Shown here one piece after another: positions 1 through 62,780 of a DNA stretch of 62,780 nucleotides. The stretch comes from an uncultured Archangium sp. GTDB taxonomy: Bacteria; Myxococcota; Myxococcia; Myxococcales; Myxococcaceae. Both the position numbers and the translations under genes were made by a program. The DNA is taken from contig CAIVGN010000021.1 in NCBI GenBank assembly GCA_903905455.1, forward strand, positions 1-62,780, written 5' to 3'. Position 1 is the first letter of the stretch. The number at the start of each line of letters is the position of its first letter. Below the pieces are notes generated by a model that saw only the letters and a list, made by a program, of their open reading frames with translations, was not told the origin of the DNA and made no database searches.

Positions 1-266
1 CCGCCTCCGCTTCGCTCCGGCGGGACGACCGACCACAACTGGACGACTACGACTGGTAGAACGACACATGCGAGACGACTCCATCGCCCTCGACAGTAAA
101 TTTCACCGGGGTCGCTGTCTCACTCACGTTGTCAGAGAGGGCAGCGGCATCAGTTGCTGGCGTCTGCGCGGATGGCGACCGACGGAGCCCGCCTCAAGTT
201 ACTCATCATCGTGACGCCGCTCGCGGTGCCGTGAGAGTCTGACCCGGGTTGCCGGAAGGGGGCGTG
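1..266. other. Left edge without a confident gene
   Basis: I see no complete gene here. On the minus strand an open stretch of about 45 codons ends with a stop at 47-49. Its last residues (...VSETATPVKFTVEGDG...) look protein-like, but it has no usable start because the frame is closed by a stop near 195. It could be the degraded C-terminus of a secreted protein, or chance. The last bases hold the leader of the kelch-type lipoprotein gene. Confidence 0.3.
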
Positions 267-2318
267 ATGAGGGTCCTGGTCGGATTGCTGTTGAGTGGGT
301 TGATTGGATGCACCTGTTCCCCGCCGACTACGCCTGACGGGGGCGGCAGCGATGCAGCAACAAGCGACGGCGGCTCGATTGATGCGGGCGTCGCTGATGC
401 GGGCGTCGCTGATGCGGGCGTCGCTGATGCGGGCGTCGCTGATGCGGGTGTCGCTGATGCGGGCGTCGCTGGTGCGGGCGTCGCTGATGCGGGCGTCGCT
501 GATGCGGGCGTCGCTGATGCGGGCGCCATTGATGCGGGCGTTGCCGATGCGGGCCAGGTCGATGCCGGCGACGCGGGCTCGCCTGACGGTGGATCGGTTG
601 ACGCAGGTCCTCTCGCGCGCTGGACCACGCCGTTTCCTCCTCGTCGTGGCTCCCACGCCATGGCCTGGGACTCCCAGCGCCAGCGTGTCCTGATGTTCGG
701 TGGCGGCAACAGCAGCTTCGCCGAGGCAGAACTGTGGGAATGGGACGGCGTCAGCTGGACCGAGCGCCACCCGGCGGTCTCGCCTTCGAAACGACAGAAC
801 CACGCGATGGCGTACGACCCGGTTCGTCATCGCCTCGTGCTGTTCGGCGGTCAGCACAGAGACTTCGTGACCGTTGGTTCTCCCATCCTCTTCCTCGGAG
901 ATACCTGGGAGTTTGATGGTCTGAACTGGCTGCAGCGCTCTCCAGTGGTGTCGCCGTCCTCCCGGAGCGGTCACCAGATGGCGTACGACTCCGCTCGGCA
1001 ACGTGTCGTGCTGTTCGGCGGATCCAGCGGAGCGGAGACCTGGGAGTGGGACGGCACCAACTGGTCGCAGCGCGCGGCCTCGGGACCTCCAGCGAGGGCC
1101 TTCCATGCCATGGCATACGACAGCTCGCGAAGCCGACTGGTCCTGATGGGCGGACTCTCGGGCGGCATTGTCGGAGATACCTGGGAGTGGGACGGCACAG
1201 CCTGGCTGCAGCGCCACCCGACGACGACCCCTTCGCCCCGGTGGGGCGCGGCGATGGCCTTCGATCCCCTCCGCGCGCGAATCGTGATGTCCGGTGGAAG
1301 GGACGGAACCAGTGAACTCGGCGACACCTGGGAATGGGACGGCACGAATTGGGTCGACGAATCTGGGACAGGCGCAGGGCTCCAGTCCCGGGACCGTCAC
1401 GCCATGGCCTTCGACGAGGCGCGAGGGCGGATGGTGTTGTTTGGTGGGTACCACGAGCGCATCCCCGCGACCCTTGCCGACACGTGGGAACGCAACGGAG
1501 TCGACTGGGTCCAGCGGCTCGCCTTGCCGCTCGGCGCGGGGGCCATCGCCTTTGATCAGGCGCGGAGCCGCATCGTTCTCTTTGGCGGATTCACAGTCAC
1601 CGACGTGAACGTTGCGGAGCCCTGCAGCGACGCCACCTGGGAATGGGATGGCCAGCGTTGGGCCCAGCGATTCCCCGTGACGTCCCCTGTGGCTCGCCGT
1701 GGTTCCTCGCTCACCTACGACAGCGTTCGGCACCGAACGGTCCTCTTCGGCGGCGTCGACGCCGCGAACACGCCACTCGCCGACACGTGGGAATGGGATG
1801 GATCTGAATGGGTCCAGTCGTTCCCTGCGACTTCCCCTTCGGCGCGGCGCTCGCAGGCGGCGGCGTTCGATGAGGCCCGCGGGCGCGTCGTGCTTGTCGG
1901 CGGGTGGACCCTGTCCGATGTCTGGGAATGGGACGGCACGAACTGGCTGGCCCGGCCTGCGCCCCCCGAGCTACTCATCTCGGCGAGTTGGGACTCCGTG
2001 CGCCAGCGGACGGTCGCGACTGGAGCCAACGGGACCTGGGAGTGGGACGGTTCGACCTGGCTCGCCCGCGGCGCTTCGCCCGGTGCGCCTGGCGATCACG
2101 TTTGGGGTCTGGGCTACGACCCGATTCGGCGACGCACCGTCGCCTCGGTCTTCACGACCAGCCTGAGTCCACAGACCTGGGAATGGGACGGGAACAGCTG
2201 GGTCCGGCGTTCCGTTGCTGTCGGTGTCGCGGAGCCCAACGGCGGTTCGATGGCCTGGGACGGCGTACAGCAGCGGCTGATGATGTTCGACGTGGACACC
2301 TGGTTCTTCGAGCCGTGA
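267..2318 (+). CDS. Kelch-like beta-propeller lipoprotein
   Basis: This is a predicted outer-surface or periplasmic lipoprotein of 683 aa. The chosen ATG gives a classical lipoprotein signal: MR, a Leu/Gly/Ser core and the lipobox LIGC, with the lipidated Cys at residue 15. A low-complexity linker of Val-Ala-Asp-Ala-Gly repeats follows (about residues 39-97). The rest is about eleven repeats of some 50 residues. Each carries an A-M-A-Y/F-D...VLFGG strand pair and a W-E-W-D-G-x-x-W motif, as in kelch or galactose-oxidase-type propellers. Upstream TTG (249) and GTG (264) codons are in frame but would put extra residues before the signal peptide. It stands alone and converges with the Nap-like operon. 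The function is unknown; a binding or adhesion role is only inference. Confidence 0.85.
   Translation: MRVLVGLLLSGLIGCTCSPPTTPDGGGSDAATSDGGSIDAGVADAGVADAGVADAGVADAGVADAGVAGAGVADAGVADAGVADAGAIDAGVADAGQVDAGDAGSPDGGSVDAGPLARWTTPFPPRRGSHAMAWDSQRQRVLMFGGGNSSFAEAELWEWDGVSWTERHPAVSPSKRQNHAMAYDPVRHRLVLFGGQHRDFVTVGSPILFLGDTWEFDGLNWLQRSPVVSPSSRSGHQMAYDSARQRVVLFGGSSGAETWEWDGTNWSQRAASGPPARAFHAMAYDSSRSRLVLMGGLSGGIVGDTWEWDGTAWLQRHPTTTPSPRWGAAMAFDPLRARIVMSGGRDGTSELGDTWEWDGTNWVDESGTGAGLQSRDRHAMAFDEARGRMVLFGGYHERIPATLADTWERNGVDWVQRLALPLGAGAIAFDQARSRIVLFGGFTVTDVNVAEPCSDATWEWDGQRWAQRFPVTSPVARRGSSLTYDSVRHRTVLFGGVDAANTPLADTWEWDGSEWVQSFPATSPSARRSQAAAFDEARGRVVLVGGWTLSDVWEWDGTNWLARPAPPELLISASWDSVRQRTVATGANGTWEWDGSTWLARGASPGAPGDHVWGLGYDPIRRRTVASVFTTSLSPQTWEWDGNSWVRRSVAVGVAEPNGGSMAWDGVQQRLMMFDVDTWFFEP
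381..552 (+). repeat. 15-bp tandem repeat coding VADAG
   Basis: About eleven tandem copies of a 15-bp unit (GATGCGGGCGTCGCT) lie in frame inside the kelch lipoprotein and encode the flexible linker after the lipid anchor. Units are near-identical at DNA level, including codon third positions, so recent slippage or recombination is likely. The last units drift (Gly-Ala-Ile, Gln-Val). Confidence 0.95.
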
Positions 2319-2386
2319 GGTCACCGGCGCGAGGGCGCCTCGGCGCAGCAGCGCAAAGGTTCGTTCGAGCATCGCCAGAGATATTG

Positions 2387-2415
2387 GTCACAGCACCAAT
2401 TTGATTGGTGGTGAC
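2387..2415. terminator. Hairpin between convergent genes
   Basis: Arms GTCAC-CACCAAT and ATTGGTG-GTGAC form a 12-bp stem with a 2-nt bulge and a TTG loop. It lies midway between the convergent ends of the kelch lipoprotein gene and the Nap-like operon, so it may serve as a two-way transcription stop. There is no clear U-tract. Confidence 0.5.
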
Positions 2416-2495
2416 AGCGACGGGACAATCCCACGGGGGCGTCCGACCAGCGCGAGCGCCGACCTCTGCGGGGCGCAGGTCACCCGGCTGCGTTT

Positions 2496-4631
2496 TCAGC
2501 TCCGGCGCGGCTCGAGGCGGCAGATCGCGGAACGAAACGCAGGGAAGCCGCTGATGGGGTCCCGTTGCTCCGTGGGCACCAGCCGGTTGGGGTTCGCCTG
2601 TGCCCAGCCCGCGGGCATCACCACCACCTCCGGGTGCACGTCTTCCGTCACCACCGCGCGCAGGGTGATGCGGCCCGTGGGCGAAACCACGTCGACCATT
2701 GCGCCGTGGATCACCCCGGCTTGACGGGCGGCGTCAGGGTGCACCAGCAGCTCGGGCTCTCGCAGGCGCGCGCGCACGCTGGGGCTCTGGGCGAACTGAG
2801 AATTGATGCGCGCCCGGGGGCGAGGGCCGGTCACCAGCCGCAGGGGGAACTCGGGCGAAGGCATGAGCGGAGGTGGCGCCCACACCGGCAACCCCTCGAG
2901 GCCGTGATCTTCGAGCACGGTGCTCACGAACTCCGCCTTGCCCGTGGGCGTGCCGAAATCGCTCCGGGCGTCGGCGCGGGGCTTGGGTTGCAGTGCCTCG
3001 TCCTGCATCCAGTCCACCCGGGGCACGTGCATCGCCTCGGCGAAGGTCTTCCACGGGAACCACTCACCCAGGCCACACGCGCGCGCGAGCCCGGTGAGGA
3101 TGTCGAAGTCGGGCTTCGAGCTGCCCTGCACCGGCACCAGGCTCTTCGCGGCGACCTCGGTGTCGTCGGCGTCGACGTCGGGTGACTCGGCGAAGGTGCA
3201 GGCGGGAAGGATGACATCGCTCTTCTGGGCCGAGGCGCTGAAGAACGGATCGACCGTCACCAGCAGCTCGAGCTTCTCGGCCGCGGCTTCCAGCTCCTGC
3301 GTGCCCGAGGCGGTGACCAGGGCGTTGCTGCCCCAGAGGATCAACGCGCGCACGGGGTAGGGCGTGTCGCGCAGGATGGCGTCGGCGAAGAGCTCCCCCT
3401 GCGCCTCTCGGTTGTAGCGGTCGAAGAGCGGGAACTTCTCATGGCCCACGTTCACCTCGCTCAAGCCAGGCGGCGCCGGGGACGGCGTGCGCATGCGGTA
3501 CAGCGCCGGCAGCGGCTCGTCGTGAAAGTGAGGGCCGTTGGGGGTGACCAGCGCGCGCGGATCGGCGGCGTCGAAGCGGCCGCAGAGCACCTCCAGCGAC
3601 GAGATGGCCCGCACCGTCTGCACCCCGTTGACGTGGTGTTCCACGCCGAGCCCCTGCCACACGCCCAGCGGGTTGCCGTCCACGAGAATGCCCGCCACGC
3701 GCTCGAGCTGCGCCTGGGGAACGGAGGTGATGGCCTCGACCCGCTCCGGTGGGTACTCGGCGGCGAGCGTGGTGAGCGCATCGAGCCCGTGCGTCTTCTC
3801 CTTGAGCGCATCGCTCGGCGGCTTCTTCTGCAGCACGAGGTGAATGAGGCCCAGGGCGAGCGCGCCGTCGGTGCCGGGGCGGATTCGCAGGTGCACCGTC
3901 GCTTCCTTCGCCAGCGTGGTGCGCACCGGGTCGATGACGATGAGGTTCCCGGTCTCGGCCTTGCCGGCCACGAGGTGCGCGAAGGGCGGCGCAGTCACCG
4001 GCGGGTTCGCGCCCCACACCACGAGGTTCTTCACGCGCCGCAGCTCGGGCGAGTACTTGGTGCCCACCGTCAGCGCCTGTCCCATGCGCAGGCTCGCCTC
4101 GCACAGGCTCGAGACCGTGGCGACGTTGGGGCTACCGAAGGCGCGCGCGAAGCGATGGAGGAAGTTCACGAACGGGTGGCGCACGAAGGGCCAGCCGGTC
4201 TGCACCGCCAGCGCGCGGGCGCCGTGGGTTCGCTTCACCGCGTCGAGCTTCGTGGCGATGAAGGCGAAGGCCTCTTCCCAGCTCACTTCGTGGAAGGCGT
4301 CACCCTTGCGGATCAACGGGTGCTGCACGCGCTCGTCGCTGTGCACCAACTCGCGCAAGGCAAAGCCGTGCTCGCAGACGAAGCCGCGGGTCCTCGAGCT
4401 CAGCGCCCCCTCGACCTTCACCAGGCGCCCGTCTTCCACCACGCACTCGATGCCGCAGCGCATGAGGCAGAAGCGGCAGGTGCCCACGGTGCGCTCGGTG
4501 TGGTGCGTGCCCCGGCCCAGCAGCGCGAGGCCCGCAACGCCCAGGCCCGCGGCGCCCAGGGGGGCGGCCTTCATCAGGTCTCGTCGCGTCCACTTCTTGC
4601 GCACCACGTGGCGCAGCGGCTCGCGGCTCAT
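2496..4631 (-). CDS. TAT-exported molybdopterin oxidoreductase
   Basis: This 711-aa protein belongs to the DMSO reductase / NapA superfamily of Mo-bisMGD enzymes. A twin-arginine signal (TRRDLMK followed by a Gly/Ala/Leu core) predicts folded export to the periplasm. A [4Fe-4S] motif C-x2-C-x3-C...C follows at about residues 44-80. A later Cys in SSLCEAS sits where NapA carries its Mo-ligating Cys. A molydopterin-dinucleotide-binding C-terminus is present. The ATG at 4631 overlaps the stop of the ferredoxin gene in ATGA, implying translational coupling; an earlier in-frame start would precede the TAT motif. Its partners resemble NapG and NapH, but no NapB, NapC or NapD is visible. The substrate is therefore open: nitrate is possible, but so is another oxyanion or S/N-oxide. 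Confidence 0.85.
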   Translation of the reverse strand: MSREPLRHVVRKKWTRRDLMKAAPLGAAGLGVAGLALLGRGTHHTERTVGTCRFCLMRCGIECVVEDGRLVKVEGALSSRTRGFVCEHGFALRELVHSDERVQHPLIRKGDAFHEVSWEEAFAFIATKLDAVKRTHGARALAVQTGWPFVRHPFVNFLHRFARAFGSPNVATVSSLCEASLRMGQALTVGTKYSPELRRVKNLVVWGANPPVTAPPFAHLVAGKAETGNLIVIDPVRTTLAKEATVHLRIRPGTDGALALGLIHLVLQKKPPSDALKEKTHGLDALTTLAAEYPPERVEAITSVPQAQLERVAGILVDGNPLGVWQGLGVEHHVNGVQTVRAISSLEVLCGRFDAADPRALVTPNGPHFHDEPLPALYRMRTPSPAPPGLSEVNVGHEKFPLFDRYNREAQGELFADAILRDTPYPVRALILWGSNALVTASGTQELEAAAEKLELLVTVDPFFSASAQKSDVILPACTFAESPDVDADDTEVAAKSLVPVQGSSKPDFDILTGLARACGLGEWFPWKTFAEAMHVPRVDWMQDEALQPKPRADARSDFGTPTGKAEFVSTVLEDHGLEGLPVWAPPPLMPSPEFPLRLVTGPRPRARINSQFAQSPSVRARLREPELLVHPDAARQAGVIHGAMVDVVSPTGRITLRAVVTEDVHPEVVVMPAGWAQANPNRLVPTEQRDPISGFPAFRSAICRLEPRRS

Positions 4632-5188
4632 GGCAGGGGCTCGATGGTGATCGCCCGCGCGGTCTCGGGGCACGCCTCTTCACACAGCCCGCAGCCCACG
4701 CAGGCCTCGACGTGAAAGAGCGGCGCCTTCTGCGGGCCGACGACCTCCACCGCGCGATCCGGGTAGGGGCACACTTGGTAGCAGAGCCGGCAGATGCCGC
4801 GCCCCGTCCACGGCAGGCACGCCGCGCGGTTCAACTTCGGCACGCCCATGCGCACCTCGCGGGCGATGACCTCGGACTCGACCTTGAGCTCCACCAGCGC
4901 GTCCGTGGGGCACACCTGCGTGCACTTCATGCAGAGCACGCAGGCTCGATCGGCCATGTCCAGGAACGGCGTCGCGGTGTCGAGCGAGAGCACGGAGGGG
5001 AAACGGATGACCTTGGTGGGGCACACCTCGGCGCAGCGGAAGCACCCGATGCACGCCTGCTCGAAGGCGCCGCGGGGCAGGGCGCCGGGCGGGCGGATCT
5101 TCTTCTGCGGTTCCGCGCGCGTCTTCTTGGGCACCACCGCCAGGGCCACCGCGGCGGCGAGGGCGCCCACCAGCCCGCGCCGGTTCAC
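4628..5188 (-). CDS. NapG-like four-cluster ferredoxin
   Basis: This 186-aa electron-transfer protein has four cysteine clusters of the form C-x2-C-x2-C-x3-C-P, at about residues 44, 80, 121 and 158. That matches the four [4Fe-4S] centres of NapG-type proteins. The N-terminus NRRGLVG plus a hydrophobic stretch looks like a TAT signal. The GTG start at 5188 overlaps the upstream stop as GTGA; longer in-frame readings only add a sequence that belongs to the preceding gene. It probably passes electrons from the NapH-like membrane protein toward the molybdopterin enzyme encoded next. Confidence 0.85.
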   Translation of the reverse strand: MNRRGLVGALAAAVALAVVPKKTRAEPQKKIRPPGALPRGAFEQACIGCFRCAEVCPTKVIRFPSVLSLDTATPFLDMADRACVLCMKCTQVCPTDALVELKVESEVIAREVRMGVPKLNRAACLPWTGRGICRLCYQVCPYPDRAVEVVGPQKAPLFHVEACVGCGLCEEACPETARAITIEPLP

Positions 5189-6096
5189 GACTTGCCACCG
5201 GGGAAGACGATCTTGAACGACAGCGCCTTCGTGGGGCACGACGCGATGCACTTGCCGCAGCGCTCGCAGCCGCTGTCCAGGGCGTTGGTCATCGGCGACT
5301 GGCCCAGGTTGCAGATCACGTCGCACACCGTGCAGTCGGTGCATTTGCTCCGCTCATTGACCACGCGCACCGGCGACACGCTGCCCAGCACCGAGAACAT
5401 CGCGCCACCCGGGCACAACGAGCGGCAGAACCCGGCGCGCGAGACGAAGGTGTCGAAGACGAAGGCCGCGGCCACCAGCAATCCACCCGCGCCCAGCGAG
5501 CCGTAGAACACCGCGCGGAACGCCTCGCGCCCGATGATGGCCGGCGGGTACACCAACGGCACCAGTTGCACGCCGAGCATGCTGCCCACCAGCAACACGC
5601 CCACCAGCACCACCCGCGACGTCACCCGCGGCAGCTTCACGTCGGCCGTGGGAATACCCAGTCGCGACAAGAGCCACCGTGCCGCGTTGGCCGCCGCGAG
5701 CACTGGCAAGTAAGGGCACGCCCATCCACAGAAGAAGCGCCCGAGTGCGACTACGAGCACCACTCCGGGGAGGACAGTCCACACCAGGTTCCAGCTGAAC
5801 CCGCGAAACAGCGCCGTGGCCAGGGTCTCCAGCGGGTCGACCAGGTCGAAGAACCACACCCACACCGAGGTGGGCGCGCCGAAGAAGGGTGGGGGCGTGT
5901 CGGGGAGAAACCGGGCCAGCGTGCTCCAGCGCGAATCCGCGGCCCGCCCGGCGCCTTCGATCTCCAGCGCGTGGAGGTGCCACATGGGCAGGCCCACGGT
6001 GAGCAACACCGAGAAGCCGAGGAATAGCCTGCGCAGCGCCTGGTAGCGCTTGCCGTGCCGCAGCGTGATGTCGAACGGCTGGAGCGCGCGCTTCAC
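5185..6096 (-). CDS. NapH-like membrane ferredoxin
   Basis: This 303-aa polytopic membrane protein has about four to five hydrophobic helices. It carries the paired motifs FCGWACP and CRSLCPGG that mark the NapH/NosR/YccM group. Two ferredoxin clusters follow at the C-terminus (C-x2-C-x2-C-x3-C around residue 256 and again near 278). Family members oxidise quinol and feed periplasmic iron-sulfur proteins. It is the first gene of a three-gene overlapping operon (NapH-like, NapG-like, molybdoenzyme). The first 52 bp upstream hold no recognisable promoter. Confidence 0.85.
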   Translation of the reverse strand: MKRALQPFDITLRHGKRYQALRRLFLGFSVLLTVGLPMWHLHALEIEGAGRAADSRWSTLARFLPDTPPPFFGAPTSVWVWFFDLVDPLETLATALFRGFSWNLVWTVLPGVVLVVALGRFFCGWACPYLPVLAAANAARWLLSRLGIPTADVKLPRVTSRVVLVGVLLVGSMLGVQLVPLVYPPAIIGREAFRAVFYGSLGAGGLLVAAAFVFDTFVSRAGFCRSLCPGGAMFSVLGSVSPVRVVNERSKCTDCTVCDVICNLGQSPMTNALDSGCERCGKCIASCPTKALSFKIVFPGGKS

Positions 6097-6148
6097 CGGC
6101 GCATCATCTGCGAACGCGGTGCCAGCGCCAAAGAGACTGCACGGCCCA

Positions 6149-7195
<1,047 letters not shown>

Positions 7196-7222
7196 TCGGG
7201 TCGGTAGACGGTGCGTCTTCGC

Positions 7223-8248
7223 TCAGGCTGACGGGTAGTTGGTGGCGAAGCGGTTCTGCTCGGCGTCGTACACCTTGAGCGAGAAGCACGTCGCGATGTC
7301 TTTGGGGTTGAGCGACGTCTTGCCCGGGTTCTGCAGCTCGGGGATGCCCTGCATCGCCTCCGGCAGCCGGTAGAAGGGGATGGTCGCGTTGAGGTGGTGC
7401 ACGTGGTGGAAGCCGATGTTCGCCGTGAAGTAGTTCATGATCGGCCCCATCACCATGTAGCTCGACGAGGTGGTCGCGGCCTTCACGAAGGTCCAGTCCT
7501 GCCGCGCGGCGATCTTCGCCTCGGGGAACGTGTGCTGCGCGTAGAACAGGTAGCTGCCCGCCATCGCCGCCAGCCACATGGGGATGAGCCAGCCGAACAC
7601 CCAGATGTCGATGCGGCCGATGGACGCGAGGTAGCCCGCGGAGCCGAAGACCACGGCCAGCGCGACCAGTCCCGACCAGTGCTTCTTGGGGGCCCGGAGC
7701 ACGGGGGTCACCGACATGCCCAGGGCGAAGATGGTGAAGACGCCGAGCACGATGTTCAGCGGGCTGCGCACCAGCTTGTAGCCGAAGCGCTGCACCGGGC
7801 TCATGCCCTTCCACAGCCCCGCGGTGACGATGGGGTAGCTGCCGATGTGCGAGCCGACCATCTTCGAGGTGTTCGCGTGGTGGAAGTCGTGCGTCTCTTT
7901 CCACACGCTGGCCGGCGAGAGGATGCTCACCCCGAAGAACCAGAAGAAGAGCTCCGCCGCCTTCGACTGCCGGAGGATCGCCCCGTGCTCGAAGTCGTGG
8001 AACAGGCAGAACACGCGCACGATCGTCAGCCCCTCGACGATGGCGAAGGCCAGGCGCAGCGGCCACCAGGGCGAGAGCACCGCGCCGGCGGTCAGGCCCG
8101 CGAGCAGCAAGACGCTCGAGATCGTCGCCGCCCAGCTCTTGCCACGGTCTTCCTCGGTGAAGGCGCGCGAGGCGATGAGCAGGTCCTTTTCGGAGCGGGG
8201 ACCCGGGGTGCTGGCAGTGACGGGTGCTTCAGCCGTTGCAGTGTTCAT
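7223..8248 (-). CDS. Membrane fatty acid desaturase
   Basis: This 341-aa integral membrane di-iron enzyme has the three His boxes of the fatty acid desaturase/hydroxylase superfamily: HDFEH, HDFHH and HHVHH, each between hydrophobic spans. It would introduce a double bond or hydroxyl into a lipid acyl chain, with electrons from a separate donor. The ATG at 8248 was chosen because the 22 residues of the longer frame upstream are not membrane-protein-like. A 95-bp gap to the acyl-CoA dehydrogenase gene probably holds its promoter. The exact regiospecificity and lipid substrate cannot be read from the sequence. Confidence 0.88.
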   Translation of the reverse strand: MNTATAEAPVTASTPGPRSEKDLLIASRAFTEEDRGKSWAATISSVLLLAGLTAGAVLSPWWPLRLAFAIVEGLTIVRVFCLFHDFEHGAILRQSKAAELFFWFFGVSILSPASVWKETHDFHHANTSKMVGSHIGSYPIVTAGLWKGMSPVQRFGYKLVRSPLNIVLGVFTIFALGMSVTPVLRAPKKHWSGLVALAVVFGSAGYLASIGRIDIWVFGWLIPMWLAAMAGSYLFYAQHTFPEAKIAARQDWTFVKAATTSSSYMVMGPIMNYFTANIGFHHVHHLNATIPFYRLPEAMQGIPELQNPGKTSLNPKDIATCFSLKVYDAEQNRFATNYPSA

Positions 8249-8343
8249 GGCGCGTCGGCTGCTACCACAACCCGGCCACCGCGCCATACCCCCTGACCCG
8301 TGCAGAAACCGCACGGATTCAAGGGGCTTATGAGGCGCTCAAA

Positions 8344-10092
8344 TCACTGCACGTTGTCCCAGAGGTAACCTTCGACGTCGAGCGCGTGGTCGGCGAGCGA
8401 CTTCACGAACTCGTCGTCGTTCTCGTCGATCTTCGCGAGGTTCGCGCGCACGCGCAGCTTCACCTGGCCGGTGAGCACCTGGAGGATCTCCAGCTCCTTG
8501 GTCACCGACGCCGCGCCCTTCTCCGTCACCGCGGTCGACACCCGCGACATGGTCGAGGCGAGCACGAAGAGATCGATCATCATCTCCGCCAACCGGCTGC
8601 TGGCGAACTGCTTGCCGATGATCGCCTTGCCATGCTTGCGCAGCACGCGGTCCACGGCGATGGCGAGTTCCCCGGTGAGCTCCTCGAAGAGCGCCTGCTC
8701 CCTGGCGAGCGCCGGGTGGAGCTTGGTGAACTTGGCCTTCTCGCGCTTCACGTAGGTGGTGGAGAGCGAGGCACGGCGGCGCGCGTAGTCGGAGATGACG
8801 CCGAAGCCCTTGATGGGGTTGTCGAAGATGCCCTTGAGGGACGCGCTCAGCTCCTTCAACTGGCCGCCGACCTCGTTCATCGCGGTCAACGAGATGAACA
8901 GCCGCAGGATGTCGTTGGTGCCCTCGAAGATGCGGTTGATGCGCGCGTCACGCAGCGCCCGCTCGTAGGGGAACTCGCGCATGAACCCATTGCCGCCGGC
9001 GATCTGCAGCGCCTCGTCGATGGTGCGCCACATGGCCTCGGAGCCGAAGACCTTGGTGATGGCCGCCTCGACCGCGTACTCCTCCTGCCCGGAGTCGATG
9101 AAGTGGTTGACCATGTTCACCGCGGACTCGGCCGCGTAGCAGTCGACCACCATGTTGCCGAGCTTCTGCTTGATGAGGCCGTACTCGGCGATGGGCTTGC
9201 CGAACTGCACGCGCTCCTTGGCCTGCTTGGTGGCCAGCGCGATCATCTTCTTCATCACGCCCACCGAGCCGCCGCCCAGGCCCGTGCGGCCGGAGTTGAG
9301 GATCTTCATCGCCACCTTGAAGCCCTTGCCGACCTCGCCCAGCACGTGGCTCTTGGGGACGCGCACGTTGTCCATGATGACCGTGGTGGTGTTCGACGCG
9401 CGCAGGCCCATCTTGTCTTCGTGCGGGCCGGTGCTGACGCCTTCCATGTCGCGGGTGACGATGAAGGCGGTGATGTTGCTGCGCTCGGCCTGGCCGCCGG
9501 TCTTGGCGAACACCGTGTAGAACTGGGCGATCCCGCCGTTGGTGATCCACAGCTTGTTGCCGTTCAGGATCCAGTCGTCGCCGTCCTGAACCGCGGTGGT
9601 CTTGATGCTCGCGGCGTCGGAGCCTGCGCCGGGCTCGGTCAGACAGAAGGCGGCGATCATCTCGCCGGTCGCCAGCTTGGGACAGAACTTCGCCTTCTGC
9701 TCGTCGGTGCCGAACAAGAGCAGGCCGCGCATGCCGATCGACGAGTGGGCGCCGACGGTGACGGCCACCGAGCCGTCGTGCCGCGCCAGCTCCTGCAGGG
9801 TGCGCGAGTAGGCGGTGGTCGAGAGCCCCATGCCGCCGTGCTCTTCGCTAATCAGCAGCGAGAAGAGGCCGAACTGCTTCATCTCCTCGATGAAGGACGC
9901 GGGCATCTCGCCCTTGGCGTCCCACTCACGGAAGTCCTTCTCGTGCGGCTTGAGCAGCTGCTCGATGGAGGAGCGGATGTTCTTGAAGACCTCCTGATCG
10001 GAGTCCTTCATCTTCGGGTACGGGAGGATCTGCTCCTCTTCAATGGAACCGAAGCAGAGCTGCGACATGAAGGACGGGCGGTCGTTGGCCAT
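8344..10092 (-). CDS. Acyl-CoA dehydrogenase (VLCAD-like)
   Basis: This 582-aa flavoenzyme catalyses the first step of fatty acid beta-oxidation. The core acyl-CoA dehydrogenase fold (about residues 30-420) shows FCLTEPGAGSD, WITNGG and the catalytic Glu in IFEGTNDI. A further 160 residues form a C-terminal helical extension, as in very-long-chain dehydrogenases and ACAD9, rather than the roughly 380-aa short/medium-chain type. It is transcribed alone and divergently from a small gene, with a 64-bp shared upstream region. Confidence 0.93.
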   Translation of the reverse strand: MANDRPSFMSQLCFGSIEEEQILPYPKMKDSDQEVFKNIRSSIEQLLKPHEKDFREWDAKGEMPASFIEEMKQFGLFSLLISEEHGGMGLSTTAYSRTLQELARHDGSVAVTVGAHSSIGMRGLLLFGTDEQKAKFCPKLATGEMIAAFCLTEPGAGSDAASIKTTAVQDGDDWILNGNKLWITNGGIAQFYTVFAKTGGQAERSNITAFIVTRDMEGVSTGPHEDKMGLRASNTTTVIMDNVRVPKSHVLGEVGKGFKVAMKILNSGRTGLGGGSVGVMKKMIALATKQAKERVQFGKPIAEYGLIKQKLGNMVVDCYAAESAVNMVNHFIDSGQEEYAVEAAITKVFGSEAMWRTIDEALQIAGGNGFMREFPYERALRDARINRIFEGTNDILRLFISLTAMNEVGGQLKELSASLKGIFDNPIKGFGVISDYARRRASLSTTYVKREKAKFTKLHPALAREQALFEELTGELAIAVDRVLRKHGKAIIGKQFASSRLAEMMIDLFVLASTMSRVSTAVTEKGAASVTKELEILQVLTGQVKLRVRANLAKIDENDDEFVKSLADHALDVEGYLWDNVQ

Positions 10093-10156
10093 GGCGCGCG
10101 GAAGGTAACGCAGTGCGACAAGGCACGCACGGCCAACGCGCTAGGGTTGGTGCGGG

Positions 10157-10525
10157 ATGAATCCGCTCGAGAAGCTGGTGTCGCAGGCGGCCCTCGACGT
10201 GGCCATCGAGCGGTTGACGACCTTCCACCCGCACGCACAGCTCTTCGTGTTCGGGCCGAAGGGGGACCCGTTCTGGTCCCAATTCACGCCCAGCGCCGAG
10301 GAGTTGGAGTTGCTCACCCGCGCGCTCTCGGTGCTGGAGGCGAACGAGTCGCGACCCGCCCCCCTGACGGTGCGCGGTGCGTCGGGGCAGTTTTCGGCGA
10401 TGGTGCTCGACGCCGAGCGCACGCTGTTCGCGGTCGTGGTGTTGGTGCCGATGAAGCGGCTGCCTGATGAGACGCGGGTCTCGCGGCGCGCGCCGCCCGG
10501 GATGCTGACCAGCTGGCGCGGCTGA
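10157..10525 (+). CDS. Small hypothetical protein
   Basis: This 122-aa soluble protein has no family I recognise. It is Leu/Val/Ala-rich with a mixed alpha/beta look and a hydrophobic strand near residues 85-97 (LFAVVVLVPM). The ATG lies directly after a GGTGCGGG stretch. It diverges from the acyl-CoA dehydrogenase gene and ends six bases before the opposing membrane-protein gene. Codon third positions are strongly G/C, supporting real coding. Confidence 0.65.
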   Translation: MNPLEKLVSQAALDVAIERLTTFHPHAQLFVFGPKGDPFWSQFTPSAEELELLTRALSVLEANESRPAPLTVRGASGQFSAMVLDAERTLFAVVVLVPMKRLPDETRVSRRAPPGMLTSWRG

Positions 10526-10531
10526 ACCGGC

Positions 10532-11659
10532 TCAGATGGTGCGCAGCACGTCGTCGGCGAACCCGTCACCGCGCACGAACGCCACGCGCAGCCCTTCGAG
10601 CTTCTGAAACGCGATCTCCTGCCCGCTCGAGGCCATGGCGTCAGCCCACAACGTGCGCTCCCGGCGGCTCAACTTGCCGTCGATGATGCAGGCCACGGCC
10701 ACGAGCTGCAGCGACAGCTTGCGCTCCGAGGGCTCGAGCGCCTTCAGGCTCGACAAGAACAGGCCCACGTCGTCCAGCTCTTCCTTCCCCACGTCGCCGG
10801 CGCGCCGCGCGACCACCGAGAGCAGCCGCACCAGGTTGGGGTGGAGATCCTGGGTGCGGACGATCGCGCTGGCCACCGCGCGCATCGCGGACAGCCGGCC
10901 GGCGGGCGAGAGCGTCGGGGCGTCGTCGAACACCGCCTTCACCAGCTCTTCCACCGCGCTGGGGCCCATGGCGCGAATGCGGGCTTCCCGCAGCACCAGC
11001 CACGTCACCACGCCGTTCCACAGGGCGGTCACCGGCAACGAGACGAACGGCAGGTAGCGCAGCGCCCCGCGCACCATCACCCGGCCCAGCACGCGGCGAA
11101 TGAGCAGCTTCACCACGAAGTTGGTGACCCCGACCTTCGCCTTGTACGCGAGCGAGATCAGCACCAGCTGCCACTTCTTCGCTTCGCGATGCGGGTTGAC
11201 CCCGACCTGCAGGTCGACCGGGTTGGGCAGCTCGAGGGCCGCGCGGGCCAGGGCGTCGATGAGGGCCTCGTCGCTCGACTCGCGGTCCCGGCCGAAGAGC
11301 TCGATGCCGGCCACCCGCGCCAGCTCGTGCACCGAGCGCAGCGTGTCCCAGTAGATGAAGCCGATCTCCGCGACCGACGCGGCGATGGTCACCGCGGCCA
11401 TCACCGACCAGTAGGTCACGGGCTCGCTGGCCCAGTGCGCGTCGGCGAAGACCTCGGTGGCCGCGCATGCTCCGCCCGACAAGGCGCCGGCGATGGCTGC
11501 CCGGGTGATGGCCCCGAACTCCACGCGGCGCAGGGCCGCGCGTTCCTCCGGGTTGAGCACGTGCAGCGCGTCACCCGAGTCGACGGCCTTCACCTGCGTC
11601 GAGCGCCGGGCGAAGTAGCTGCGCCCCACCCGGGCCATCAGGGGCGGCTTTTCACTCAC
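10532..11659 (-). CDS. Hypothetical protein with TerB-like end
   Basis: This 375-aa protein has two hydrophobic segments near residues 45-65 and 85-105, and more in the middle (about 205-225). Its soluble helical C-terminus (VVARRAGDVGKEELDDV... CIIDGKLSRRERTLW) resembles tellurite-resistance TerB-like alpha bundles; that similarity is tentative. The GTG at 11659 overlaps the preceding stop as GTGA, so it is chosen over the ATG at 11638. It is the last gene of a four-gene overlapping run: LarB, GH1, membrane protein, this gene. Function unknown. Confidence 0.7.
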   Translation of the reverse strand: MSEKPPLMARVGRSYFARRSTQVKAVDSGDALHVLNPEERAALRRVEFGAITRAAIAGALSGGACAATEVFADAHWASEPVTYWSVMAAVTIAASVAEIGFIYWDTLRSVHELARVAGIELFGRDRESSDEALIDALARAALELPNPVDLQVGVNPHREAKKWQLVLISLAYKAKVGVTNFVVKLLIRRVLGRVMVRGALRYLPFVSLPVTALWNGVVTWLVLREARIRAMGPSAVEELVKAVFDDAPTLSPAGRLSAMRAVASAIVRTQDLHPNLVRLLSVVARRAGDVGKEELDDVGLFLSSLKALEPSERKLSLQLVAVACIIDGKLSRRERTLWADAMASSGQEIAFQKLEGLRVAFVRGDGFADDVLRTI

Positions 11660-12213
11660 GGCGCGCGGGCCCGGCGAAGCTGCAGGGCGATGATGCCCAC
11701 CGCGGCGAGGCCGAAGATCGCCGGCGAGACGTTCGACGCGGTCACCCACGCGGTGTCCTCGGTGATCGGCCTGGCGAGGCCCGCGAGGTATTCCTTCGTG
11801 GTGCCCACGTGCTTGTACTGGTCGAGGGTGATCAGCAGCAGCGACACGAAGCCGAGGATGGCACCGGCGAAGGCCACCCAGGCCAGCCCGACCTTCTGCA
11901 GGTGCAGCAGCGCCGCGACGGCCAGGCCACCGATGGCGCCCCAGGCGGTGCACACCGCCACGAAGAGCACGTACAGCGGCACCAGCGGCAGCGTCGACGT
12001 GTCCATCGCGTAGAAGAACATCCAGTCGGTGCGGTAGAAGAAATGCCAGCCGACCGAGAGCGCGTACACGAAGCCCCACAGGGCCGAGAGCTGCCCCACG
12101 TACCAGACCTCGCTCAGGCCCTTCGCCTTGATCAGCTTCATCGAGACGAGCGCGAGGATGCCGCCAGCGAAGAGCGTCGTCGGCGGGTCGATCAGCACGG
12201 TGGCGAGGGTCAT
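11656..12213 (-). CDS. Hypothetical five-helix membrane protein
   Basis: This 185-aa protein is mostly membrane-embedded, with about five hydrophobic spans (near residues 10-25, 42-60, 75-100, 105-130 and 160-178). No domain is recognised. Its ATG overlaps the stop of the glycosidase gene (ATGA) and its stop overlaps the GTG of the next gene (GTGA), so the cluster is probably translated from one mRNA. Confidence 0.75.
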   Translation of the reverse strand: MTLATVLIDPPTTLFAGGILALVSMKLIKAKGLSEVWYVGQLSALWGFVYALSVGWHFFYRTDWMFFYAMDTSTLPLVPLYVLFVAVCTAWGAIGGLAVAALLHLQKVGLAWVAFAGAILGFVSLLLITLDQYKHVGTTKEYLAGLARPITEDTAWVTASNVSPAIFGLAAVGIIALQLRRARAP

Positions 12214-13517
12214 GCGGCGGGCTTCTGCTCTGTCCCGGGCGGGGCCGTCAATCGCCGCGTCGTGGCCACCTCGCGGAAGTAGTCACAGGCCGGAGTCCAT
12301 TGGCGCTCCATGGTTTTCCGATCCACCCGGTACAGCCCGAACTTCGGCCCCCACGCCTCGAGCCACTCGAAGTTGTCCATCAGGGACCAGTGGAGGTAGC
12401 TGGTGACGTTCACCCCGTCGGCCCGCGCCAGCAGCAGCTCCTTCCAGTGCTCGTAGAGGTACTGGGGCCGCCGCAAGCCGGTGCGATCGTCGAGGCCGTT
12501 CTCGGTGATCCACACCGGCCGGTCGTAGCGCTTCAACTGCCGCAGGATCTGCCCGAAGCCCTCCGGGTACCATTCCCAGCCGATGTCGGTCAGCCCGCGC
12601 GTCAGCTTGTCGAGGAACTCGAACTGGACGTACGGCGCCTTGCCCGAGAAGCGGAGGTGCGCGCGCGTGTAGTAGTTGAAGCCGGTGAACTCGGTGGACT
12701 TCGCGGCGGCGTCGATGACCGCCTTGCCCGCGGTGAAGCCCGGCATCTGGATGCGCAGCACGCCGGTGTGGAGCGCCTCGAGGAAGGCGTGGTTGTAGTT
12801 CCCGTCGGCGAGCCGCGAGAGCGCCTGGTCGAGCGGGTGCCAGCGCCGCGAGGGCGCGAAGAGCAACATGTTCTGCGCGATGCCGATCTCCGTCGGGCCG
12901 CACCGCTCGAGGATCGCCTGGCGCGCGATGACGTGGGCGCGCACCATGTTCGCCATCGCCGCGAAGGCCTTGCGCCCATCGGCGATGCCCGGCGGCATGG
13001 CGGCCCCGAGGTAGCCCCCCAGCAGCAGCACGTTGGGCTCGTTGAGCGTGGTGACCGCCACGTCGAGCCCCTGCAGCAGCTCGGCGCACTTCTTCGCGAA
13101 GCGCTCCCAGGCCACCAGCGACGACGGCTCGTGCCACGGCGTCTCGACGTGAAACCACTTCGGGTGGGTGAAGTGCAGCAGCGTCACCACCGGCCGGATG
13201 CCCGCCTTCACCAACGCCTCCAGCCGCGCCCGGTAGCCCGCCCACGCCTCGTCTTCCCAGCGCCCCCGCTCGGGCTCCACGCGGGCCCACTCGATGCTCA
13301 GGCGGTACGCCGTCGCCCCCAGCCGGGTGATCAACGGCACGTCGTCGAAGAAGCGCTCCCAGTGCTCGACCGAGTTCCCGCAGCGCGCGTGGGGGTCCTT
13401 GCACTTGCCGGCGCGTTCCCAGTCGGACCAGTCGTTCTCGATGCCGCCCTCGACCTGGTACGCGGCGGTGGCCACCCCGAAGGTGAAGTCGGGGGGGAAG
13501 AGCAGCGGCTCGTTCAC
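12210..13517 (-). CDS. GH1 family glycosidase
   Basis: This 435-aa TIM-barrel protein is of glycoside hydrolase family 1 (beta-glucosidase/beta-galactosidase type). It opens with FTFGVATAAYQVEGG, typical of GH1. The acid/base Glu sits in TLNEPN (about residue 160) and the nucleophile Glu in ITENGLDD (about 340). The late HWSLMDNFEW motif is present. There is no signal peptide, so it is probably cytoplasmic. The GTG at 13517 overlaps the larB stop (GTGA); the longer open frame upstream is LarB sequence out of frame. The sugar substrate is not predictable. Confidence 0.92.
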   Translation of the reverse strand: MNEPLLFPPDFTFGVATAAYQVEGGIENDWSDWERAGKCKDPHARCGNSVEHWERFFDDVPLITRLGATAYRLSIEWARVEPERGRWEDEAWAGYRARLEALVKAGIRPVVTLLHFTHPKWFHVETPWHEPSSLVAWERFAKKCAELLQGLDVAVTTLNEPNVLLLGGYLGAAMPPGIADGRKAFAAMANMVRAHVIARQAILERCGPTEIGIAQNMLLFAPSRRWHPLDQALSRLADGNYNHAFLEALHTGVLRIQMPGFTAGKAVIDAAAKSTEFTGFNYYTRAHLRFSGKAPYVQFEFLDKLTRGLTDIGWEWYPEGFGQILRQLKRYDRPVWITENGLDDRTGLRRPQYLYEHWKELLLARADGVNVTSYLHWSLMDNFEWLEAWGPKFGLYRVDRKTMERQWTPACDYFREVATTRRLTAPPGTEQKPAA

Positions 13518-14185
13518 TTCGCCGACTCCATCACGCGCAGCACCCGCATCGCCGCGCAGGCCGCGCCGTAGCCGTTGTCGATGTTCAGCGTCACCACTCC
13601 GGGCGCGCAGCTGGCGAGGATCGCGTTGAGCGCCGTGTGCCCTCCCTCGGCCACGCCGTAGCCGTTGGAGGTCGCCACCCCGATGACCACGCCGCCGAAG
13701 AGCCCGCCCACCACCGTGGGCAGCGCCGCGTCCATGCCGGCCACCACGATGGCGATGGAGTGCGTCCGGATCGCCTCGACCCGGTCCATCAACCGCCACA
13801 GCCCGGCCACGCCCACGTCGACGAAGAGGGTGCTGGGCACGCCCTGGAAGCGCAGGGTGCGCTGGATCTCCCGCGTCACGTGCGCGTCGGAGGTGCCGGC
13901 CGCGAGCACCACGATGCGCGGCGTGCCCACCTCGGGCTTCGCGGCGCCGAGGTACGCAGTGCGCGAGACGGGCTCGTAGTCGAGGCTGTCCCGGTCGGCC
14001 TGCGAGAGCCCCTCGAGCTGCGCCTGCGAGAGCCGGGTGAAGAGGAAGCGGGCGTGCTTCTCGCGGGCCTTCGCGAGGATCTCCGCCAGGTGCGCCACCG
14101 TCTTGCCCTGGCAGAGAATGGCCTCATCGAAGCCGATGCGCTCTGCGCGCTGGAAGTCCAGGGTCACTTCGGAAGACTCGCTCAT
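13514..14185 (-). CDS. larB: LarB-type carboxylase
   Basis: This 223-aa protein matches LarB, the NCAIR-mutase-related enzyme that carboxylates and hydrolyses nicotinic acid adenine dinucleotide in nickel-pincer cofactor synthesis. Support comes from the PurE-like core: VVLAAGTSDAHV, DVGVAGLWRL, VVAGMDAALPTVVGGL and the late TLNIDNGYGAACAA segment. The N-terminus (FDEAILCQGKT) is also typical. LarC and LarE are not in the window. It heads a run with a GH1 glycosidase and two membrane proteins, an odd context for cofactor synthesis. Confidence 0.9.
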   Translation of the reverse strand: MSESSEVTLDFQRAERIGFDEAILCQGKTVAHLAEILAKAREKHARFLFTRLSQAQLEGLSQADRDSLDYEPVSRTAYLGAAKPEVGTPRIVVLAAGTSDAHVTREIQRTLRFQGVPSTLFVDVGVAGLWRLMDRVEAIRTHSIAIVVAGMDAALPTVVGGLFGGVVIGVATSNGYGVAEGGHTALNAILASCAPGVVTLNIDNGYGAACAAMRVLRVMESAK

Positions 14186-14225
14186 GGTGCGCAGCGAATA
14201 GTGATTCGGAGCCCCGGGGGCAACG

Positions 14226-16181
14226 TCACTGCGCGACGATCAGCGACTGGCCCTTCTGGAGGGCGTCGGAGGTCAGCGCGTTCCACTTCTTCAAGTCGTC
14301 CTGGGAGCAGCCGTATTTCGCCGAGAGCTTGCCCAGGGTGTCCCCGCCCACCACCTTGTGCTTGGTCCCCGCGGCGACCTTGCTGCGGCTCGCAGTCGCA
14401 GCCGCTGCCGCGGGCGGCGCGATGCCGGTCGCCGAGAGATCCGCCGCCGGGCCGGCCCACACGGTGATCGCCGCCCCGACCTTCAGGCCCCGGGGGGAAC
14501 CGAGCGAGGGGTTCCATTCCGTCAGCTCGGCGACGTGCACGTCGAAGCGCCGCGCGATGCTCCACAACGAGTCCCCCCGGCCGATGCCGTAGGTGACCTT
14601 CTTCTTCCCGTCGACCGTGGCCACCGAGATCGACCCGCCCAGGGCCACCTTGCCCGCGGGGCCGGTGCTGGCGCTCTGCGAACCCGCGGGGACCTCCTGG
14701 TCGGGGCGCATCGCCGAGAGCCCCGAGCGCCGCGCCCGCGCCACCTGCCGCTCGAGGGCAGTATCGGCCTTGCCCGACTTCAGCGCCTGCGCCGAGGGCA
14801 CCGGCACCACGAGATCGCTCCCCAGCTTGAGCGACCGGGCGTTGGGGAGGTGGTTCATGCGCAGGATCGCCTCCTGCGCCGAGTGGTACTCCAGCGCGAT
14901 CTTCGAGAGCGTGTCGCCCTTCTGGATGCGGTGCACCTTGAAGTGCAGCCGCTCCGAGGGCGCGTACTTCGCGAAGTTCGCGGCGAAGGTCTCCTTGCGG
15001 CCCGTGGGCAGGCGCAGCGTGTACGGGTCCGCCTCGCTCGCCGGCGGGGTGCACCAGCGCTTGATCTCGGGATTGAACTCCTGGATCTCCGCGAGGCTCG
15101 CGCCCGAGGCCTGGGCGATGACCTCGAGATCCACCGAGTCGGTCAACGCCACCTCTTCGAAGGCGAACGGGGGCTCGGGGTCGAACTCGTCCAGCGTGAA
15201 GCCGAAGGCCTCGGGGTACTTCGCCACCAGCGCGCAGGCGATGAGCTTGGGCACGTAGTGCTTGGTCTCCTTGGCGAAGCCCTTCTTCTCCGAGAGCTCC
15301 CAGAAGGACGTGGTGCCGTAGGTGTCCACCATGCGGCGCACGCGGCCCCCGCCGGTGTTGTAGCCAGCCCACGCGAGGTACCAGTGGCCGAGGTTGTTGT
15401 GCAGCTGCGTCAGGTAGTCGGCCGCGGCGTTGGTGGACTTGATCGGGTCGCGGCGCTCGTCGACCCAGAAGTCGTCGCGCAGCTTGAACATCTTCGCGGT
15501 GCCCGGAATGAACTGCCACGGGCCCACGGCCTTCGCCCACGACTTGGCCTGCGTGTTGAAACCGCTCTCGATCATCGAGAGGTACACCGTGTCTCGCGGC
15601 AGGCCCTTGGCCTCGAGCAGCGGCTGCATCAGGGGGATGTAGCGGTTGCTGCGCGACATCCACCGGCGGAACCACTTGCGCCCACCGCCCTGGAAGAAGT
15701 GGATGTACTGCACCACCAGCGGCTGCATCTCGACGGGGATGTCGTAGCGGTCCTTGACCTTGCTCACGTCGAAGCTCTCGACGTCGGTCACCGCGTCGAT
15801 GGCGAAGGGCAGTTCTTCGCCCGAGAGCTCCGCCGCGTCGAGGGCGTTCTCCAGGCGGTCGCGCGTCAGCGTCGCGTAGCCCAACTGCCCCAGCGTGGCG
15901 CGAATGCTGGCGCCGGAACGCGCCTTCGGGTCGATGGCCACCTCTTCCATCGCCCGCATCGCCTCCAGCTCGGAGTCGGTCTCGGTCTCGTCCTCTTCGA
16001 CCCGTGGAGCCGGGGCCGCGCGGGGCGGCTCGACGACCGCGAGCACGCCCGCGTCCGACTCCTCGGCGCCCGCGTCCACCACCGGGATCTCGGCCTGCGC
16101 GAGCAGCACCATGCCCGGCGGGGGCGGAGGCATCGGGACCTCGATACCGCCAAGCATGATCAGGAGCGCAGGAAGGAGCAT
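14226..16181 (-). CDS. MltD-type lytic transglycosylase with LysM
   Basis: This 651-aa exported protein cleaves the glycan chains of peptidoglycan. The order is: signal peptide (first 30 residues, ending near LLAQA), a Pro/Glu/Asp-rich linker, an SLT catalytic domain (about residues 170-370) with catalytic Glu in MIESGFN and the AWAGYNTG motif, then three LysM modules (about 450-495, 555-600 and 605-650) that bind GlcNAc polymers. The ATG at 16181 starts the signal peptide; longer frames lack one. The domain plan is that of MltD, with a longer linker and an extra LysM. Confidence 0.92.
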   Translation of the reverse strand: MLLPALLIMLGGIEVPMPPPPPGMVLLAQAEIPVVDAGAEESDAGVLAVVEPPRAAPAPRVEEDETETDSELEAMRAMEEVAIDPKARSGASIRATLGQLGYATLTRDRLENALDAAELSGEELPFAIDAVTDVESFDVSKVKDRYDIPVEMQPLVVQYIHFFQGGGRKWFRRWMSRSNRYIPLMQPLLEAKGLPRDTVYLSMIESGFNTQAKSWAKAVGPWQFIPGTAKMFKLRDDFWVDERRDPIKSTNAAADYLTQLHNNLGHWYLAWAGYNTGGGRVRRMVDTYGTTSFWELSEKKGFAKETKHYVPKLIACALVAKYPEAFGFTLDEFDPEPPFAFEEVALTDSVDLEVIAQASGASLAEIQEFNPEIKRWCTPPASEADPYTLRLPTGRKETFAANFAKYAPSERLHFKVHRIQKGDTLSKIALEYHSAQEAILRMNHLPNARSLKLGSDLVVPVPSAQALKSGKADTALERQVARARRSGLSAMRPDQEVPAGSQSASTGPAGKVALGGSISVATVDGKKKVTYGIGRGDSLWSIARRFDVHVAELTEWNPSLGSPRGLKVGAAITVWAGPAADLSATGIAPPAAAAATASRSKVAAGTKHKVVGGDTLGKLSAKYGCSQDDLKKWNALTSDALQKGQSLIVAQ

Positions 16182-16312
16182 CGGTCGAACGGCGAAGTTA
16201 AGGGGCGCACTGGCCTGACGCAAACAACCGGCCAGCCGGTGGCCTTCCCTCATTCCTGCCTGCCGATCGAGAGAAACCGCCCTTCAGTCCGCCGACGAAA
16301 ACACCGGGCGAC

Positions 16313-17125
16313 TCAGGTGTGTGCGGCCGCGGGGGCGCCCAGCTTCAGCGCCCGGCCCATCATCTTCTTGAACATCCAGCCCACCAGGCCCCGCGACATC
16401 ACGCGGGTCATGAAGAAGGCCATCATGCGGTTGCGCAGCCCGGGAATGGCGTGGGCCCGGCGCCCCAGGGCGGCGAGGCCCGCGGCGGCGACCGGCGCCG
16501 GCTGCATGACCGCCATGCCCATCGACGCGAAGTCGATGCCCGTGGCCACCATCATCGGCGTCTGCGTGGGGCCCGGCGAGAGCACCGCGACATCGACGCC
16601 CTTGTCCTTCATCTCCTGGTACAGCGACTCGCCCAGCGATATCACGTAGGCCTTCGCGGCCCCGTAGTGCGCCATGTAGGGCTGCGCCATCCACCCCGAG
16701 AGGCTCGAGACCAGCAACATCGCCCCGCGTCCGCGCTCGGCCATCTTCCCGCCGAAGTGGTGCGTCAACTCCATCGGGCCCACCACGTCCATCTGCACCA
16801 GCGCGCGGTGCTTCGCCAACGACTCCTCGACGAAGTACCCCTGGCTCTCGAGCGCCGCGCAAAGCACGAGCACGCCGACTTCCAGGTCCTTCACCGCGTC
16901 GATCACCGTGGCCGTCCCTGCGGGCACCGAGAGGTCGGCGGCCACGCTGCGCACCTTCACCCCGTAGTCCTTCTCGAGCGCCGCGGCGTGGGTGTCGAGC
17001 GTGGCCTGCGTCCGGGCCACGAGCACCACGTTCAACCCGGCCTGCGCCAGCTGCCGCGTCAGGGCGGCGCCGATGCCCGAGGTACCGCCGGTGACCAACG
17101 CCCAGGTTCCGTACTTCGTCTTCAT
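16313..17125 (-). CDS. Short-chain dehydrogenase/reductase
   Basis: This 270-aa classical SDR has the NAD(P)-binding TGGTSGIG motif at residues 11-18 and the catalytic Tyr-x3-Lys as YGAAK near residue 153, with the upstream Ser in LLVSSLSG. The substrate is unknown; such proteins include ketoacyl reductases and sterol or alcohol dehydrogenases. The ATG at 17125 was chosen because upstream codons run through the operator. It diverges from a TetR regulator, and the shared 91-bp region carries three matching half-sites, so it is probably repressed by that regulator. Confidence 0.9.
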   Translation of the reverse strand: MKTKYGTWALVTGGTSGIGAALTRQLAQAGLNVVLVARTQATLDTHAAALEKDYGVKVRSVAADLSVPAGTATVIDAVKDLEVGVLVLCAALESQGYFVEESLAKHRALVQMDVVGPMELTHHFGGKMAERGRGAMLLVSSLSGWMAQPYMAHYGAAKAYVISLGESLYQEMKDKGVDVAVLSPGPTQTPMMVATGIDFASMGMAVMQPAPVAAAGLAALGRRAHAIPGLRNRMMAFFMTRVMSRGLVGWMFKKMMGRALKLGAPAAAHT

Positions 17126-17144
17126 GGTGCTGCCCTTTTGATGA

Positions 17145-17174
17145 GTTGGACTCGTTTCCAACTGGTCGGTTGGA
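17145..17174. promoter_or_regulatory. TetR-type operator, three half-sites
   Basis: Three copies of the same 6-bp half-site lie 12 bp apart in alternating orientation: GTTGGA (17145-17150), TCCAAC (17157-17162) and GTTGGA (17169-17174). Any adjacent pair forms an inverted repeat with a 6-bp spacer. The site sits between the divergent SDR and TetR genes, where TetR proteins usually bind and repress both directions. Confidence 0.8.
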
Positions 17175-17216
17175 TATGACAAAGAAGTTCAGATGAGTCC
17201 AGCGAGGATGTGAACG

Positions 17217-17828
17217 ATGGGCAGGCCGAAGACCTACGACCCGGAGATGATCGCCGAAAAGGCGATGGAACTCTTCTGGCTCCACGGCTTCCACGGCACG
17301 TCCACCGAGCAGTTGGTCTCGCACATGAAGATCAACCGCTTCAGCCTCTATGCCGAGTTCGGCAGCAAGCAGGCGCTCTACGAGGCGGCCCTCGAGCGCT
17401 ACGAGCGATCGATCCTCACCAACCACTTCGCGCCGCTCGAGGCGCCAGAGTCGGGGTTCAAGGAGATGAAGGCGCTCCTCGGGTCCTTCTCCGCGGCCGC
17501 GCGCACGGCAGGCTCCGAGTACGGCTGCTTCCTCTGCAACTCCGCCACGGAGCGCGCCCCGCATGACCCCGCCAGCCAGCGCTTCTTCGAGGCCTACGTC
17601 GAGCGCGTGGGCAAGGCCTTCACCCACGCGCTGCGCAACGCCCAGCGCCGCCGCGAGCTGCGGCCCCGGGTGAACGTCGAAGACGAGGCCCACTTCTTCG
17701 CCAACACCCTCATCGGCTTCCAGAGCCTCTTGCGCGCGCAGGTGAACCCCGAGGTCATTCGGGGCGCCGCGAAGGTGGCGCTCGCGCACCTGGCCTCACT
17801 CGAGCGCCCGGACAGTCGCGCCGGCTGA
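17217..17828 (+). CDS. TetR family regulator
   Basis: This 203-aa repressor has an N-terminal HTH (about residues 7-55: KTYDPEMIAEKAMELFWLHG through the recognition helix before FGSKQALYEAAL). A helical ligand-binding domain follows, with a CFLCN segment near residue 102. It is divergent from the SDR gene and probably binds the three-half-site operator between them, shutting off both until an effector is bound. It ends five bases before the stop of the convergent esterase gene. Confidence 0.92.
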   Translation: MGRPKTYDPEMIAEKAMELFWLHGFHGTSTEQLVSHMKINRFSLYAEFGSKQALYEAALERYERSILTNHFAPLEAPESGFKEMKALLGSFSAAARTAGSEYGCFLCNSATERAPHDPASQRFFEAYVERVGKAFTHALRNAQRRRELRPRVNVEDEAHFFANTLIGFQSLLRAQVNPEVIRGAAKVALAHLASLERPDSRAG

Positions 17829-17833
17829 GCCGC

Positions 17834-18760
17834 TCAGAACAGCGCGGCCTTCAACACCCGCGCCTGCTCCGCCCAGAACGCCTTCGAGACGGGCGCGTTC
17901 CGAAACAGTGCGTCGAAGCCGTGGAACGCCCCGGGGACGACGTGCACCTCACACGGTACACCGCTCGCCTCGAGGCGCCGGGCGTAGGCCAGGTCTTCAT
18001 CGTGGAAGAGGTCGAGCGAGCCCACGCCGATCCAGGCGGCAGGAAGCCCGCGGAGATCTTCCCGCCGGGCCGCGGCCGCATAGGGAGACGTGGTGGCGAT
18101 TCCCGGGGCGTGGCCCAGGTACGAGGTCCAGGCGAAGACGTTGCTGCCCTGCGTCCAGACGCGCACGTGGCTCAGGTCGAGATCCGTGCGCGTCGCCGTG
18201 CGGTCGTCGAGCATCGGGTAGACGAGGAGCTGGAACCGCGGGCGCACCTCCTGGCGATCATGCGCGACCAGGGCGAGGGTGGCGGCCAGGCCTCCGCCGG
18301 CGCTCGCGCCCCCGATGGCGATGCGGCTGGGGTCGAGGCCGAGCGCGGGTGCCTGCGCAAACAGCCACCGCAGCCCTGCGTAGGCATCTTCGACGGCTGC
18401 CGGGGCAGGGTGCGCGGGCGAAAGGCGATAGCGGACCGCCGCCACGGTGATCTGGAGCTCGCGCGCGAGGGCGAGGCTGCTCCATTCGTCCTGCTCGGGT
18501 TGGCCGATAATGAAGCCTCCGCCGTGCATCCAGTAGTAGGCGGGCATCGGCGACGGCGCGTGCTTCGGGCGGTACAGCCGCAACGAGACCGCGGGTGACG
18601 CGCCGCTGGCCGGCACGTCGATGTCCTCCACCGTCACGTCGGCCACGGTCGGCGGCGCCGGACGACGCCCCCGGGGCCCCAACCACGAGGCCAGCTTCGG
18701 GCCGAACGAGAAGCCGGGGATGAAGCGGCCAAGCCGCAGGTCGGGGTGGAACGCTGACAT
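17834..18760 (-). CDS. Alpha/beta hydrolase, HSL-type esterase
   Basis: This 308-aa esterase or lipase belongs to the hormone-sensitive lipase family. The oxyanion-hole motif HGGG is near residue 83 and the nucleophile elbow is GASAGG (about 155). The C-terminal FHGFD carries the likely catalytic His, with an Asp in the preceding SLDLFHDED region. No signal peptide is seen. The ATG at 18760 is taken because the 29 residues of the longer frame are not family-like. It is convergent with the TetR gene. Confidence 0.9.
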   Translation of the reverse strand: MSAFHPDLRLGRFIPGFSFGPKLASWLGPRGRRPAPPTVADVTVEDIDVPASGASPAVSLRLYRPKHAPSPMPAYYWMHGGGFIIGQPEQDEWSSLALARELQITVAAVRYRLSPAHPAPAAVEDAYAGLRWLFAQAPALGLDPSRIAIGGASAGGGLAATLALVAHDRQEVRPRFQLLVYPMLDDRTATRTDLDLSHVRVWTQGSNVFAWTSYLGHAPGIATTSPYAAAARREDLRGLPAAWIGVGSLDLFHDEDLAYARRLEASGVPCEVHVVPGAFHGFDALFRNAPVSKAFWAEQARVLKAALF

Positions 18761-18919
18761 GGGGCGAGTAACAGCCGATCTGCGGCCTCCGTCAATCGCC
18801 AGGCCTTGCGCACCTCTGTCGCGGCCCGCGCGCACACCTCGCGTCACGGATCACCGAATCACGGGAGGCCCGGCGCCGGGGTTGTCGCAGAACTCCTCGT
18901 ACCGACGCCGTCGCCACGC

Positions 18920-20290
18920 TCAGCCCAACAACCGGCCGGCCGCGCGCACGGCCGCCGCGGCCTTCCACAGCGCCGTCGCATTCCCGCGTGCATCCACCGC
19001 GTCCTGCGTCTCGGCGTCCGCCTCGAGCTCGAGGGCGCACTGCTCGAGCAGCAGCCCGAGCGGACTGGTGGCCGGCGTCGGACGCGCCACGGGCACCACC
19101 GCGATGCCGTGCTCGAAACACGCCAGGAGGCAGCCCCGCGCGAAGGCGCTCACGACCTCAAGCGGCGGGCGTGACTGCGCCAGGGTCACGAGGGTGCCCA
19201 GGAGGCTCGCTGCTCGCTCGTCGCTCCACGTGCGAACCCGGTGGGCGAGGGCCCGCTGCGCCCGCGAGAGCTCTTCGCCGAGGCCGAAGTCCCGGGTCTC
19301 GGGAGCGAGCCGGGCGCTCAACTCGGCCGCCTCGGTGGCCGGCAGCAGGCCGCTGAGGGCCGCGTTGCGGGTGAGCGCCACGAGCGCGGCGTCGTCCAGC
19401 CCGGCGTGCGCTCGTGCTTCCTCGTAGGTGTCGGCGATGTCGGTGCGGAAGAAGACCGGGTCGTCGGTCCCGAGCGCGACCTTCAGCCCTCGACGGAGCG
19501 CGGCCCAGGCCGGGTGCTGCGCCAGCGTGGGCACGAGCCCCACCATGACGTGCGCCATGGGGCAGACGGTGACGAGGCGGCCGGCGCGCACGATCTCCTC
19601 CACGAGCGCGTCGTCCCACAGCGCCTCGGTGGCGTGGTCGAGGATGTCGACCTCGAGCTCCCGCAGCGCGGTGATGACGCCCGCCTTTCCCTCGCCCTCG
19701 CCGCAGTGGGCGCGCGTCACCAGGCCCGCTGCCTTCGCCGCGCGAAAGGCCGGGACGTAGGCCGAGAGCGCGTCGAAGCGCGTGTCGCCGGCGATCCCGA
19801 AGCCGCGTACGAGCCGGTGCGGGTGGGCCACCGCGTCGGCCACGATGCGCAGTGCGTTTTCGGGGCCAAAGAGCGGGCCGGGGGCGCGCACCGCCGTGAG
19901 GCTGATCGAACCGCAGATGCCGTGCTCGCGCCGCGCCCGGTCGATGGCGTCGCCCACCGCGTCCACGAGCGCGCCGTACGCGATGTCGTTGATCCAGCCG
20001 TGGGCGGGCGAGACGATGAAGTCGACGTACACCGCGCCCCGGGCCGCGGCGCGGGCGAGGGCGTCGAAGGCGACGGCCGCGTAGTCCTCTTCCGAGCGAA
20101 TGACGCTGCACAACACGTCGTAGTCGCGCACGAACGTGGTCAGGTCTCGCCACGCGAAGCCCGTGGGTCCGAAGCCGTCGGGCAGCACCACGCCGGCCCG
20201 GCCTGCGAGCGCGCGAAGGAGTTCCGGCGAGATCGCCGCCTCGAGGTGAACGTGCAGATCGGCCGTGGGGAGAGTCGGGTGCGGGCTCAC
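18920..20290 (-). CDS. Adenosine deaminase family protein
   Basis: This 456-aa metal-dependent amidohydrolase has the family signatures: metal ligands in DLHVHLEA (about residue 11), the HCGEGEGK strand with the catalytic Glu (about 206), DHATE, and the metal Asp in GTDDP (about 294). It is about 120 residues longer than typical adenosine deaminase; the helical C-terminal extension (Ala-rich, from about 335) is unusual. It may deaminate adenosine, adenine or a related aminopurine or nucleoside. No pathway neighbour narrows this. Confidence 0.85.
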   Translation of the reverse strand: MSPHPTLPTADLHVHLEAAISPELLRALAGRAGVVLPDGFGPTGFAWRDLTTFVRDYDVLCSVIRSEEDYAAVAFDALARAAARGAVYVDFIVSPAHGWINDIAYGALVDAVGDAIDRARREHGICGSISLTAVRAPGPLFGPENALRIVADAVAHPHRLVRGFGIAGDTRFDALSAYVPAFRAAKAAGLVTRAHCGEGEGKAGVITALRELEVDILDHATEALWDDALVEEIVRAGRLVTVCPMAHVMVGLVPTLAQHPAWAALRRGLKVALGTDDPVFFRTDIADTYEEARAHAGLDDAALVALTRNAALSGLLPATEAAELSARLAPETRDFGLGEELSRAQRALAHRVRTWSDERAASLLGTLVTLAQSRPPLEVVSAFARGCLLACFEHGIAVVPVARPTPATSPLGLLLEQCALELEADAETQDAVDARGNATALWKAAAAVRAAGRLLG

Positions 20291-20380
20291 GGGCCCTCCT
20301 TACCGGCCGGCACCACGGGTGGAACCGTCTTTCGTGGTCGAGCCTCGAGGGATGCCGAAGGAGCCGGGCTCGGGCCGTGT

Positions 20381-20827
20381 CTAGGGCACCCAGCCGGGCA
20401 ACGCGGCCGCCTGCTTCAGCCAGCTCGCCAGCTGCACTTCGTCGAGCGCCTCGCCTTCACGGAGGTCGAGGTAGCGCGTGTCCTTGACCTTGCTGGCACC
20501 CGGGGGCATCGGTCGCAGCGACGCGCCCCGGAAGAAGGTCACGCGGAGGAAGCCGGTGAAGGCGTGGAGACTCAGGAACCACCCCTGGCCCTCGAGGCCG
20601 TACAGCGGCGAGTTCCACTTCACCGCCTTGCGCACGGTGGGCACGTGCTGCTCGATGAGCGCGTCGAGGCGCTTCCCGAGGTCGCTCTTCCAACCCGGGA
20701 GGGCGGCGAGGTACGCCTGCACCGGTGCGTCGCCGTCGGCCTTGGCGATCTGCGGGTTGCCGCCCGAGAGGAGGACGACTTCGACCTTCGCGCGCTTGAT
20801 CGGCTTGGCCTTCGCTCGTGCCTTCAT
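20381..20827 (-). CDS. DUF1801-like protein
   Basis: This 148-aa protein resembles the DUF1801 / YdhG group: a basic N-terminus, then VQAYLAALPGWKSDLGKRLDALI, then KWNSPLYG..GWFLSLHAF and the RVTFFRGASL strand. These small soluble proteins have no established biochemical role. The ATG at 20827 was preferred over one seven codons upstream because the family begins near the Lys/Ala-rich segment. It is divergent from the glycosylase gene. Confidence 0.8.
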   Translation of the reverse strand: MKARAKAKPIKRAKVEVVLLSGGNPQIAKADGDAPVQAYLAALPGWKSDLGKRLDALIEQHVPTVRKAVKWNSPLYGLEGQGWFLSLHAFTGFLRVTFFRGASLRPMPPGASKVKDTRYLDLREGEALDEVQLASWLKQAAALPGWVP

Positions 20828-20909
20828 GGTCTCGGGTCTGTCGCACACGGGCTCGAGACGCTCAAGGCCACGTCACGGTATGGGAGACTCGCGCAGCCCC
20901 AGGTGAACG

Positions 20910-21470
20910 TTGACCGAGCACACGCCACTCCCGTTGAGCTTCCACGCGCGCGACCCGGTGAAGGTCGCCCGCGCGCTGCTGGGCATGGACCTCGTGCACC
21001 TGCACCAGGGCCGCCTGCGCGCCGGCCGCATCGTCGAGACCGAGGCCTACGTCGGCCCGCATGATCTCGCGTGTCACTCTTCGAAGGGTCGCACCCCACG
21101 CACCGAGGTGATGTTCGGCCCTCCCGGGCACGCGTACCTCTTCCTCGTCTACGGCATGCACCTCTGCGTCAACGTGGTGGTCGGGGAGGGCGCGGCCGTG
21201 CTCATTCGCGCGTTGGAGCCGCTGGAGGGACTCGAAGACCTCCGCACCGACGGCCCGGGCCGCCTCACGCGCGCGCTCGGGCTCACGTTGAAGCTCAATG
21301 CCCGGCCGCTCGACGAGGCGCCGCTCTTCGTGGCCCGTGGGGTTCCGGTTCCGCCGCGCCACATCGAGGCGAGCCCGCGCATCGGCGTCGACTACGCAGG
21401 GGAATGGGCCGCGAAGCCGCTCCGGTTTCATGATCGCCGCTCGATGTTCGTCAGTCGGCGCGCGAGGTGA
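20910..21470 (+). CDS. DNA-3-methyladenine glycosylase (AAG/MPG type)
   Basis: This 186-aa base-excision enzyme removes alkylated purines. It shows the AAG-family signature: VARALLGMDLVH, the catalytic Glu in IVETEAYVG, DLACHSSKGRT, MFGPPGHAYLFLVYGMHLCVNVV and DGPGRLTRALGL. Length fits the family. The start is TTG at 20910; the next ATG lies inside the fold (codon 26). It is divergent from the DUF1801 gene with an 82-bp intergenic region. Confidence 0.92.
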   Translation: MTEHTPLPLSFHARDPVKVARALLGMDLVHLHQGRLRAGRIVETEAYVGPHDLACHSSKGRTPRTEVMFGPPGHAYLFLVYGMHLCVNVVVGEGAAVLIRALEPLEGLEDLRTDGPGRLTRALGLTLKLNARPLDEAPLFVARGVPVPPRHIEASPRIGVDYAGEWAAKPLRFHDRRSMFVSRRAR

Positions 21471-21596
21471 CCATGACAGTGCCCGCGGCCGGCCGGTTGC
21501 CGTCGTCGGGCCGGCGCCGGCGATCGCGGTGCAGGACCTCCTCCAGCGTCGCTGGGCATCGAGGCCGGTCTGCGGCGGTGCTAGACCTCACCCGCG

Positions 21597-22511
21597 ATGC
21601 ACTCTCTTGCTTCCATTGGAACCCCTGGCACCCCCTGGGGTGCCGCCGAGCGAACGAAGTGGCGGGCGATGCACGCCCCACGGCGCAGCTACGCCGATGA
21701 CGTGATGGGCGCGCTCGACGGGCTCAAGGGTGACTTCGAGGTCATCTCGTACGGGCAGCTCGACTACGCGCCCGACGGCAGTTACCCGCTCTTCGTGCTC
21801 AAGAGCCGCGCGTGGAATGACGCGCTGCCGGTAGGCATGGTGACGGGGGGCGTCCACGGGTACGAGACCAGCGGCGTGTTCGGTGCGCTGCGCTTCGCCG
21901 TGCGTGACGCCTCGCGCTTCGCCGGGCGAATGAACCTGCTCATCGCGCCGTGCGTCAGTCCCTGGGCGTACGAGCGCATTCATCGCTGGAATCCCGACGC
22001 GGTCGATCCCACCCGTTCCTTCAAGGCCGACGGCGCAGCGGCGGAGGCCCGTCTCTTGATGGACTTCGTGGCCCCCTACCGCGGCCGCGTCCTCGCGCAC
22101 GTCGACCTGCACGAGACGACCGATTCAGACGAGACGGAGTTCCGCCCTGCGCTCGCCGCGCGTGACGGGAAGAACCTCGAGCCCGGGGAGATCCCCGATG
22201 GGTTCTACCTGGTCGACGACGCGGAGAACCGGCAGCCCGGCTTTCACTCCGCCATCATCGACGCCGTGGCCCAGGTCACGCACATCGCCGAGCCCGATGC
22301 GCGAGGGCGGTTGATTGGGGAGCCCCTGCTGAGTCGGGGCGTCATCGAGTACGCGGTGCGTTCGCTCGGGTTGTGCGCAGGCCTCACGGGAGCGCGCTTC
22401 ACCACGACCACCGAGGTCTACCCCGACAGCCCCCGCACCACGCCCGAGCAGTGCAATGAGGCGCAGGCAATGGCGGTGCGCGCTGGCTTCGAGTTCGCGC
22501 TGAGCGCGTGA
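21597..22511 (+). CDS. M14-family zinc carboxypeptidase-like protein
   Basis: This 304-aa protein has M14 / aspartoacylase features: the zinc-binding HGYE (H-x2-E) in GGVHGYETSGV near residue 87, the third ligand in HVDLHE (about 165), and an Arg/Asn strand SPWAYERIHRWNP. No signal peptide is seen. It probably removes an amino acid or acyl group from a small substrate; the exact specificity is unclear. It is followed after 66 bp by the helicase gene on the same strand. Confidence 0.8.
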   Translation: MHSLASIGTPGTPWGAAERTKWRAMHAPRRSYADDVMGALDGLKGDFEVISYGQLDYAPDGSYPLFVLKSRAWNDALPVGMVTGGVHGYETSGVFGALRFAVRDASRFAGRMNLLIAPCVSPWAYERIHRWNPDAVDPTRSFKADGAAAEARLLMDFVAPYRGRVLAHVDLHETTDSDETEFRPALAARDGKNLEPGEIPDGFYLVDDAENRQPGFHSAIIDAVAQVTHIAEPDARGRLIGEPLLSRGVIEYAVRSLGLCAGLTGARFTTTTEVYPDSPRTTPEQCNEAQAMAVRAGFEFALSA

Positions 22512-22577
22512 CGTCCGCTGGCTGAACGTGGGGGTTCCGCTTCGCGGGCCCGGCGGTGTTAGCTGCAGGCAGCAGTC

Positions 22578-24812
22578 ATGGAGCCGACCTCACTTCTCGT
22601 CGCGGAGCTCGGCCCCACCAACACGGGGAAGACCTGGCGCGCCATCGAGCGCATGCTCGAGCACGACAGCGGGATGATCGGGCTCCCGCTGCGGCTGCTC
22701 GCGCGTGAGGTCTACGACCGGGTGACGGCCCGGGTGGGTGAAGCCCGCGTCGCGCTCGTCACCGGCGAAGAGAAACGGGTCCCGGCGCACCCGTCGTATT
22801 GGGTGTGCACCGTCGAGGCGATGCCGGTGGGTCAGGCGGTCGATTTCCTCGCCGTCGACGAGATTCAGCTCTGCGCCCACCGCGAGCGCGGGCACGTCTT
22901 CTCCGACCGGCTGCTGCACGCGCGCGGGCGGCGCGAGACCTGGTTCCTCGGCGCCGAGTCGATGCGGCCGGTGTTGCGCGCGCTGTTCCCCGAGGTGACG
23001 TTTCGACGCAGTGAGCGGCTCTCGCAGCTGCGGAGCTTCGGGGCGCGCTCGCTCAAGAGCCTCCCTCCGCGCTCGGCCGTGGTCGCGTTCTCCACCGACC
23101 GGGTCTACGAGCTCGCGCATTCGCTGCGGGAACTCCGTGGCGGGGTCGCCGTCGTGCTCGGCGGGCTCTCTCCGCGCACGCGCAACGCGCAGGTCGCGAT
23201 GTACCAGGCCGGGGAGGTGCAATACCTCGTCGCCACCGACGCCATCGGCATGGGGCTGAACCTCGACCTGGAGCGCATCGCCTTCGCGTCGCTGTCGAAG
23301 TTCGACGGCTTCGAACAGCGGGCGCTCGCCGTCGACGAGCTGGGCCAGATCGCCGGCCGCGCCGGACGTCACGTGCAGGACGGTCAGTTCGGCACCCTCA
23401 CGTCGGCGCCTGCGCTCGACCCGCGCGTCGTCTCGGCCATCGAGGCGCACCGCTTTCCCTCCGTGCAGCGGCTGGTGTGGCGCAGCGTCGAGCTCGACTT
23501 CGAGGACCCGCGCGCGCTGCTCGATTCTCTCTCGGTGGCCCCCAACCGGGAGCTGTTCACCCGCGTCGAGCGCGCCGACGACTTCGACGCCCTCAAGGCG
23601 CTGGCCTCCGACGATGACGTGGCGGGGATCGCCACCGACCGCGAGCACGTGGCGCTGCTGTGGGACGTGTGTCGCATCCCCGATTTCCGCAAGGGCCTGC
23701 TGGGCGAGCACGTGCGCATCGTGAAGGACGTGTTTCTCCAGCTGGCGCAGGGCCCCGGCCGACTGCGCGAAGACTGGCTGCACCAGAAGGTGGCGCCGCT
23801 CGACGACTTGAAGGGCGACCTGCACACCCTCACCGCCCGCCTCGAGGCGATTCGAACGTGGACGTACATCTCGCATCGTTCGGCCTGGGTGCGCGACGCC
23901 GCGCACTGGCAGCAGAAGACGCGGGCCATCGAAGATGCGCTCGGAGACGCGCTCCACCAGCGGTTGGTCGAGCGCTTCGTGCAGCGGTCGGCGCTGGCGG
24001 CGCGGCGTCGGCGCGTTGCGGTGACTGCGCCTGAGGCGAGCGGTCCGTTTGCCCAGTTCGCGCGCTTCGTCGAGACCGGGTCGAACCTGGAAGACTTCGT
24101 GCAACGCGCCGTGGAGGCCCGCGGGCAGGCGCTGCACGTCGATGGGTGGGGGCACGTGTCGCTGGAAGGCGAAGCGCTCGGCAAGTTGGTGCGGGGGAGT
24201 GACCGGCTCACGCCCGGGGTGGCGCTGGTGGATGGGGACGCGTGGAACGGCGGCCAGCGTGCGCGGCTCGAGCGTCGGCTCGCCGCCTTCGCGCGTGACG
24301 TCGTGGCCGAGGCGATGGGAGGGTTCCCCGCCGAGGCGCTGACCGCGGACGGTCGCGCGGCACCGCTCCGGGCCATCGCGTGGCGCTTCGCGCGCGGGCT
24401 GGGAATCGTGCGCAGTGACGCCGCGCTGCTCGAACAGGTTCGCCTGCTGGACCCGGAGTCGCACCGCAGGCTCGATGGGCTCGGGGTGCGGCAGGGGGCG
24501 CGGTTCCTGCTCATCGAAGGAGCCACGACCACCGCGGCGCTCGAGCGGCGCGCGATGCTGACCTCGCTCTTCGACGGCCGACCCCGCCCGGCGGGGGTTC
24601 CAGGGGCCGCGGTCGTGAGTCGTGAGGTGCTGGCCGGGCGCGACGCCGGGGCCTACGGCTACGAGTGGCTCGGCCCGGTCGCGGTGCGCGTCGATGCCCT
24701 CGAGGGAATCCTGGCGTCGCTGTCGAATCCACGACGGCTGGAGCAGGCGTTCGACCAGTTGGGCATCCAGGCCGCGGTGCGCGCCTTGGTCGTGAAGCAC
24801 GCGAGCACTTGA
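22578..24812 (+). CDS. SUV3-like RNA helicase
   Basis: This 744-aa SF2 helicase is of the SUV3 (mitochondrial degradosome) type. Motifs: Walker A GPTNTGKT at residues 12-19, a DEIQ box near 94, STDRVYEL, ATDAIGMGLNLDL and QIAGRAGR near 260. The long C-terminal part (about 300-744) carries the SUV3-type helical region. It would unwind RNA 3' to 5' in RNA turnover. Such helicases are known in alphaproteobacteria, myxobacteria and mitochondria. It is transcribed downstream of the M14 peptidase gene. Confidence 0.88.
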   Translation: MEPTSLLVAELGPTNTGKTWRAIERMLEHDSGMIGLPLRLLAREVYDRVTARVGEARVALVTGEEKRVPAHPSYWVCTVEAMPVGQAVDFLAVDEIQLCAHRERGHVFSDRLLHARGRRETWFLGAESMRPVLRALFPEVTFRRSERLSQLRSFGARSLKSLPPRSAVVAFSTDRVYELAHSLRELRGGVAVVLGGLSPRTRNAQVAMYQAGEVQYLVATDAIGMGLNLDLERIAFASLSKFDGFEQRALAVDELGQIAGRAGRHVQDGQFGTLTSAPALDPRVVSAIEAHRFPSVQRLVWRSVELDFEDPRALLDSLSVAPNRELFTRVERADDFDALKALASDDDVAGIATDREHVALLWDVCRIPDFRKGLLGEHVRIVKDVFLQLAQGPGRLREDWLHQKVAPLDDLKGDLHTLTARLEAIRTWTYISHRSAWVRDAAHWQQKTRAIEDALGDALHQRLVERFVQRSALAARRRRVAVTAPEASGPFAQFARFVETGSNLEDFVQRAVEARGQALHVDGWGHVSLEGEALGKLVRGSDRLTPGVALVDGDAWNGGQRARLERRLAAFARDVVAEAMGGFPAEALTADGRAAPLRAIAWRFARGLGIVRSDAALLEQVRLLDPESHRRLDGLGVRQGARFLLIEGATTTAALERRAMLTSLFDGRPRPAGVPGAAVVSREVLAGRDAGAYGYEWLGPVAVRVDALEGILASLSNPRRLEQAFDQLGIQAAVRALVVKHAST

Positions 24813-24831
24813 TTCGCTGTCAGACCGCGAG

Positions 24832-24858
24832 ACGGGTTCGATTCCCGTACGGACCGCA
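24832..24858 (+). other. tRNA T-arm-like remnant
   Basis: A perfect T-arm (ACGGG stem, TTCGATT loop, CCCGT) is followed by a 7-nt ACGGACC segment that could be the 3' acceptor strand, then GCA. I find no matching 5' acceptor strand, D-arm or anticodon stem upstream, so this is not a working tRNA gene. It may be a leftover of a tRNA 3' end of the kind used as an integration site, or chance. Confidence 0.4.
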
Positions 24859-24951
24859 GTTGTTTCCAGAACCCGCGACGCAGCCCCTTCGTTCAAGTGG
24901 GGTGCGGGGTGGCAAACGTAGGGTCGAGCCTTCTCCAACCCAGAGGCTCCC

Positions 24952-25764
24952 GTGACCGCTGCATCCCTCCGCTCTCAAATTCTCCCTGGTGCCCTGCTGG
25001 CCCTCTTTGCGTTGACGGCGTGTGGCACGCATCTCACTCCGACGATCGCCCAGGTCGATGGCCGGGCCGTGGAGGTGGTCGAAGCGGGTCACGGCACCGC
25101 CACGGTCGTCTTCGAATCGGGCCTGGGCAATGACTGGACTGCGTGGGACCAGGTCGCCAGTGAGGTCTCCGCGCGTGCGCGGGTGTTTGCCTATTCACGC
25201 CCCGGCTACGGCCGCAGTGAAGCGTCGTCCGCGCCCCGAGACGGGACGCACATCGTCGAGGAACTCAGAGCCCTGCTCGTGGCTCGCGGCTTCTCGCCTC
25301 CGTACATCCTCGTGGGGCATTCGTTCGGTGGCGCGTACCAGGAACTCTTCGCGAAGCTGCATCCGGAGGAGATCGCGGGGCTCGTGCTCGTCGACTCGCG
25401 CCCGCCCGACTTTGGCGCAGCCTGCGAACAGCACGGATTCACGGGGTGCAGCATCCCCAGGTCGGCGTGGGGGACGTTGCCTGCGCCCCAGGGCGCGGAG
25501 CTCGAAGGGTTCGCGAGCATCTCCGACGAGCTTCGGGCGGCGGGCCCCTTCGGGAACTACCCGGTGCGCGTGCTCATCGCGACGTTCCACGGGCTTGCAC
25601 CGGAGGCCGAGGCGATGTGGCTCGCCCAGGGCAGGGCGCTGGCGGCCGAAGCAACGGACGGCGCGCCGGTCGTCTTCGAGGGAGCCGGTCACAATCTCGA
25701 GGTCGAGCAGCCGCGCGAGGTCTCCCAGGCGATCTCCAGCCTCGTGCCTGCGCCGGGAACCTGA
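24952..25764 (+). CDS. Alpha/beta hydrolase lipoprotein
   Basis: This 270-aa lipoprotein has a GTG start, a hydrophobic signal and the lipobox LTAC (Cys at residue 24). The alpha/beta hydrolase fold shows FESGLGNDW (oxyanion region), the nucleophile in VGHSFGG (about 119-125), Asp in VLVDSRPPD and the C-terminal His in GAGHNLE. It would act as an esterase or related hydrolase anchored at the cell envelope. The AraC regulator gene starts 37 bp after it and may control it. Confidence 0.88.
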   Translation: MTAASLRSQILPGALLALFALTACGTHLTPTIAQVDGRAVEVVEAGHGTATVVFESGLGNDWTAWDQVASEVSARARVFAYSRPGYGRSEASSAPRDGTHIVEELRALLVARGFSPPYILVGHSFGGAYQELFAKLHPEEIAGLVLVDSRPPDFGAACEQHGFTGCSIPRSAWGTLPAPQGAELEGFASISDELRAAGPFGNYPVRVLIATFHGLAPEAEAMWLAQGRALAAEATDGAPVVFEGAGHNLEVEQPREVSQAISSLVPAPGT

Positions 25765-25801
25765 GCCCTGTCAGGCGGTCCCTTTCCGGTACTGTCGCCG
25801 G

Positions 25802-26572
25802 ATGGGGACGAAGGCTCACGGGCGGATCCTGTTCTGGGAAGGAGCGAGCCTGTGGATCCTCAGCGCCCCTCCAGGCATCCAGTTTCCGCGGACGGACTTT
25901 CATTCGCACCACGCGGTCCAGGTGACGCTCGCGCTCACCGGGCGCGTCCAGTTCGATGGCGAGGCGGAGCGGATCGGGGGCGGGGCGATCGCCATTGCTC
26001 CCGACTCGCCGCATGCATTTCAAGCGACGGGCCTGACTGCGCACCTGTTCGTGGCTTCGGACGGCCAGGCGGGCCGGGAGATCGTCCGGGGGTTGTTCGC
26101 GAAGGGGCCGATGGTGTCCCTCCCCCCGCGCCTGTTGGGCGACCTGTCCGTGAGGTTGAAGTCGACCTTCGAGGACCGACGCCACACCGACGATGACCTC
26201 CGCGCCTTGGGCCGGGAGTTGGTCACGGCGCTCGCTGGAGGAGGGGCGCCGGCCGCCGCTCCTGACCCGCGCATCGAGAAGTTGATCGGGTGGGTCACGG
26301 CGCGCCTCGACGACAGGGTGAGCCTGGCGGCTGCCGGGGCCTTCGTCGGTCTCTCGCCGGGACGCACCCGTCACCTGTTCGTGCAGCAGACCGGGCTTCC
26401 GTTTCGCACCTACCTGCTGTGGCTGCGGCTCGTGCGGGCCGTGGAGACCTACGCCGGCGGAGCCTCGCTCACCGAGGCGGCCCACGGTGCGGGCTTCTCG
26501 GACTCGGCGCATCTGAGCCGCACGTTTCGCCGCATGTTCGGCATCGCGGCCGCTTCGCTGCGCGTGTCGTAG
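25802..26572 (+). CDS. AraC family regulator
   Basis: This 256-aa regulator has an N-terminal cupin-like sensor (residues 1-110; HSHHAVQVTLALTG, HAFQATG) and a C-terminal double HTH of the AraC type. The second helix region ends in the family signature GFSDSAHLSRTFRRMFG. The ATG at 25802 starts the cupin strand; the open frame extends far upstream only as a shadow of the hydrolase gene. Its proximity to the lipoprotein hydrolase suggests local control. Confidence 0.9.
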   Translation: MGTKAHGRILFWEGASLWILSAPPGIQFPRTDFHSHHAVQVTLALTGRVQFDGEAERIGGGAIAIAPDSPHAFQATGLTAHLFVASDGQAGREIVRGLFAKGPMVSLPPRLLGDLSVRLKSTFEDRRHTDDDLRALGRELVTALAGGGAPAAAPDPRIEKLIGWVTARLDDRVSLAAAGAFVGLSPGRTRHLFVQQTGLPFRTYLLWLRLVRAVETYAGGASLTEAAHGAGFSDSAHLSRTFRRMFGIAAASLRVS

Positions 26573-26808
26573 CCCCTCGTTCTGCGCTGTCGCTTGCCGG
26601 CGGACCTCGACGACCTTGCGAAAGGGCCCGGGCGGCTCACATCTGCGTCGGTGCCGGACCACCTGCCTTGCGAGAAGGCCCGTCCCCCCCGCCGCACGTC
26701 GGCGAGGGTGCATGCGCTCAATCGACGACCAGGGCGTGGAGGCCGTGTGGAGCGAGGCGCGGGCGCGCGCTCAACACTTTCTCGATGATCCCGTGGGATG
26801 TTCGTTTG

Positions 26809-27558
26809 ATGCGAAGCCGGTTCGTGGCTGCGTTGTGCCTGCTCACTGTTGGTTGCATCTCCATTCCGACTTCGAAGGACGCAAAGATCTCGTACTCCAC
26901 GGAGGGCTCTGCATGGCCCACCACGCCGACGTGCTTGAACCCACCAGTGATGGCCGGCATCGCCAAAGAGGTCCTCAACGGGAGCCGGCGTGAAGTGGTC
27001 ATCGCAGGCGGGTCGAACGCGATCTCCGACGAGGAGTGGGCGAGCCATACGCCCAGTCCTGGCAACCAGAAGAACAGCGACCGCCATACGCTCTTCTCGA
27101 CGTCGTGTTTCAGTCGGTCTCCGGGGAAGCCGGCCGATTGCGCAGGTGACGCGTGTCGCGACGTCATCGACATGGACGGGTACACATGGGTGGGGCTCTC
27201 GAAGATCGACGCGGCTGACTGCGTGCCCTCAGCGAGCGCGTGCGATGGCACGAGCGCGAAGCCGGGCGGCCTCCTCTTCGTGGTCACCGAGAAGTGCCGT
27301 GAAATGGTCTTCGCTGGCGACGTGATCTTCCTCGGGGGGCCGAGTGGTGAGAGGGCCATCATGCACGCGACCAGCGACGTCGTCCCGACCACTGACGTGG
27401 TGCTCCCTGCCGGCTGGACCCTGACGAAAGAAACGCTCGCGGCGCCGCTGTCGGCGCACCCGTTCGGCGGAGGTGACCGGTGCTTCTACAACGTCATCCG
27501 CGACAGCAAGCTCCAGTCGTATCACCAGGTTTCGTACGCCGGCGCGAGCTACCCGTGA
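26809..27558 (+). CDS. Lipoprotein of unknown function
   Basis: This 249-aa lipoprotein starts at ATG 26809 (MRSRFVAAL..) and has the lipobox LTVGC, with Cys at residue 15. An ATG at 26785 would give a poorer signal. The mature part is rich in Cys (at least eight), suggesting periplasmic disulfides. Its C-terminal third (VVLPAGWTL..., then a CFYNVIRDSKLQSY segment) matches in pattern the C-terminus of the next gene. Its stop overlaps that gene's GTG as GTGA, so the two form one unit. The 236 bp upstream hold no gene I can support. Confidence 0.75.
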   Translation: MRSRFVAALCLLTVGCISIPTSKDAKISYSTEGSAWPTTPTCLNPPVMAGIAKEVLNGSRREVVIAGGSNAISDEEWASHTPSPGNQKNSDRHTLFSTSCFSRSPGKPADCAGDACRDVIDMDGYTWVGLSKIDAADCVPSASACDGTSAKPGGLLFVVTEKCREMVFAGDVIFLGGPSGERAIMHATSDVVPTTDVVLPAGWTLTKETLAAPLSAHPFGGGDRCFYNVIRDSKLQSYHQVSYAGASYP

Positions 27559-28247
27559 GAGCGCTCGCCGGGCTGTCACTGCTGCTCCTGGTCGGGTGTG
27601 GAGGCGCTCCCCAACTTGATGCGGGAGTCGATGCTGGACCGTCGGTGCGCGATACGACGTATTGCGAAGTCCTGGTCGCGCAGCTCGACGGCGGCGCAGT
27701 TCACGTGAAGGTCTTCAGCACGCAGGGGCTGAGCGACTGCCCCCCCTCAGAGTGGGCGCAGGTCGATGCGGGCGCGATCAAGGCCGAGCTCGGCGTCACC
27801 CAGGTGATGCTCAACGGGCCGCGCAACTGGGCCATCGACTCTTTCGGCAGTTCGATGCTGCTGGACCCCACCGTGCGCACCTTCGGCCCGCTCCAGATGC
27901 GACAGGCGGGTGCCATCGACCTTACGCTGGTGGAGGCGCTTTCGCTGGGGAGCTCCTACACCGTGCGCTCCATCAGCCGGGACAGCGAGTTCATCTTCTT
28001 CGCGGGGCGCCCGGTCTACGAGCTGGTCGACGCCTCGAGGCACGTGTTCACCATGCAGTCCTATTCGCAGGAGAAGGTGGGCCTCACCGCGGAAGACCTG
28101 CCCTTGCTCGGCACGCGTTTGACGTTGCCCCCTGGCTGGAGCTTCCGCGTTCGAACGCTCGACGTCGCGCTGAGCGTGAAGGCGACGAATCAGCACCAGA
28201 ACGTGCTCCAGGACGAGTTGCTGAACACCTACCTGCAGTCGCAGTGA
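27555..28247 (+). CDS. Paralogous lipoprotein of unknown function
   Basis: This 230-aa lipoprotein has a GTG start at 27555, a Leu-rich signal and the lipobox LVGC. Its C-terminus (LTLPPGWSFRVRTL... NVLQDELLNTYLQSQ) parallels that of the preceding gene (LPAGW..TL.., NVIRD.KLQSY), pointing to tandem duplication and divergence. The mature region lacks most of the Cys residues of its partner. No domain is recognised. Confidence 0.75.
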   Translation: MRALAGLSLLLLVGCGGAPQLDAGVDAGPSVRDTTYCEVLVAQLDGGAVHVKVFSTQGLSDCPPSEWAQVDAGAIKAELGVTQVMLNGPRNWAIDSFGSSMLLDPTVRTFGPLQMRQAGAIDLTLVEALSLGSSYTVRSISRDSEFIFFAGRPVYELVDASRHVFTMQSYSQEKVGLTAEDLPLLGTRLTLPPGWSFRVRTLDVALSVKATNQHQNVLQDELLNTYLQSQ

Positions 28248-28701
28248 CGTCACGCCGACGTCCGCGAATGGAGCCGCCCCACGGCCACCCGTGCTCGTCG
28301 ATCTTGCGGTGGGAGCCCACTGGCTCCCGCGCAGGAGAGGCACCATCGTCATGCTCGCCGTCCTCGCGCTTCTGGACGTGCTCGCCGTGCGGATGCGGCT
28401 CGCGGCGCTGGCCGTCATCGCGCTGCCGTCCCTCGCCAACGCGAAATCGCTCAACCCGACGGCCTGTCCCGTGAGCGTCGTCCACACGCCCTGTTCGTAT
28501 GCCACGGTGCCGTCGGGGCAGTCGGGTTCACAAGAAGTCCAACACTCGACGTCGTCGCGCGCGGCAAGTTCCGCGATCGGCGTGAACGCCGGTTCCGTCG
28601 CTGCCGTGGCGAACTTCTGGTTCCACCGACACACCGCCTGGGAGGTGTGCCGGTCGAACCATTGGCGATGCGGCTCTCTATGGGCGGGAAGATCCTGCGA
28701 G
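28248..28701. other. Gene-poor stretch, possible small secreted ORF
   Basis: No confident gene. On the plus strand an ATG at 28393 opens a frame with a good signal-peptide look (MRLAALAVIALPSLANA), then about 90 residues with scattered Cys. It then runs into the 3' end of the opposing gene, ending at 28917. The antisense frame is also open, and because the two third positions coincide, G/C bias cannot separate them. It may be a decayed gene. Confidence 0.3.
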
Positions 28702-30255
28702 TTACGGGAGTGCAGATCGCGCCGTGCCATGCCTCACGAACTCCGGCGGCGTCGCGACGCGGACGAGCTTCAGGCTGACGCCATCGTGCAGCACCTCGGC
28801 GTCCGCAGGAATCGGCGCCTCGCGCCTCGGTGGCGTCCCCCCGCCAGCAGGCAGCGCTGGGGCGTCGCCACCCAGGGATGGCCGAGCGCCGGCTGGCGGA
28901 GGTGGGCCGCGTCCTAACATCTCAACCTGCGCCCCGGGCTTGACCACGAGGAACAGCACCCGCTCGTAGCGCGCCCAGTCGTCAGCGCGAACGGCGTCGG
29001 GTTGCGCAATGCGCGTGTGCAGAAACCACGCACTCCACCACTCGGTACCGTGCGGTGCCACCACGAGGGTGCGTTCCGGGTTCGCGATGGATGACGCGAG
29101 TCCTTGAAGTTCCTGCATGGCGGTGGCGCGGAGGGCGGCCTGCCCGCCCTGGGGCAGGTAAACTGCGGTGCTCCCGACACCGATGAGCAACGCCGCGCCG
29201 AGTAGCGTCCGCCGCACCCACGCTGTGGAGACGTGCAGCAGCGCGAAGGCCCCGACCATGATCGCGGGCAGCAGGGCAATCAGCGAAAAGCGCATGGCCT
29301 TGTCCGGGCCGAACCACGGGCCCGTGAGGACCAGGACAGTGAGTGCGCCGCCGGCTGCGATTGCGACGTCGGCGGTGGGCAGGGTTGCGCGCCCGCGCCC
29401 TGCGACGACCAGTGCCGGCGTCACTGTCAACGCGAAGGCGAGCCACGAACCCCACTGTGCCAGGTGCATCGCGCCTCCCGGCGGCGTGGGCCCGCGCTTT
29501 CCATCTGCAGAGAACGCCGCCGGATTCGACAACGCCGTCATCAGGCGGTGGATGCGTGAAGGGTCGTACTTCAACATCACCCAGGCGGAGGTCGCCGCGA
29601 GCAGCATGACGCCTGCGGCAACCCACGGCAGCGCGTGTCGCCAGTCGGCCGCACGTTCGTGCCGCGCGATACAAACGAGCATCACGGCGGCCAGCAGTAC
29701 GAGCGCTGCTCCCAGCACGCCGATGTGCGTGAGCCCGAGCAGCCAGAGCGAGGCAAGCACGGCGAGGCCCCGCCGAGTGGTCGGCGCACCCAGCCAGGTG
29801 TGCAGCGTCGTCACCAGCAATGCGAGCCAGACGAGCGCCAGCGAGTTCTTCTGGAGTTCCCCGACGATCAGCAACCATGGAGAAGCAAGGCAGGCGAGCG
29901 CCGCTGCGGCGAGCGGACCCGCGTCGCCGTGGCCGCGAGCACGTGCCCATCGCCGCATGAGCACGAATACTGGCCATGCCACCTGCGGCGGCAGCACGGC
30001 GTCACAGCCCTTCACCGCCCAGACGATCGCCTCGGACTGCGACAGATGCGTCAGATGCATCAGCGCCCACGTCACCGACGCGTGCAGATGGAACGTCAGC
30101 GGCATGTCGGGAATACCCAATACGCCTCGGTCGAGCAGCGCGCGCGCCTGCACCAGGTAGTAGGCGCCGTTGATGCCCGGCACGTACGGGGTCCGGAACA
30201 GGAGCCAGGCGCGTGCGGCCACGGCCGTCGCGATGATCCATACCAGTGGAAACAT
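28702..30255 (-). CDS. Polytopic membrane protein, GT-C-like
   Basis: This 517-aa integral membrane protein has about ten hydrophobic helices between residues 1 and 400, followed by a soluble tail with a Pro/Gly-rich linker (GRGPPPPAG...). The arrangement (an early acidic/polar loop, many helices, then a periplasmic domain) resembles GT-C glycosyltransferases or polymer-handling membrane proteins, but I see no decisive motif. The ATG at 30255 begins directly in the first helix; the longer frame upstream is low-complexity and out of character. It stands alone. Confidence 0.7.
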   Translation of the reverse strand: MFPLVWIIATAVAARAWLLFRTPYVPGINGAYYLVQARALLDRGVLGIPDMPLTFHLHASVTWALMHLTHLSQSEAIVWAVKGCDAVLPPQVAWPVFVLMRRWARARGHGDAGPLAAAALACLASPWLLIVGELQKNSLALVWLALLVTTLHTWLGAPTTRRGLAVLASLWLLGLTHIGVLGAALVLLAAVMLVCIARHERAADWRHALPWVAAGVMLLAATSAWVMLKYDPSRIHRLMTALSNPAAFSADGKRGPTPPGGAMHLAQWGSWLAFALTVTPALVVAGRGRATLPTADVAIAAGGALTVLVLTGPWFGPDKAMRFSLIALLPAIMVGAFALLHVSTAWVRRTLLGAALLIGVGSTAVYLPQGGQAALRATAMQELQGLASSIANPERTLVVAPHGTEWWSAWFLHTRIAQPDAVRADDWARYERVLFLVVKPGAQVEMLGRGPPPPAGARPSLGGDAPALPAGGGTPPRREAPIPADAEVLHDGVSLKLVRVATPPEFVRHGTARSALP

Positions 30256-30368
30256 GGGTGAACTCCGGCGCGAGCAAAGTTGAGGAAGAACAAACCGCGG
30301 AAGTGGGAAGCGGAGGAGGCAGCCGAAGGCGGGGAAGTGGCGTGCCCCAATCGCTTCGCCGAGCCAGG

Positions 30369-30731
30369 CTACGTGCCAGTCGTCGGGTCCCAGAAGCTCG
30401 CGCTGTTGGAGCCGTGGGTGTTGGTGACGCCGCCGCCGAGGATCTGGCTGGAGGGCGCGAACTCGAGGTTGAACGTGCTGCCCGTGCGCCACTCGGGGTT
30501 GGGCAGCGCCCCGACGAGGCAGGCGCTTCGATCGAAGTGGGTGTTTTTCGTGGTGCCGGTATCAGCAAGACCCCGGCCAGACGTGGTGTCCAGCTTCCTC
30601 ACGAGAGAGAGCCGGGTGACCCCTCGCTCGAGTGCGGAATCGGCACGACTGGTCTGCGGATTCCGCAGCCGGCTCGACCGGGTGGCCTGCGGACGGTGCC
30701 CAATCGCCAGGCCGAGCCCGCCTTCAACCAC
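30369..30731 (-). pseudogene. Truncated secreted-protein fragment
   Basis: The last 75 or so codons before the stop at 30369 read like a genuine C-terminus (...FDRSACLVGALPNPEW, FNLEFAPSSQILGGG, SFWDPTTGT). The upstream part dissolves into Arg/Ser-rich noise and no ribosome-binding site or signal peptide is seen. The likely reading is a 5'-truncated remnant of a larger extracellular protein. The family is not recognised. Confidence 0.4.
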
Positions 30732-31011
30732 GGGCGCACCAGTGCAGGATGCCGAGCGCGTCCTCCATGTCGTCCGGCTGGTGCGCTACGCGAACTGAGG
30801 CGTTGGAGCCGCCTGGACGAGCGCCCGAAATCCATGGCCGGTTGAACGCTCTCTGTCTCCCACTCCACGCTGGTCGCGATTCGAGGCGGCCTCTTCGTCC
30901 TTCCCTTCAGAGGGGTCCGACGACGAGCCCGCTCGTGGCTCTCTGCCCGAGCTCCGTCCCCGACGCGAGAGGGCGCGAACCAGCGTCGAACCCGGCGGGA
31001 ACGTGGGCAGA

Positions 31012-31052
31012 AACGGCGACGGCCCCGAGTATTTCTCCTCGAGGCCGCCGTT
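31012..31052. terminator. Imperfect hairpin
   Basis: Arms AACGGCG-GCC-CGAG and CTCG-GGC-CGCCGTT pair with a 3-nt bulge, one mismatch and an 8-nt T-rich loop. It is followed on the plus strand by AACTTTCT. It could be a transcription stop downstream of the AbiE operon, but the distance (about 170 bp from the toxin stop) makes this uncertain. Confidence 0.35.
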
Positions 31053-31111
31053 AACTTTCTAAGGGCCACCGGTTGGTCACCGGCTCCCTTCAACTCGACG
31101 AAGGGCTCGAG

Positions 31112-31132
31112 CTGCGAACCCACTCTGCGGGG
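31112..31132 (+). repeat. Direct repeat, left copy
   Basis: The motif CTGCGAACC-CACT-CTGCGGGG occurs here and, with a 3-nt AAT centre, at 41578-41597, in the same orientation. The pair flanks AbiE, Wadjet and the recombinase, so it could be a recombination scar or att-like pair. The core length differs by one base, which argues caution. Confidence 0.4.
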
Positions 31133-31222
31133 CGTTTCAGAGAGTGGCGAACTCGCAAGGGCAGGGGACTGCTGAGGAACCCCGCAGATTCGACAAGGTG
31201 GGTCCCCCATTGAGTTCGCACC

Positions 31223-32137
31223 TCAGCGACGCCAGGGCCCGCCGGGCTTCCACGTTCCTGCCCAGCCTGCTTCCCCTGCCGCGCGCAGGAGCGGCTCCGC
31301 GCAGAATCCGGCGACGCGAACGATCGCTGCTTCGAGTTCGCCGGCGTCGCTCGCGGCGGTCTTCTTCGCAAACGCCGCCCACTGCCCCTTTCTCGACTTG
31401 TCGTCGAAGAATGCAGGGGTCAGCGCTGCAGGCGCTGTCGTCGGGACCGGAGTGCCGCGTCGCTTGAAGGTCGCCCGAATGGCTTTCACCAGGAGCGCCC
31501 CGTCGAACTCGAAGAGGTCGGACATGACGCGCAGATCGTAGAAGTCCTTCATTCGCGTGTTGGCGAGGCCGAGCTTCACCATGGCCTCGACCTTCTCCGC
31601 GACGACTGTCTCTCGGGGGTAGACGCGGAGCTTGGGCGCGGCGAAGTCGAGGAGCGGTGGGAAGTCGATCGCTCGCGCTGCCGGAGTGACGGCGTCGCCG
31701 AAGCCGACATCGATCTGGACGCGCACCTTCGCCGCTGCGACGTGGGCGGTCAGCGTCAGGCGGACGCCGCCGTCCTCCTGATCTTCCCGAATCGGGCTCG
31801 CCACGACGGATGCACGGTCGAAGGTCACCCCATCGTCCTCGACCTGTTGGTCGAAGATCTCGAGGAAGACCTCCTTGACGTGTTTCTCGGTCGAGTCACC
31901 GGAGCCCAGGAAGTCGAGGTCCCTCGTTGCCCGATGGGGCTTGCCTGTCCAGATGGTGAAGAGCGCTGCGCCCTTCAGGATGAAGGTCTTCGCGTGCGGA
32001 GAAGAGGCGATCCGATAGAGCAGGCGCTCGTTCACGTACCGAACCAGCACGAGCTGAAAGTCGTCGCCCCGCGTCTTCGACAGATCCAGGAGACGCGAGC
32101 GCACCGAAGCACCAACGTCCTTGGGCTTCTTCGTCAT
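31223..32137 (-). CDS. abiEii: AbiEii-type nucleotidyltransferase toxin
   Basis: This 304-aa toxin of the type IV AbiE abortive-infection system belongs to the nucleotidyltransferase AbiEii/AbiGii family. The fold is marked by FILKGAALFTIW followed by RATRDLDFLG (metal-binding D-x-D). A later K/D-containing VVAEKVEAMVKLG...RMKDFYDL block is highly typical. Family members modify tRNA or nucleotides and stop growth. The ATG overlaps the antitoxin stop (ATGA), so toxin translation is coupled to antitoxin. Confidence 0.9.
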   Translation of the reverse strand: MTKKPKDVGASVRSRLLDLSKTRGDDFQLVLVRYVNERLLYRIASSPHAKTFILKGAALFTIWTGKPHRATRDLDFLGSGDSTEKHVKEVFLEIFDQQVEDDGVTFDRASVVASPIREDQEDGGVRLTLTAHVAAAKVRVQIDVGFGDAVTPAARAIDFPPLLDFAAPKLRVYPRETVVAEKVEAMVKLGLANTRMKDFYDLRVMSDLFEFDGALLVKAIRATFKRRGTPVPTTAPAALTPAFFDDKSRKGQWAAFAKKTAASDAGELEAAIVRVAGFCAEPLLRAAGEAGWAGTWKPGGPWRR

Positions 32138-32766
32138 GCCAGTGCCTCCAGGTAGGGGCGCATTACGCTGGAAACCCGATCGGCCGTTCCGGCGGCGACG
32201 AGGGCCTCGATGCTGAAATCCGCTCCTCTGTTCTTCTTCGGTGAACGTCCGCGCGTGAGGTATTCGCGGAGTGCGCTGATCGCCACGTCGAGGCCAACGT
32301 GACGGCGATAGCGGAAGCAGTCAGCGACGGTCTTCGATGCCGAGGTGAGGCGGACCGGAACGCCTTCGATGATTCGCTCCTCGACCCCATGCGCCAGCGC
32401 GGACCCGCTCGCGCGCACGATCTCGAGCTTCGACGGGGTGGATCGGGGTGCTCGTGCGTGAGTGTCGATCAGCACCCACACCGCATGCGGGACTTCCGTC
32501 GTCAGCCCGTGCATCTGGAGCGAGCTGAGAAGACAGATGACTCCGTGAGTGACCCGCTTCATCGTCTCCGCGATCGTGTGCAGTTCGGTGATGTGGGCGT
32601 TGGGGGCCTGGTACATGCCGCGGCCGACGCGTTCGAGCAGTCCTTGTGCGACCAATCGGCCCAGGTAGGAGCGGGGAATCCCCTGGGCCGCGAGTTCTCT
32701 CGAGCGCAGGGGGCCCTTCCGCGCGAGGCGGAGGAGCAGGTCGCTCTTGTCGGTGGACTTCTGCAT
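32134..32766 (-). CDS. abiEi: AbiEi-type antitoxin
   Basis: This 210-aa antitoxin and autorepressor has an N-terminal winged helix (residues 8-50: LLLRLARKGPLRSRELAAQG, YLGRLVAQGLLERVGRGMYQ), the AbiEi signature. The C-terminal domain (SKTVADCFRYRRHVGLDVAISALREYL) is also conserved in the family. The ATG at 32766 was chosen since it starts right before the winged helix. The upstream 95 bp are AT-richer, with ATACAAAACG and TATATT elements that may be its promoter and operator. Confidence 0.88.
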   Translation of the reverse strand: MQKSTDKSDLLLRLARKGPLRSRELAAQGIPRSYLGRLVAQGLLERVGRGMYQAPNAHITELHTIAETMKRVTHGVICLLSSLQMHGLTTEVPHAVWVLIDTHARAPRSTPSKLEIVRASGSALAHGVEERIIEGVPVRLTSASKTVADCFRYRRHVGLDVAISALREYLTRGRSPKKNRGADFSIEALVAAGTADRVSSVMRPYLEALA

Positions 32767-32853
32767 GGTTCGAAACGTCGGTTGAGGAATATACAGACAG
32801 ACGTTTTGTATCAGTCGGAGCCCAGCTGGGCAAGCTGCGGTACCGAGCGCGCC

Positions 32854-32883
32854 AATAGCCACCTTCCCATCAAAGTGGCCATT
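32854..32883 (-). terminator. Hairpin after jetD, shared with second operon
   Basis: A 12-bp stem with a 6-nt loop lies 13 nt downstream of the jetD stop. It closely resembles the hairpin after the McrC-like gene (45149-45182): 29 of 36 aligned bases are identical. Its two non-Watson-Crick pairs are A/C on the plus strand and so G-U wobbles in the minus-strand RNA, as expected for an RNA hairpin transcribed from the jet operon. Confidence 0.7.
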
Positions 32884-32895
32884 CGATCCGCCGCG

Positions 32896-34077
32896 TTATC
32901 GCGCGCCGAGCTTCTCGAGCGCTTCGCGCACCCAGCCAAAGCCGATGCGCTCCTGCTCGAGCCGAAGGCGCTCTCCCCAGGTTCCCCTAAGCAATTCGCG
33001 GTGCAGCGCGTTCTCGGGCTCCGTCAGGCGGGTGAGGGACTCGGTGCTCGGTGTCTTCTCGGTCACCCACATCGGCCGGTGGGCGAGGAACGTCGCCCGA
33101 TCCATCAGCAGGGACTGGGCCCGGGGGAAATGGCCGCGAAACCGGTCAAGCATGGCAAACCCGTGAGTGTCGATGTCGCCCCAGTAGAAGAGTCGCCGCG
33201 TCGCCAGCCACGGAATCTCCCCCAGCTTCTCCAGCGCGTAGCCCTGACCGAAGACCACGAGCGTCCGAGGCCGTGGCAACAGCGCGAGGCCGTTCACCTC
33301 GTTCTCGGTGACGATGATGTCTTCGACCCCGAGCTCGAGCTTCGCCAGTTCCGTCGCAGGCACCGAGAGATCCGACAGCCCGTGAAGGTGCTGCGACTCG
33401 TCGAGAATGCGGAACCGCACCAGGGCGGGCTTCTCTCTCAAACCAAAGCGCCGATCGAACGAAGACCCCTGCTCGAGGTCCTCAGCGGGGAGGACGAGCT
33501 CGAGCAAGTCCGCGAGGACCTGACGATGCGTCTCGATGAACTTGGTGTCGACCCCTTCGATCTCCAACTGCCGACGGTAGAGCCCCGAGCGCGGGCGGCG
33601 AGCGAACCACTGGAGCACGAGGACGAACCCGTCCCAGTGTGCTTCGTGCTCGAGCACCTTCAGCGGCCGCGCTCCCATCCAATCCGCGAGGACGGGAAGG
33701 ACCGCGACGGTCTGTTCCCGGAGCGCCCGGAACCGCTCTGCGGCGCGCGTCTTTCCGATGATCCTCAGCGCGGCGGCCTCGGTCGGGATCAGCACCCGGC
33801 CGGGTACCTGGTTGGTGCCGAGCTGTCGGTGATCGACCTCGTCGAACTCGAGGACGTAGCCGTGCTCGCGGCTGCCTTCCTCGAGCGCGCGGATCCATCG
33901 GCGCACCTCGTCGAAACGCTCACCCAGGTCCCTCGCCGTCGGTCGACGCAGGCGAAGCTGCTTCGGGAAGAGCGCCTCGCCCTGGATACCGGCGCGCAGG
34001 ACTTCCCCCCGGTCCCACAGGCGCTGCACCTGGGTGACGAGCTCCGCTGGCGTGGTCCACGCTGAGGCCGACATCAC
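32896..34077 (-). CDS. jetD: Wadjet nuclease subunit JetD
   Basis: This 393-aa Toprim-type nuclease is the DNA-cleaving subunit of the Wadjet anti-plasmid system. The C-terminal Toprim region shows the metal-binding Glu in VTENEVNGL (about residue 255) and FYWGDIDTHGF (about 300), both hallmarks of JetD. The N-terminal part corresponds to the DUF3322-type domain. It starts GTG-ATG at 34077/34074, overlapping the jetC stop. It is the last gene of jetABCD. Confidence 0.93.
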   Translation of the reverse strand: MMSASAWTTPAELVTQVQRLWDRGEVLRAGIQGEALFPKQLRLRRPTARDLGERFDEVRRWIRALEEGSREHGYVLEFDEVDHRQLGTNQVPGRVLIPTEAAALRIIGKTRAAERFRALREQTVAVLPVLADWMGARPLKVLEHEAHWDGFVLVLQWFARRPRSGLYRRQLEIEGVDTKFIETHRQVLADLLELVLPAEDLEQGSSFDRRFGLREKPALVRFRILDESQHLHGLSDLSVPATELAKLELGVEDIIVTENEVNGLALLPRPRTLVVFGQGYALEKLGEIPWLATRRLFYWGDIDTHGFAMLDRFRGHFPRAQSLLMDRATFLAHRPMWVTEKTPSTESLTRLTEPENALHRELLRGTWGERLRLEQERIGFGWVREALEKLGAR

Positions 34078-37000
34078 GCGCCTCGTCGCGCCTTCTCTTC
34101 GCGGTACTCCGTGATGGTCAGGTTTCTGAGCTTCGAACTCTGGCCATCGAGATTGGACACGAAGCCGACGTTCGCCACGTAGGGCTCGATCACGTGGATC
34201 TTCTGCAGCGGGGTGACCACCAGGAGCTGCAGGTTCAGCTTCTGGAAGAGATCGAGCCCAAACTTCGCCGAGTCGTCGGAGCCCCGGCCGAAGGCCTCAT
34301 CGATCACCACGAAGCGGAACGACCGTGACTTGCTCTCCCCCCACTCGAGGCCGAATTGGTACGCGAGGCTCGCCGCCAGCACCGTGTAGGCGAGCTTCTC
34401 TTTCTGGCCGCCCGACTTCCCGCCCGAGTCGGTGTAGTGCTCATGTTCCCGCTCGTCTTCAGCCCAGCGCTCAGAGGCCGAGAAGGTGAACCAGTTTCGA
34501 ACGTCGGTCACCTTGCGCGTCCACTTCTGGTCGAGGTCAGTGCTGCCTTCGCGGCCGCGGAAGCGCTCGATGATCTGCTTGACCTGCAGGAACTTGGTCT
34601 CGGAATAGGCCTCGTCGCCCGAGCCGGTCAGCGCGCCTTCGGTGCAGGCTTTGAGGTCCATCTGAAAGTCGCGCACCTCGGCGTCTGTGGCGTTGGCGGC
34701 CTCGAGCCGAATGAAGCGACCCTCGTTGAAATCGATCTCGCGCAGCGACTTGTTGATGAGCTCGATCCGCTCCGCGATTTGCACCCGCTCACCCCGCAGC
34801 TGCGCCTGGAAGCTCGCCACCTCGTGGATGGTGTTCTCGTTGAGCAGGTCCTTGAACCGCTTCTCGAAGCGCGGAAGATCATCGGTGCGCAGCGTCACCA
34901 GCATCTTGCGGAACTCCGGGGCCGCTTCGATGCTGGCGTCGGCCTCGCGCGTCTCGACCGGCCAGGTGTTGCGGTAGTCCACCATGGCCGAGACGATCTT
35001 CTGCCCCAGCCTCCCCAGGCGGAGTTCGTCGGCGTCGATGCGGCTCTGCAGCCAGGTGCGCAGCTCACTCTCGGCTGCGTCTGCATTGTCGATCGTCAAG
35101 GCCGCGCTCGCCCCGCACTCGCGGTGCAGCTCACCGAGCCGCTCGAAGCGGGCACGCTCTTCAGGACTGGTGGCGTCGACCAGGGCGATCATTCGCGCCA
35201 GGGTGCGCTCCAGCGTGACGCGGAGCGCATCAGCGCGGGTGCGCTGGTCGCGCGCCTCGGTGAGCCGGGCGTCGGCGGCCGCGAGCGCCTTCTCGATGCC
35301 CCGCAGCTGCTTTTCGAGCGCCCGCAAGAGGTCAGAGGTGCTCTCGAGCGCCTCGAGTTCAGCCGTGAGCCGCTGGAGCGCCGCCACGCTCTGCCGCCAG
35401 TCGAGATCGTCGAAGCTGCGGTGGGCGGCGACCGCCTTGAGCGCGTCGAGTTGCTTGCGCAGCCGCTGCTCTTCGCTGGCGGTCGAGCCGAGGGCGGTGG
35501 CTGCCCCTTGGGCCTGCCGCTCGATCTCCTGCAGCTCCCGCTCGACCGCGGCCCGTTTCTCGTGGTTCGACCAGCCGAGGACGTAGCGGGTCCGGTCGTC
35601 GACCCGGCCCCGATCGTCCTTCGAGTGCATCACGCCGCCGCGCTTCTGCTGGCCGCTGCGCGTGAGCCCTTCTTTCTCCCGGCGGAACTCCTCGAGCGAC
35701 TCGCAGCAGACCGGGTTGAACTGCCTGCCAACGTGGTCTTCCAGCCAGTCAGCCAGCAACGAGCCGGGCTTGAACTGCAGCTTGCGAACCAGCGACGCAG
35801 GCTGGCTGGGAGGCGTACGCGGCTGCTTCCCCTCCTTCACCCGGTGGTAGACGAGCCGCGTGCCGAGCTGGGTCTGGTCCACCCATTTGGACACCGCCGC
35901 GTAGTGCTCGTCGGCGACCAGGAGCGACGTGCCAAAGCCACGCAGCACGCGCTCGATGGCGCCTTCCCACGCGCGCTCGTCGTCGCGGACCTGCATCAAC
36001 TCGCCGGCAAACGGCAGGTGCTCCTCGTCGATGGCCAGCGCCTCGCACAGCCTGGTCCGTACTCGGAGCACGTCGGTGGGGATGTTGGACTTCCGCTGGC
36101 GCAGCGACTCGACTTCAGCCGCGAGCGCCTCCCGTTGCTGCTTCAGCTCACGAAACCGGACCTCGTCATCGATTGACTTCGCACGCAGCGAGGCCAGGCG
36201 GTCCTCGAGAGGGGGCTGGCCTTCCGTGGCATGGCGCACGTTCGACAGGAAGCCCTGAGCGTCGGTCGTCACGGCCAGCCCGGCTTGCTGCGCGCTCGCG
36301 TCGTAGGCCTCGGCTCGCCGGACCCGCTCGCGCCGTTCGCGGTCGTGATCGCCGATCTCCTGCTTGATGCGCTCGATGCGCTCGCCGCCATTTCGCGCGA
36401 TGTCCTGCTTGAGCCCGTCGCGCTGCGCGTTGAGGTCGGTGCGCTGCGCCTCGGCTTGCGAAACCTCGACTGAGAGCTGGGCGAGCTGTTCGCCACACTG
36501 GGCCAGGCTCTGGCCCAACAGGTCGACGCGCTGGGCCGCGAACCACGCCTTGAGCGCCTCGCGGCAGGCGCGCTCCTCGCGCACCTTGGCGCTGACGAGC
36601 TGGTGCTGATCGCAGTCTTCGACCAGGGGCGTCAGGCGCCGCAGTTGCTCCTTGGCTCTGAGCACCGCCTCATGCGCCCTGGTGAGATCATCGACGTGTG
36701 CGACGAGGTTCGCGATGCGCTCCTCGACGGGGAAGGGCTGCAGCATGTGCTGCCGCACGAAGTCGGTGAGGTTGCCGACCGACTTCATCGAGACGGTCTG
36801 GTGAAACAGGTCGAGCGCCTGGTCGTTCTGAATTCCAAAACGCCTGCGGAAGGCCGACACGTAGGGGGGAAACGAGTCGTGGACCTCTTTCGTCACGCCC
36901 TTGAGCCGCTTGCGCAGCTCGGAGATGTCGCTGATGCCGGAGAAGTGCTCGGCGATGGAGAGCTTCTGGTCGGCGACGACGAACACGCGGGCGGGCTGAC

Positions 37001-37451
37001 CTTCCTGCTCCCTCATCCAGAACACCTGGGCCAGCGTCACGTGTTGCTGGTAGCCCTCGTTGAAGAAGTGGGCGAGCAGTACGGAGTAGCTGTGCCCATC
37101 GCGCAGCGCCACGGGCCTGGCCCCGGCGCCCACCTCGCTTCGCTCTGCCTTGTAGTGACCCAGGAAATAGGAGCGCACCGTGCGCTCGCGCGTCTCCGCG
37201 CCAGCCGCCTTGTTGTAGGCGACCCGTTGGGGCGCGATGAGGAGCGTGGTCAGGGCATCGACGATCGTCGATTTGCCCGAGCCGATGTCACCAGTCAGCA
37301 AGGACGTCTCGCCGCCCAGTTCGAGGTGCCACACCTTCTGATCAAACGTTCCCCAGTTGAGGACCTCGAGCCTCTGAAGGCGGAAGCCGGCCCGCTCGCT
37401 GGGCGCGGCGAGGTCGAGCAGGTCTGCCTGCTGTGCGTCACCGGGGGTCAC
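34074..37451 (-). CDS. jetC: Wadjet SMC-like ATPase JetC
   Basis: This 1125-aa MukB/SMC-like motor forms the loop-extruding core of Wadjet. The N-terminal Walker A LLTGDIGSGKST is near residue 60. Long coiled coils follow (about 250-500 and 620-1000) with a hinge-type segment between. The C-terminal ABC signature SGGQKEK and Walker B FVVIDEAFGRGSDDS complete the head. The GTG start overlaps the jetB stop (GTGA). Wadjet recognises small circular DNA by extrusion and JetD then cleaves it. Confidence 0.95.
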   Translation of the reverse strand: MTPGDAQQADLLDLAAPSERAGFRLQRLEVLNWGTFDQKVWHLELGGETSLLTGDIGSGKSTIVDALTTLLIAPQRVAYNKAAGAETRERTVRSYFLGHYKAERSEVGAGARPVALRDGHSYSVLLAHFFNEGYQQHVTLAQVFWMREQEGQPARVFVVADQKLSIAEHFSGISDISELRKRLKGVTKEVHDSFPPYVSAFRRRFGIQNDQALDLFHQTVSMKSVGNLTDFVRQHMLQPFPVEERIANLVAHVDDLTRAHEAVLRAKEQLRRLTPLVEDCDQHQLVSAKVREERACREALKAWFAAQRVDLLGQSLAQCGEQLAQLSVEVSQAEAQRTDLNAQRDGLKQDIARNGGERIERIKQEIGDHDRERRERVRRAEAYDASAQQAGLAVTTDAQGFLSNVRHATEGQPPLEDRLASLRAKSIDDEVRFRELKQQREALAAEVESLRQRKSNIPTDVLRVRTRLCEALAIDEEHLPFAGELMQVRDDERAWEGAIERVLRGFGTSLLVADEHYAAVSKWVDQTQLGTRLVYHRVKEGKQPRTPPSQPASLVRKLQFKPGSLLADWLEDHVGRQFNPVCCESLEEFRREKEGLTRSGQQKRGGVMHSKDDRGRVDDRTRYVLGWSNHEKRAAVERELQEIERQAQGAATALGSTASEEQRLRKQLDALKAVAAHRSFDDLDWRQSVAALQRLTAELEALESTSDLLRALEKQLRGIEKALAAADARLTEARDQRTRADALRVTLERTLARMIALVDATSPEERARFERLGELHRECGASAALTIDNADAAESELRTWLQSRIDADELRLGRLGQKIVSAMVDYRNTWPVETREADASIEAAPEFRKMLVTLRTDDLPRFEKRFKDLLNENTIHEVASFQAQLRGERVQIAERIELINKSLREIDFNEGRFIRLEAANATDAEVRDFQMDLKACTEGALTGSGDEAYSETKFLQVKQIIERFRGREGSTDLDQKWTRKVTDVRNWFTFSASERWAEDEREHEHYTDSGGKSGGQKEKLAYTVLAASLAYQFGLEWGESKSRSFRFVVIDEAFGRGSDDSAKFGLDLFQKLNLQLLVVTPLQKIHVIEPYVANVGFVSNLDGQSSKLRNLTITEYREEKARRGA

Positions 37452-38035
37452 GACGCGGCTTCCTTCGCGGCGGCGTGGGCGCGGTAGGTGACGAGCAGTT
37501 CCTCGAGGAACTGGGCGTCGACGAAGGTCTTGAGCAGGCGCACCACCTCGTACTCGCCCTCCCGGCCCTTGAGCTGGCGCAGGAAGCCGAGCTCCCGCAC
37601 CTTGTTGATATGGCCGGCAATCTGATCGACGAGCCGCGCCTCGTTGGTGGTCTCGCGCAGGAAGTGACGGAGCAGCTCGACGATCTCTTCGCGGCGCAGC
37701 ACGACTCGACGGTCGGCCCCTCCGCCGTCGGCCTCCGCGAGCTTCTTGCGCAGCAGCACCAGCAGCAGGCTGACGGGGTAGGCAAGCGGTCGCCTTGGAA
37801 TGAGGCGGGGCAGGTCTTCACCCTCGTCGAGAGGGCGCTGTCGCAAGAGGGCGTAGCCTTCGGCCTCGTCGACCTCGAGCTGGAGGCCCATCACTGCCAG
37901 GTGATCGCGAACCCGCGCCTGCAGCGTCAGCAGGTGCTGCCAGTGCCGCTCGTCGTCTTCGCGCCAGACCACGCCCTTCATCAGGGCAATCACCACCTGG
38001 GGCAGCGTGTCAGTCGGGTCGGCGGCTTGTTTCAT
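37448..38035 (-). CDS. jetB: Wadjet kleisin-associated subunit JetB
   Basis: This 195-aa protein of the DUF4194 family corresponds to JetB, the MukE-like KITE subunit of Wadjet. It is made of winged-helix-like helices (VRDHLAVMGLQLEVDEAEGYALLRQ, LVDQIAGHINKVRELGFL). Position between jetA and jetC, with a 5-nt gap to jetA and a GTGA overlap to jetC, is the standard type I order. Confidence 0.9.
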   Translation of the reverse strand: MKQAADPTDTLPQVVIALMKGVVWREDDERHWQHLLTLQARVRDHLAVMGLQLEVDEAEGYALLRQRPLDEGEDLPRLIPRRPLAYPVSLLLVLLRKKLAEADGGGADRRVVLRREEIVELLRHFLRETTNEARLVDQIAGHINKVRELGFLRQLKGREGEYEVVRLLKTFVDAQFLEELLVTYRAHAAAKEAAS

Positions 38036-38040
38036 GGCTG

Positions 38041-39483
38041 TCAGCGGCAGAAGACGACGAGAGGGATGGATGCGGAGCGCGAGCGGCCCGTGGCGTCGCT
38101 CCAGGAGACGAGCTGCGGAGAGGCCTCGTCGATTACGGCCTTGCGATCTTCCGAGGCGACCGCGAAGTAGCCGACGAGCTCGGCGAGCCCGTGCTGAAGC
38201 GGGTGGGCGGCCAGAACGTCGGCGAGCGTGACGCGCTCACGCCGCTGCAGCAGCGCGCGGACCTGTGCGCGGAGCCGAGTTCGGTCGATGGAGACCTGCT
38301 CGAAGAGCTCGTCGGTGGGCCCGTCATCGTTCCCGGCCTCGAGCAGTTGGCTCTTGAGCTGCGCCACGAAGGGCGGCGTGAAGAGGGGGCGCTCGAGGGG
38401 AAGGTCGATCGCAGGCGCGGTGTCGTCGAGCTCAGCCACGACGCCCGGGGGAGGGGTGTCACGGAGCGCGAGGGCTTGCTGCTCGAGGCCGCGGATGAGT
38501 TCCATGATGCGGCGGTTCTCGAGGAAGACGCGATCGTCGAGGTAGCGGCGGAGCTGCTCGGAGAGGCGGGCCACGGTGCGCTGGGTGACTTCGCCCGCGG
38601 CGAGCCAGTCGTAGTGAATTCTGCGCAGGCGCGGGTCAGGGGCGGTTTGGCGAACGGCCGGGAGCTCGAAGACCCGCTTGAGCTTGTCGGTGAACTCTTC
38701 CTGGCGATCAGGCGACATCAGGAAGTCCCAGAAGGCGCGGAAGCTGGTGCCCTCATCGGAAGAGGCGATGGCGTCGCGCTCACCCAGGATGCGGTCGAGC
38801 AGTTCGCCGCGCCCACCCTCCCACGCAGCGACGCGTTGGCGAACCTCCCGGTCGAGGTGGTGAAAGCGCTGCTCGAGCTCGCGGAAGTCGCCGAGGAGTT
38901 CGCGGGCGGTGCTGTCCATGAGCTGGAAGCGCTCGCGCAGTTGGGTGGGGTCCATCACGCTGACCTGGCCTGACTTGAGCTGCTCGATTTGCGCGTCGAT
39001 CTCGTCGCGGCGACGCTTGAGCTCGGCCATGCGGGCCTCAGGGTCGGCCTCGCTGCCATCGATCATGTCGTTGAGCAGCGCGAAGACCGTCAGCAGGCGC
39101 GATTCAGTGCCGACGAAGCGCCGCTCGAGCAGCTTGCCGACCCAGAGCAGGGCGCGCTCAGCGGGCGGGGTGAGGTCGAAGTGGGCCTCGTCGCTGCCGG
39201 GCGGGTAGAACTTGCGCAGCCACCCGCTCGCGTCGTTGGCCCAGTCGTCCAGGTACGCCTCGGCGCTCTTCGGCAGGTCCATGGCGCTCTGCTCGCGCGC
39301 ATGGTGAAGGTGATCGTCGAGGCTGGCCGTCAGGGACTGAAGAGAGGCCGTGCGCGTGTTCGCCGCGAGGAAGGCCTGGTGGAGGAAGCTGATGATGAAA
39401 GGCGCGTTGTTCGCAGCGAGCAGGCGCCACGCGGGGTTCGTCTCGCGGAGCTTCTGGAGTGTCGCGCGTTCGAGAGAGAGCAT
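38041..39483 (-). CDS. jetA: Wadjet subunit JetA
   Basis: This 480-aa DUF3375 protein is the MukF-like kleisin of Wadjet, which bridges the JetC heads. The N-terminus (MLSLERATLQKLRETNPAWRL.. NAPFIISFLHQAFL) is typical of DUF3375 and is followed by coiled-coil segments (about residues 150-200). It is the first gene of the jet operon; its promoter should lie in 39484-39640, where I see the 10-bp palindrome GGCAATTGCC (39526-39535) but no clear -10/-35. Confidence 0.92.
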   Translation of the reverse strand: MLSLERATLQKLRETNPAWRLLAANNAPFIISFLHQAFLAANTRTASLQSLTASLDDHLHHAREQSAMDLPKSAEAYLDDWANDASGWLRKFYPPGSDEAHFDLTPPAERALLWVGKLLERRFVGTESRLLTVFALLNDMIDGSEADPEARMAELKRRRDEIDAQIEQLKSGQVSVMDPTQLRERFQLMDSTARELLGDFRELEQRFHHLDREVRQRVAAWEGGRGELLDRILGERDAIASSDEGTSFRAFWDFLMSPDRQEEFTDKLKRVFELPAVRQTAPDPRLRRIHYDWLAAGEVTQRTVARLSEQLRRYLDDRVFLENRRIMELIRGLEQQALALRDTPPPGVVAELDDTAPAIDLPLERPLFTPPFVAQLKSQLLEAGNDDGPTDELFEQVSIDRTRLRAQVRALLQRRERVTLADVLAAHPLQHGLAELVGYFAVASEDRKAVIDEASPQLVSWSDATGRSRSASIPLVVFCR

Positions 39484-39636
39484 CGGTCAGGGTCCCTTCT
39501 ATCCGGGCCCACTGACATGTTCCGGGGCAATTGCCGGGCGCAGTATCCCCTGAAGGACCTGCGACACCGTCGACGCGTGGCCGGAAACGGCACCTGAACC
39601 TCGTAGTCGCAGGGCTCAGAGGCGGGACGCCTCGGG

Positions 39637-39846
39637 TTGCTGGGCGACGCGCTGCAACTCGTCGAGCACCGGGAGATTGTGCAGGCAGTGCCTGCACAAT
39701 CTGGTCTGGTGGCACGGCTCGCCGAGGCATTCCCTCTGCTCTGGACGCACTACGTCCGGTTGCTGTCGGTGCGATCGCCCGTCGCGCGGCGCGTCTACGC
39801 GGCCGAAGAAGCGGAGCTGAGGTCGGCCCGCCCGCGACGACCGTAG
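39637..39846 (+). pseudogene. Decayed DUF1016-type nuclease N-terminus
   Basis: The frame reads EIVQAVPAQ and then LLWTHYVRLLSVRSPVARRVYAAEEAE. This matches the conserved DUF1016 (YhcG-like, PD-(D/E)xK nuclease family) N-terminal pattern EIVQxxxAQ...SWSHYVELLxxxxPxxRxFYExEA. The frame then stops after RSARPRRP and no nuclease domain follows. The stretch 39674-39702, inside it, is a perfect 29-bp palindrome. It is probably a remnant of an older defence or restriction-associated gene. Confidence 0.5.
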
Positions 39847-40036
39847 CCGTCGCCACAAGCGTTCGGAATCAGGCATTCCTTCGAGAATTCGTCCGATCCA
39901 TGTCCTCTCAAGGGCGGCAGGACCGCGTTTCTGCAACGTGGAACTCAGATCGATCCTGCCCGCTTGCCCAGCCACCCACCGGTCGATCTCCGAATCGCCG
40001 TCCCCTGTCTCCATCGCCGCGGGCTTTGCCCCCGGC

Positions 40037-40213
40037 ATGACCCAGCAACGAGCCCGTCAACGACGTCCGCGCGAACTTCTACTGGAGGTCTCTGGCCTTG
40101 AGGTGCTGGCCGTCGAAATCCCGGTCTGGGAGCGCGAACTCATCAAGCCCGCGCTCTTGATGTTGCTCGATCGGGCGCAAGTTCCGGAGGTCGAAGATGC
40201 GCCCGCGAGGTGA
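40037..40213 (+). CDS. Small ORF upstream of recombinase
   Basis: A 58-codon frame starts at ATG 40037 and overlaps the recombinase start by 17 nt. The product is Arg-rich at its N-terminus and then Leu/Val-rich (LLLEVSGLEVLAVEIPVW), with no recognised domain and no clear ribosome-binding site. It may be a real co-translated small protein or a leader reading frame. Confidence 0.35.
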   Translation: MTQQRARQRRPRELLLEVSGLEVLAVEIPVWERELIKPALLMLLDRAQVPEVEDAPAR

Positions 40214-41498
40214 GCGTCGCGACTGGGTGGCCTACGCCCGCGTCAGCACTGCCGAACAGGCCGAGAAAGATCTCTCGCTTCCGGCGCAGTGCAAGGCGAT
40301 CGCCGAGTTCGCCACGAGGCACGGCGCGCTCATCGAGGAGCAGTACGTCGAGGCGGGCGCGTCGGGCACGGATGCGAGCCGACCGGTCTTCAACCGCCTG
40401 CTTGGTGACGCGCTCAAGCCCACGAGCACCATCAGCACGATCGTCGTCCACCACACATCGCGCTTCACCCGCGACGCGACCCACGCACGCGTCGTGAAGA
40501 CCAAGCTCAGAAAGGCAGGTGTTCGCGTGCTCTCTGTCCTGCAGGACTTCGCCGATGATCCGATGGGAACGCTGATGGAAGGGTTGTTCGAGTGCATCGA
40601 CCAGTACGAGTCGGAATTGAACGGCCTGAGGACCTCCGCTGCGATGCGCGAGGCGGTGAAGCAGGGCTTCTGGCCGGGAGCGCGCGCGCCGTACGGCTAC
40701 CGAAGTGTCCCCGTCGAGGTCAGGCCGGGCCTCGAACGTCATGGGCTCGAAGTGGAGTCTCGCGAGGCTGCGCTCGTGCGCGAGGCGTTCACCCTCTACA
40801 TCGCCGGGAGCGGCGCGAAGTCCGTCGCGCGGATGCTCAACCAGCGCGGGCTGCGAACGCGGGCAGGTGACCTCTGGTCGAAGAGCAGGGTGACGCTGCT
40901 TCTCAGCGAAGAGGCGCTCACCGGCACCGTGCACTGGGGAATGCGGAAGGATGGGCTGCTGCGGCCAAGGGCGGAGTGGCTCTCGTTGACGGTCCCACAG
41001 GTCATCGACGCCGAGACGTGGGCGTTGGTGCAGAGGCTCCGACGGGAGCGCGAGCCGTCTCGTTCCCCAGGCCGAGCGCCCTCGCAGCCGAAGTTGCTCA
41101 AGGGGCTCGTATGGTGCGGTGCCTGTGGCGCGAGCTACCAGTACGAGACGAGCGGCAAGCGTGTGGTCGACGGGCACTACACCTACGGCTACTACAACTG
41201 CCGAAGCCTCCTGCGCGTTGGCAAGGAGGCGTGTGCCGGATTCCGGATTCCCCTCAAGACGCTCGACGACGCAGTGCTCGATGCGATCGAGCGCGTGGTC
41301 TGCACTGAGCCGAGGTTTCGATTGCTCAGGCTCGATGCGCCAGCAGAATCAGTGTTGAAGGAGTGGCGCGTTCTCCTGCGTCGCGATGACGTCGCCCGTA
41401 CCTACGTTCAGCACCTCATCGAGCGCATCGTCATCCACCACGACGGCCGCATTGTCATCACGCCGAAGACCGGTGGGAGAACCGAGATGGAGGCCTGA
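40197..41498 (+). CDS. Large serine recombinase
   Basis: This 433-aa site-specific recombinase has the resolvase catalytic domain first (YARVSTAEQ, with catalytic Ser at residue 17, and HHTSRFTRD). The recombinase domain follows (about 165-265, with KQGFWPGARAPYGYR), then a zinc beta-ribbon (CGACG near residue 304 and C...C near 333 and 344), then a short C-terminal coil. An AGG-type ribosome-binding site (GGAGG) lies 6 nt before the ATG. Such enzymes integrate and excise mobile islands, so it probably moved this island. Confidence 0.92.
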   Translation: MRPRGERRDWVAYARVSTAEQAEKDLSLPAQCKAIAEFATRHGALIEEQYVEAGASGTDASRPVFNRLLGDALKPTSTISTIVVHHTSRFTRDATHARVVKTKLRKAGVRVLSVLQDFADDPMGTLMEGLFECIDQYESELNGLRTSAAMREAVKQGFWPGARAPYGYRSVPVEVRPGLERHGLEVESREAALVREAFTLYIAGSGAKSVARMLNQRGLRTRAGDLWSKSRVTLLLSEEALTGTVHWGMRKDGLLRPRAEWLSLTVPQVIDAETWALVQRLRREREPSRSPGRAPSQPKLLKGLVWCGACGASYQYETSGKRVVDGHYTYGYYNCRSLLRVGKEACAGFRIPLKTLDDAVLDAIERVVCTEPRFRLLRLDAPAESVLKEWRVLLRRDDVARTYVQHLIERIVIHHDGRIVITPKTGGRTEMEA

Positions 41499-41506
41499 AA
41501 GCAAAA

Positions 41507-41537
41507 AAACCGCAGTCCCTTTGAGGGGCTGCGGTTT
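41507..41537 (+). terminator. Intrinsic terminator after recombinase
   Basis: The stem AAACCGCAG / CTGCGGTTT with an inner CCC/GGG extension is preceded by an A-run and ends in TTT. It lies 8 bases after the recombinase stop. Its A-run plus T-run layout would allow termination in both directions. Confidence 0.85.
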
Positions 41538-41577
41538 CTACCACTACCGAAAAGCTGTGCTCCGCATTCGCCGCGAC

Positions 41578-41597
41578 CTGCGAACCAATCTGCGGGG
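41578..41597 (+). repeat. Direct repeat, right copy
   Basis: The motif CTGCGAACC-AAT-CTGCGGGG is the right partner of the 31112-31132 copy, 40 bases downstream of the recombinase terminator. Confidence 0.4.
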
Positions 41598-41975
41598 CTC
41601 AAAACTGGACACCACAACTGTAGTCGCGCCGTCCTGAACGCACAAGTTTCCAGGCTTCATCGACGGTTGGCGCGGGCAACTCTGGACGGCCTTTCGCGTT
41701 CGCGCCGTCCAGCAACGAATGGGGGTGGCATTCGACGCGGGCTCCGGGCGAGGCCCCTTGCGCCGGCCACGCCCCGCAGCCGATCCCAAGAAACCTCCCG
41801 TCTGCGTCAAAGGCACCGGCTCGACCCACGCGTGAGCCCCCGCCGTTGGGGCGACGTTGGCTTGTGAGCCGCCGAACGGGCGTTGGGGGCCCTGGCGCCG
41901 CAGCGAGGCAAACGAAGGCCCGACGCGCCGTCCGTGAGGCCGGCACGCGGGAGTGAGGTTGGTGGTCGGCATGGG
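41598..41975. other. Intergenic stretch next to transposase
   Basis: Nothing here is convincingly coding. It begins with CAAAACTGGACACCACA (41600-41616), which resembles the terminal sequence of some IS3-type elements. The open minus-strand frames read as low-complexity Pro/Arg/Gly. It may be IS-end debris. Confidence 0.35.
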
Positions 41976-43244
41976 TCAGGCGGCTCGCGCGGCGCCGGGC
42001 TCTTCGACCAGGGCGTACCCTTGCAGAAGGCCATGGGCATACTCCCGGCGCTCGAGTCGTCTCCTGCGGACGGTGGCGAGGTCGATGACTTCGGCCTCGG
42101 GCGTACCCTTCGCGATCTCGTCGGGCGTGCGGCCATCGAGCCCCTGATGGGGACGTTCCGTGTTCGCGTACCGGCGGTACTCGTCGAGGAAGTACTGCAG
42201 CTCGGTCGCGTCGTGAACCCGGATGTGTCGGAGCAGCTCGCGGCGAACTGAGCCGATGGCGCGCTCGGCGTAGCAGTTCATCGAAGGCAGCCCGGTGGGC
42301 GTGAGCTCCTCCTCGACGTCAAGCACTCGCAGCTGTCGCTGGAACTGCCCGGCGAAGTGCGTGCCGTGGTCGTGCACGACGGTCTTCGGGGCGCGCTTCA
42401 GCCGGCCGCAGACCTCGTTGAACGCGCGAATCGTCCAGACCGAGTCGACGTCCCAGCCGTCGTGTACGCGGAGGTCGATGAGCTCGCGGGTATGCACGTC
42501 GATGATGAGGAGCGCTTGGAGCCAGACGCCCTTCGCCGTCTTGACGGCGAAGAAGTCGAGGGCCCACAGCGCGTCCTTGGCTGCCCCCCTCACGCGCTCG
42601 AAGTCGATCTTCCTCCCGGGGCGAGGCGAGAAGCCGTGCTCCATGAGTACGCGGGCGACCGTTGGCTCGCTCACTCGGATGCCCATGCGCCGCAGTTCCT
42701 CGCGGATGCGCCGTTGACCCCAAGAACCGTTCTCGCGCTTGAGGGTGACGATGAGTTCGACGACCTTCTCCTCGAGTGGCGGGCGACCACCGGGATTCAC
42801 GCGATGCTTGAGACCGCGGAAGCGATTTGCCCACCGCTTGATGGTGCCCAGCGACGCCGAGAGGAAGTAGCGCTGGAACGGCTCGTCGCCGCGGGTGAGC
42901 AGGTACGCGAAGACCTGGGCGGCGCGCGTCGACATCGGCACGGGGGCGGGCTCGCTCACGCGCGCGAGTTCCGACTCGAGCGCGTCGAGCTGAGCTTTGA
43001 GCGCGATGTTCTCGCGGTAGAGCCGTGCCGCCTCGGGCATCATCGTGTTCCGCGGAAGGCGGCTGACGTGGTCCACGGCGGTGATCAGCACATGGTAGAA
43101 GCCGAACTCCGCGGCGCGCACCGTGAGCGAGGCCGCGCTCTTGAGTGCGTTCCACAGGCTGCGTGGACGCGGGTGTCGTTTCGCAGGGGGCTGCGGTTGA
43201 GCTGCAGGCTGCGGTGCGGCAGCGGGCGTTGTTGGGGATGCCAC
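41976..43244 (-). CDS. DDE transposase, IS3/IS481-like
   Basis: This 422-aa transposase has an integrase core domain. An N-terminal helix-turn-helix region with a leucine-zipper-like segment (about residues 60-100) precedes a second HTH (RRIREELRRMGIRVSEPTVARVL). The catalytic triad is visible as Asp in ALDFFAV, Asp in VVHDHGTHF and Glu in CYAERAIGS. The family ending RRYANTERPHQGLDGRTP is present. The start is GTG at 43244. I could not define the terminal inverted repeats with certainty, so the element limits are open. Confidence 0.88.
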   Translation of the reverse strand: MASPTTPAAAPQPAAQPQPPAKRHPRPRSLWNALKSAASLTVRAAEFGFYHVLITAVDHVSRLPRNTMMPEAARLYRENIALKAQLDALESELARVSEPAPVPMSTRAAQVFAYLLTRGDEPFQRYFLSASLGTIKRWANRFRGLKHRVNPGGRPPLEEKVVELIVTLKRENGSWGQRRIREELRRMGIRVSEPTVARVLMEHGFSPRPGRKIDFERVRGAAKDALWALDFFAVKTAKGVWLQALLIIDVHTRELIDLRVHDGWDVDSVWTIRAFNEVCGRLKRAPKTVVHDHGTHFAGQFQRQLRVLDVEEELTPTGLPSMNCYAERAIGSVRRELLRHIRVHDATELQYFLDEYRRYANTERPHQGLDGRTPDEIAKGTPEAEVIDLATVRRRRLERREYAHGLLQGYALVEEPGAARAA

Positions 43245-43383
43245 GCCTCATCATAGATCCGAGCCACAGCCGCGCGCAGACTTGGTCTTGCTCGCGGGAC
43301 GGCAACATCGGGCCACCATGGCCCGATTCATGGCCTGATTCCCCCTCAAGAGCTTCAGCTGGCGCAGGCTGAAATCCGGCAAC

Positions 43384-43408
43384 GAATCCGGCAACGGTTG
43401 CCGGATTC
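43384..43408. repeat. 25-bp perfect palindrome with extra half
   Basis: Arms GAATCCGGCAAC and GTTGCCGGATTC flank a single G. A third, near-identical half-site (GAAATCCGGCAAC) lies directly before it at 43371-43383. It sits about 50 bp beyond the stop of the zinc-ribbon gene of the HEPN operon and before the transposase gene. It could be a protein-binding site or a hairpin terminator. Confidence 0.6.
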
Positions 43409-43455
43409 CAAGTGCCCCGAATGTCCCGCTTGACCGCTCCCGGGCGGGCGCGAAC

Positions 43456-44304
43456 TCACGTGAGCGCGGCCACCCAAAGCCCGTCGGTGGGCTGCACGTT
43501 GCCGCAGTAGGCGCAGACGAAGGTTCCCGGGCCGGCGTCGCGAAGGGTGCCGTGCTGATGGCAGGAGAGGCAGTACCCGGGGCGAACGTCGGGCGCCGGC
43601 CACTCCCAGATGGTCTTGCCACCCGGCTGCGCGACGAATCGAACACCACCGAAGTTCGCGAGAAGGCGGAGAACATCGAGGCCGGTCAGCGTCAGCACCA
43701 GGGAGTGGTTCAACTCACCGAAGGTCGGCGCAGCCACCTTTGCGAAGTCGGCCGCGACGTCGCCTGCTACCGACACCGAGGCTTGCTGCCATTCGGGGCC
43801 GTTCACGACTCGGAGGCGCCGAGCGCTTTCCTGGTCCAACGCGTACCGCCGCCCCTCAGGTTGGGCAGAAACGAGGATCGTGATCGGATGCGTCTCAAGC
43901 GGAGCCGGCGAGGGATCGGCCGCAGCAACTGCGAGCAGCCCCCTCACCAAGCCATCGAGCTCGCCGGAGACTGCCTCGGCCGGCGTCCGGCCTGGCACGA
44001 ACAGGGCGCGCACTTCATCAATCTCAGCGCTCCCTCGCCGCTCCTTCGACCACGTCTTCCGGAGGGCCTCGAGCACCTCGTTGATCGCGGCCGGTTGGGC
44101 GGTGTCCGGAGCGAGGACATCCAGGTAGCAGAGGATGTCGTTTCCACCTGGAGGCACTTCGACGTGCTGTGCTTCGAGTTCTCCGACGTCGGCGGTTTGC
44201 AGGAGTTCGAACGAGCGAACGGCGGCCTTGGCGTACCTGAAGGAGTTGATGCCGGTCTGGCCTGTCGCCGGCGAGACCACCTTCTGTGCGGTGAGGTAGC
44301 GCAC
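43456..44304 (-). CDS. Unknown protein with C-terminal zinc ribbon
   Basis: This 282-aa protein has no family I recognise. The N-terminal 230 residues look mixed alpha/beta (LCYLDVLAP, ITILVSAQPEGRRY, LVLTLTGLDVLRLL). The C-terminus carries two Cys pairs (C-x2-C in YCLSCHQ and C-x2-C in FVCAYCGN), a zinc ribbon. The GTG start follows the upstream TAG stop with no gap, so it is the third gene of the HEPN operon and translation is probably coupled. The conserved small partners suggest one complex. Confidence 0.75.
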   Translation of the reverse strand: MRYLTAQKVVSPATGQTGINSFRYAKAAVRSFELLQTADVGELEAQHVEVPPGGNDILCYLDVLAPDTAQPAAINEVLEALRKTWSKERRGSAEIDEVRALFVPGRTPAEAVSGELDGLVRGLLAVAAADPSPAPLETHPITILVSAQPEGRRYALDQESARRLRVVNGPEWQQASVSVAGDVAADFAKVAAPTFGELNHSLVLTLTGLDVLRLLANFGGVRFVAQPGGKTIWEWPAPDVRPGYCLSCHQHGTLRDAGPGTFVCAYCGNVQPTDGLWVAALT

Positions 44305-44691
44305 CTAGGCTGCCCTCGGTCGGATGTGCTGGCGGGGAGTGGGGCGGAGATCGCGACCAATTGCGCGGGGGGGAGTGCCTCGAGGCACGCCTGGCAGCGC
44401 GGTGTCGCGATTCGGCTCAGACCTCACCCAAGCGTAGAACGAGTTCGTATCCTCCGGCGTATGGGTGACCAGGGACATCGGCTTGCCGGTGTGCTTCCTG
44501 ACCGCGGTGAAGAGGTCCCAGAGCGTCTCGCGCAGCGCAAGGCAATCGATATTCGCGACGTCGAACACTTCAATCGTCCAGTCGCGCCCGTCGAAGTCTC
44601 CGGCACTCGTCTTCTTGTCGACCCAGCGGGTGGGTCGGTTGCTGGCGAGTCGCCGAACAACCTCGAGAATCGCATCGCGCTCACTGATCAT
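44305..44691 (-). CDS. Unknown small partner of HEPN protein
   Basis: This 128-aa protein is not recognised. Residues 1-95 look folded (ISERDAILEVVRRLASNRP, WTIEVFDVANIDCLALRETLWDLF, MSLVTHTPEDTNSFYAWVR); the last 30 are Arg/Pro-rich and perhaps disordered. It does not show the G-S-x-D-x-D motif of MNT nucleotidyltransferases, the usual HEPN partners. Its ATG lies 11 nt inside the HEPN gene, implying tight coupling. Confidence 0.75.
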   Translation of the reverse strand: MISERDAILEVVRRLASNRPTRWVDKKTSAGDFDGRDWTIEVFDVANIDCLALRETLWDLFTAVRKHTGKPMSLVTHTPEDTNSFYAWVRSEPNRDTALPGVPRGTPPRAIGRDLRPTPRQHIRPRAA

Positions 44692-45064
44692 CGCAGCACC
44701 CGGCGCCCAGAAGGGACTCGACGATGATCTTGGCGTTTTGGACGTACGTGCGAGCCAAATCCTGTGTGCAGTCGTCGAGGTAGTAGTCGGCTTTCACCCT
44801 GGCCGCGCGGAGGTGCTCGAAGAGCACGGCGAGCCTGCGGTCGAAGAGTTGGTGCTCCTGGGCCAGTGGGCCGATCTCGTCATGCCTGAAGTACTCCACG
44901 CCCGGGCGGACCTCGGGAACCGGAACATCGTGTTCCTCGAGCTTCGACCAAACCGCCTGGTAGGCCGCGTAGTACGCGCGAGTCGTCGCGGCGTTCGGGC
45001 ATGGGTCGTCCAGGTTCGCCAGCGTGCTGGCTGCCGACAGGTTCTCGCAGGCCTTTCGCTCCAC
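44681..45064 (-). CDS. HEPN-domain protein
   Basis: This 127-aa helical protein has HEPN / UPF0332-like features: a conserved TTRAYYAAYQAVWSKL helix near residue 30 and a late LRAARVKADYY segment near residue 90. HEPN proteins are often RNases in toxin-antitoxin and phage-defence systems, with an R-x4-6-H active site. Here the late motif keeps Arg but has Tyr where His is often found, so catalysis is uncertain. The start is GTG at 45064. It leads a three-gene operon located just after the terminator of the large defence operon. Confidence 0.7.
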   Translation of the reverse strand: MERKACENLSAASTLANLDDPCPNAATTRAYYAAYQAVWSKLEEHDVPVPEVRPGVEYFRHDEIGPLAQEHQLFDRRLAVLFEHLRAARVKADYYLDDCTQDLARTYVQNAKIIVESLLGAGCCDDQ

Positions 45065-45148
45065 GCCCTGACTCTTACCACGGAGGCCCTCGGGCGCCCT
45101 CGCTCTTCCAGCGATGTCGTAGGGTTGGTGCGGGTCTACGCACTGCGT

Positions 45149-45182
45149 CGAATAGCCACTTTTACCTCAAAGCGGCTATTCG
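45149..45182 (-). terminator. Hairpin after McrC-like gene
   Basis: A 14-bp stem (CGAATAGCC...GGCTATTCG plus an inner CTTT/AAAG) with a 6-nt loop starts 7 nt after the stop of the last operon gene. Its single mismatch is A/C on the plus strand, a G-U wobble in minus-strand RNA. It is homologous to the hairpin after jetD (32854-32883). Confidence 0.75.
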
Positions 45183-45188
45183 ACCCCC

Positions 45189-47393
45189 CTACGGGTCGAC
45201 CGCACCACCACGGCCGTTGCCGCAGGACGGGCACACGAACCCGATCTCCGTGCCGACGACCAGGGGCACCGCGAGCACGTCAGCACCCAGCATCCGGTCG
45301 ATCCACCCGGGCTCGCCAGCCATCGTCGTCCAGGCCGTCCCGTGGAGCCGCAGCAAAGGGATCGACCTCGAGCAGCGACCGCAAGCGATCGTCCCCCACG
45401 TCGTCGAGCAGTCCGAGCATGTACAGGAGAAGTGCTGGCCCATCGGCTTGAAGTCTCGCCGCGCGTCTGCGCGGCGATTGCAGGTGGGACACGACAGCAG
45501 GTCGCCGACGACTTTGAGTGCCTGCGCAAGATCCAACTCGAAACGCTGAAGTGCCTTGAGCCGCTTCTCCGCGTCGGTGATGTCCGCGTGTAACTCCTTC
45601 TTTCGCGCGTTGATGTTGCGCGTTCTCTCACCTTCACGAACTGCCTCGCGTCCTTGAAGGGAAACGGCCTCGCGCTCCTTCTTGAGCTGCTCGAGCCGAA
45701 CGCTCGCTTCGCTAACGAGGCGACCGGGATCAAGCGACTCGCTGTCGAGGGGGGGCCGAAGCACCTGCACGGTTTCGCCGGCCACCGCGAGCCAAGTGTA
45801 CTCGCGACTGATTTCCGACAGCTCCGGCCGCGCGATCGTTGGGGGGTACGCGAGGTACGTCGGGGCAGTCGTCACCCAGCGAAGCTGGCGTGTCATTCGC
45901 TCCACGCTGCCGATGTCCCACGGGGACATCGGCAAGAAGCCGACTCCTCGCCGGCCCTCTCTTCCGGCCTCATGGGCAAGCGACCGGAGCCGCACAGCAA
46001 GCTCCGGGGCGAGGTGCTCGAACGCAGCGGCATCGGAAGGTGACGGGTAGAGGATGACCGTCGTCGTGCCAGTGCTCGTGTGCGCATCAGCGTCGGCGAG
46101 CACGCCGCGAAGCTGCTCGTCATCGAGTGCAGCGAGGGAACTACAGAGCGGGACGATGCGCAGCGGCTCGGCGCCCTCCCCATGAAGCGATATGGCACCG
46201 GTCGTCGTGGCCCACGACAAGCGCACGACCCGCGAGCCGTGACGCACCTCGACCTCGCGATCGGAGAGCGACCGCTCCAGGTCGGTCGGCTCGAACCCGA
46301 GCTGGTCGAGCGCCCGTAGCGTCAACAGCAGCACGAAGCTGTCGAACGAGCGACAGAGGTCCTGCATCTCCTCGAAGTACGCGCGCGGCCGGACGGCCTG
46401 CTCCTGGCCGAGCCGAGCCCACTCGAGCCAAAGCTCAGCAACGCTCCGGTAGTGGGCGTCGTCACTGAGGATGTTCGTCATCGTGAGCGTAGTGCCCACC
46501 GTCGCCCGTCGCGGGACCTCTCGGTACAGCACCGAGTCCTTCAGCCCGGAAATCGTGAACAGGAGGTGTCTCAGTTGCCCGAGGGTACGCTCAGCCTTCC
46601 GCTTCGCCTCGCTCGCGTCGAGCGTCTCTCCCCACAGCTTGTAGATGCGCCTCTGACGCCAGTGCGAGCCACCTGCTGCCGCGTCGTGGTTCCCAGTCGC
46701 CTCCCCGAACACACGCAGAAGCCGAGTCACCTCGTGAACGCGCCGGTGCAGGTACACCACGACGTGGTCGACGAGCCGGACCGCGACGCGGTTCTCGTAG
46801 ATGTCGAACTGGTCCTCACTCACTGTGGCAAGGATCCTCTTGGGCACGACGGAGCGCAGAGTCGGCCGTTCCCAGTCCTCCGTGTGCGCGGCGAGGTAGT
46901 TCGCGGCCTGCGCCGGAAACCGCCGGGCACGCGAGACGGCCATCCGCTCGACTTCGACGCGCAGGTGCGTACGCGGCCTCCGGCACACCTCTTCGAGATG
47001 CCCGACGTTCTCCTTGAGCAGTTGCTCGAACCGCTGAAACTCGGCGCGGTTCGACATGCCCGGGACCAACGGCGAGACGTCGAGCACATCGAGCCACGTC
47101 CCGCCCTCAGCGACTACCTCGCCCAAGCTACGCCCGACCGTCCGAATGCTCGCGATGTCCAGCGGGTCAAGCATCTGAGCGCGCGCGAACGTGCCGTCGA
47201 CACGCTCGGCGGCTCGTAGCAGGTGCCAGCGCCCACCCGACTCCGGCACCACGAACATCCCGTCGCACGCCGGGAGCGAGTTCATGAACAGTTCCCCCGG
47301 GGCGCTTTCGCGGACGACGAAGCGGCCCAGTAGCGCAACGCCGCTGCGCGCTTCGCCGATGGCGCCGAGTCGGTCGTGGACTCGAATGCTCAC
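45189..47393 (-). CDS. McrC-like DUF2357 protein with zinc ribbons
   Basis: This 734-aa protein is the probable partner of the McrB-type GTPase. The middle region carries the DUF2357 signature FDIYENRVAVRLVDHVV (about residue 195-210), typical of McrC-like proteins. McrC and DUF2357 proteins usually end in a PD-(D/E)xK nuclease. Here residues 575-630 form a coiled coil and the C-terminus (about 633-734) holds several Cys pairs (CPTC, CTCSDC, CGRC, CPSC), that is, zinc ribbons, with no nuclease motif I can see. The GTG at 47393 overlaps the upstream stop (GTGA), so it is preferred to an ATG at 47483. It is the last gene of the operon. Confidence 0.8.
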   Translation of the reverse strand: MSIRVHDRLGAIGEARSGVALLGRFVVRESAPGELFMNSLPACDGMFVVPESGGRWHLLRAAERVDGTFARAQMLDPLDIASIRTVGRSLGEVVAEGGTWLDVLDVSPLVPGMSNRAEFQRFEQLLKENVGHLEEVCRRPRTHLRVEVERMAVSRARRFPAQAANYLAAHTEDWERPTLRSVVPKRILATVSEDQFDIYENRVAVRLVDHVVVYLHRRVHEVTRLLRVFGEATGNHDAAAGGSHWRQRRIYKLWGETLDASEAKRKAERTLGQLRHLLFTISGLKDSVLYREVPRRATVGTTLTMTNILSDDAHYRSVAELWLEWARLGQEQAVRPRAYFEEMQDLCRSFDSFVLLLTLRALDQLGFEPTDLERSLSDREVEVRHGSRVVRLSWATTTGAISLHGEGAEPLRIVPLCSSLAALDDEQLRGVLADADAHTSTGTTTVILYPSPSDAAAFEHLAPELAVRLRSLAHEAGREGRRGVGFLPMSPWDIGSVERMTRQLRWVTTAPTYLAYPPTIARPELSEISREYTWLAVAGETVQVLRPPLDSESLDPGRLVSEASVRLEQLKKEREAVSLQGREAVREGERTRNINARKKELHADITDAEKRLKALQRFELDLAQALKVVGDLLSCPTCNRRADARRDFKPMGQHFSCTCSDCSTTWGTIACGRCSRSIPLLRLHGTAWTTMAGEPGWIDRMLGADVLAVPLVVGTEIGFVCPSCGNGRGGAVDP

Positions 47394-49858
47394 GCCTCTT
47401 CCTCTGCTCCGAGTCGACGCAGTTCGTCGCGAACGATGGCCGTAGAACGTACCGGGCCCGCCGTCTTGTCCAGCTTCGGCCAAACCTCCGCGATCCGCTC
47501 GTTGAGGGCCGTGAGATCCTCGGGCCGCGTGTCGTGCCGATCGCGAACCTTGCGCAGAAGCTTCGTCGCGAGGATGTGGTCGACCGCTTCACCCACCGTT
47601 CCACCCGCCGCGACGACGACCGGAACGAAGTCGAGCATCTGGCGCTCGAGGCGATTGCCCCAACCCACACCGAAGCGACGCCCGAGGATGTCTGCGAAAG
47701 AGCCGTCAACGAACGAGTAGGCCTCCTTCGCCATGGCCTCGTGAGCCTGCTGCGCCTTGGCGAATGCCATGCGTACGGCGTCGAACGAGACCGGCGCGCG
47801 TGCGGGCAGGCGCTGCGGTTGGAACTGCGCGCGGTGGCGGGGCAACTCCATCACGTGGGCGCGGTCGTAGGTCTTGTCCGCGAAGTCCTTGGTCGTCTCG
47901 TCGTGGTTCGCGGTGCCAACGAACCACACGTTCTGCGGGATCGTCAACGTGCGGCCGTTGCGGAGGTGCGCCGGGGCAGGCTCGACCGCTGCCGTCATGA
48001 GATCGAGCTTTTGGATGCGCGGATCCTGCTCGAGCGCCGAGAGCAGGTCCGCGAAGTACTGCTCGGGATGGGAGAGGTTCATCTCGTCGAGAACGACGAT
48101 GTTGACGAGACCTGAGTAGCGAGGGCACTGCGCGCGGTAGAGCGCCTGCAGGAACTCGGACTCGTAGAACCGCCGCTCGAAGGCGTTGAAGTGCCCGACG
48201 AGGTCCTGGCGATCGCGCCAGCCGGCCTGCACCTCGACGAGGGTGGAGCCCGCGCCGAACGCCCGCGCGACCGCGAGGGGCAGGCTCGTCTTGCCGGTTC
48301 CGCTGATACCTTGCAGCAGGTGGAGTCGGCTCATCGCGAGGCCGCCCAGGAAGCAGCGGATGTCCCGCAGCTCGTAGGACAGCACCTTGTCCGGGTTGGC
48401 CGGATCGATGGCAATGCGGTGTTGGAGGTCCTGGCAGAACACTTTCAGGTCCGAGATCTCATCGGTCACGGGCGTCTGGGTCTGGAGCCCACTGTCGGCG
48501 TCCATCTGGCTGCATGACGGGAACGGGCTCACGCCGTCGGCGCGTCGAATGCGCTCGTTGACGTCCTTGCGCAGCTCCTCGAGCGCCGTGTGCAGGAGGT
48601 CCCGGGCGCTCTCCAGCGCAGCCTTCTGGTCGCGGAGCGTCTCGAGCTCGGTGACGGCGATCGATGCCTTCGCCAGTGCGGTCCTCGCGGCGACGCTTTC
48701 CTGCGTGAGCCGCGCGCGCTCTGCCTCCCACTCCTCCTGCGCGCGCTCGAGCGTGGCGAGTCGCTCCGTGACGTCCTGGTTGGGACGCTTGGCGAGCTGC
48801 GCCTTCAGGGAAGCGCACTCCTTCAGGAGCGCGTCGAGTTCCCTCTTCACCTCCTCGAGCGGGCGATTGCCGAGCGCACGCTCTGCGTCATCGCGCAGAC
48901 GCAGCACCTCGTACAACTCGTCTCGCCCGGCCTGAGCGCTCACCAGGCGGGCTTCGAGATCCCGCTGCTTGGCCTTCGCGGCCTCCAATTCATGGGCGGC
49001 TCGCCGGGCGACGCGCTCGTCGAACGCCTCGCGGTCCTCGCGCAGAACATCTCGCTCGAGTTCCACCTGCGCAGCTCGCTTCTTCAGGTCCGCCCGGTCC
49101 TTCGTGAGCTGCTCGCGTTCAAGCCGAACACGCTCGGCGCCTTCAAGCTCGCTTGCAGCGATCGTCGCTTCGTGGGAGGCGAGTGCCTGCCGTTGCGCGT
49201 CGCGTCTGCGCTCATCCTCGGCGCGGCGCTCGGCTTCCCATACCGCGCGTTCTCTCGCGATCTGCGCCCGCGCCTTGGACAGCTCTTCGCGCAGGGCTGC
49301 GGCCTCATTGTCGAGCTGTTGCAGGGACGTCCTGCGTTCGACTGCGAAGCCCGCCTCCGCGTTCAGCTCCCTGTCTCGGATGACCTTCTCGCGCCCTTGC
49401 ACGTCGAGTTCTCGCGCCTGAAGCCTCGCCTCAGCCTCCTTCACCCCGTCTTGGTCCGCCTTGAGAGTGCGCTCGGAGTCCTCAAGAGTCGTCGCGCGCG
49501 TCTTCAGTCCCTCGTCGCGCGCAAGCAGGTCCTGCTCCAGCGCAGCGAGTTCCGTCTCGCGTTTGGCGAGGCGTGCGTCGCGGGCCCGACACAGTGCCAC
49601 GGTCTCGTCGACCAGCCTGGCCGTCGCGACGACGTCGAGCGTCGATGTCGTGGTCGCCGGAGGCGTGACGAGAGCGATCTCCAAGTCGGCCTCGGTCGCT
49701 GCCGCAATGGCAGACTCGTTGGCGGCCGCGATGGTGGCGAGCGCGGCCTCGGGGGTCTGCGGCGTTGCCGCGATAAGCGGCGGGCCGTGAGTCGTCGACG
49801 AGGAATCCGGCGCCTTGGCCTGCTGGTGCTGCTGGCGGTGCTTGTTCTTCTTGCTCAT
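47390..49858 (-). CDS. McrB-type AAA+ GTPase with coiled coil
   Basis: This 822-aa protein has a low-complexity N-terminus (1-90), a very long coiled coil (about 95-440, Glu/Arg/Ala-rich heptads) and a C-terminal AAA+ domain. That domain has Walker A GISGTGKTS near residue 519, Walker B VVLDEMNLSHPEQY near 590 and the McrB-like sensor GTANHDETTKDF. McrB uses GTP to drive translocation and activates McrC. The coiled coil replaces the usual DNA-recognition N-domain, suggesting an unusual scaffold or target-sensing mode. It starts 5 nt after the stop of the winged-helix gene. Confidence 0.85.
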   Translation of the reverse strand: MSKKNKHRQQHQQAKAPDSSSTTHGPPLIAATPQTPEAALATIAAANESAIAAATEADLEIALVTPPATTTSTLDVVATARLVDETVALCRARDARLAKRETELAALEQDLLARDEGLKTRATTLEDSERTLKADQDGVKEAEARLQARELDVQGREKVIRDRELNAEAGFAVERRTSLQQLDNEAAALREELSKARAQIARERAVWEAERRAEDERRRDAQRQALASHEATIAASELEGAERVRLEREQLTKDRADLKKRAAQVELERDVLREDREAFDERVARRAAHELEAAKAKQRDLEARLVSAQAGRDELYEVLRLRDDAERALGNRPLEEVKRELDALLKECASLKAQLAKRPNQDVTERLATLERAQEEWEAERARLTQESVAARTALAKASIAVTELETLRDQKAALESARDLLHTALEELRKDVNERIRRADGVSPFPSCSQMDADSGLQTQTPVTDEISDLKVFCQDLQHRIAIDPANPDKVLSYELRDIRCFLGGLAMSRLHLLQGISGTGKTSLPLAVARAFGAGSTLVEVQAGWRDRQDLVGHFNAFERRFYESEFLQALYRAQCPRYSGLVNIVVLDEMNLSHPEQYFADLLSALEQDPRIQKLDLMTAAVEPAPAHLRNGRTLTIPQNVWFVGTANHDETTKDFADKTYDRAHVMELPRHRAQFQPQRLPARAPVSFDAVRMAFAKAQQAHEAMAKEAYSFVDGSFADILGRRFGVGWGNRLERQMLDFVPVVVAAGGTVGEAVDHILATKLLRKVRDRHDTRPEDLTALNERIAEVWPKLDKTAGPVRSTAIVRDELRRLGAEEEA

Positions 49859-49863
49859 GGCTG

Positions 49864-51453
49864 TCAGGTCCTCGTGGAGTCGAACGGCTGGCCGAGGCCG
49901 GAGAGCAGGCCCACAGCGCGATGAACGTCGGCGATGACTGGCAGCACCGACTGGAGGGACGGTCGCTCGGCGCCCGCGTGAACCGCACCGCCGGCCCTCG
50001 TGGCGACGTTGTCGAGCACTTCGAGGAGCCCCGGCTCCTGGGAGGCCGCGCGACGTAGGGGATGCGCGCGGTCGTCACGCGCCGCGAGCACGGCGGCGAC
50101 GATTGCGCCACGCAGCCGCCAACCGCCGTCCGGGTAGCAGGCAGCCTTCACATGGTTTGGCTTCACGCGTGCCAGCGCCTCGGGTAGCGGCACACGGAAA
50201 CCCACGGCCTTCGCCGAAGCCTCGTAGACCCCTTGGCAGTACGCCTCGTCCTCAACAGGCCGTCGATCGGTGTAGACGCGGCGCCAGACGAAGCGCGGAG
50301 GGTGACGGTCGAATATCGCCTTGAACGTGCCCTCCAATGCGCGGCGTGCGGCACCGAGGAGGTCGCGCAGCTTGTGCTCAGGGCATGACTCGCCGAGCAA
50401 CCCGGCCTCGACATGCGCGTACTCGAGCGCGACGAGGTCCTCGTACTGAGGCAGATCGCGGGCGCTGACGGACAGCGCCATCTCGACGTTGTTGATAGCC
50501 ATCGCCCGAACCTCGCCCGCCCAGCGCTGCTGCTCCTGGATCTGCTCGTCGAGCGAGCGGCCGATCATGCTCTCAAGGACGGAGTGGAGCCCCGACGACG
50601 ACCGCATCTCGCGCTCGAGCGCACGTCGCAGCGTCGGGCTGACCCCGAGGCCGAAGGGGTCACACGCATGCCACTCGCCGCCGACGTCACCCGCCTCGGA
50701 CAGATAGATGAAGGTGGTGACGAAGACGGGGGTGGGTCGATCGTCGACGAGCGAGACGCGTTCCAGAACGACGCTGCCGGCGTGAGCGAGCGTGTCGTCC
50801 TCATCGGCGCTCTCGTACGACTCCGAGCGTCGAAGCGCGGAGCGATGTCGACGGGTCACACGGACGATCTCGGATGCGCCAGGTGCGGGAGGAAGCGCGA
50901 GGTCGCCGGGCAGCACCATGAACGCTCGCTCTCGGCGCGGCTTTCCTTTGGACCCGAGCACGAGGTCGGGGAACCCGCCGTTCGGGTTCTGCTGCAACTC
51001 GACGTAGTCGAGCTTCTCGACGAAACGCGGCCAGAGGTCGCCGGTCCACGGGTCCTGGAACACGTGCCCCGTCACCATCCGACTCGCATCGAGCGTCTCC
51101 TCCTCGAAGAGTTCGCGCCCCTTTTCGGTCGGAAGCCCATTGCTGCCAAGCAGCCGACGCTCCTGCAGTTCGATGTAGATGAGCGCCGCGAGGTCCGCAT
51201 GGATGTGGAGCCGCTCGCCGATGCGCTGGACGTTCGTGGTCCCAGCACGGCACATCCCCAGCACCGCCTTCTGGAGCACGTTGAGCTCGCGATCTCGCAC
51301 CTCTGGGGCCACGACGCGGTACATCAGCGCGGGCCACAAGACGAAGCGGCGCTTGCCCGGGCTCCACCGCATCCGTTGGTTCGTGCTCGGGTCCTTGGGT
51401 AGCCGCGGCCCGAAGTGGAGGACCGGCGCTTCACGCCTGAAGAGCAATGCCAT
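49864..51453 (-). CDS. Winged-helix protein of defence operon
   Basis: This 529-aa protein is not assigned to a family. Residues 60-125 look like a winged HTH (VLQKAVLGMCRAGTTNVQRIGERL, then LQERRLLGSNGLPTEKGREL). The rest is mixed alpha/beta with a Lys/Arg-rich patch after 180. No catalytic motif is visible. The ATG at 51453 has a strong GGAGG site and lies 23 nt inside the helicase gene, so it is co-transcribed. It may give DNA or nucleoprotein recognition to the helicase/McrBC module. Confidence 0.75.
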   Translation of the reverse strand: MALLFRREAPVLHFGPRLPKDPSTNQRMRWSPGKRRFVLWPALMYRVVAPEVRDRELNVLQKAVLGMCRAGTTNVQRIGERLHIHADLAALIYIELQERRLLGSNGLPTEKGRELFEEETLDASRMVTGHVFQDPWTGDLWPRFVEKLDYVELQQNPNGGFPDLVLGSKGKPRRERAFMVLPGDLALPPAPGASEIVRVTRRHRSALRRSESYESADEDDTLAHAGSVVLERVSLVDDRPTPVFVTTFIYLSEAGDVGGEWHACDPFGLGVSPTLRRALEREMRSSSGLHSVLESMIGRSLDEQIQEQQRWAGEVRAMAINNVEMALSVSARDLPQYEDLVALEYAHVEAGLLGESCPEHKLRDLLGAARRALEGTFKAIFDRHPPRFVWRRVYTDRRPVEDEAYCQGVYEASAKAVGFRVPLPEALARVKPNHVKAACYPDGGWRLRGAIVAAVLAARDDRAHPLRRAASQEPGLLEVLDNVATRAGGAVHAGAERPSLQSVLPVIADVHRAVGLLSGLGQPFDSTRT

Positions 51454-54400
51454 GCTTCCCTCCACAGAGTTCGCGGAAGCCCACGAGGCCACGCAGGGCC
51501 TTCTCCGACGCTTCGCCCCTCAGCATCGCCGCGTCGCCGACCACGATGAGCAGGCGCTGCTGCCGGCTCATGGCGACGCACAGGCGGTTCTCGAGCATCA
51601 GGTGTCCCAGCTTGCGTCGAAGGGATCGCTCGTCCGACGCGGGCAGGTCGTTCGACCTCGTCATCGACAAGAACACGACGTCGAACTCTTTGCCCTGGAA
51701 AGCATCGACAGTGCCCACCCGCAACCGCTCAATGAGTCGCCCGTCCTCGCTGCGCGTCTCGCGCCAAGCGTCCTTCACGCGGTAGGAGCCGTCGTCGAGC
51801 CGCTCGGACAACCCGCGCTTCTCCATCGCGCGCAGGACCTCGTCTACCTGCGCGGAGTAGAAGGAGATGACGCCGAAGCTGAGATCACGGCGCGCTGTCG
51901 CCAGGCTCTCGACCTCCTTCGCGATCCACTCGGCCTCGACAGCCCGGCGCTTGCTTTGGCCGCCATGCTCACGGCCACGTGAAAGGGGCATGTCGACCCA
52001 CGCGGCGACGCGCCCGGCGTAGCCCGGAAGGTCGTGAACGAACTCCTCGGAGCGCCGCGGCGACTCGAAGCCTTCGCCGTAGGGCGCGTAGAACGTGTCG
52101 CTGACGAACGAGCCCAGCACGGGGTGCATCCGGTACTGCTTGTCGAGCGTGACGGTGCGCTTGATGCCGTCCTTCGCCTCGCGCTCCTTCATCGCCTGAA
52201 ACAAACGCTCGAAGAGGCTCCGGCGTAGCGCAGTCGTGGTCGCCTCGGAGACGGACTGTTCAAGCTGGCTCTCGATGTCGGGCTCGAGGATGTGCGGTAG
52301 CTGTCGGTGGTCTCCAACCAGGATGATGCGCCGCTCGGCCCGCGACATCGGGATGAACAGATCGAGCGGGTTCGCGCGTGCTGCCTCGTCGACGATCACA
52401 TTGGCGAATACGGTGTCCTGGCCCTTCGCCAAGCTCATCTGGAAGCCAACCGACTGCTGGCAGGTGGCCGCGAGCACGACGGTGTAACTCCGAACCGCGT
52501 CGCGAACGGCGTCGATGTCGTTCTCGAGGTCGTTGAGGTACTCGTAGAGCACCGCGTCCTCGCCTCCGGCCGACTCGCGCGCCTTGCAGTACAGCGCGTC
52601 CACGATCTCGGGTAGGAGACTCTCGAGGTCGCCGTGGACCATCGGGGCTCCCACGGGCTTCTCGGCCGCAAGGAAATCGATCAGCACATCCTGCAGCGCC
52701 TTCAGCTCGGCCAAGAACGGGGGCGGGTCGTCGCTGGCCCATCCCGCTGCGTCGCTCAAGACGCGGTGCTTGGTCTCTTCGTACAACCCCATGCGCTGAA
52801 GGCGAAGGAGCGCGCGCCCTGCGTTCCGAGGGCCGTCGTCGCCGAACGCGACGGCGTCTGTGCGAAGCCCCCGAACTGCCTTGAGGGCAAGTGCTCGATC
52901 GTCATCCTCGGGGTCACCGAGCTGCGCGGGGGAGCGCGAGATCTCCTGGCGAAGCACGTCAAGTCGATCTTTGAGCGCCGGCGGGACGTAGCTGCGGCAA
53001 AGCTCCTGAACTTCACACACGACACGAAGCGACTCGTCGACGGTGAGCGGTGACGCGACGTAGGCGGCGGCAAGCGAGCGGACCTTGCGGAGCACCTCGG
53101 TCACGGGGCGTTCGGGGAGCGTCGACAGGTCCGCGCGCACGGCGTCGGCTCTATCCCGTCGCCATCGATCGAACCCGTCGCTCTGGTCGGTGGTCCCGCG
53201 CTTGCGCCCGACCTTGATCGCCGGGAGTCCGAATACGAGGGTTTTCGATGCCGCGTTCTCGACCGCGTCGTGCTGGTAGCTCGTGAGCAAGGTTTGACCA
53301 GCGAGATCGTCCTCCGACAGCTCAGCGAGGCGGGCCTCGAGCGCAGCGATCGTCTTCGTCTTGCCGGTACCCGGCGGGCCCTGAATCAAGGCGATGTCGG
53401 GCGTGTTGAGCGCCACGCGCAGCGCCTCGACCTGCCTCGCCGTGGGCTCCCCGCCGAACACTTCGCGCGCAGCGACCGAGAGCGCGTCCTCAGTTTTCCT
53501 GCGCCGCTCGGGAACAGCGCTGCCCTCGAGCAGGAGGCCGAGCTGAGGCATAGGGCACTCGGCCGACGCGATGAGCGACTGCGCATGCTCGCGGCGTTCG
53601 AGCCGCTTGCGGTCGCCGCTCACGCTCAGGAACAGCACGCCGCTTTCGGGCGGCTCGCGGTCGTCGCTGTCGATGGGAGGCTGCAGGTCGATCGCGCGAC
53701 GCTGGGGCTCGGCACCCGAGAACGCACCGACAAAGATCCGCGACCGCTCCGGGTGAGCGGCAGCCCCATCAGTCGGCGTCGCGGCGTCGTCGGTCGCCTG
53801 CTGCAACTCGCGAGGCGGGTGCAGGGCAGCTTCGAGATCGACGTCCTCCGCGTTGCGCAGCACCTCGAGGGCGGCATCGAGCTGCTTCGTGTCCTCGATG
53901 TAGAAGCGCCACCGCCCGTCTCCCTGAAGCTGCCGCTTGTTGTAGCGGAGCCAACCCAGGGTTCGCGCGCGGCGCAGCACGCTCTCGCGCTCGAGCTTGT
54001 TGTACTCCTTCCAAATGTTGAGGTAACTGCCCGCCCGCTCGACGAGCTGGTCGAGTTCGGTTCGCGCGGTGCCGCGAAATGCGCCAGCGATGGTCGCATC
54101 GCAGAACCGGACACGCCCGAGCACGAGGACTACCGGACGGCGCTCGTCTGGCGCTGTGCCGCGCTTCGCTTCCACGACCCGAGTAGCGATGAGCTTGTCG
54201 TCGCGCCCCTTCGCCACATCGACCGCGTACCCACGGCCATGAAGGCGAAACGCGCCGCGCTGGTCGGTCGCCGGTGTCGGGCTGCCCGAGAGGAACACCC
54301 TGGAGCCGCCGTCCGCCGCTTGCAGGAGGAAGCGATCGCTCAGCCACTGCGTAGCCTCGCCGGCCGAGACGCTGCGACCGAGCTTCTGCCGCACCTGCTC

Positions 54401-54760
54401 GACCAGTTTGTCGTCGACGCCGATGTCGACCTGATCGGGCCAGTCGTACCGAGAGGGGAACTCGTGGACCTGGAGAAGGACCGCTTTGCTGTTCTTCCCC
54501 TTCGGACGAACGGAAGCGACCCACGCGACGCGCGGGAGGTTCCGATCGCGGACGCGTTGGAGCGCTTCAGACGCGCGCCTGTCAGCGCCAACGACGCTCC
54601 ACGCGCTGGGCCCGATGCGCAGCAACGACTCGCCGGTGACATCGGAAAACTGCAGCGCCGCCTCCGCGCGAGGCTCGGCGGCGAGGCCGAAGTCGGCCGC
54701 CGCGCTCGGCAGGACCTCGATCGTCGAGACATCTCCAGAGGCCAGGTCGTTGATGTTCAT
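51431..54760 (-). CDS. Upf1-like SF1 helicase
   Basis: This 1109-aa protein ends in a superfamily 1 helicase of the Upf1/DNA2 type. Motif I GPPGTGKTKT is near residue 460, motif II VIVDEAARANP near 788, motif III LVGDHRQLPH near 815, QYRMHP near 873 and the late GTVDAFQGKEFDVV and VAMSRQQRLL. A 160-residue insertion separates motifs I and II. The first 430 residues are an unrecognised regulatory or nucleic-acid-binding region. Its start overlaps the kinase stop (ATGA). It probably moves on DNA or RNA for the defence complex. Confidence 0.88.
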   Translation of the reverse strand: MNINDLASGDVSTIEVLPSAAADFGLAAEPRAEAALQFSDVTGESLLRIGPSAWSVVGADRRASEALQRVRDRNLPRVAWVASVRPKGKNSKAVLLQVHEFPSRYDWPDQVDIGVDDKLVEQVRQKLGRSVSAGEATQWLSDRFLLQAADGGSRVFLSGSPTPATDQRGAFRLHGRGYAVDVAKGRDDKLIATRVVEAKRGTAPDERRPVVLVLGRVRFCDATIAGAFRGTARTELDQLVERAGSYLNIWKEYNKLERESVLRRARTLGWLRYNKRQLQGDGRWRFYIEDTKQLDAALEVLRNAEDVDLEAALHPPRELQQATDDAATPTDGAAAHPERSRIFVGAFSGAEPQRRAIDLQPPIDSDDREPPESGVLFLSVSGDRKRLERREHAQSLIASAECPMPQLGLLLEGSAVPERRRKTEDALSVAAREVFGGEPTARQVEALRVALNTPDIALIQGPPGTGKTKTIAALEARLAELSEDDLAGQTLLTSYQHDAVENAASKTLVFGLPAIKVGRKRGTTDQSDGFDRWRRDRADAVRADLSTLPERPVTEVLRKVRSLAAAYVASPLTVDESLRVVCEVQELCRSYVPPALKDRLDVLRQEISRSPAQLGDPEDDDRALALKAVRGLRTDAVAFGDDGPRNAGRALLRLQRMGLYEETKHRVLSDAAGWASDDPPPFLAELKALQDVLIDFLAAEKPVGAPMVHGDLESLLPEIVDALYCKARESAGGEDAVLYEYLNDLENDIDAVRDAVRSYTVVLAATCQQSVGFQMSLAKGQDTVFANVIVDEAARANPLDLFIPMSRAERRIILVGDHRQLPHILEPDIESQLEQSVSEATTTALRRSLFERLFQAMKEREAKDGIKRTVTLDKQYRMHPVLGSFVSDTFYAPYGEGFESPRRSEEFVHDLPGYAGRVAAWVDMPLSRGREHGGQSKRRAVEAEWIAKEVESLATARRDLSFGVISFYSAQVDEVLRAMEKRGLSERLDDGSYRVKDAWRETRSEDGRLIERLRVGTVDAFQGKEFDVVFLSMTRSNDLPASDERSLRRKLGHLMLENRLCVAMSRQQRLLIVVGDAAMLRGEASEKALRGLVGFRELCGGKHGIALQA

Positions 54761-56157
54761 CGGGCTCCTCCCGGCCGAAGTTCAAAGTTCACGACGCGGT
54801 GCAGGCTGTCGGGAGAGCCGAGGTGGAGGCGCCACGAGGCTGCGCCGGGCTCGAGACGGATCTCCTTCACGCGGTCGGCCACTTCGGCGTCTCGACCGCC
54901 GCTCGGAGACGAAAGCCGGTAGCGGGCGCCGTCGACGCTGCGGAGCGAGAGCCTCGATCCGGTGAGCTGAAGCTCGATCACAGGGCGTGCACTAGCGGCG
55001 CCGTCGCGGCCATGCGCAAGGCGCTGCGTGACCGACACCGTCTCGCCGTCGGTCAGGCCGAGCACGGCAGCGACCACCACGCGTCGCCGCTCACCAGCAG
55101 GCTTCTGGAGAAGCTCACCGCCCGGACCGAGCGAAGGGTCCCACAGGTTGAAGGCCGCTGTCGCGAAGGCGGGCCGGGGCTCGTCACACCAAGGGCAGAG
55201 CTTCTCCGTGAAGTAGTAGGTCCCCTTGCACGACGGGCACGACAGCGTGGCGTCGGCGGCGCCGTGAAGACACTCGGCCCACTCGGACACGCCAGGGCGC
55301 TTGGTCGCCTCGCGCAGCCCCGCGCCGAAGGCTCCCTCGGCGAGGTCGACGAGCTTTCGCGACAACACGGACGGCCGGGGAATGCCGTAAGACGCGCGGT
55401 TGGTATCATCGGTCGGGTGGTCGATCCATGGCAGGCGTCCGTCGAGCGCCTCCTCCTCGCGATCGGGAGGCCCATCACTGACCGCGTCGCCGATCAGCGG
55501 GTGGGCGAGTGAGAGCGTCTGAAATGCGAGGACGCTGAAGGCGTGCGCGTCCGTGAGCGAGTTGACGCCGCTGGCGCACCGCACGAGTTCCGGCGCGCCG
55601 TAGCCCGGCGTGAAGACGGCGGGCACGCCTGCGACCGACGCGTAGTGGATGTTGTCCGCGTCGATGAAGCGCACCTCGGTCGCGTCGGGGCTTTCAGAGA
55701 CGAAGATGTTGTGGGGTGACGGGTCGGAGTAGACAAGCCCCTTGCCGTGAAGGGCGGCGAGCACGTCGGCGCTGCGCGCAAGGAGCTGAAGACGGCGACG
55801 AAGGCCGCCGCCCGCGAGGTACCAGGCAGCTGGTGAGGCCGCGTCCTTGGGGACCGCGCCCAGCGCCTTCAGCGGCTGCATCCCCGTCAGCAGCTCCATC
55901 ACGTAGCCGAGGACTGGTTCGCGGAGCATCTCGAGCGGCCGCGCGATCTCGAGGTCGGCGAGCGAGAGGCGCTTCACCTGCGTGAGCTGGTTGCGCAGGC
56001 GCTCGCGTCGTGACGGCGACGAGTCGAAGACGACCTTTGCGGCGAGCCGCCCGCCGTCGACCTCGTAGACCGCCCCCTGGCCACCTCGACCCAACTGCCG
56101 AAGCAGGGAGTAACGAACGCCGTTGATGTCCGTGACCTGTCGAGGAGCCGAAGTCAT
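54757..56157 (-). CDS. Protein kinase with zinc ribbon (TerY-P type)
   Basis: This 466-aa Ser/Thr-kinase-like protein has a Gly-rich loop GRGGQGAVY (residues 23-31), the ATP Lys in AAKV and a catalytic loop VYSDPSPHNIF, where Asp and Asn are kept but the usual His is Tyr. The metal-binding Asp sits in FIDADN (for DFG). A zinc ribbon follows (C-x2-C...C-x2-C, about 306-324), then a beta-rich tail. This kinase, the PP2C phosphatase and the vWA protein next to it form the TerY-P triad known from stress and defence neighbourhoods. Start overlaps the PP2C stop (ATGA). Confidence 0.85.
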   Translation of the reverse strand: MTSAPRQVTDINGVRYSLLRQLGRGGQGAVYEVDGGRLAAKVVFDSSPSRRERLRNQLTQVKRLSLADLEIARPLEMLREPVLGYVMELLTGMQPLKALGAVPKDAASPAAWYLAGGGLRRRLQLLARSADVLAALHGKGLVYSDPSPHNIFVSESPDATEVRFIDADNIHYASVAGVPAVFTPGYGAPELVRCASGVNSLTDAHAFSVLAFQTLSLAHPLIGDAVSDGPPDREEEALDGRLPWIDHPTDDTNRASYGIPRPSVLSRKLVDLAEGAFGAGLREATKRPGVSEWAECLHGAADATLSCPSCKGTYYFTEKLCPWCDEPRPAFATAAFNLWDPSLGPGGELLQKPAGERRRVVVAAVLGLTDGETVSVTQRLAHGRDGAASARPVIELQLTGSRLSLRSVDGARYRLSSPSGGRDAEVADRVKEIRLEPGAASWRLHLGSPDSLHRVVNFELRPGGAR

Positions 56158-56909
56158 GCGAGCACCGCCTCTCGCTGCGCGAGCACGACGAGGGTCTTGT
56201 CATCTGTGTGGTGCGGGGTCGGCCAGTCCTTCAGCTCTCGCTGCAGCGCCCGCCACCGCTGGGTGGGCGCCATCCCCGCGAAGTCGTCCATCAACCACTG
56301 CACGAACCCGTCGATGCGCTCAGGAAGGAGATCGTCCGCGACGCCGTCGGTCGCGAGCAGGACGACCGCTCCTCCCTCGCGCGGGAAGGTTCGGCTCGTC
56401 CACGACGCGGAATGGCCGAGAGCGTCCGTCTCGTTGGCGAAGCCTGCTGCGCGCGGGCCCACGACCCACTCCAGCCCACGCTGCGTTCGGAGCATCGCGA
56501 GGCCATCGCCGATCGCCGCGACATGGACCTGCCCGCGGACGTGCGCGAGCGCAAACAGACACGTCGCAGCGCAGTCTCGCGCTCTCGACGGAGCGATAAG
56601 CGAACACCAGCGCGGCTCGATGCCGCCAAGGAGTTCGTCCAGGGTGCACGCGCCCGCCTTGTGCCATGCGCGCACTGCATCGAGCACCGCCCGGCAGGCC
56701 ATCTGCGCGCCTCTGCGGGCGTCGCTCCGAGAGCCCATTCCGTCGCTGACGACGACCAACGTCCCGAACGCTCCACGAACTCCGAGCCAACTGTCCTCGT
56801 TGGGCTCGCCTTGGGCGCGGTGGCGCGGTCCGACCGCGCTGGCGCCAAAGTAGTCGTCGGGTGAGCGTTTCGACACGAGGTCCTCGGCGCGATCAGAACT
56901 TGAAGTCAT
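56154..56909 (-). CDS. PP2C-type protein phosphatase
   Basis: This 251-aa phosphatase has all the metal-binding motifs of the PP2C family: NEDSW, VVSDGMGS, AATCLFALAHV, AAIGDGLAML, LLATDGVADDL and DDKTLVVL. It would reverse the action of the neighbouring kinase on a shared target. It overlaps the vWA gene by 17 nt and the kinase gene by 4 nt, so the three are made together. Confidence 0.92.
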   Translation of the reverse strand: MTSSSDRAEDLVSKRSPDDYFGASAVGPRHRAQGEPNEDSWLGVRGAFGTLVVVSDGMGSRSDARRGAQMACRAVLDAVRAWHKAGACTLDELLGGIEPRWCSLIAPSRARDCAATCLFALAHVRGQVHVAAIGDGLAMLRTQRGLEWVVGPRAAGFANETDALGHSASWTSRTFPREGGAVVLLATDGVADDLLPERIDGFVQWLMDDFAGMAPTQRWRALQRELKDWPTPHHTDDKTLVVLAQREAVLA

Positions 56910-57690
56910 CGAGGTCGGTCGGCTCCGCAGCGATCACGCTGTCAGGATTCGCGCTACGCGAGCGTTGCGTGACGCTCATCGTCACCCACCGGAAGAACTG
57001 TTTGATCTGGCGCGCCTCGTGGGCGCGGTAGACGCGCGCCTCGGCCGTCGCGAGGAACGCGGTGAGCATGCCCTCGTCGGCGTCGTCGCCGATTCCCATC
57101 GCGAAGCGGGCTGCCTTCGAGGCGCGCTCGGCGCCGAGTAGGCGCTTCAGCGGAGCCTGCCAATCGTCGGTCGGCTGGCCATCGGAGACGAGAATGATCG
57201 TTGGGCAGTAGGCGCGGCTCGGGATCTGCGCTCGGTCCTCGATCATCCCCGTCGCCGCGTCGAACGCAGCACCCATCGGCGTGCCGCCGGCAGCGGTCAT
57301 CCGGGACCACTGGACCTTGGAGGCCGGGGCGAGCGGCTGGTGAACCTTCGCGCCCTCCTTGCCGAACGTGACGACTGCGACGTGGATCTCGGCGCGGCTG
57401 TCATCCTCCCCGCCGAAGCTCTCCAGCATCTCCTGCACCGCGTCGTTGAGCGCATCGATCTTGCCGTTGGTGCTCATGCTCCCGCTCACGTCAGCGAGCA
57501 GAAGCACCGGAAGCGGCCTTGCGGTGGAAGCGGTGAACTCCTTCAGTTTGCTCATGACTCTCTCTCCAATCGTTTTTGGCGCGGTCTTCGGCTGCTCTCT
57601 GCGTTCCGCGACCTTCTTGATCTCTGCCTGGACGCGCGAGGTTCCGTTGTGGCGACTGACGATGTCTTCGAGGTACTTGGCCCAGCCCAT
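56893..57690 (-). CDS. TerY-like vWA domain protein
   Basis: This 265-aa von Willebrand factor A protein has an intact MIDAS: DVSGSMS near residue 65, TPMGAAFD and a later SDGQPTDDW. It resembles TerY. The ATG at 57690 is preferred, with GAGG upstream; a GTG at 57699 is possible. Another in-frame ATG at 57564 has a strong GGAGAGAG site and would match the short TerY start (MSKLKEF), so two forms are conceivable. In TerY-P triads the vWA protein is thought to scaffold kinase and phosphatase. Confidence 0.88.
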   Translation of the reverse strand: MGWAKYLEDIVSRHNGTSRVQAEIKKVAERREQPKTAPKTIGERVMSKLKEFTASTARPLPVLLLADVSGSMSTNGKIDALNDAVQEMLESFGGEDDSRAEIHVAVVTFGKEGAKVHQPLAPASKVQWSRMTAAGGTPMGAAFDAATGMIEDRAQIPSRAYCPTIILVSDGQPTDDWQAPLKRLLGAERASKAARFAMGIGDDADEGMLTAFLATAEARVYRAHEARQIKQFFRWVTMSVTQRSRSANPDSVIAAEPTDLDDFKF

Positions 57691-57700
57691 GGCAGTCACC

Positions 57701-58027
57701 TCATCGCCAGGAACTGCGGCGACGGCGCTCGCGCAGGCCCCTGAAGTTGCTGTTGCGGTACACCGTCAGGATCGCGCTGCCATCCGTGACTACCACCTGC
57801 GTGCCCTCGAAGTCGGAGAGCTCGATCCCCTCGCGGCGGAACCTCTCCACCTCCCTGCGACCGATCGCGAAGATCTGCGCGCCGCGAATCTCGGCGCAGC
57901 GCCCGAACTCGAGAGCCGCTTCGAGGGCCGTTCGCGAGATCGCCCGTGTTGCCATGCGCGCGAGCGCGTGCTTCGTGAGGGAAAAGCTGCCCAGGGTCGG
58001 CGGCAGCGCAGCGAGGGCAGTCGACAT
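57701..58027 (-). CDS. DUF4258-like small protein
   Basis: This 108-aa protein is the first gene of the operon, starting 43 nt after the predicted transcription start. An AAAGGAG ribosome site precedes the ATG at 58027; the in-frame codon at 58078 lies in the promoter region and cannot be the start. The HALARMATRAIS helix followed by beta strands (AQIFAIG, TQVVVTDGSAILTVYR) resembles DUF4258, a RelE-like small fold seen in toxins and toxin-like proteins. The fit is suggestive only. It could be an RNase effector or an autoregulator. Confidence 0.65.
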   Translation of the reverse strand: MSTALAALPPTLGSFSLTKHALARMATRAISRTALEAALEFGRCAEIRGAQIFAIGRREVERFRREGIELSDFEGTQVVVTDGSAILTVYRNSNFRGLRERRRRSSWR

Positions 58028-58078
58028 CGAGCGGCTCCTTTCGGTTGATGCCGCGGGATGCGGCGACCGAAGGGCCAC

Positions 58079-58096
58079 AAAGCGAAGGCCGTGCCA
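58079..58096 (-). promoter_or_regulatory. Sigma-54 (-24/-12) promoter
   Basis: On the minus strand the sequence TGGCACG-GCCT-TCGCTTT matches the sigma-54 consensus TGGCACG-N4-TTGCW with one change (TT to TC before the -12 GC). The GG and GC elements are correctly spaced. It lies between the sigma-54 activator gene and the first gene of the large operon, with a predicted start of transcription near 58070. Confidence 0.85.
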
Positions 58097-58126
58097 GGCT
58101 GAGCGATAGGATTTCCGGGAGTGCCG

Positions 58127-59644
58127 TCATCGCTGCACTCCGTAGCGCTGAACCCAATTCGTGAGGGTCTGGTAGCTCGGCAGGCCGACAAGGTCCGCGG
58201 CCTTGGTCTTGTTTCCGGCGGCTTCGTCCAGCGCGCGCTCGAGGTAGTGCCTCGCTACTTCACTCAGTAGTTCTGGGAGGTTGAGGCCGCCTCCGAGTGG
58301 CCGTCCGAGCACGTCGTGGCGCCGAGCGCCCGGCACCGGGAGGAGTGCCTCGCGTGCGTCTTCGGCGGAGATCGTGTTCGACTCGGTCCAGATGGCAGCG
58401 CGCCGGAGCGTGTTCAGCAACTCGCGGACGTTGCCAGGCCACGGGTGAGCAAGGAGAAGATTCCTTGCGCCGGCAGAAAGATTCTTGTCCTTGAACCCGG
58501 GGTCGCCGGCGGACTCCCGGTTCACCTGTTCGAGCAGTCGATCGACGAGCAAGCCGACGTCGCCCGAGCGCTCGCGCAGCGGAGGAATCTTCAGGACCGC
58601 AACCGCGAGCCGGTAGAAGAGGTCCTCCCGGAACCGGCCCGCGGCGACCTCGTCGGCGAGGTTGCGGTTGGTGGCCGCGACCACGCGCACGTCGACCTTC
58701 TCCGGTGTTCGGGTCCCGAGCTTGGTGACGGCTCCTTCCTGCAGCGCACGAAGGAGCTTCACCTGCGCGGGCGCGGGGAGCTCGCCGAGCTCGTCGAGGA
58801 ACAAGACCCCGCCATCGGCTACTTTGAAGAAGCCCTCCCGCGCATCGGTCCCGGTGGCGACACCCTTCGCAATGCCAAAGAGCTCGGACTCGATCAGCTG
58901 CTCCGGAATCGCACCGCAGTTGACCGCGACGAACGGCTTTCCACGACGGGGGCTCGCCTGATGGATCGCCCGCGCGAGCAGCTCCTTGCCGGTGCCGGAC
59001 TCTCCCTCGATCAACACCGGCACGTTCCGGATGGCCACTCGGCGTGAGCGCTGAACCAGACGAGCCATCACGCGGCTACGGTGGATGATGTCCGCGAACT
59101 CAGGCGTCGCCGGTGGCTCGGCGGCGCTCTGCTCCCGGAGCCGCTCGTCTTGCTCACGCAAGAGGTCTGGTAGGAACTCCGCCGCGATGTCGAACGGGAT
59201 CTCGGCGGTCTTCACTCCTTGCTCGCGCGAGGACTCGATCAGCTCGGCCGGGAAGAGCGTCTTGCCCAGGAGCATCCAGACCGCCGCCATGGGAGGAGCG
59301 CCTGAACTCAGGTGGAAGGACAGCGAGGTGCCGCCCGCGCCAGTCGGCTCGATCGCGCTCCTGCACGCGCGACGTGCGGCTTCGTAGATCCCGCCGAAGT
59401 CCGTCGGCCCACGCAGCGCTTCTGGGCGTTCCACCACCTCGGCGGTCGTTCGTGCGCGAAGCCACGCGACGTAGCCAGGCAGCATCTCCTGGTGCGCGGG
59501 TTTTCCGAAGTACTCGAGCAGGACGATCTGATCGAAGGGGCGCACGGCAAGAGCTTGGGCGATCGGCCCGAGGTCGCCGGTGGCCTCCTTTCCGGGCCCG
59601 TTCAGGTCCGAGACCCCGACCCATGCAAGGAGGACGCGTCGCAC
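58127..59644 (-). CDS. Sigma-54 activator with CARF-like sensor
   Basis: This 505-aa activator is of the RtcR-like class. Residues 1-175 look like a CARF (Rossmann-type nucleotide-binding) domain: VLLAWVGVSDL, FDQIVLLEYFG and the diagnostic-looking FHLSSGAPPMAAVWMLLGKT. The AAA+ sigma-54-interaction domain has Walker A GESGTGKE near residue 213, Walker B LFLDELGE and GNVRELLN. Its C-terminus has a Fis-type HTH (NKTKAADLVGL..TLTNWV). The sigma-54-contacting loop GAFTGA is changed to GVATGT. The GTG at 59644 starts the first strand; a TTG upstream is possible. It probably controls the operon that follows. Confidence 0.85.
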   Translation of the reverse strand: MRRVLLAWVGVSDLNGPGKEATGDLGPIAQALAVRPFDQIVLLEYFGKPAHQEMLPGYVAWLRARTTAEVVERPEALRGPTDFGGIYEAARRACRSAIEPTGAGGTSLSFHLSSGAPPMAAVWMLLGKTLFPAELIESSREQGVKTAEIPFDIAAEFLPDLLREQDERLREQSAAEPPATPEFADIIHRSRVMARLVQRSRRVAIRNVPVLIEGESGTGKELLARAIHQASPRRGKPFVAVNCGAIPEQLIESELFGIAKGVATGTDAREGFFKVADGGVLFLDELGELPAPAQVKLLRALQEGAVTKLGTRTPEKVDVRVVAATNRNLADEVAAGRFREDLFYRLAVAVLKIPPLRERSGDVGLLVDRLLEQVNRESAGDPGFKDKNLSAGARNLLLAHPWPGNVRELLNTLRRAAIWTESNTISAEDAREALLPVPGARRHDVLGRPLGGGLNLPELLSEVARHYLERALDEAAGNKTKAADLVGLPSYQTLTNWVQRYGVQR

Positions 59645-59655
59645 GGGAAGAAAGT

Positions 59656-59689
59656 ACAAGAAAGCTTGCGGTGATACGATCGTTCTTGT
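59656..59689. promoter_or_regulatory. Inverted repeat before activator gene
   Basis: The 7-bp arms ACAAGAA and TTCTTGT are separated by 20 bp, with ACGATCGT-type palindromic bases near the right arm. It overlaps the region where the activator transcript should begin and may be an operator for autoregulation. Its distance from the chosen start (11 nt) is short, so it could also shape the leader. Confidence 0.4.
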
Positions 59690-59773
59690 GCTCAACGACG
59701 CCACGGGCTCCTTCAGGCGAGCGCGCCGCTCGCTGGTGAGCATGCACACGACTTCAAGCACCGCCCCGCCCGG

Positions 59774-60325
59774 CTACCGCTTCTTGGGGCCCGGCGTTGG
59801 GACGGCGGCCCGTTCCTTCCATTGGCGGACCAGCCTCTCGGGGGCATCCATCATCGCCGCGAGACGACTGTCCTGGTCGTCTCGCCGTCCAACATGCTCG
59901 CTGCGCCAGGAGGCCTGAACGGCCACCTGCATCTCGGCCGCCACGGCCTTCTTCAGCGCAGCGACGGTCGGTTCGGACTTCCCGTGACGAGCTTTGAAGA
60001 CGCGGGGGAAGACCTTCTTCTCGATGGCCTCTGACATGTCGAACGCCGTGTCGCCCTCAGGAATCGAGACCGTCAGGGAAGCGCCCTCAAGGAGACCCTC
60101 AACATCTTCGACGTTCACATCCGAGTCGCCCTTCGGACCACGGCTCTCCACGAGGCTCGCCTTGGCTGCAAGAGCGAACTCAAGGAACAGCGGACCGCTG
60201 TAGACGCTCCATGTGCAGCCCTCGGGGTTGGCGACCTCATCGAGGCGGTCGACGAGTTCGTCCTCCGATTGCGCCTTCACCAGTGCCGCCGTCAGGTCTG
60301 GCCACCGAACGAGATAGAGAGGCAT
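59774..60325 (-). CDS. Hypothetical protein before activator
   Basis: This 183-aa soluble protein is not recognised. It begins with YLVRWPDLTAALVKAQSEDELVDRLDEVANPEGC, reads as mixed alpha/beta and ends in a basic tail (GPKKR). It lies on the same strand between the amidoligase operon and the sigma-54 activator, with about 50 bp to the upstream gene; to which unit it belongs is unclear. The ATG at 60325 is preferred over GTG at 60334. Confidence 0.65.
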   Translation of the reverse strand: MPLYLVRWPDLTAALVKAQSEDELVDRLDEVANPEGCTWSVYSGPLFLEFALAAKASLVESRGPKGDSDVNVEDVEGLLEGASLTVSIPEGDTAFDMSEAIEKKVFPRVFKARHGKSEPTVAALKKAVAAEMQVAVQASWRSEHVGRRDDQDSRLAAMMDAPERLVRQWKERAAVPTPGPKKR

Positions 60326-60374
60326 CGGCGCCACGTACCACGTGGCTCGGACCTTGGCAGCGAGAGAGCCTGCG

Positions 60375-60617
60375 TCAGGCCTTGCGGGTGAGCCGAGCCC
60401 GAATCATCTCGTCGACCAGCGCCGCGGAGAGTTCGTCGTCGGTCTTGCCCGTGACCTTGAGCTCGACCTCCTCGAACTTCTTCGCGTTCGCCACCACCCA
60501 CTCGATGTACTGCGCGAGGTTCAGGTGCTCGACGCCGAAGGCGATGTCCTTCATCGCCCGAACAATCTGCACCGGCGTACCCACGAATTCCCGGTCGTCC
60601 CGCATGATGATTTTCAT
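60375..60617 (-). CDS. Small protein of amidoligase operon
   Basis: This 80-aa protein (MKIIMRDDREFVGTPVQIVRAM...) has a first strand followed by helices and no domain I recognise. Its ATG overlaps the stop of the upstream cyclotransferase gene (ATGA), so it belongs to that operon. It may be a substrate or peptide-tag protein, since such operons often include small proteins of unknown role. Confidence 0.7.
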   Translation of the reverse strand: MKIIMRDDREFVGTPVQIVRAMKDIAFGVEHLNLAQYIEWVVANAKKFEEVELKVTGKTDDELSAALVDEMIRARLTRKA

Positions 60618-60979
60618 GACTCCACTCCCTGGCGCGCGCGCCAATTGCCCGAGCCAATGACTGGACGACCTGCGACCTGCTCGGGCGAGAGGACGTAGGT
60701 TTCAACCTGGCTGCCGTCGTCGAGGGCGATGCGCTGCCGCTTGTAGAAGCGCGGGTGCCCCTCCAGCAGGTCGAGCCGCGCGAGCGTCGGGCGGTCGACC
60801 TCGTACACCTCGCCCGCCACCGCGTCGGCGCCGCCAGCCACGAGGGCCGGAAAGGGCCCCAGGTCGACGAGCGAGAACACGGGCGGCGTCTCGGCCGCTC
60901 CGATGAAGGAGGCAGCCTCCAGGAGCCGGTGGTTCGGCTCGCCCGCCAACAGGGTCCCGTAGACGAACACGCGCGTCAT
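60614..60979 (-). CDS. GGCT/AIG2-like cyclotransferase, copy 2
   Basis: This 121-aa protein has the gamma-glutamylcyclotransferase fold: VFVYGTLLAGEPNHRLL (substrate loop Y-G-T-L), then VAGEVYEV and DLLEGHPRFYKR. Members cleave gamma-glutamyl-type amide bonds through a catalytic Glu. The ATG at 60979 overlaps the stop of the other cyclotransferase gene (ATGA). Two different GGCT copies in one operon suggest distinct substrates or a two-step trimming. Confidence 0.85.
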   Translation of the reverse strand: MTRVFVYGTLLAGEPNHRLLEAASFIGAAETPPVFSLVDLGPFPALVAGGADAVAGEVYEVDRPTLARLDLLEGHPRFYKRQRIALDDGSQVETYVLSPEQVAGRPVIGSGNWRARQGVES

Positions 60980-61422
60980 GCCGGGCCTCCGACGGCGGAG
61001 ATGAGCGAGTCGAGCGCGAAGCCGCGCCGGGCGTACTCGCGAGCCAGCACCGCGAAGTACTTCGGCTGCGGCGCCCAGGGCTCGAACGTCTCCGCGGGCT
61101 GCACGTACACCGTCGCCAACCGCCGGCTGTCCTTCCTGAGGACGAAGCGCGTCTCGCGCACGTAGGCGTGCGGGTGCCCCTCCAGGCGGTCGAGCGTCGC
61201 GAGTTCGTCGGCCGGCAGGCGGTACAGGACGCCGTCGACGTGCTCGCCTGGAGCGCGGCGCACGCTGGCGACCGCGCCGCTCCACTTGTGGCTGAAGCCG
61301 CCGAAGGTCAGCGCGTGGTTCGGCAACGTCGCGTGCCCCATCGTCTTGGCGCCCGGGCAGCGCGCGAGCATCTGCCCCTCGTCGAGGTTCGAGCCGTAGG
61401 CGAAGTAGAGGACCGTCTTCAT
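60976..61422 (-). CDS. GGCT-like cyclotransferase, copy 1
   Basis: This 148-aa GGCT-family protein has the YFAYGSNLDEGQM loop (Y-G-S-N-L), GVLYRLPADELATLDRLEG and the VYVQPAETF strand. The catalytic Glu is expected in the DRLEGHPHAY segment. The ATG at 61422 overlaps the upstream gene stop (ATGA). It differs clearly from the neighbouring copy, which has Y-G-T-L. Confidence 0.88.
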   Translation of the reverse strand: MKTVLYFAYGSNLDEGQMLARCPGAKTMGHATLPNHALTFGGFSHKWSGAVASVRRAPGEHVDGVLYRLPADELATLDRLEGHPHAYVRETRFVLRKDSRRLATVYVQPAETFEPWAPQPKYFAVLAREYARRGFALDSLISAVGGPA

Positions 61423-61735
61423 TCGAGCACCCCAGTGTAGTGGGCGCGGCACACGCTCTGGAGCACCGCGAGGCCGCGCTGCGCCTCGTCGTCCGTCGCG
61501 TTCAGTAACTCCAGGTTGACCCGCCCGCGGTCGTCGGCGCTCGCCGCGACCATCTGGACAATCCAGCCCTCTTCCTGCGGCGTCGCCAACTCGACGGCCG
61601 CCGCGAGCTGGTGCAGCGCCGCGTGCAGCTTGCGGAAGTTGGTGCCCCGGTCGAGCCGCACCTCGATGCGCGGCTCAGGGTGCCCGTACTGGCTGCGCCC
61701 CATCGTCACTCGGTACTTCTTCACGGCGTCCTCCT

Positions 61736-61739
<4 letters not shown>
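61419..61739 (-). CDS. Small protein of amidoligase operon
   Basis: This 106-aa protein ([24 protein letters not shown]...) looks like an alpha/beta domain with a long central helix ([17 protein letters not shown]). It has no recognised family. The ATG at 61739 overlaps the amidoligase stop (ATGA). It may be a partner or carrier for the amidoligase. Confidence 0.7.
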
Positions 61740-62662
<923 letters not shown>

Positions 62663-62780
62663 GTGCGATCCCGTTCCGCCGCGCTGGTGTCGCGGCGAGG
62701 GACATACACGCTTCCTTCCGCCCGCCTCAGCAAGCGGAAGAAGTCGAATTCTGATGTAATTTCAGCATGTTGGAATGACG
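62663..62780 (-). promoter_or_regulatory. Leader region of amidoligase operon
   Basis: The last 118 bases lie upstream of the amidoligase start. The part from 62740 is clearly AT-richer than its surroundings (minus strand reads GCTGAAATTACATCAG), as expected of a promoter, but I cannot assign -35 and -10 boxes. Confidence 0.4.

Follow-up and report, generated by a model that had tools for sequence, protein, structure and literature searches.

A sigma-54 promoter located between an activator gene and a CoCoNuT-like defence operon is, with good probability, functional and part of a self-contained induction cassette, as judged from the position and conservation of its elements. The DNA analyzed is a stretch of 62,780 nucleotides from an uncultured Archangium sp. 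(contig CAIVGN010000021.1), referred to hereafter as the window. With somewhat less assurance, the arrangement would represent a portable module, widespread and horizontally transferable, in which a single gene codes for the sensor-activator, contains an enhancer in its coding sequence and bears a sigma-54 promoter at its end.

The activator gene and the putative promoter behind it

The activator gene is located on the minus strand (58127..59644), with a GTG start at 59644 deduced from homologues in an open frame that extends to 59761. PADLOC, Pfam and our alignment A1 together assign to its product a CARF domain, an AAA+ domain of the sigma-54-interacting type and a Fis-type HTH. The protein is covered almost entirely by the PADLOC RtcR_PspF2 profile (PDLC01995; E 3e-184, profile positions 2-480 of 481), and Pfam reports matches with Sigma54_activat and HTH_8 and no hit for the N-terminal domain. 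It is not an RtcR proper: the RtcR model gives a much weaker and partial match (E 3e-52), and the neighbouring genes are those of a CoCoNuT, with no rtcBA. A search for a sigma-70 promoter at 59600-59900 returned none. The genome contains a single rpoN gene.

The -24/-12 element downstream of this gene (58081..58096, minus strand) reads TGGCACG-GCCT-TCGCT, the -24 box covering 58096-58090 and the -12 box 58085-58081 on either side of the GCCT spacer. It matches 11 of the 12 bases of the consensus TGGCACG-N4-TTGCW; the sole mismatch is a T to C change in position 2 of the -12 box, common to the closest relatives (TCGC in L003/L033, L032 and L037), and the GG of the -24 box and the GC of the -12 box are intact. 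The element lies 30 nt past the activator stop codon, which ends at 58127, and 54 nt ahead of the first operon ATG at 58027, and transcription is predicted to start at about 58070. The ribosome binding site of the first operon gene, AAAGGAG (58035..58041, minus strand), is found 7 nt before the ATG. A previous sequence-only reading of the window had noted a sigma-54 motif one base off the consensus, a 99-bp gap between activator and operon and the AAAGGAG ahead of the first gene, all of which are borne out; it had placed the motif at 58079-58096, with the right sequence but a start coordinate two bases too far, 58081 being the correct one.

Within the 62.8-kb window, no other site reaches 11/12 (at most one mismatch), and the element ranks at the top of all sites. 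In the 8.6-Mb genome, the somewhat looser pattern TGGCACG-N4-TYGCW has three occurrences and is no commoner than its reversed control; since the two frequencies are equal, the motif taken alone is weak proof and the case rests on its position and its conservation.

Conservation of the promoter among homologous loci

Homologous loci were gathered from the phylum and from 84,980 species genomes using the CARF alignment A1, and the promoter was counted in 75 unique full-length loci as a score of at least 10/12 within -40 to +60 of the activator stop. The element is present at this place in 60 of the 75, and in 33 of them it begins at offset 0, directly after the stop codon, many loci displaying the stop fused to the -24 box as TGA-TGGCACG. 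Among the controls, 11 of the 1527 remaining gene ends of these loci had it, as did 65 of 7500 shuffles and none of 17 genes of generic sigma-54 activators (enhancer-binding proteins). The offset varies from -19 to +35, within or beyond the coding frame, and the sequence is kept nonetheless. The whole-genome frequency of the pattern, close to that of its reversed control, would suit a chance match to a short consensus; yet controls at equivalent positions reach 0.7-0.9%, far below the count in the homologous loci, and the conservation holds at pairwise activator protein identities of mostly 46-71%. A chance match is therefore rejected, its probability being next to nil. After clustering at 70% identity, the promoter remains in 25 of 35 representatives.

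By their record titles, the promoter-positive loci span about ten phyla, including Myxococcota, Pseudomonadota, Desulfobacterota, Planctomycetota, Acidobacteriota, Gemmatimonadota, Spirochaetota and Chloroflexota, although single assignments may err since many of these loci are metagenome bins. The genes behind the activator differ from locus to locus: CoCoNuT genes in the closest relatives of the window, and elsewhere defence cargo that mostly consists of type I restriction enzymes (about 34 of 54 first downstream genes), with methyltransferases or others in the remaining loci. In annotated plasmid loci, the activator is followed by CoCoNuT or type I R-M genes. The cassette is also present in culturable relatives, for instance at loci on the Azotobacter chroococcum plasmid pAcX50d (L138) and on a Rhodoferax antarcticus plasmid (L136).

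These data also bear on whether the operon might be expressed constitutively, by read-through of activator transcripts or under a sigma-70 promoter, the sigma-54 site contributing little. The operon follows the activator gene in the same orientation, and a search of the minus-strand interval separating them revealed no terminator-like site, as read-through would have it. However, no sigma-70-like promoter was found at 57950-58250, and the sigma-54 element is kept in about ten phyla, at the exact place and before unrelated cargo, which makes this explanation highly improbable.

In about ten loci, TTGA replaces TTGC at the -12 position directly after the activator stop (L039, L041-L044, L046, L048, L051, L007 and L010), a change that may signal lower promoter strength or a different tuning. 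In 15 of the 75 loci the stop-codon promoter is lacking, and nine of the 15 retain reasonably well the intragenic element described below.

A candidate enhancer within the activator gene

A codon-level scan, with the genes' own codon usage as a baseline, locates the strongest synonymous-codon constraint of the activator gene in one nine-codon stretch about 350 bp before the stop. In its extreme columns, arginine is written as AGA 35 times (3 expected), alanine as GCA 68 times (12 expected), serine as TCT 48 times (8 expected) and leucine as CTT 44 times (9 expected). The stretch reads AA[A/C]TTTCTGC-N4-GCAAGAAAT-CTT, and in well-diverged promoter-bearing pairs, out of 329 comparable columns, the three with the highest codon conservation fall within it; it is absent from the same place in generic enhancer-binding proteins. 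In the window, it corresponds to a candidate enhancer (UAS; 58456..58487, minus strand; CAAGAATCTTTCTGCCGGCGCAAGGAATCTTC), formed by a tandem of two dyads 20 bp apart and related to CAAG-N4-CTTG, the left dyad being weak. The element precedes the -24 box by about 346 bp, and its centre lies about 400 bp upstream of the predicted transcription start, farther than is usual for an enhancer.

The pattern specific to this element is unique in the 8.6-Mb genome, and across 195 genomes of the phylum it occurs in only six, each time at its position in a close RtcR_PspF2 homologue. When the same genome is scanned with the tandem dyad instead, the intragenic site shows 3 mismatches, a level shared with three chance-like sites. 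Two other signals were discarded: a CCAG-N11-CTGG dyad near the gene end, found first, proved to be a by-product of the conserved YQTLxNW codons, and a seemingly significant covariation of half-sites between upstream and intragenic sites vanished after GC correction.

Such a constraint might also operate at the level of RNA or translation, through an mRNA structure or a rare-codon pause, rather than as a DNA-binding site. The preferred codons AGA, TCT, CTT and GCA are indeed rare in these genes, but the stretch maintains the 20-bp spacing of its dyads, and the same dyad is encountered in non-coding DNA, both ahead of the activator gene and in an intergenic stretch of locus L139, so that an action through RNA is very unlikely. 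Locus L139, the CoCoNuT of the Polaromonas plasmid pPNAP01, has a drifted intragenic site and a perfect GCAAGATAACTTGC between activator and operon, ahead of a weaker -24/-12 element, as if the candidate enhancer had shifted out of the coding sequence. The CoCoNuT gene order of this locus is that of the window, and its candidate enhancer dyad and weak promoter are both intergenic (L139:10521-10733).

The association of the intragenic element with the promoter was also followed in loci from plasmids, viruses and Gammaproteobacteria, taken as an independent set, in which the stop promoter is present in 10 of 10 loci with the element and in 0 of 7 without it, two of these seven sharing one sequence. 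In the main set, loci devoid of the element likewise tend to be devoid of the promoter (p 0.003). This concordance may be partly due to subfamily ancestry.

The upstream tandem dyad and divergent promoters

A second tandem operator, CAAG-N4-ATCG-N8-CAAG-N4-CTTG (59657..59688, minus strand), ends 12 bp before the activator start and, with 2 mismatches, is the best tandem match in the 8.6-Mb genome. At least one copy of CAAG-N4-CTTG is found upstream of the activator start in 42 of the 75 loci, against 2% expected, with a spacing of 20-21 bp; the dyad is unrecognisable there in most of the independent set. This upstream site is probably an autoregulatory site of the activator. In 28 of the 75 loci, a divergent sigma-54 promoter also lies upstream of the activator (about 2% expected; only two hits on the other strand), and in 14 of these 28 the centre of the tandem dyad is 82-87 bp from the divergent -24 box, which is the classical position of an enhancer. 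A search for such a divergent promoter in the window itself found none. Since the dyads occupy this position in many relatives, the CAAG-N4-CTTG dyads are probably the enhancer sites of the activator; they are conserved near promoters and rare elsewhere in the genome, as expected of candidate enhancers.

Some loci display further genes at the divergent promoter. A family of ~561 residues without significant Pfam or PADLOC match is its recurrent product (L041:3521-5203, L039:8216-9892, L045:8230-9927 on the minus strand, and others) and is a candidate for a new defence or signalling component. Proteins with an ARPP-1 domain are located behind it in some loci (L079:8760-9758 and L105:8832-9788 on the minus strand).

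The quality of the upstream dyad raises another explanation, in which the sigma-54 promoter exists and is active but does not use the intragenic element as its enhancer: the activator would act from the upstream dyad, at ~1.6 kb, or from solution, and the intragenic element would do something else, for instance shut off transcription of the activator gene as a form of autoregulation. In favour of this, the upstream dyad matches better than the intragenic one, relatives have it at the usual enhancer distance from their divergent sigma-54 promoters, and in some loci the intragenic element is retained although the stop has no promoter. Against this stand the co-occurrence of element and stop promoter in the independent loci, the loci L014 and L097, which keep the upstream dyad and have neither the intragenic element nor the stop promoter, and L139, with its dyad directly upstream of its promoter instead. 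This alternative is thus rather unlikely, and the intragenic copy would rather serve as the enhancer of the stop-codon promoter. The promoter kept in 60 of the 75 loci and the candidate activator-binding sites support the proposal of the sequence-only reading that expression is regulated and sigma-54-dependent, under the adjacent activator.

The CoCoNuT-like operon and its neighbourhood

The operon covers 12.8 kb on the minus strand, from 58027 to 45189, codirectional with the activator gene, and is likely expressed as a single transcript since most neighbouring genes overlap. Its first gene (57701..58027, minus strand) encodes a DUF4258/BrnT-like protein, with a Pfam hit just under the cut-off (PF14076, E 2.7e-5) and 40% identity over 86 residues to the DUF4258 gene that occupies this position in L139. 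The TerY-P triad follows, all on the minus strand: a TerY-like VWA protein (56893..57699; Pfam and PADLOC), whose ORF opens with a GTG and probably starts at the ATG at 57690, a PP2C phosphatase (56154..56909; Pfam and PADLOC), and a protein kinase with C-terminal zinc-ribbon cysteines (54757..56157). Downstream, the CnuH-like SF1 helicase (51431..54760, minus strand) returns Pfam AAA_11/AAA_12 and PADLOC MkoA (E 3e-90). The CnuE-like protein (49864..51492, minus strand), a putative wHTH and HEPN effector, is identified by its similarity to the gene at the same place in locus L136 (24% identity, E 2e-22) and by a weak MkoB hit; from sequence alone, it shares with L136 an R-x5-H motif, whereas an R-x4-H motif is not shared. 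The CnuB-like coiled-coil McrB GTPase (47390..49858, minus strand) possesses the NxD motif as TANHDE, also present in the L136 homologue, with which its N-terminal part aligns; its coiled coil was judged by eye. Lastly, the CnuC-like McrC homologue of DUF2357 type (45189..47483, minus strand) is assigned through an L136 protein annotated as DUF2357, with which it shares 32% identity, its own Pfam hit being not significant (E 0.31). The operon displays hallmarks of CoCoNuT type II or III-A, namely an McrB-like GTPase with NxD and a long coiled coil, a CnuH SF1 helicase and a TerY-P triad with an STK-zinc ribbon; the subtype is defined by a CnuE with one HEPN domain (II) or two (III-A).

Small uncharacterised genes follow CnuC (43456-44691, minus strand; one weak BrxE match, E 4.5e-4) and may extend the operon. 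An IS-type transposase with an rve integrase core (41976-43244, minus strand) separates the CoCoNuT-like operon from Wadjet JetA, JetC and JetD and an AbiEii gene, located downstream on the same strand (31223-39483, minus strand). With these Wadjet and AbiEii genes downstream of the operon, the region is a defence island.

Proposed mechanism and relation to known systems

The CARF domain of the activator would sense an infection or RNA-damage signal, the trigger being probably, by analogy with RtcR, an RNA or nucleotide ligand. Activator dimers would then bind the intragenic tandem dyad at 58456-58487, where the AAA+ ring would assemble, and the DNA would loop over about 346 bp so that the ring opens the sigma-54 polymerase waiting at 58096-58081. 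One transcript of mostly overlapping genes would yield the BrnT-like protein, the TerY-P triad and CnuH/E/B/C, while the upstream dyad at 59657-59688 would probably let the activator control its own gene. Since the likely landing site of the activator lies within its own coding sequence, the gene appears to carry a complete portable induction module, and the packing of sensor, enhancer and promoter in one gene and a few bases would let it fit before different defence cargo.

Escherichia coli RtcR has the same CARF-AAA+-HTH architecture of a sigma-54 activator, and the rtcBA promoter, TGGCACG-ACGG-TTGCA, matches the consensus at 12 of 12 bases. However, rtcR and rtcBA are transcribed in opposite directions from a common intergenic region that holds the promoter, and the cargo is RNA repair, whereas in the window the operon is read in the same direction as the activator gene, the promoter comes shortly after the activator stop, the candidate enhancer is inside the activator gene, and the cargo is a defence operon. 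PspF/pspA and the classical promoters of enhancer-binding proteins likewise combine an enhancer dyad with a -24/-12 promoter, and PspF/pspA-type systems are autoregulated through sites near the activator's own start. The classical enhancer sites, those of PspF/pspA and others, lie between genes, some 80-150 bp from the start, in contrast to the candidate enhancer of the window, about 400 bp away and in coding sequence.

Regulated expression had been regarded by the sequence-only reading as uncommon for a McrBC-type system, which does not hold in this branch. Bell et al. (2024; PMC11090510) reported RtcR homologues and BrnT-like genes before many CoCoNuTs, in the order found here (RtcR homologue, BrnT-like, TerY-P triad, CnuH, CnuE, CnuB with NxD, CnuC), and hypothesised an RtcR-type control; an upstream activating sequence is a mere possibility there, and sigma-54 promoters are not analyzed in the text. 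Nor is such control new beside restriction systems, where Makarova et al. (2014; PMC4012209) described CARF-NtrC-type proteins and predicted them to be sigma-54 activators of downstream genes. In the portions of that paper devoted to them, these proteins belong to the same family (PADLOC RtcR_PspF2) and have a predicted role in activation upon a phage-related ligand, and a promoter, an enhancer or an autoregulatory site is not described. A search of mainly open-access literature found no published description of a sensor-intragenic enhancer-promoter architecture and, on sigma-54 control of phage defence, nothing closer than these CARF and CoCoNuT papers. As CARF-sigma-54 control was already predicted, what appears new is the architecture, with sensor, enhancer and promoter in one gene and its stop codon before varied defence cargo.

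Studies of bacterial defence have mostly dealt with effectors, and how the systems are switched on is poorly known. The signature proposed here, a stop-codon promoter with CAAG-N4-CTTG dyads, predicts which restriction, CoCoNuT and other operons would be under CARF-sigma-54 control, names the exact bases to mutate, and makes the proposed sensing of RNA fragments by CARF domains testable. If the portable-module reading is true, any downstream defence cargo would come under infection- or RNA-damage-induced control. For a DNA enhancer to persist within the reading frame that encodes its own activator, across wide evolutionary distances, would already be uncommon; it would also account for how the control unit could travel in one piece.
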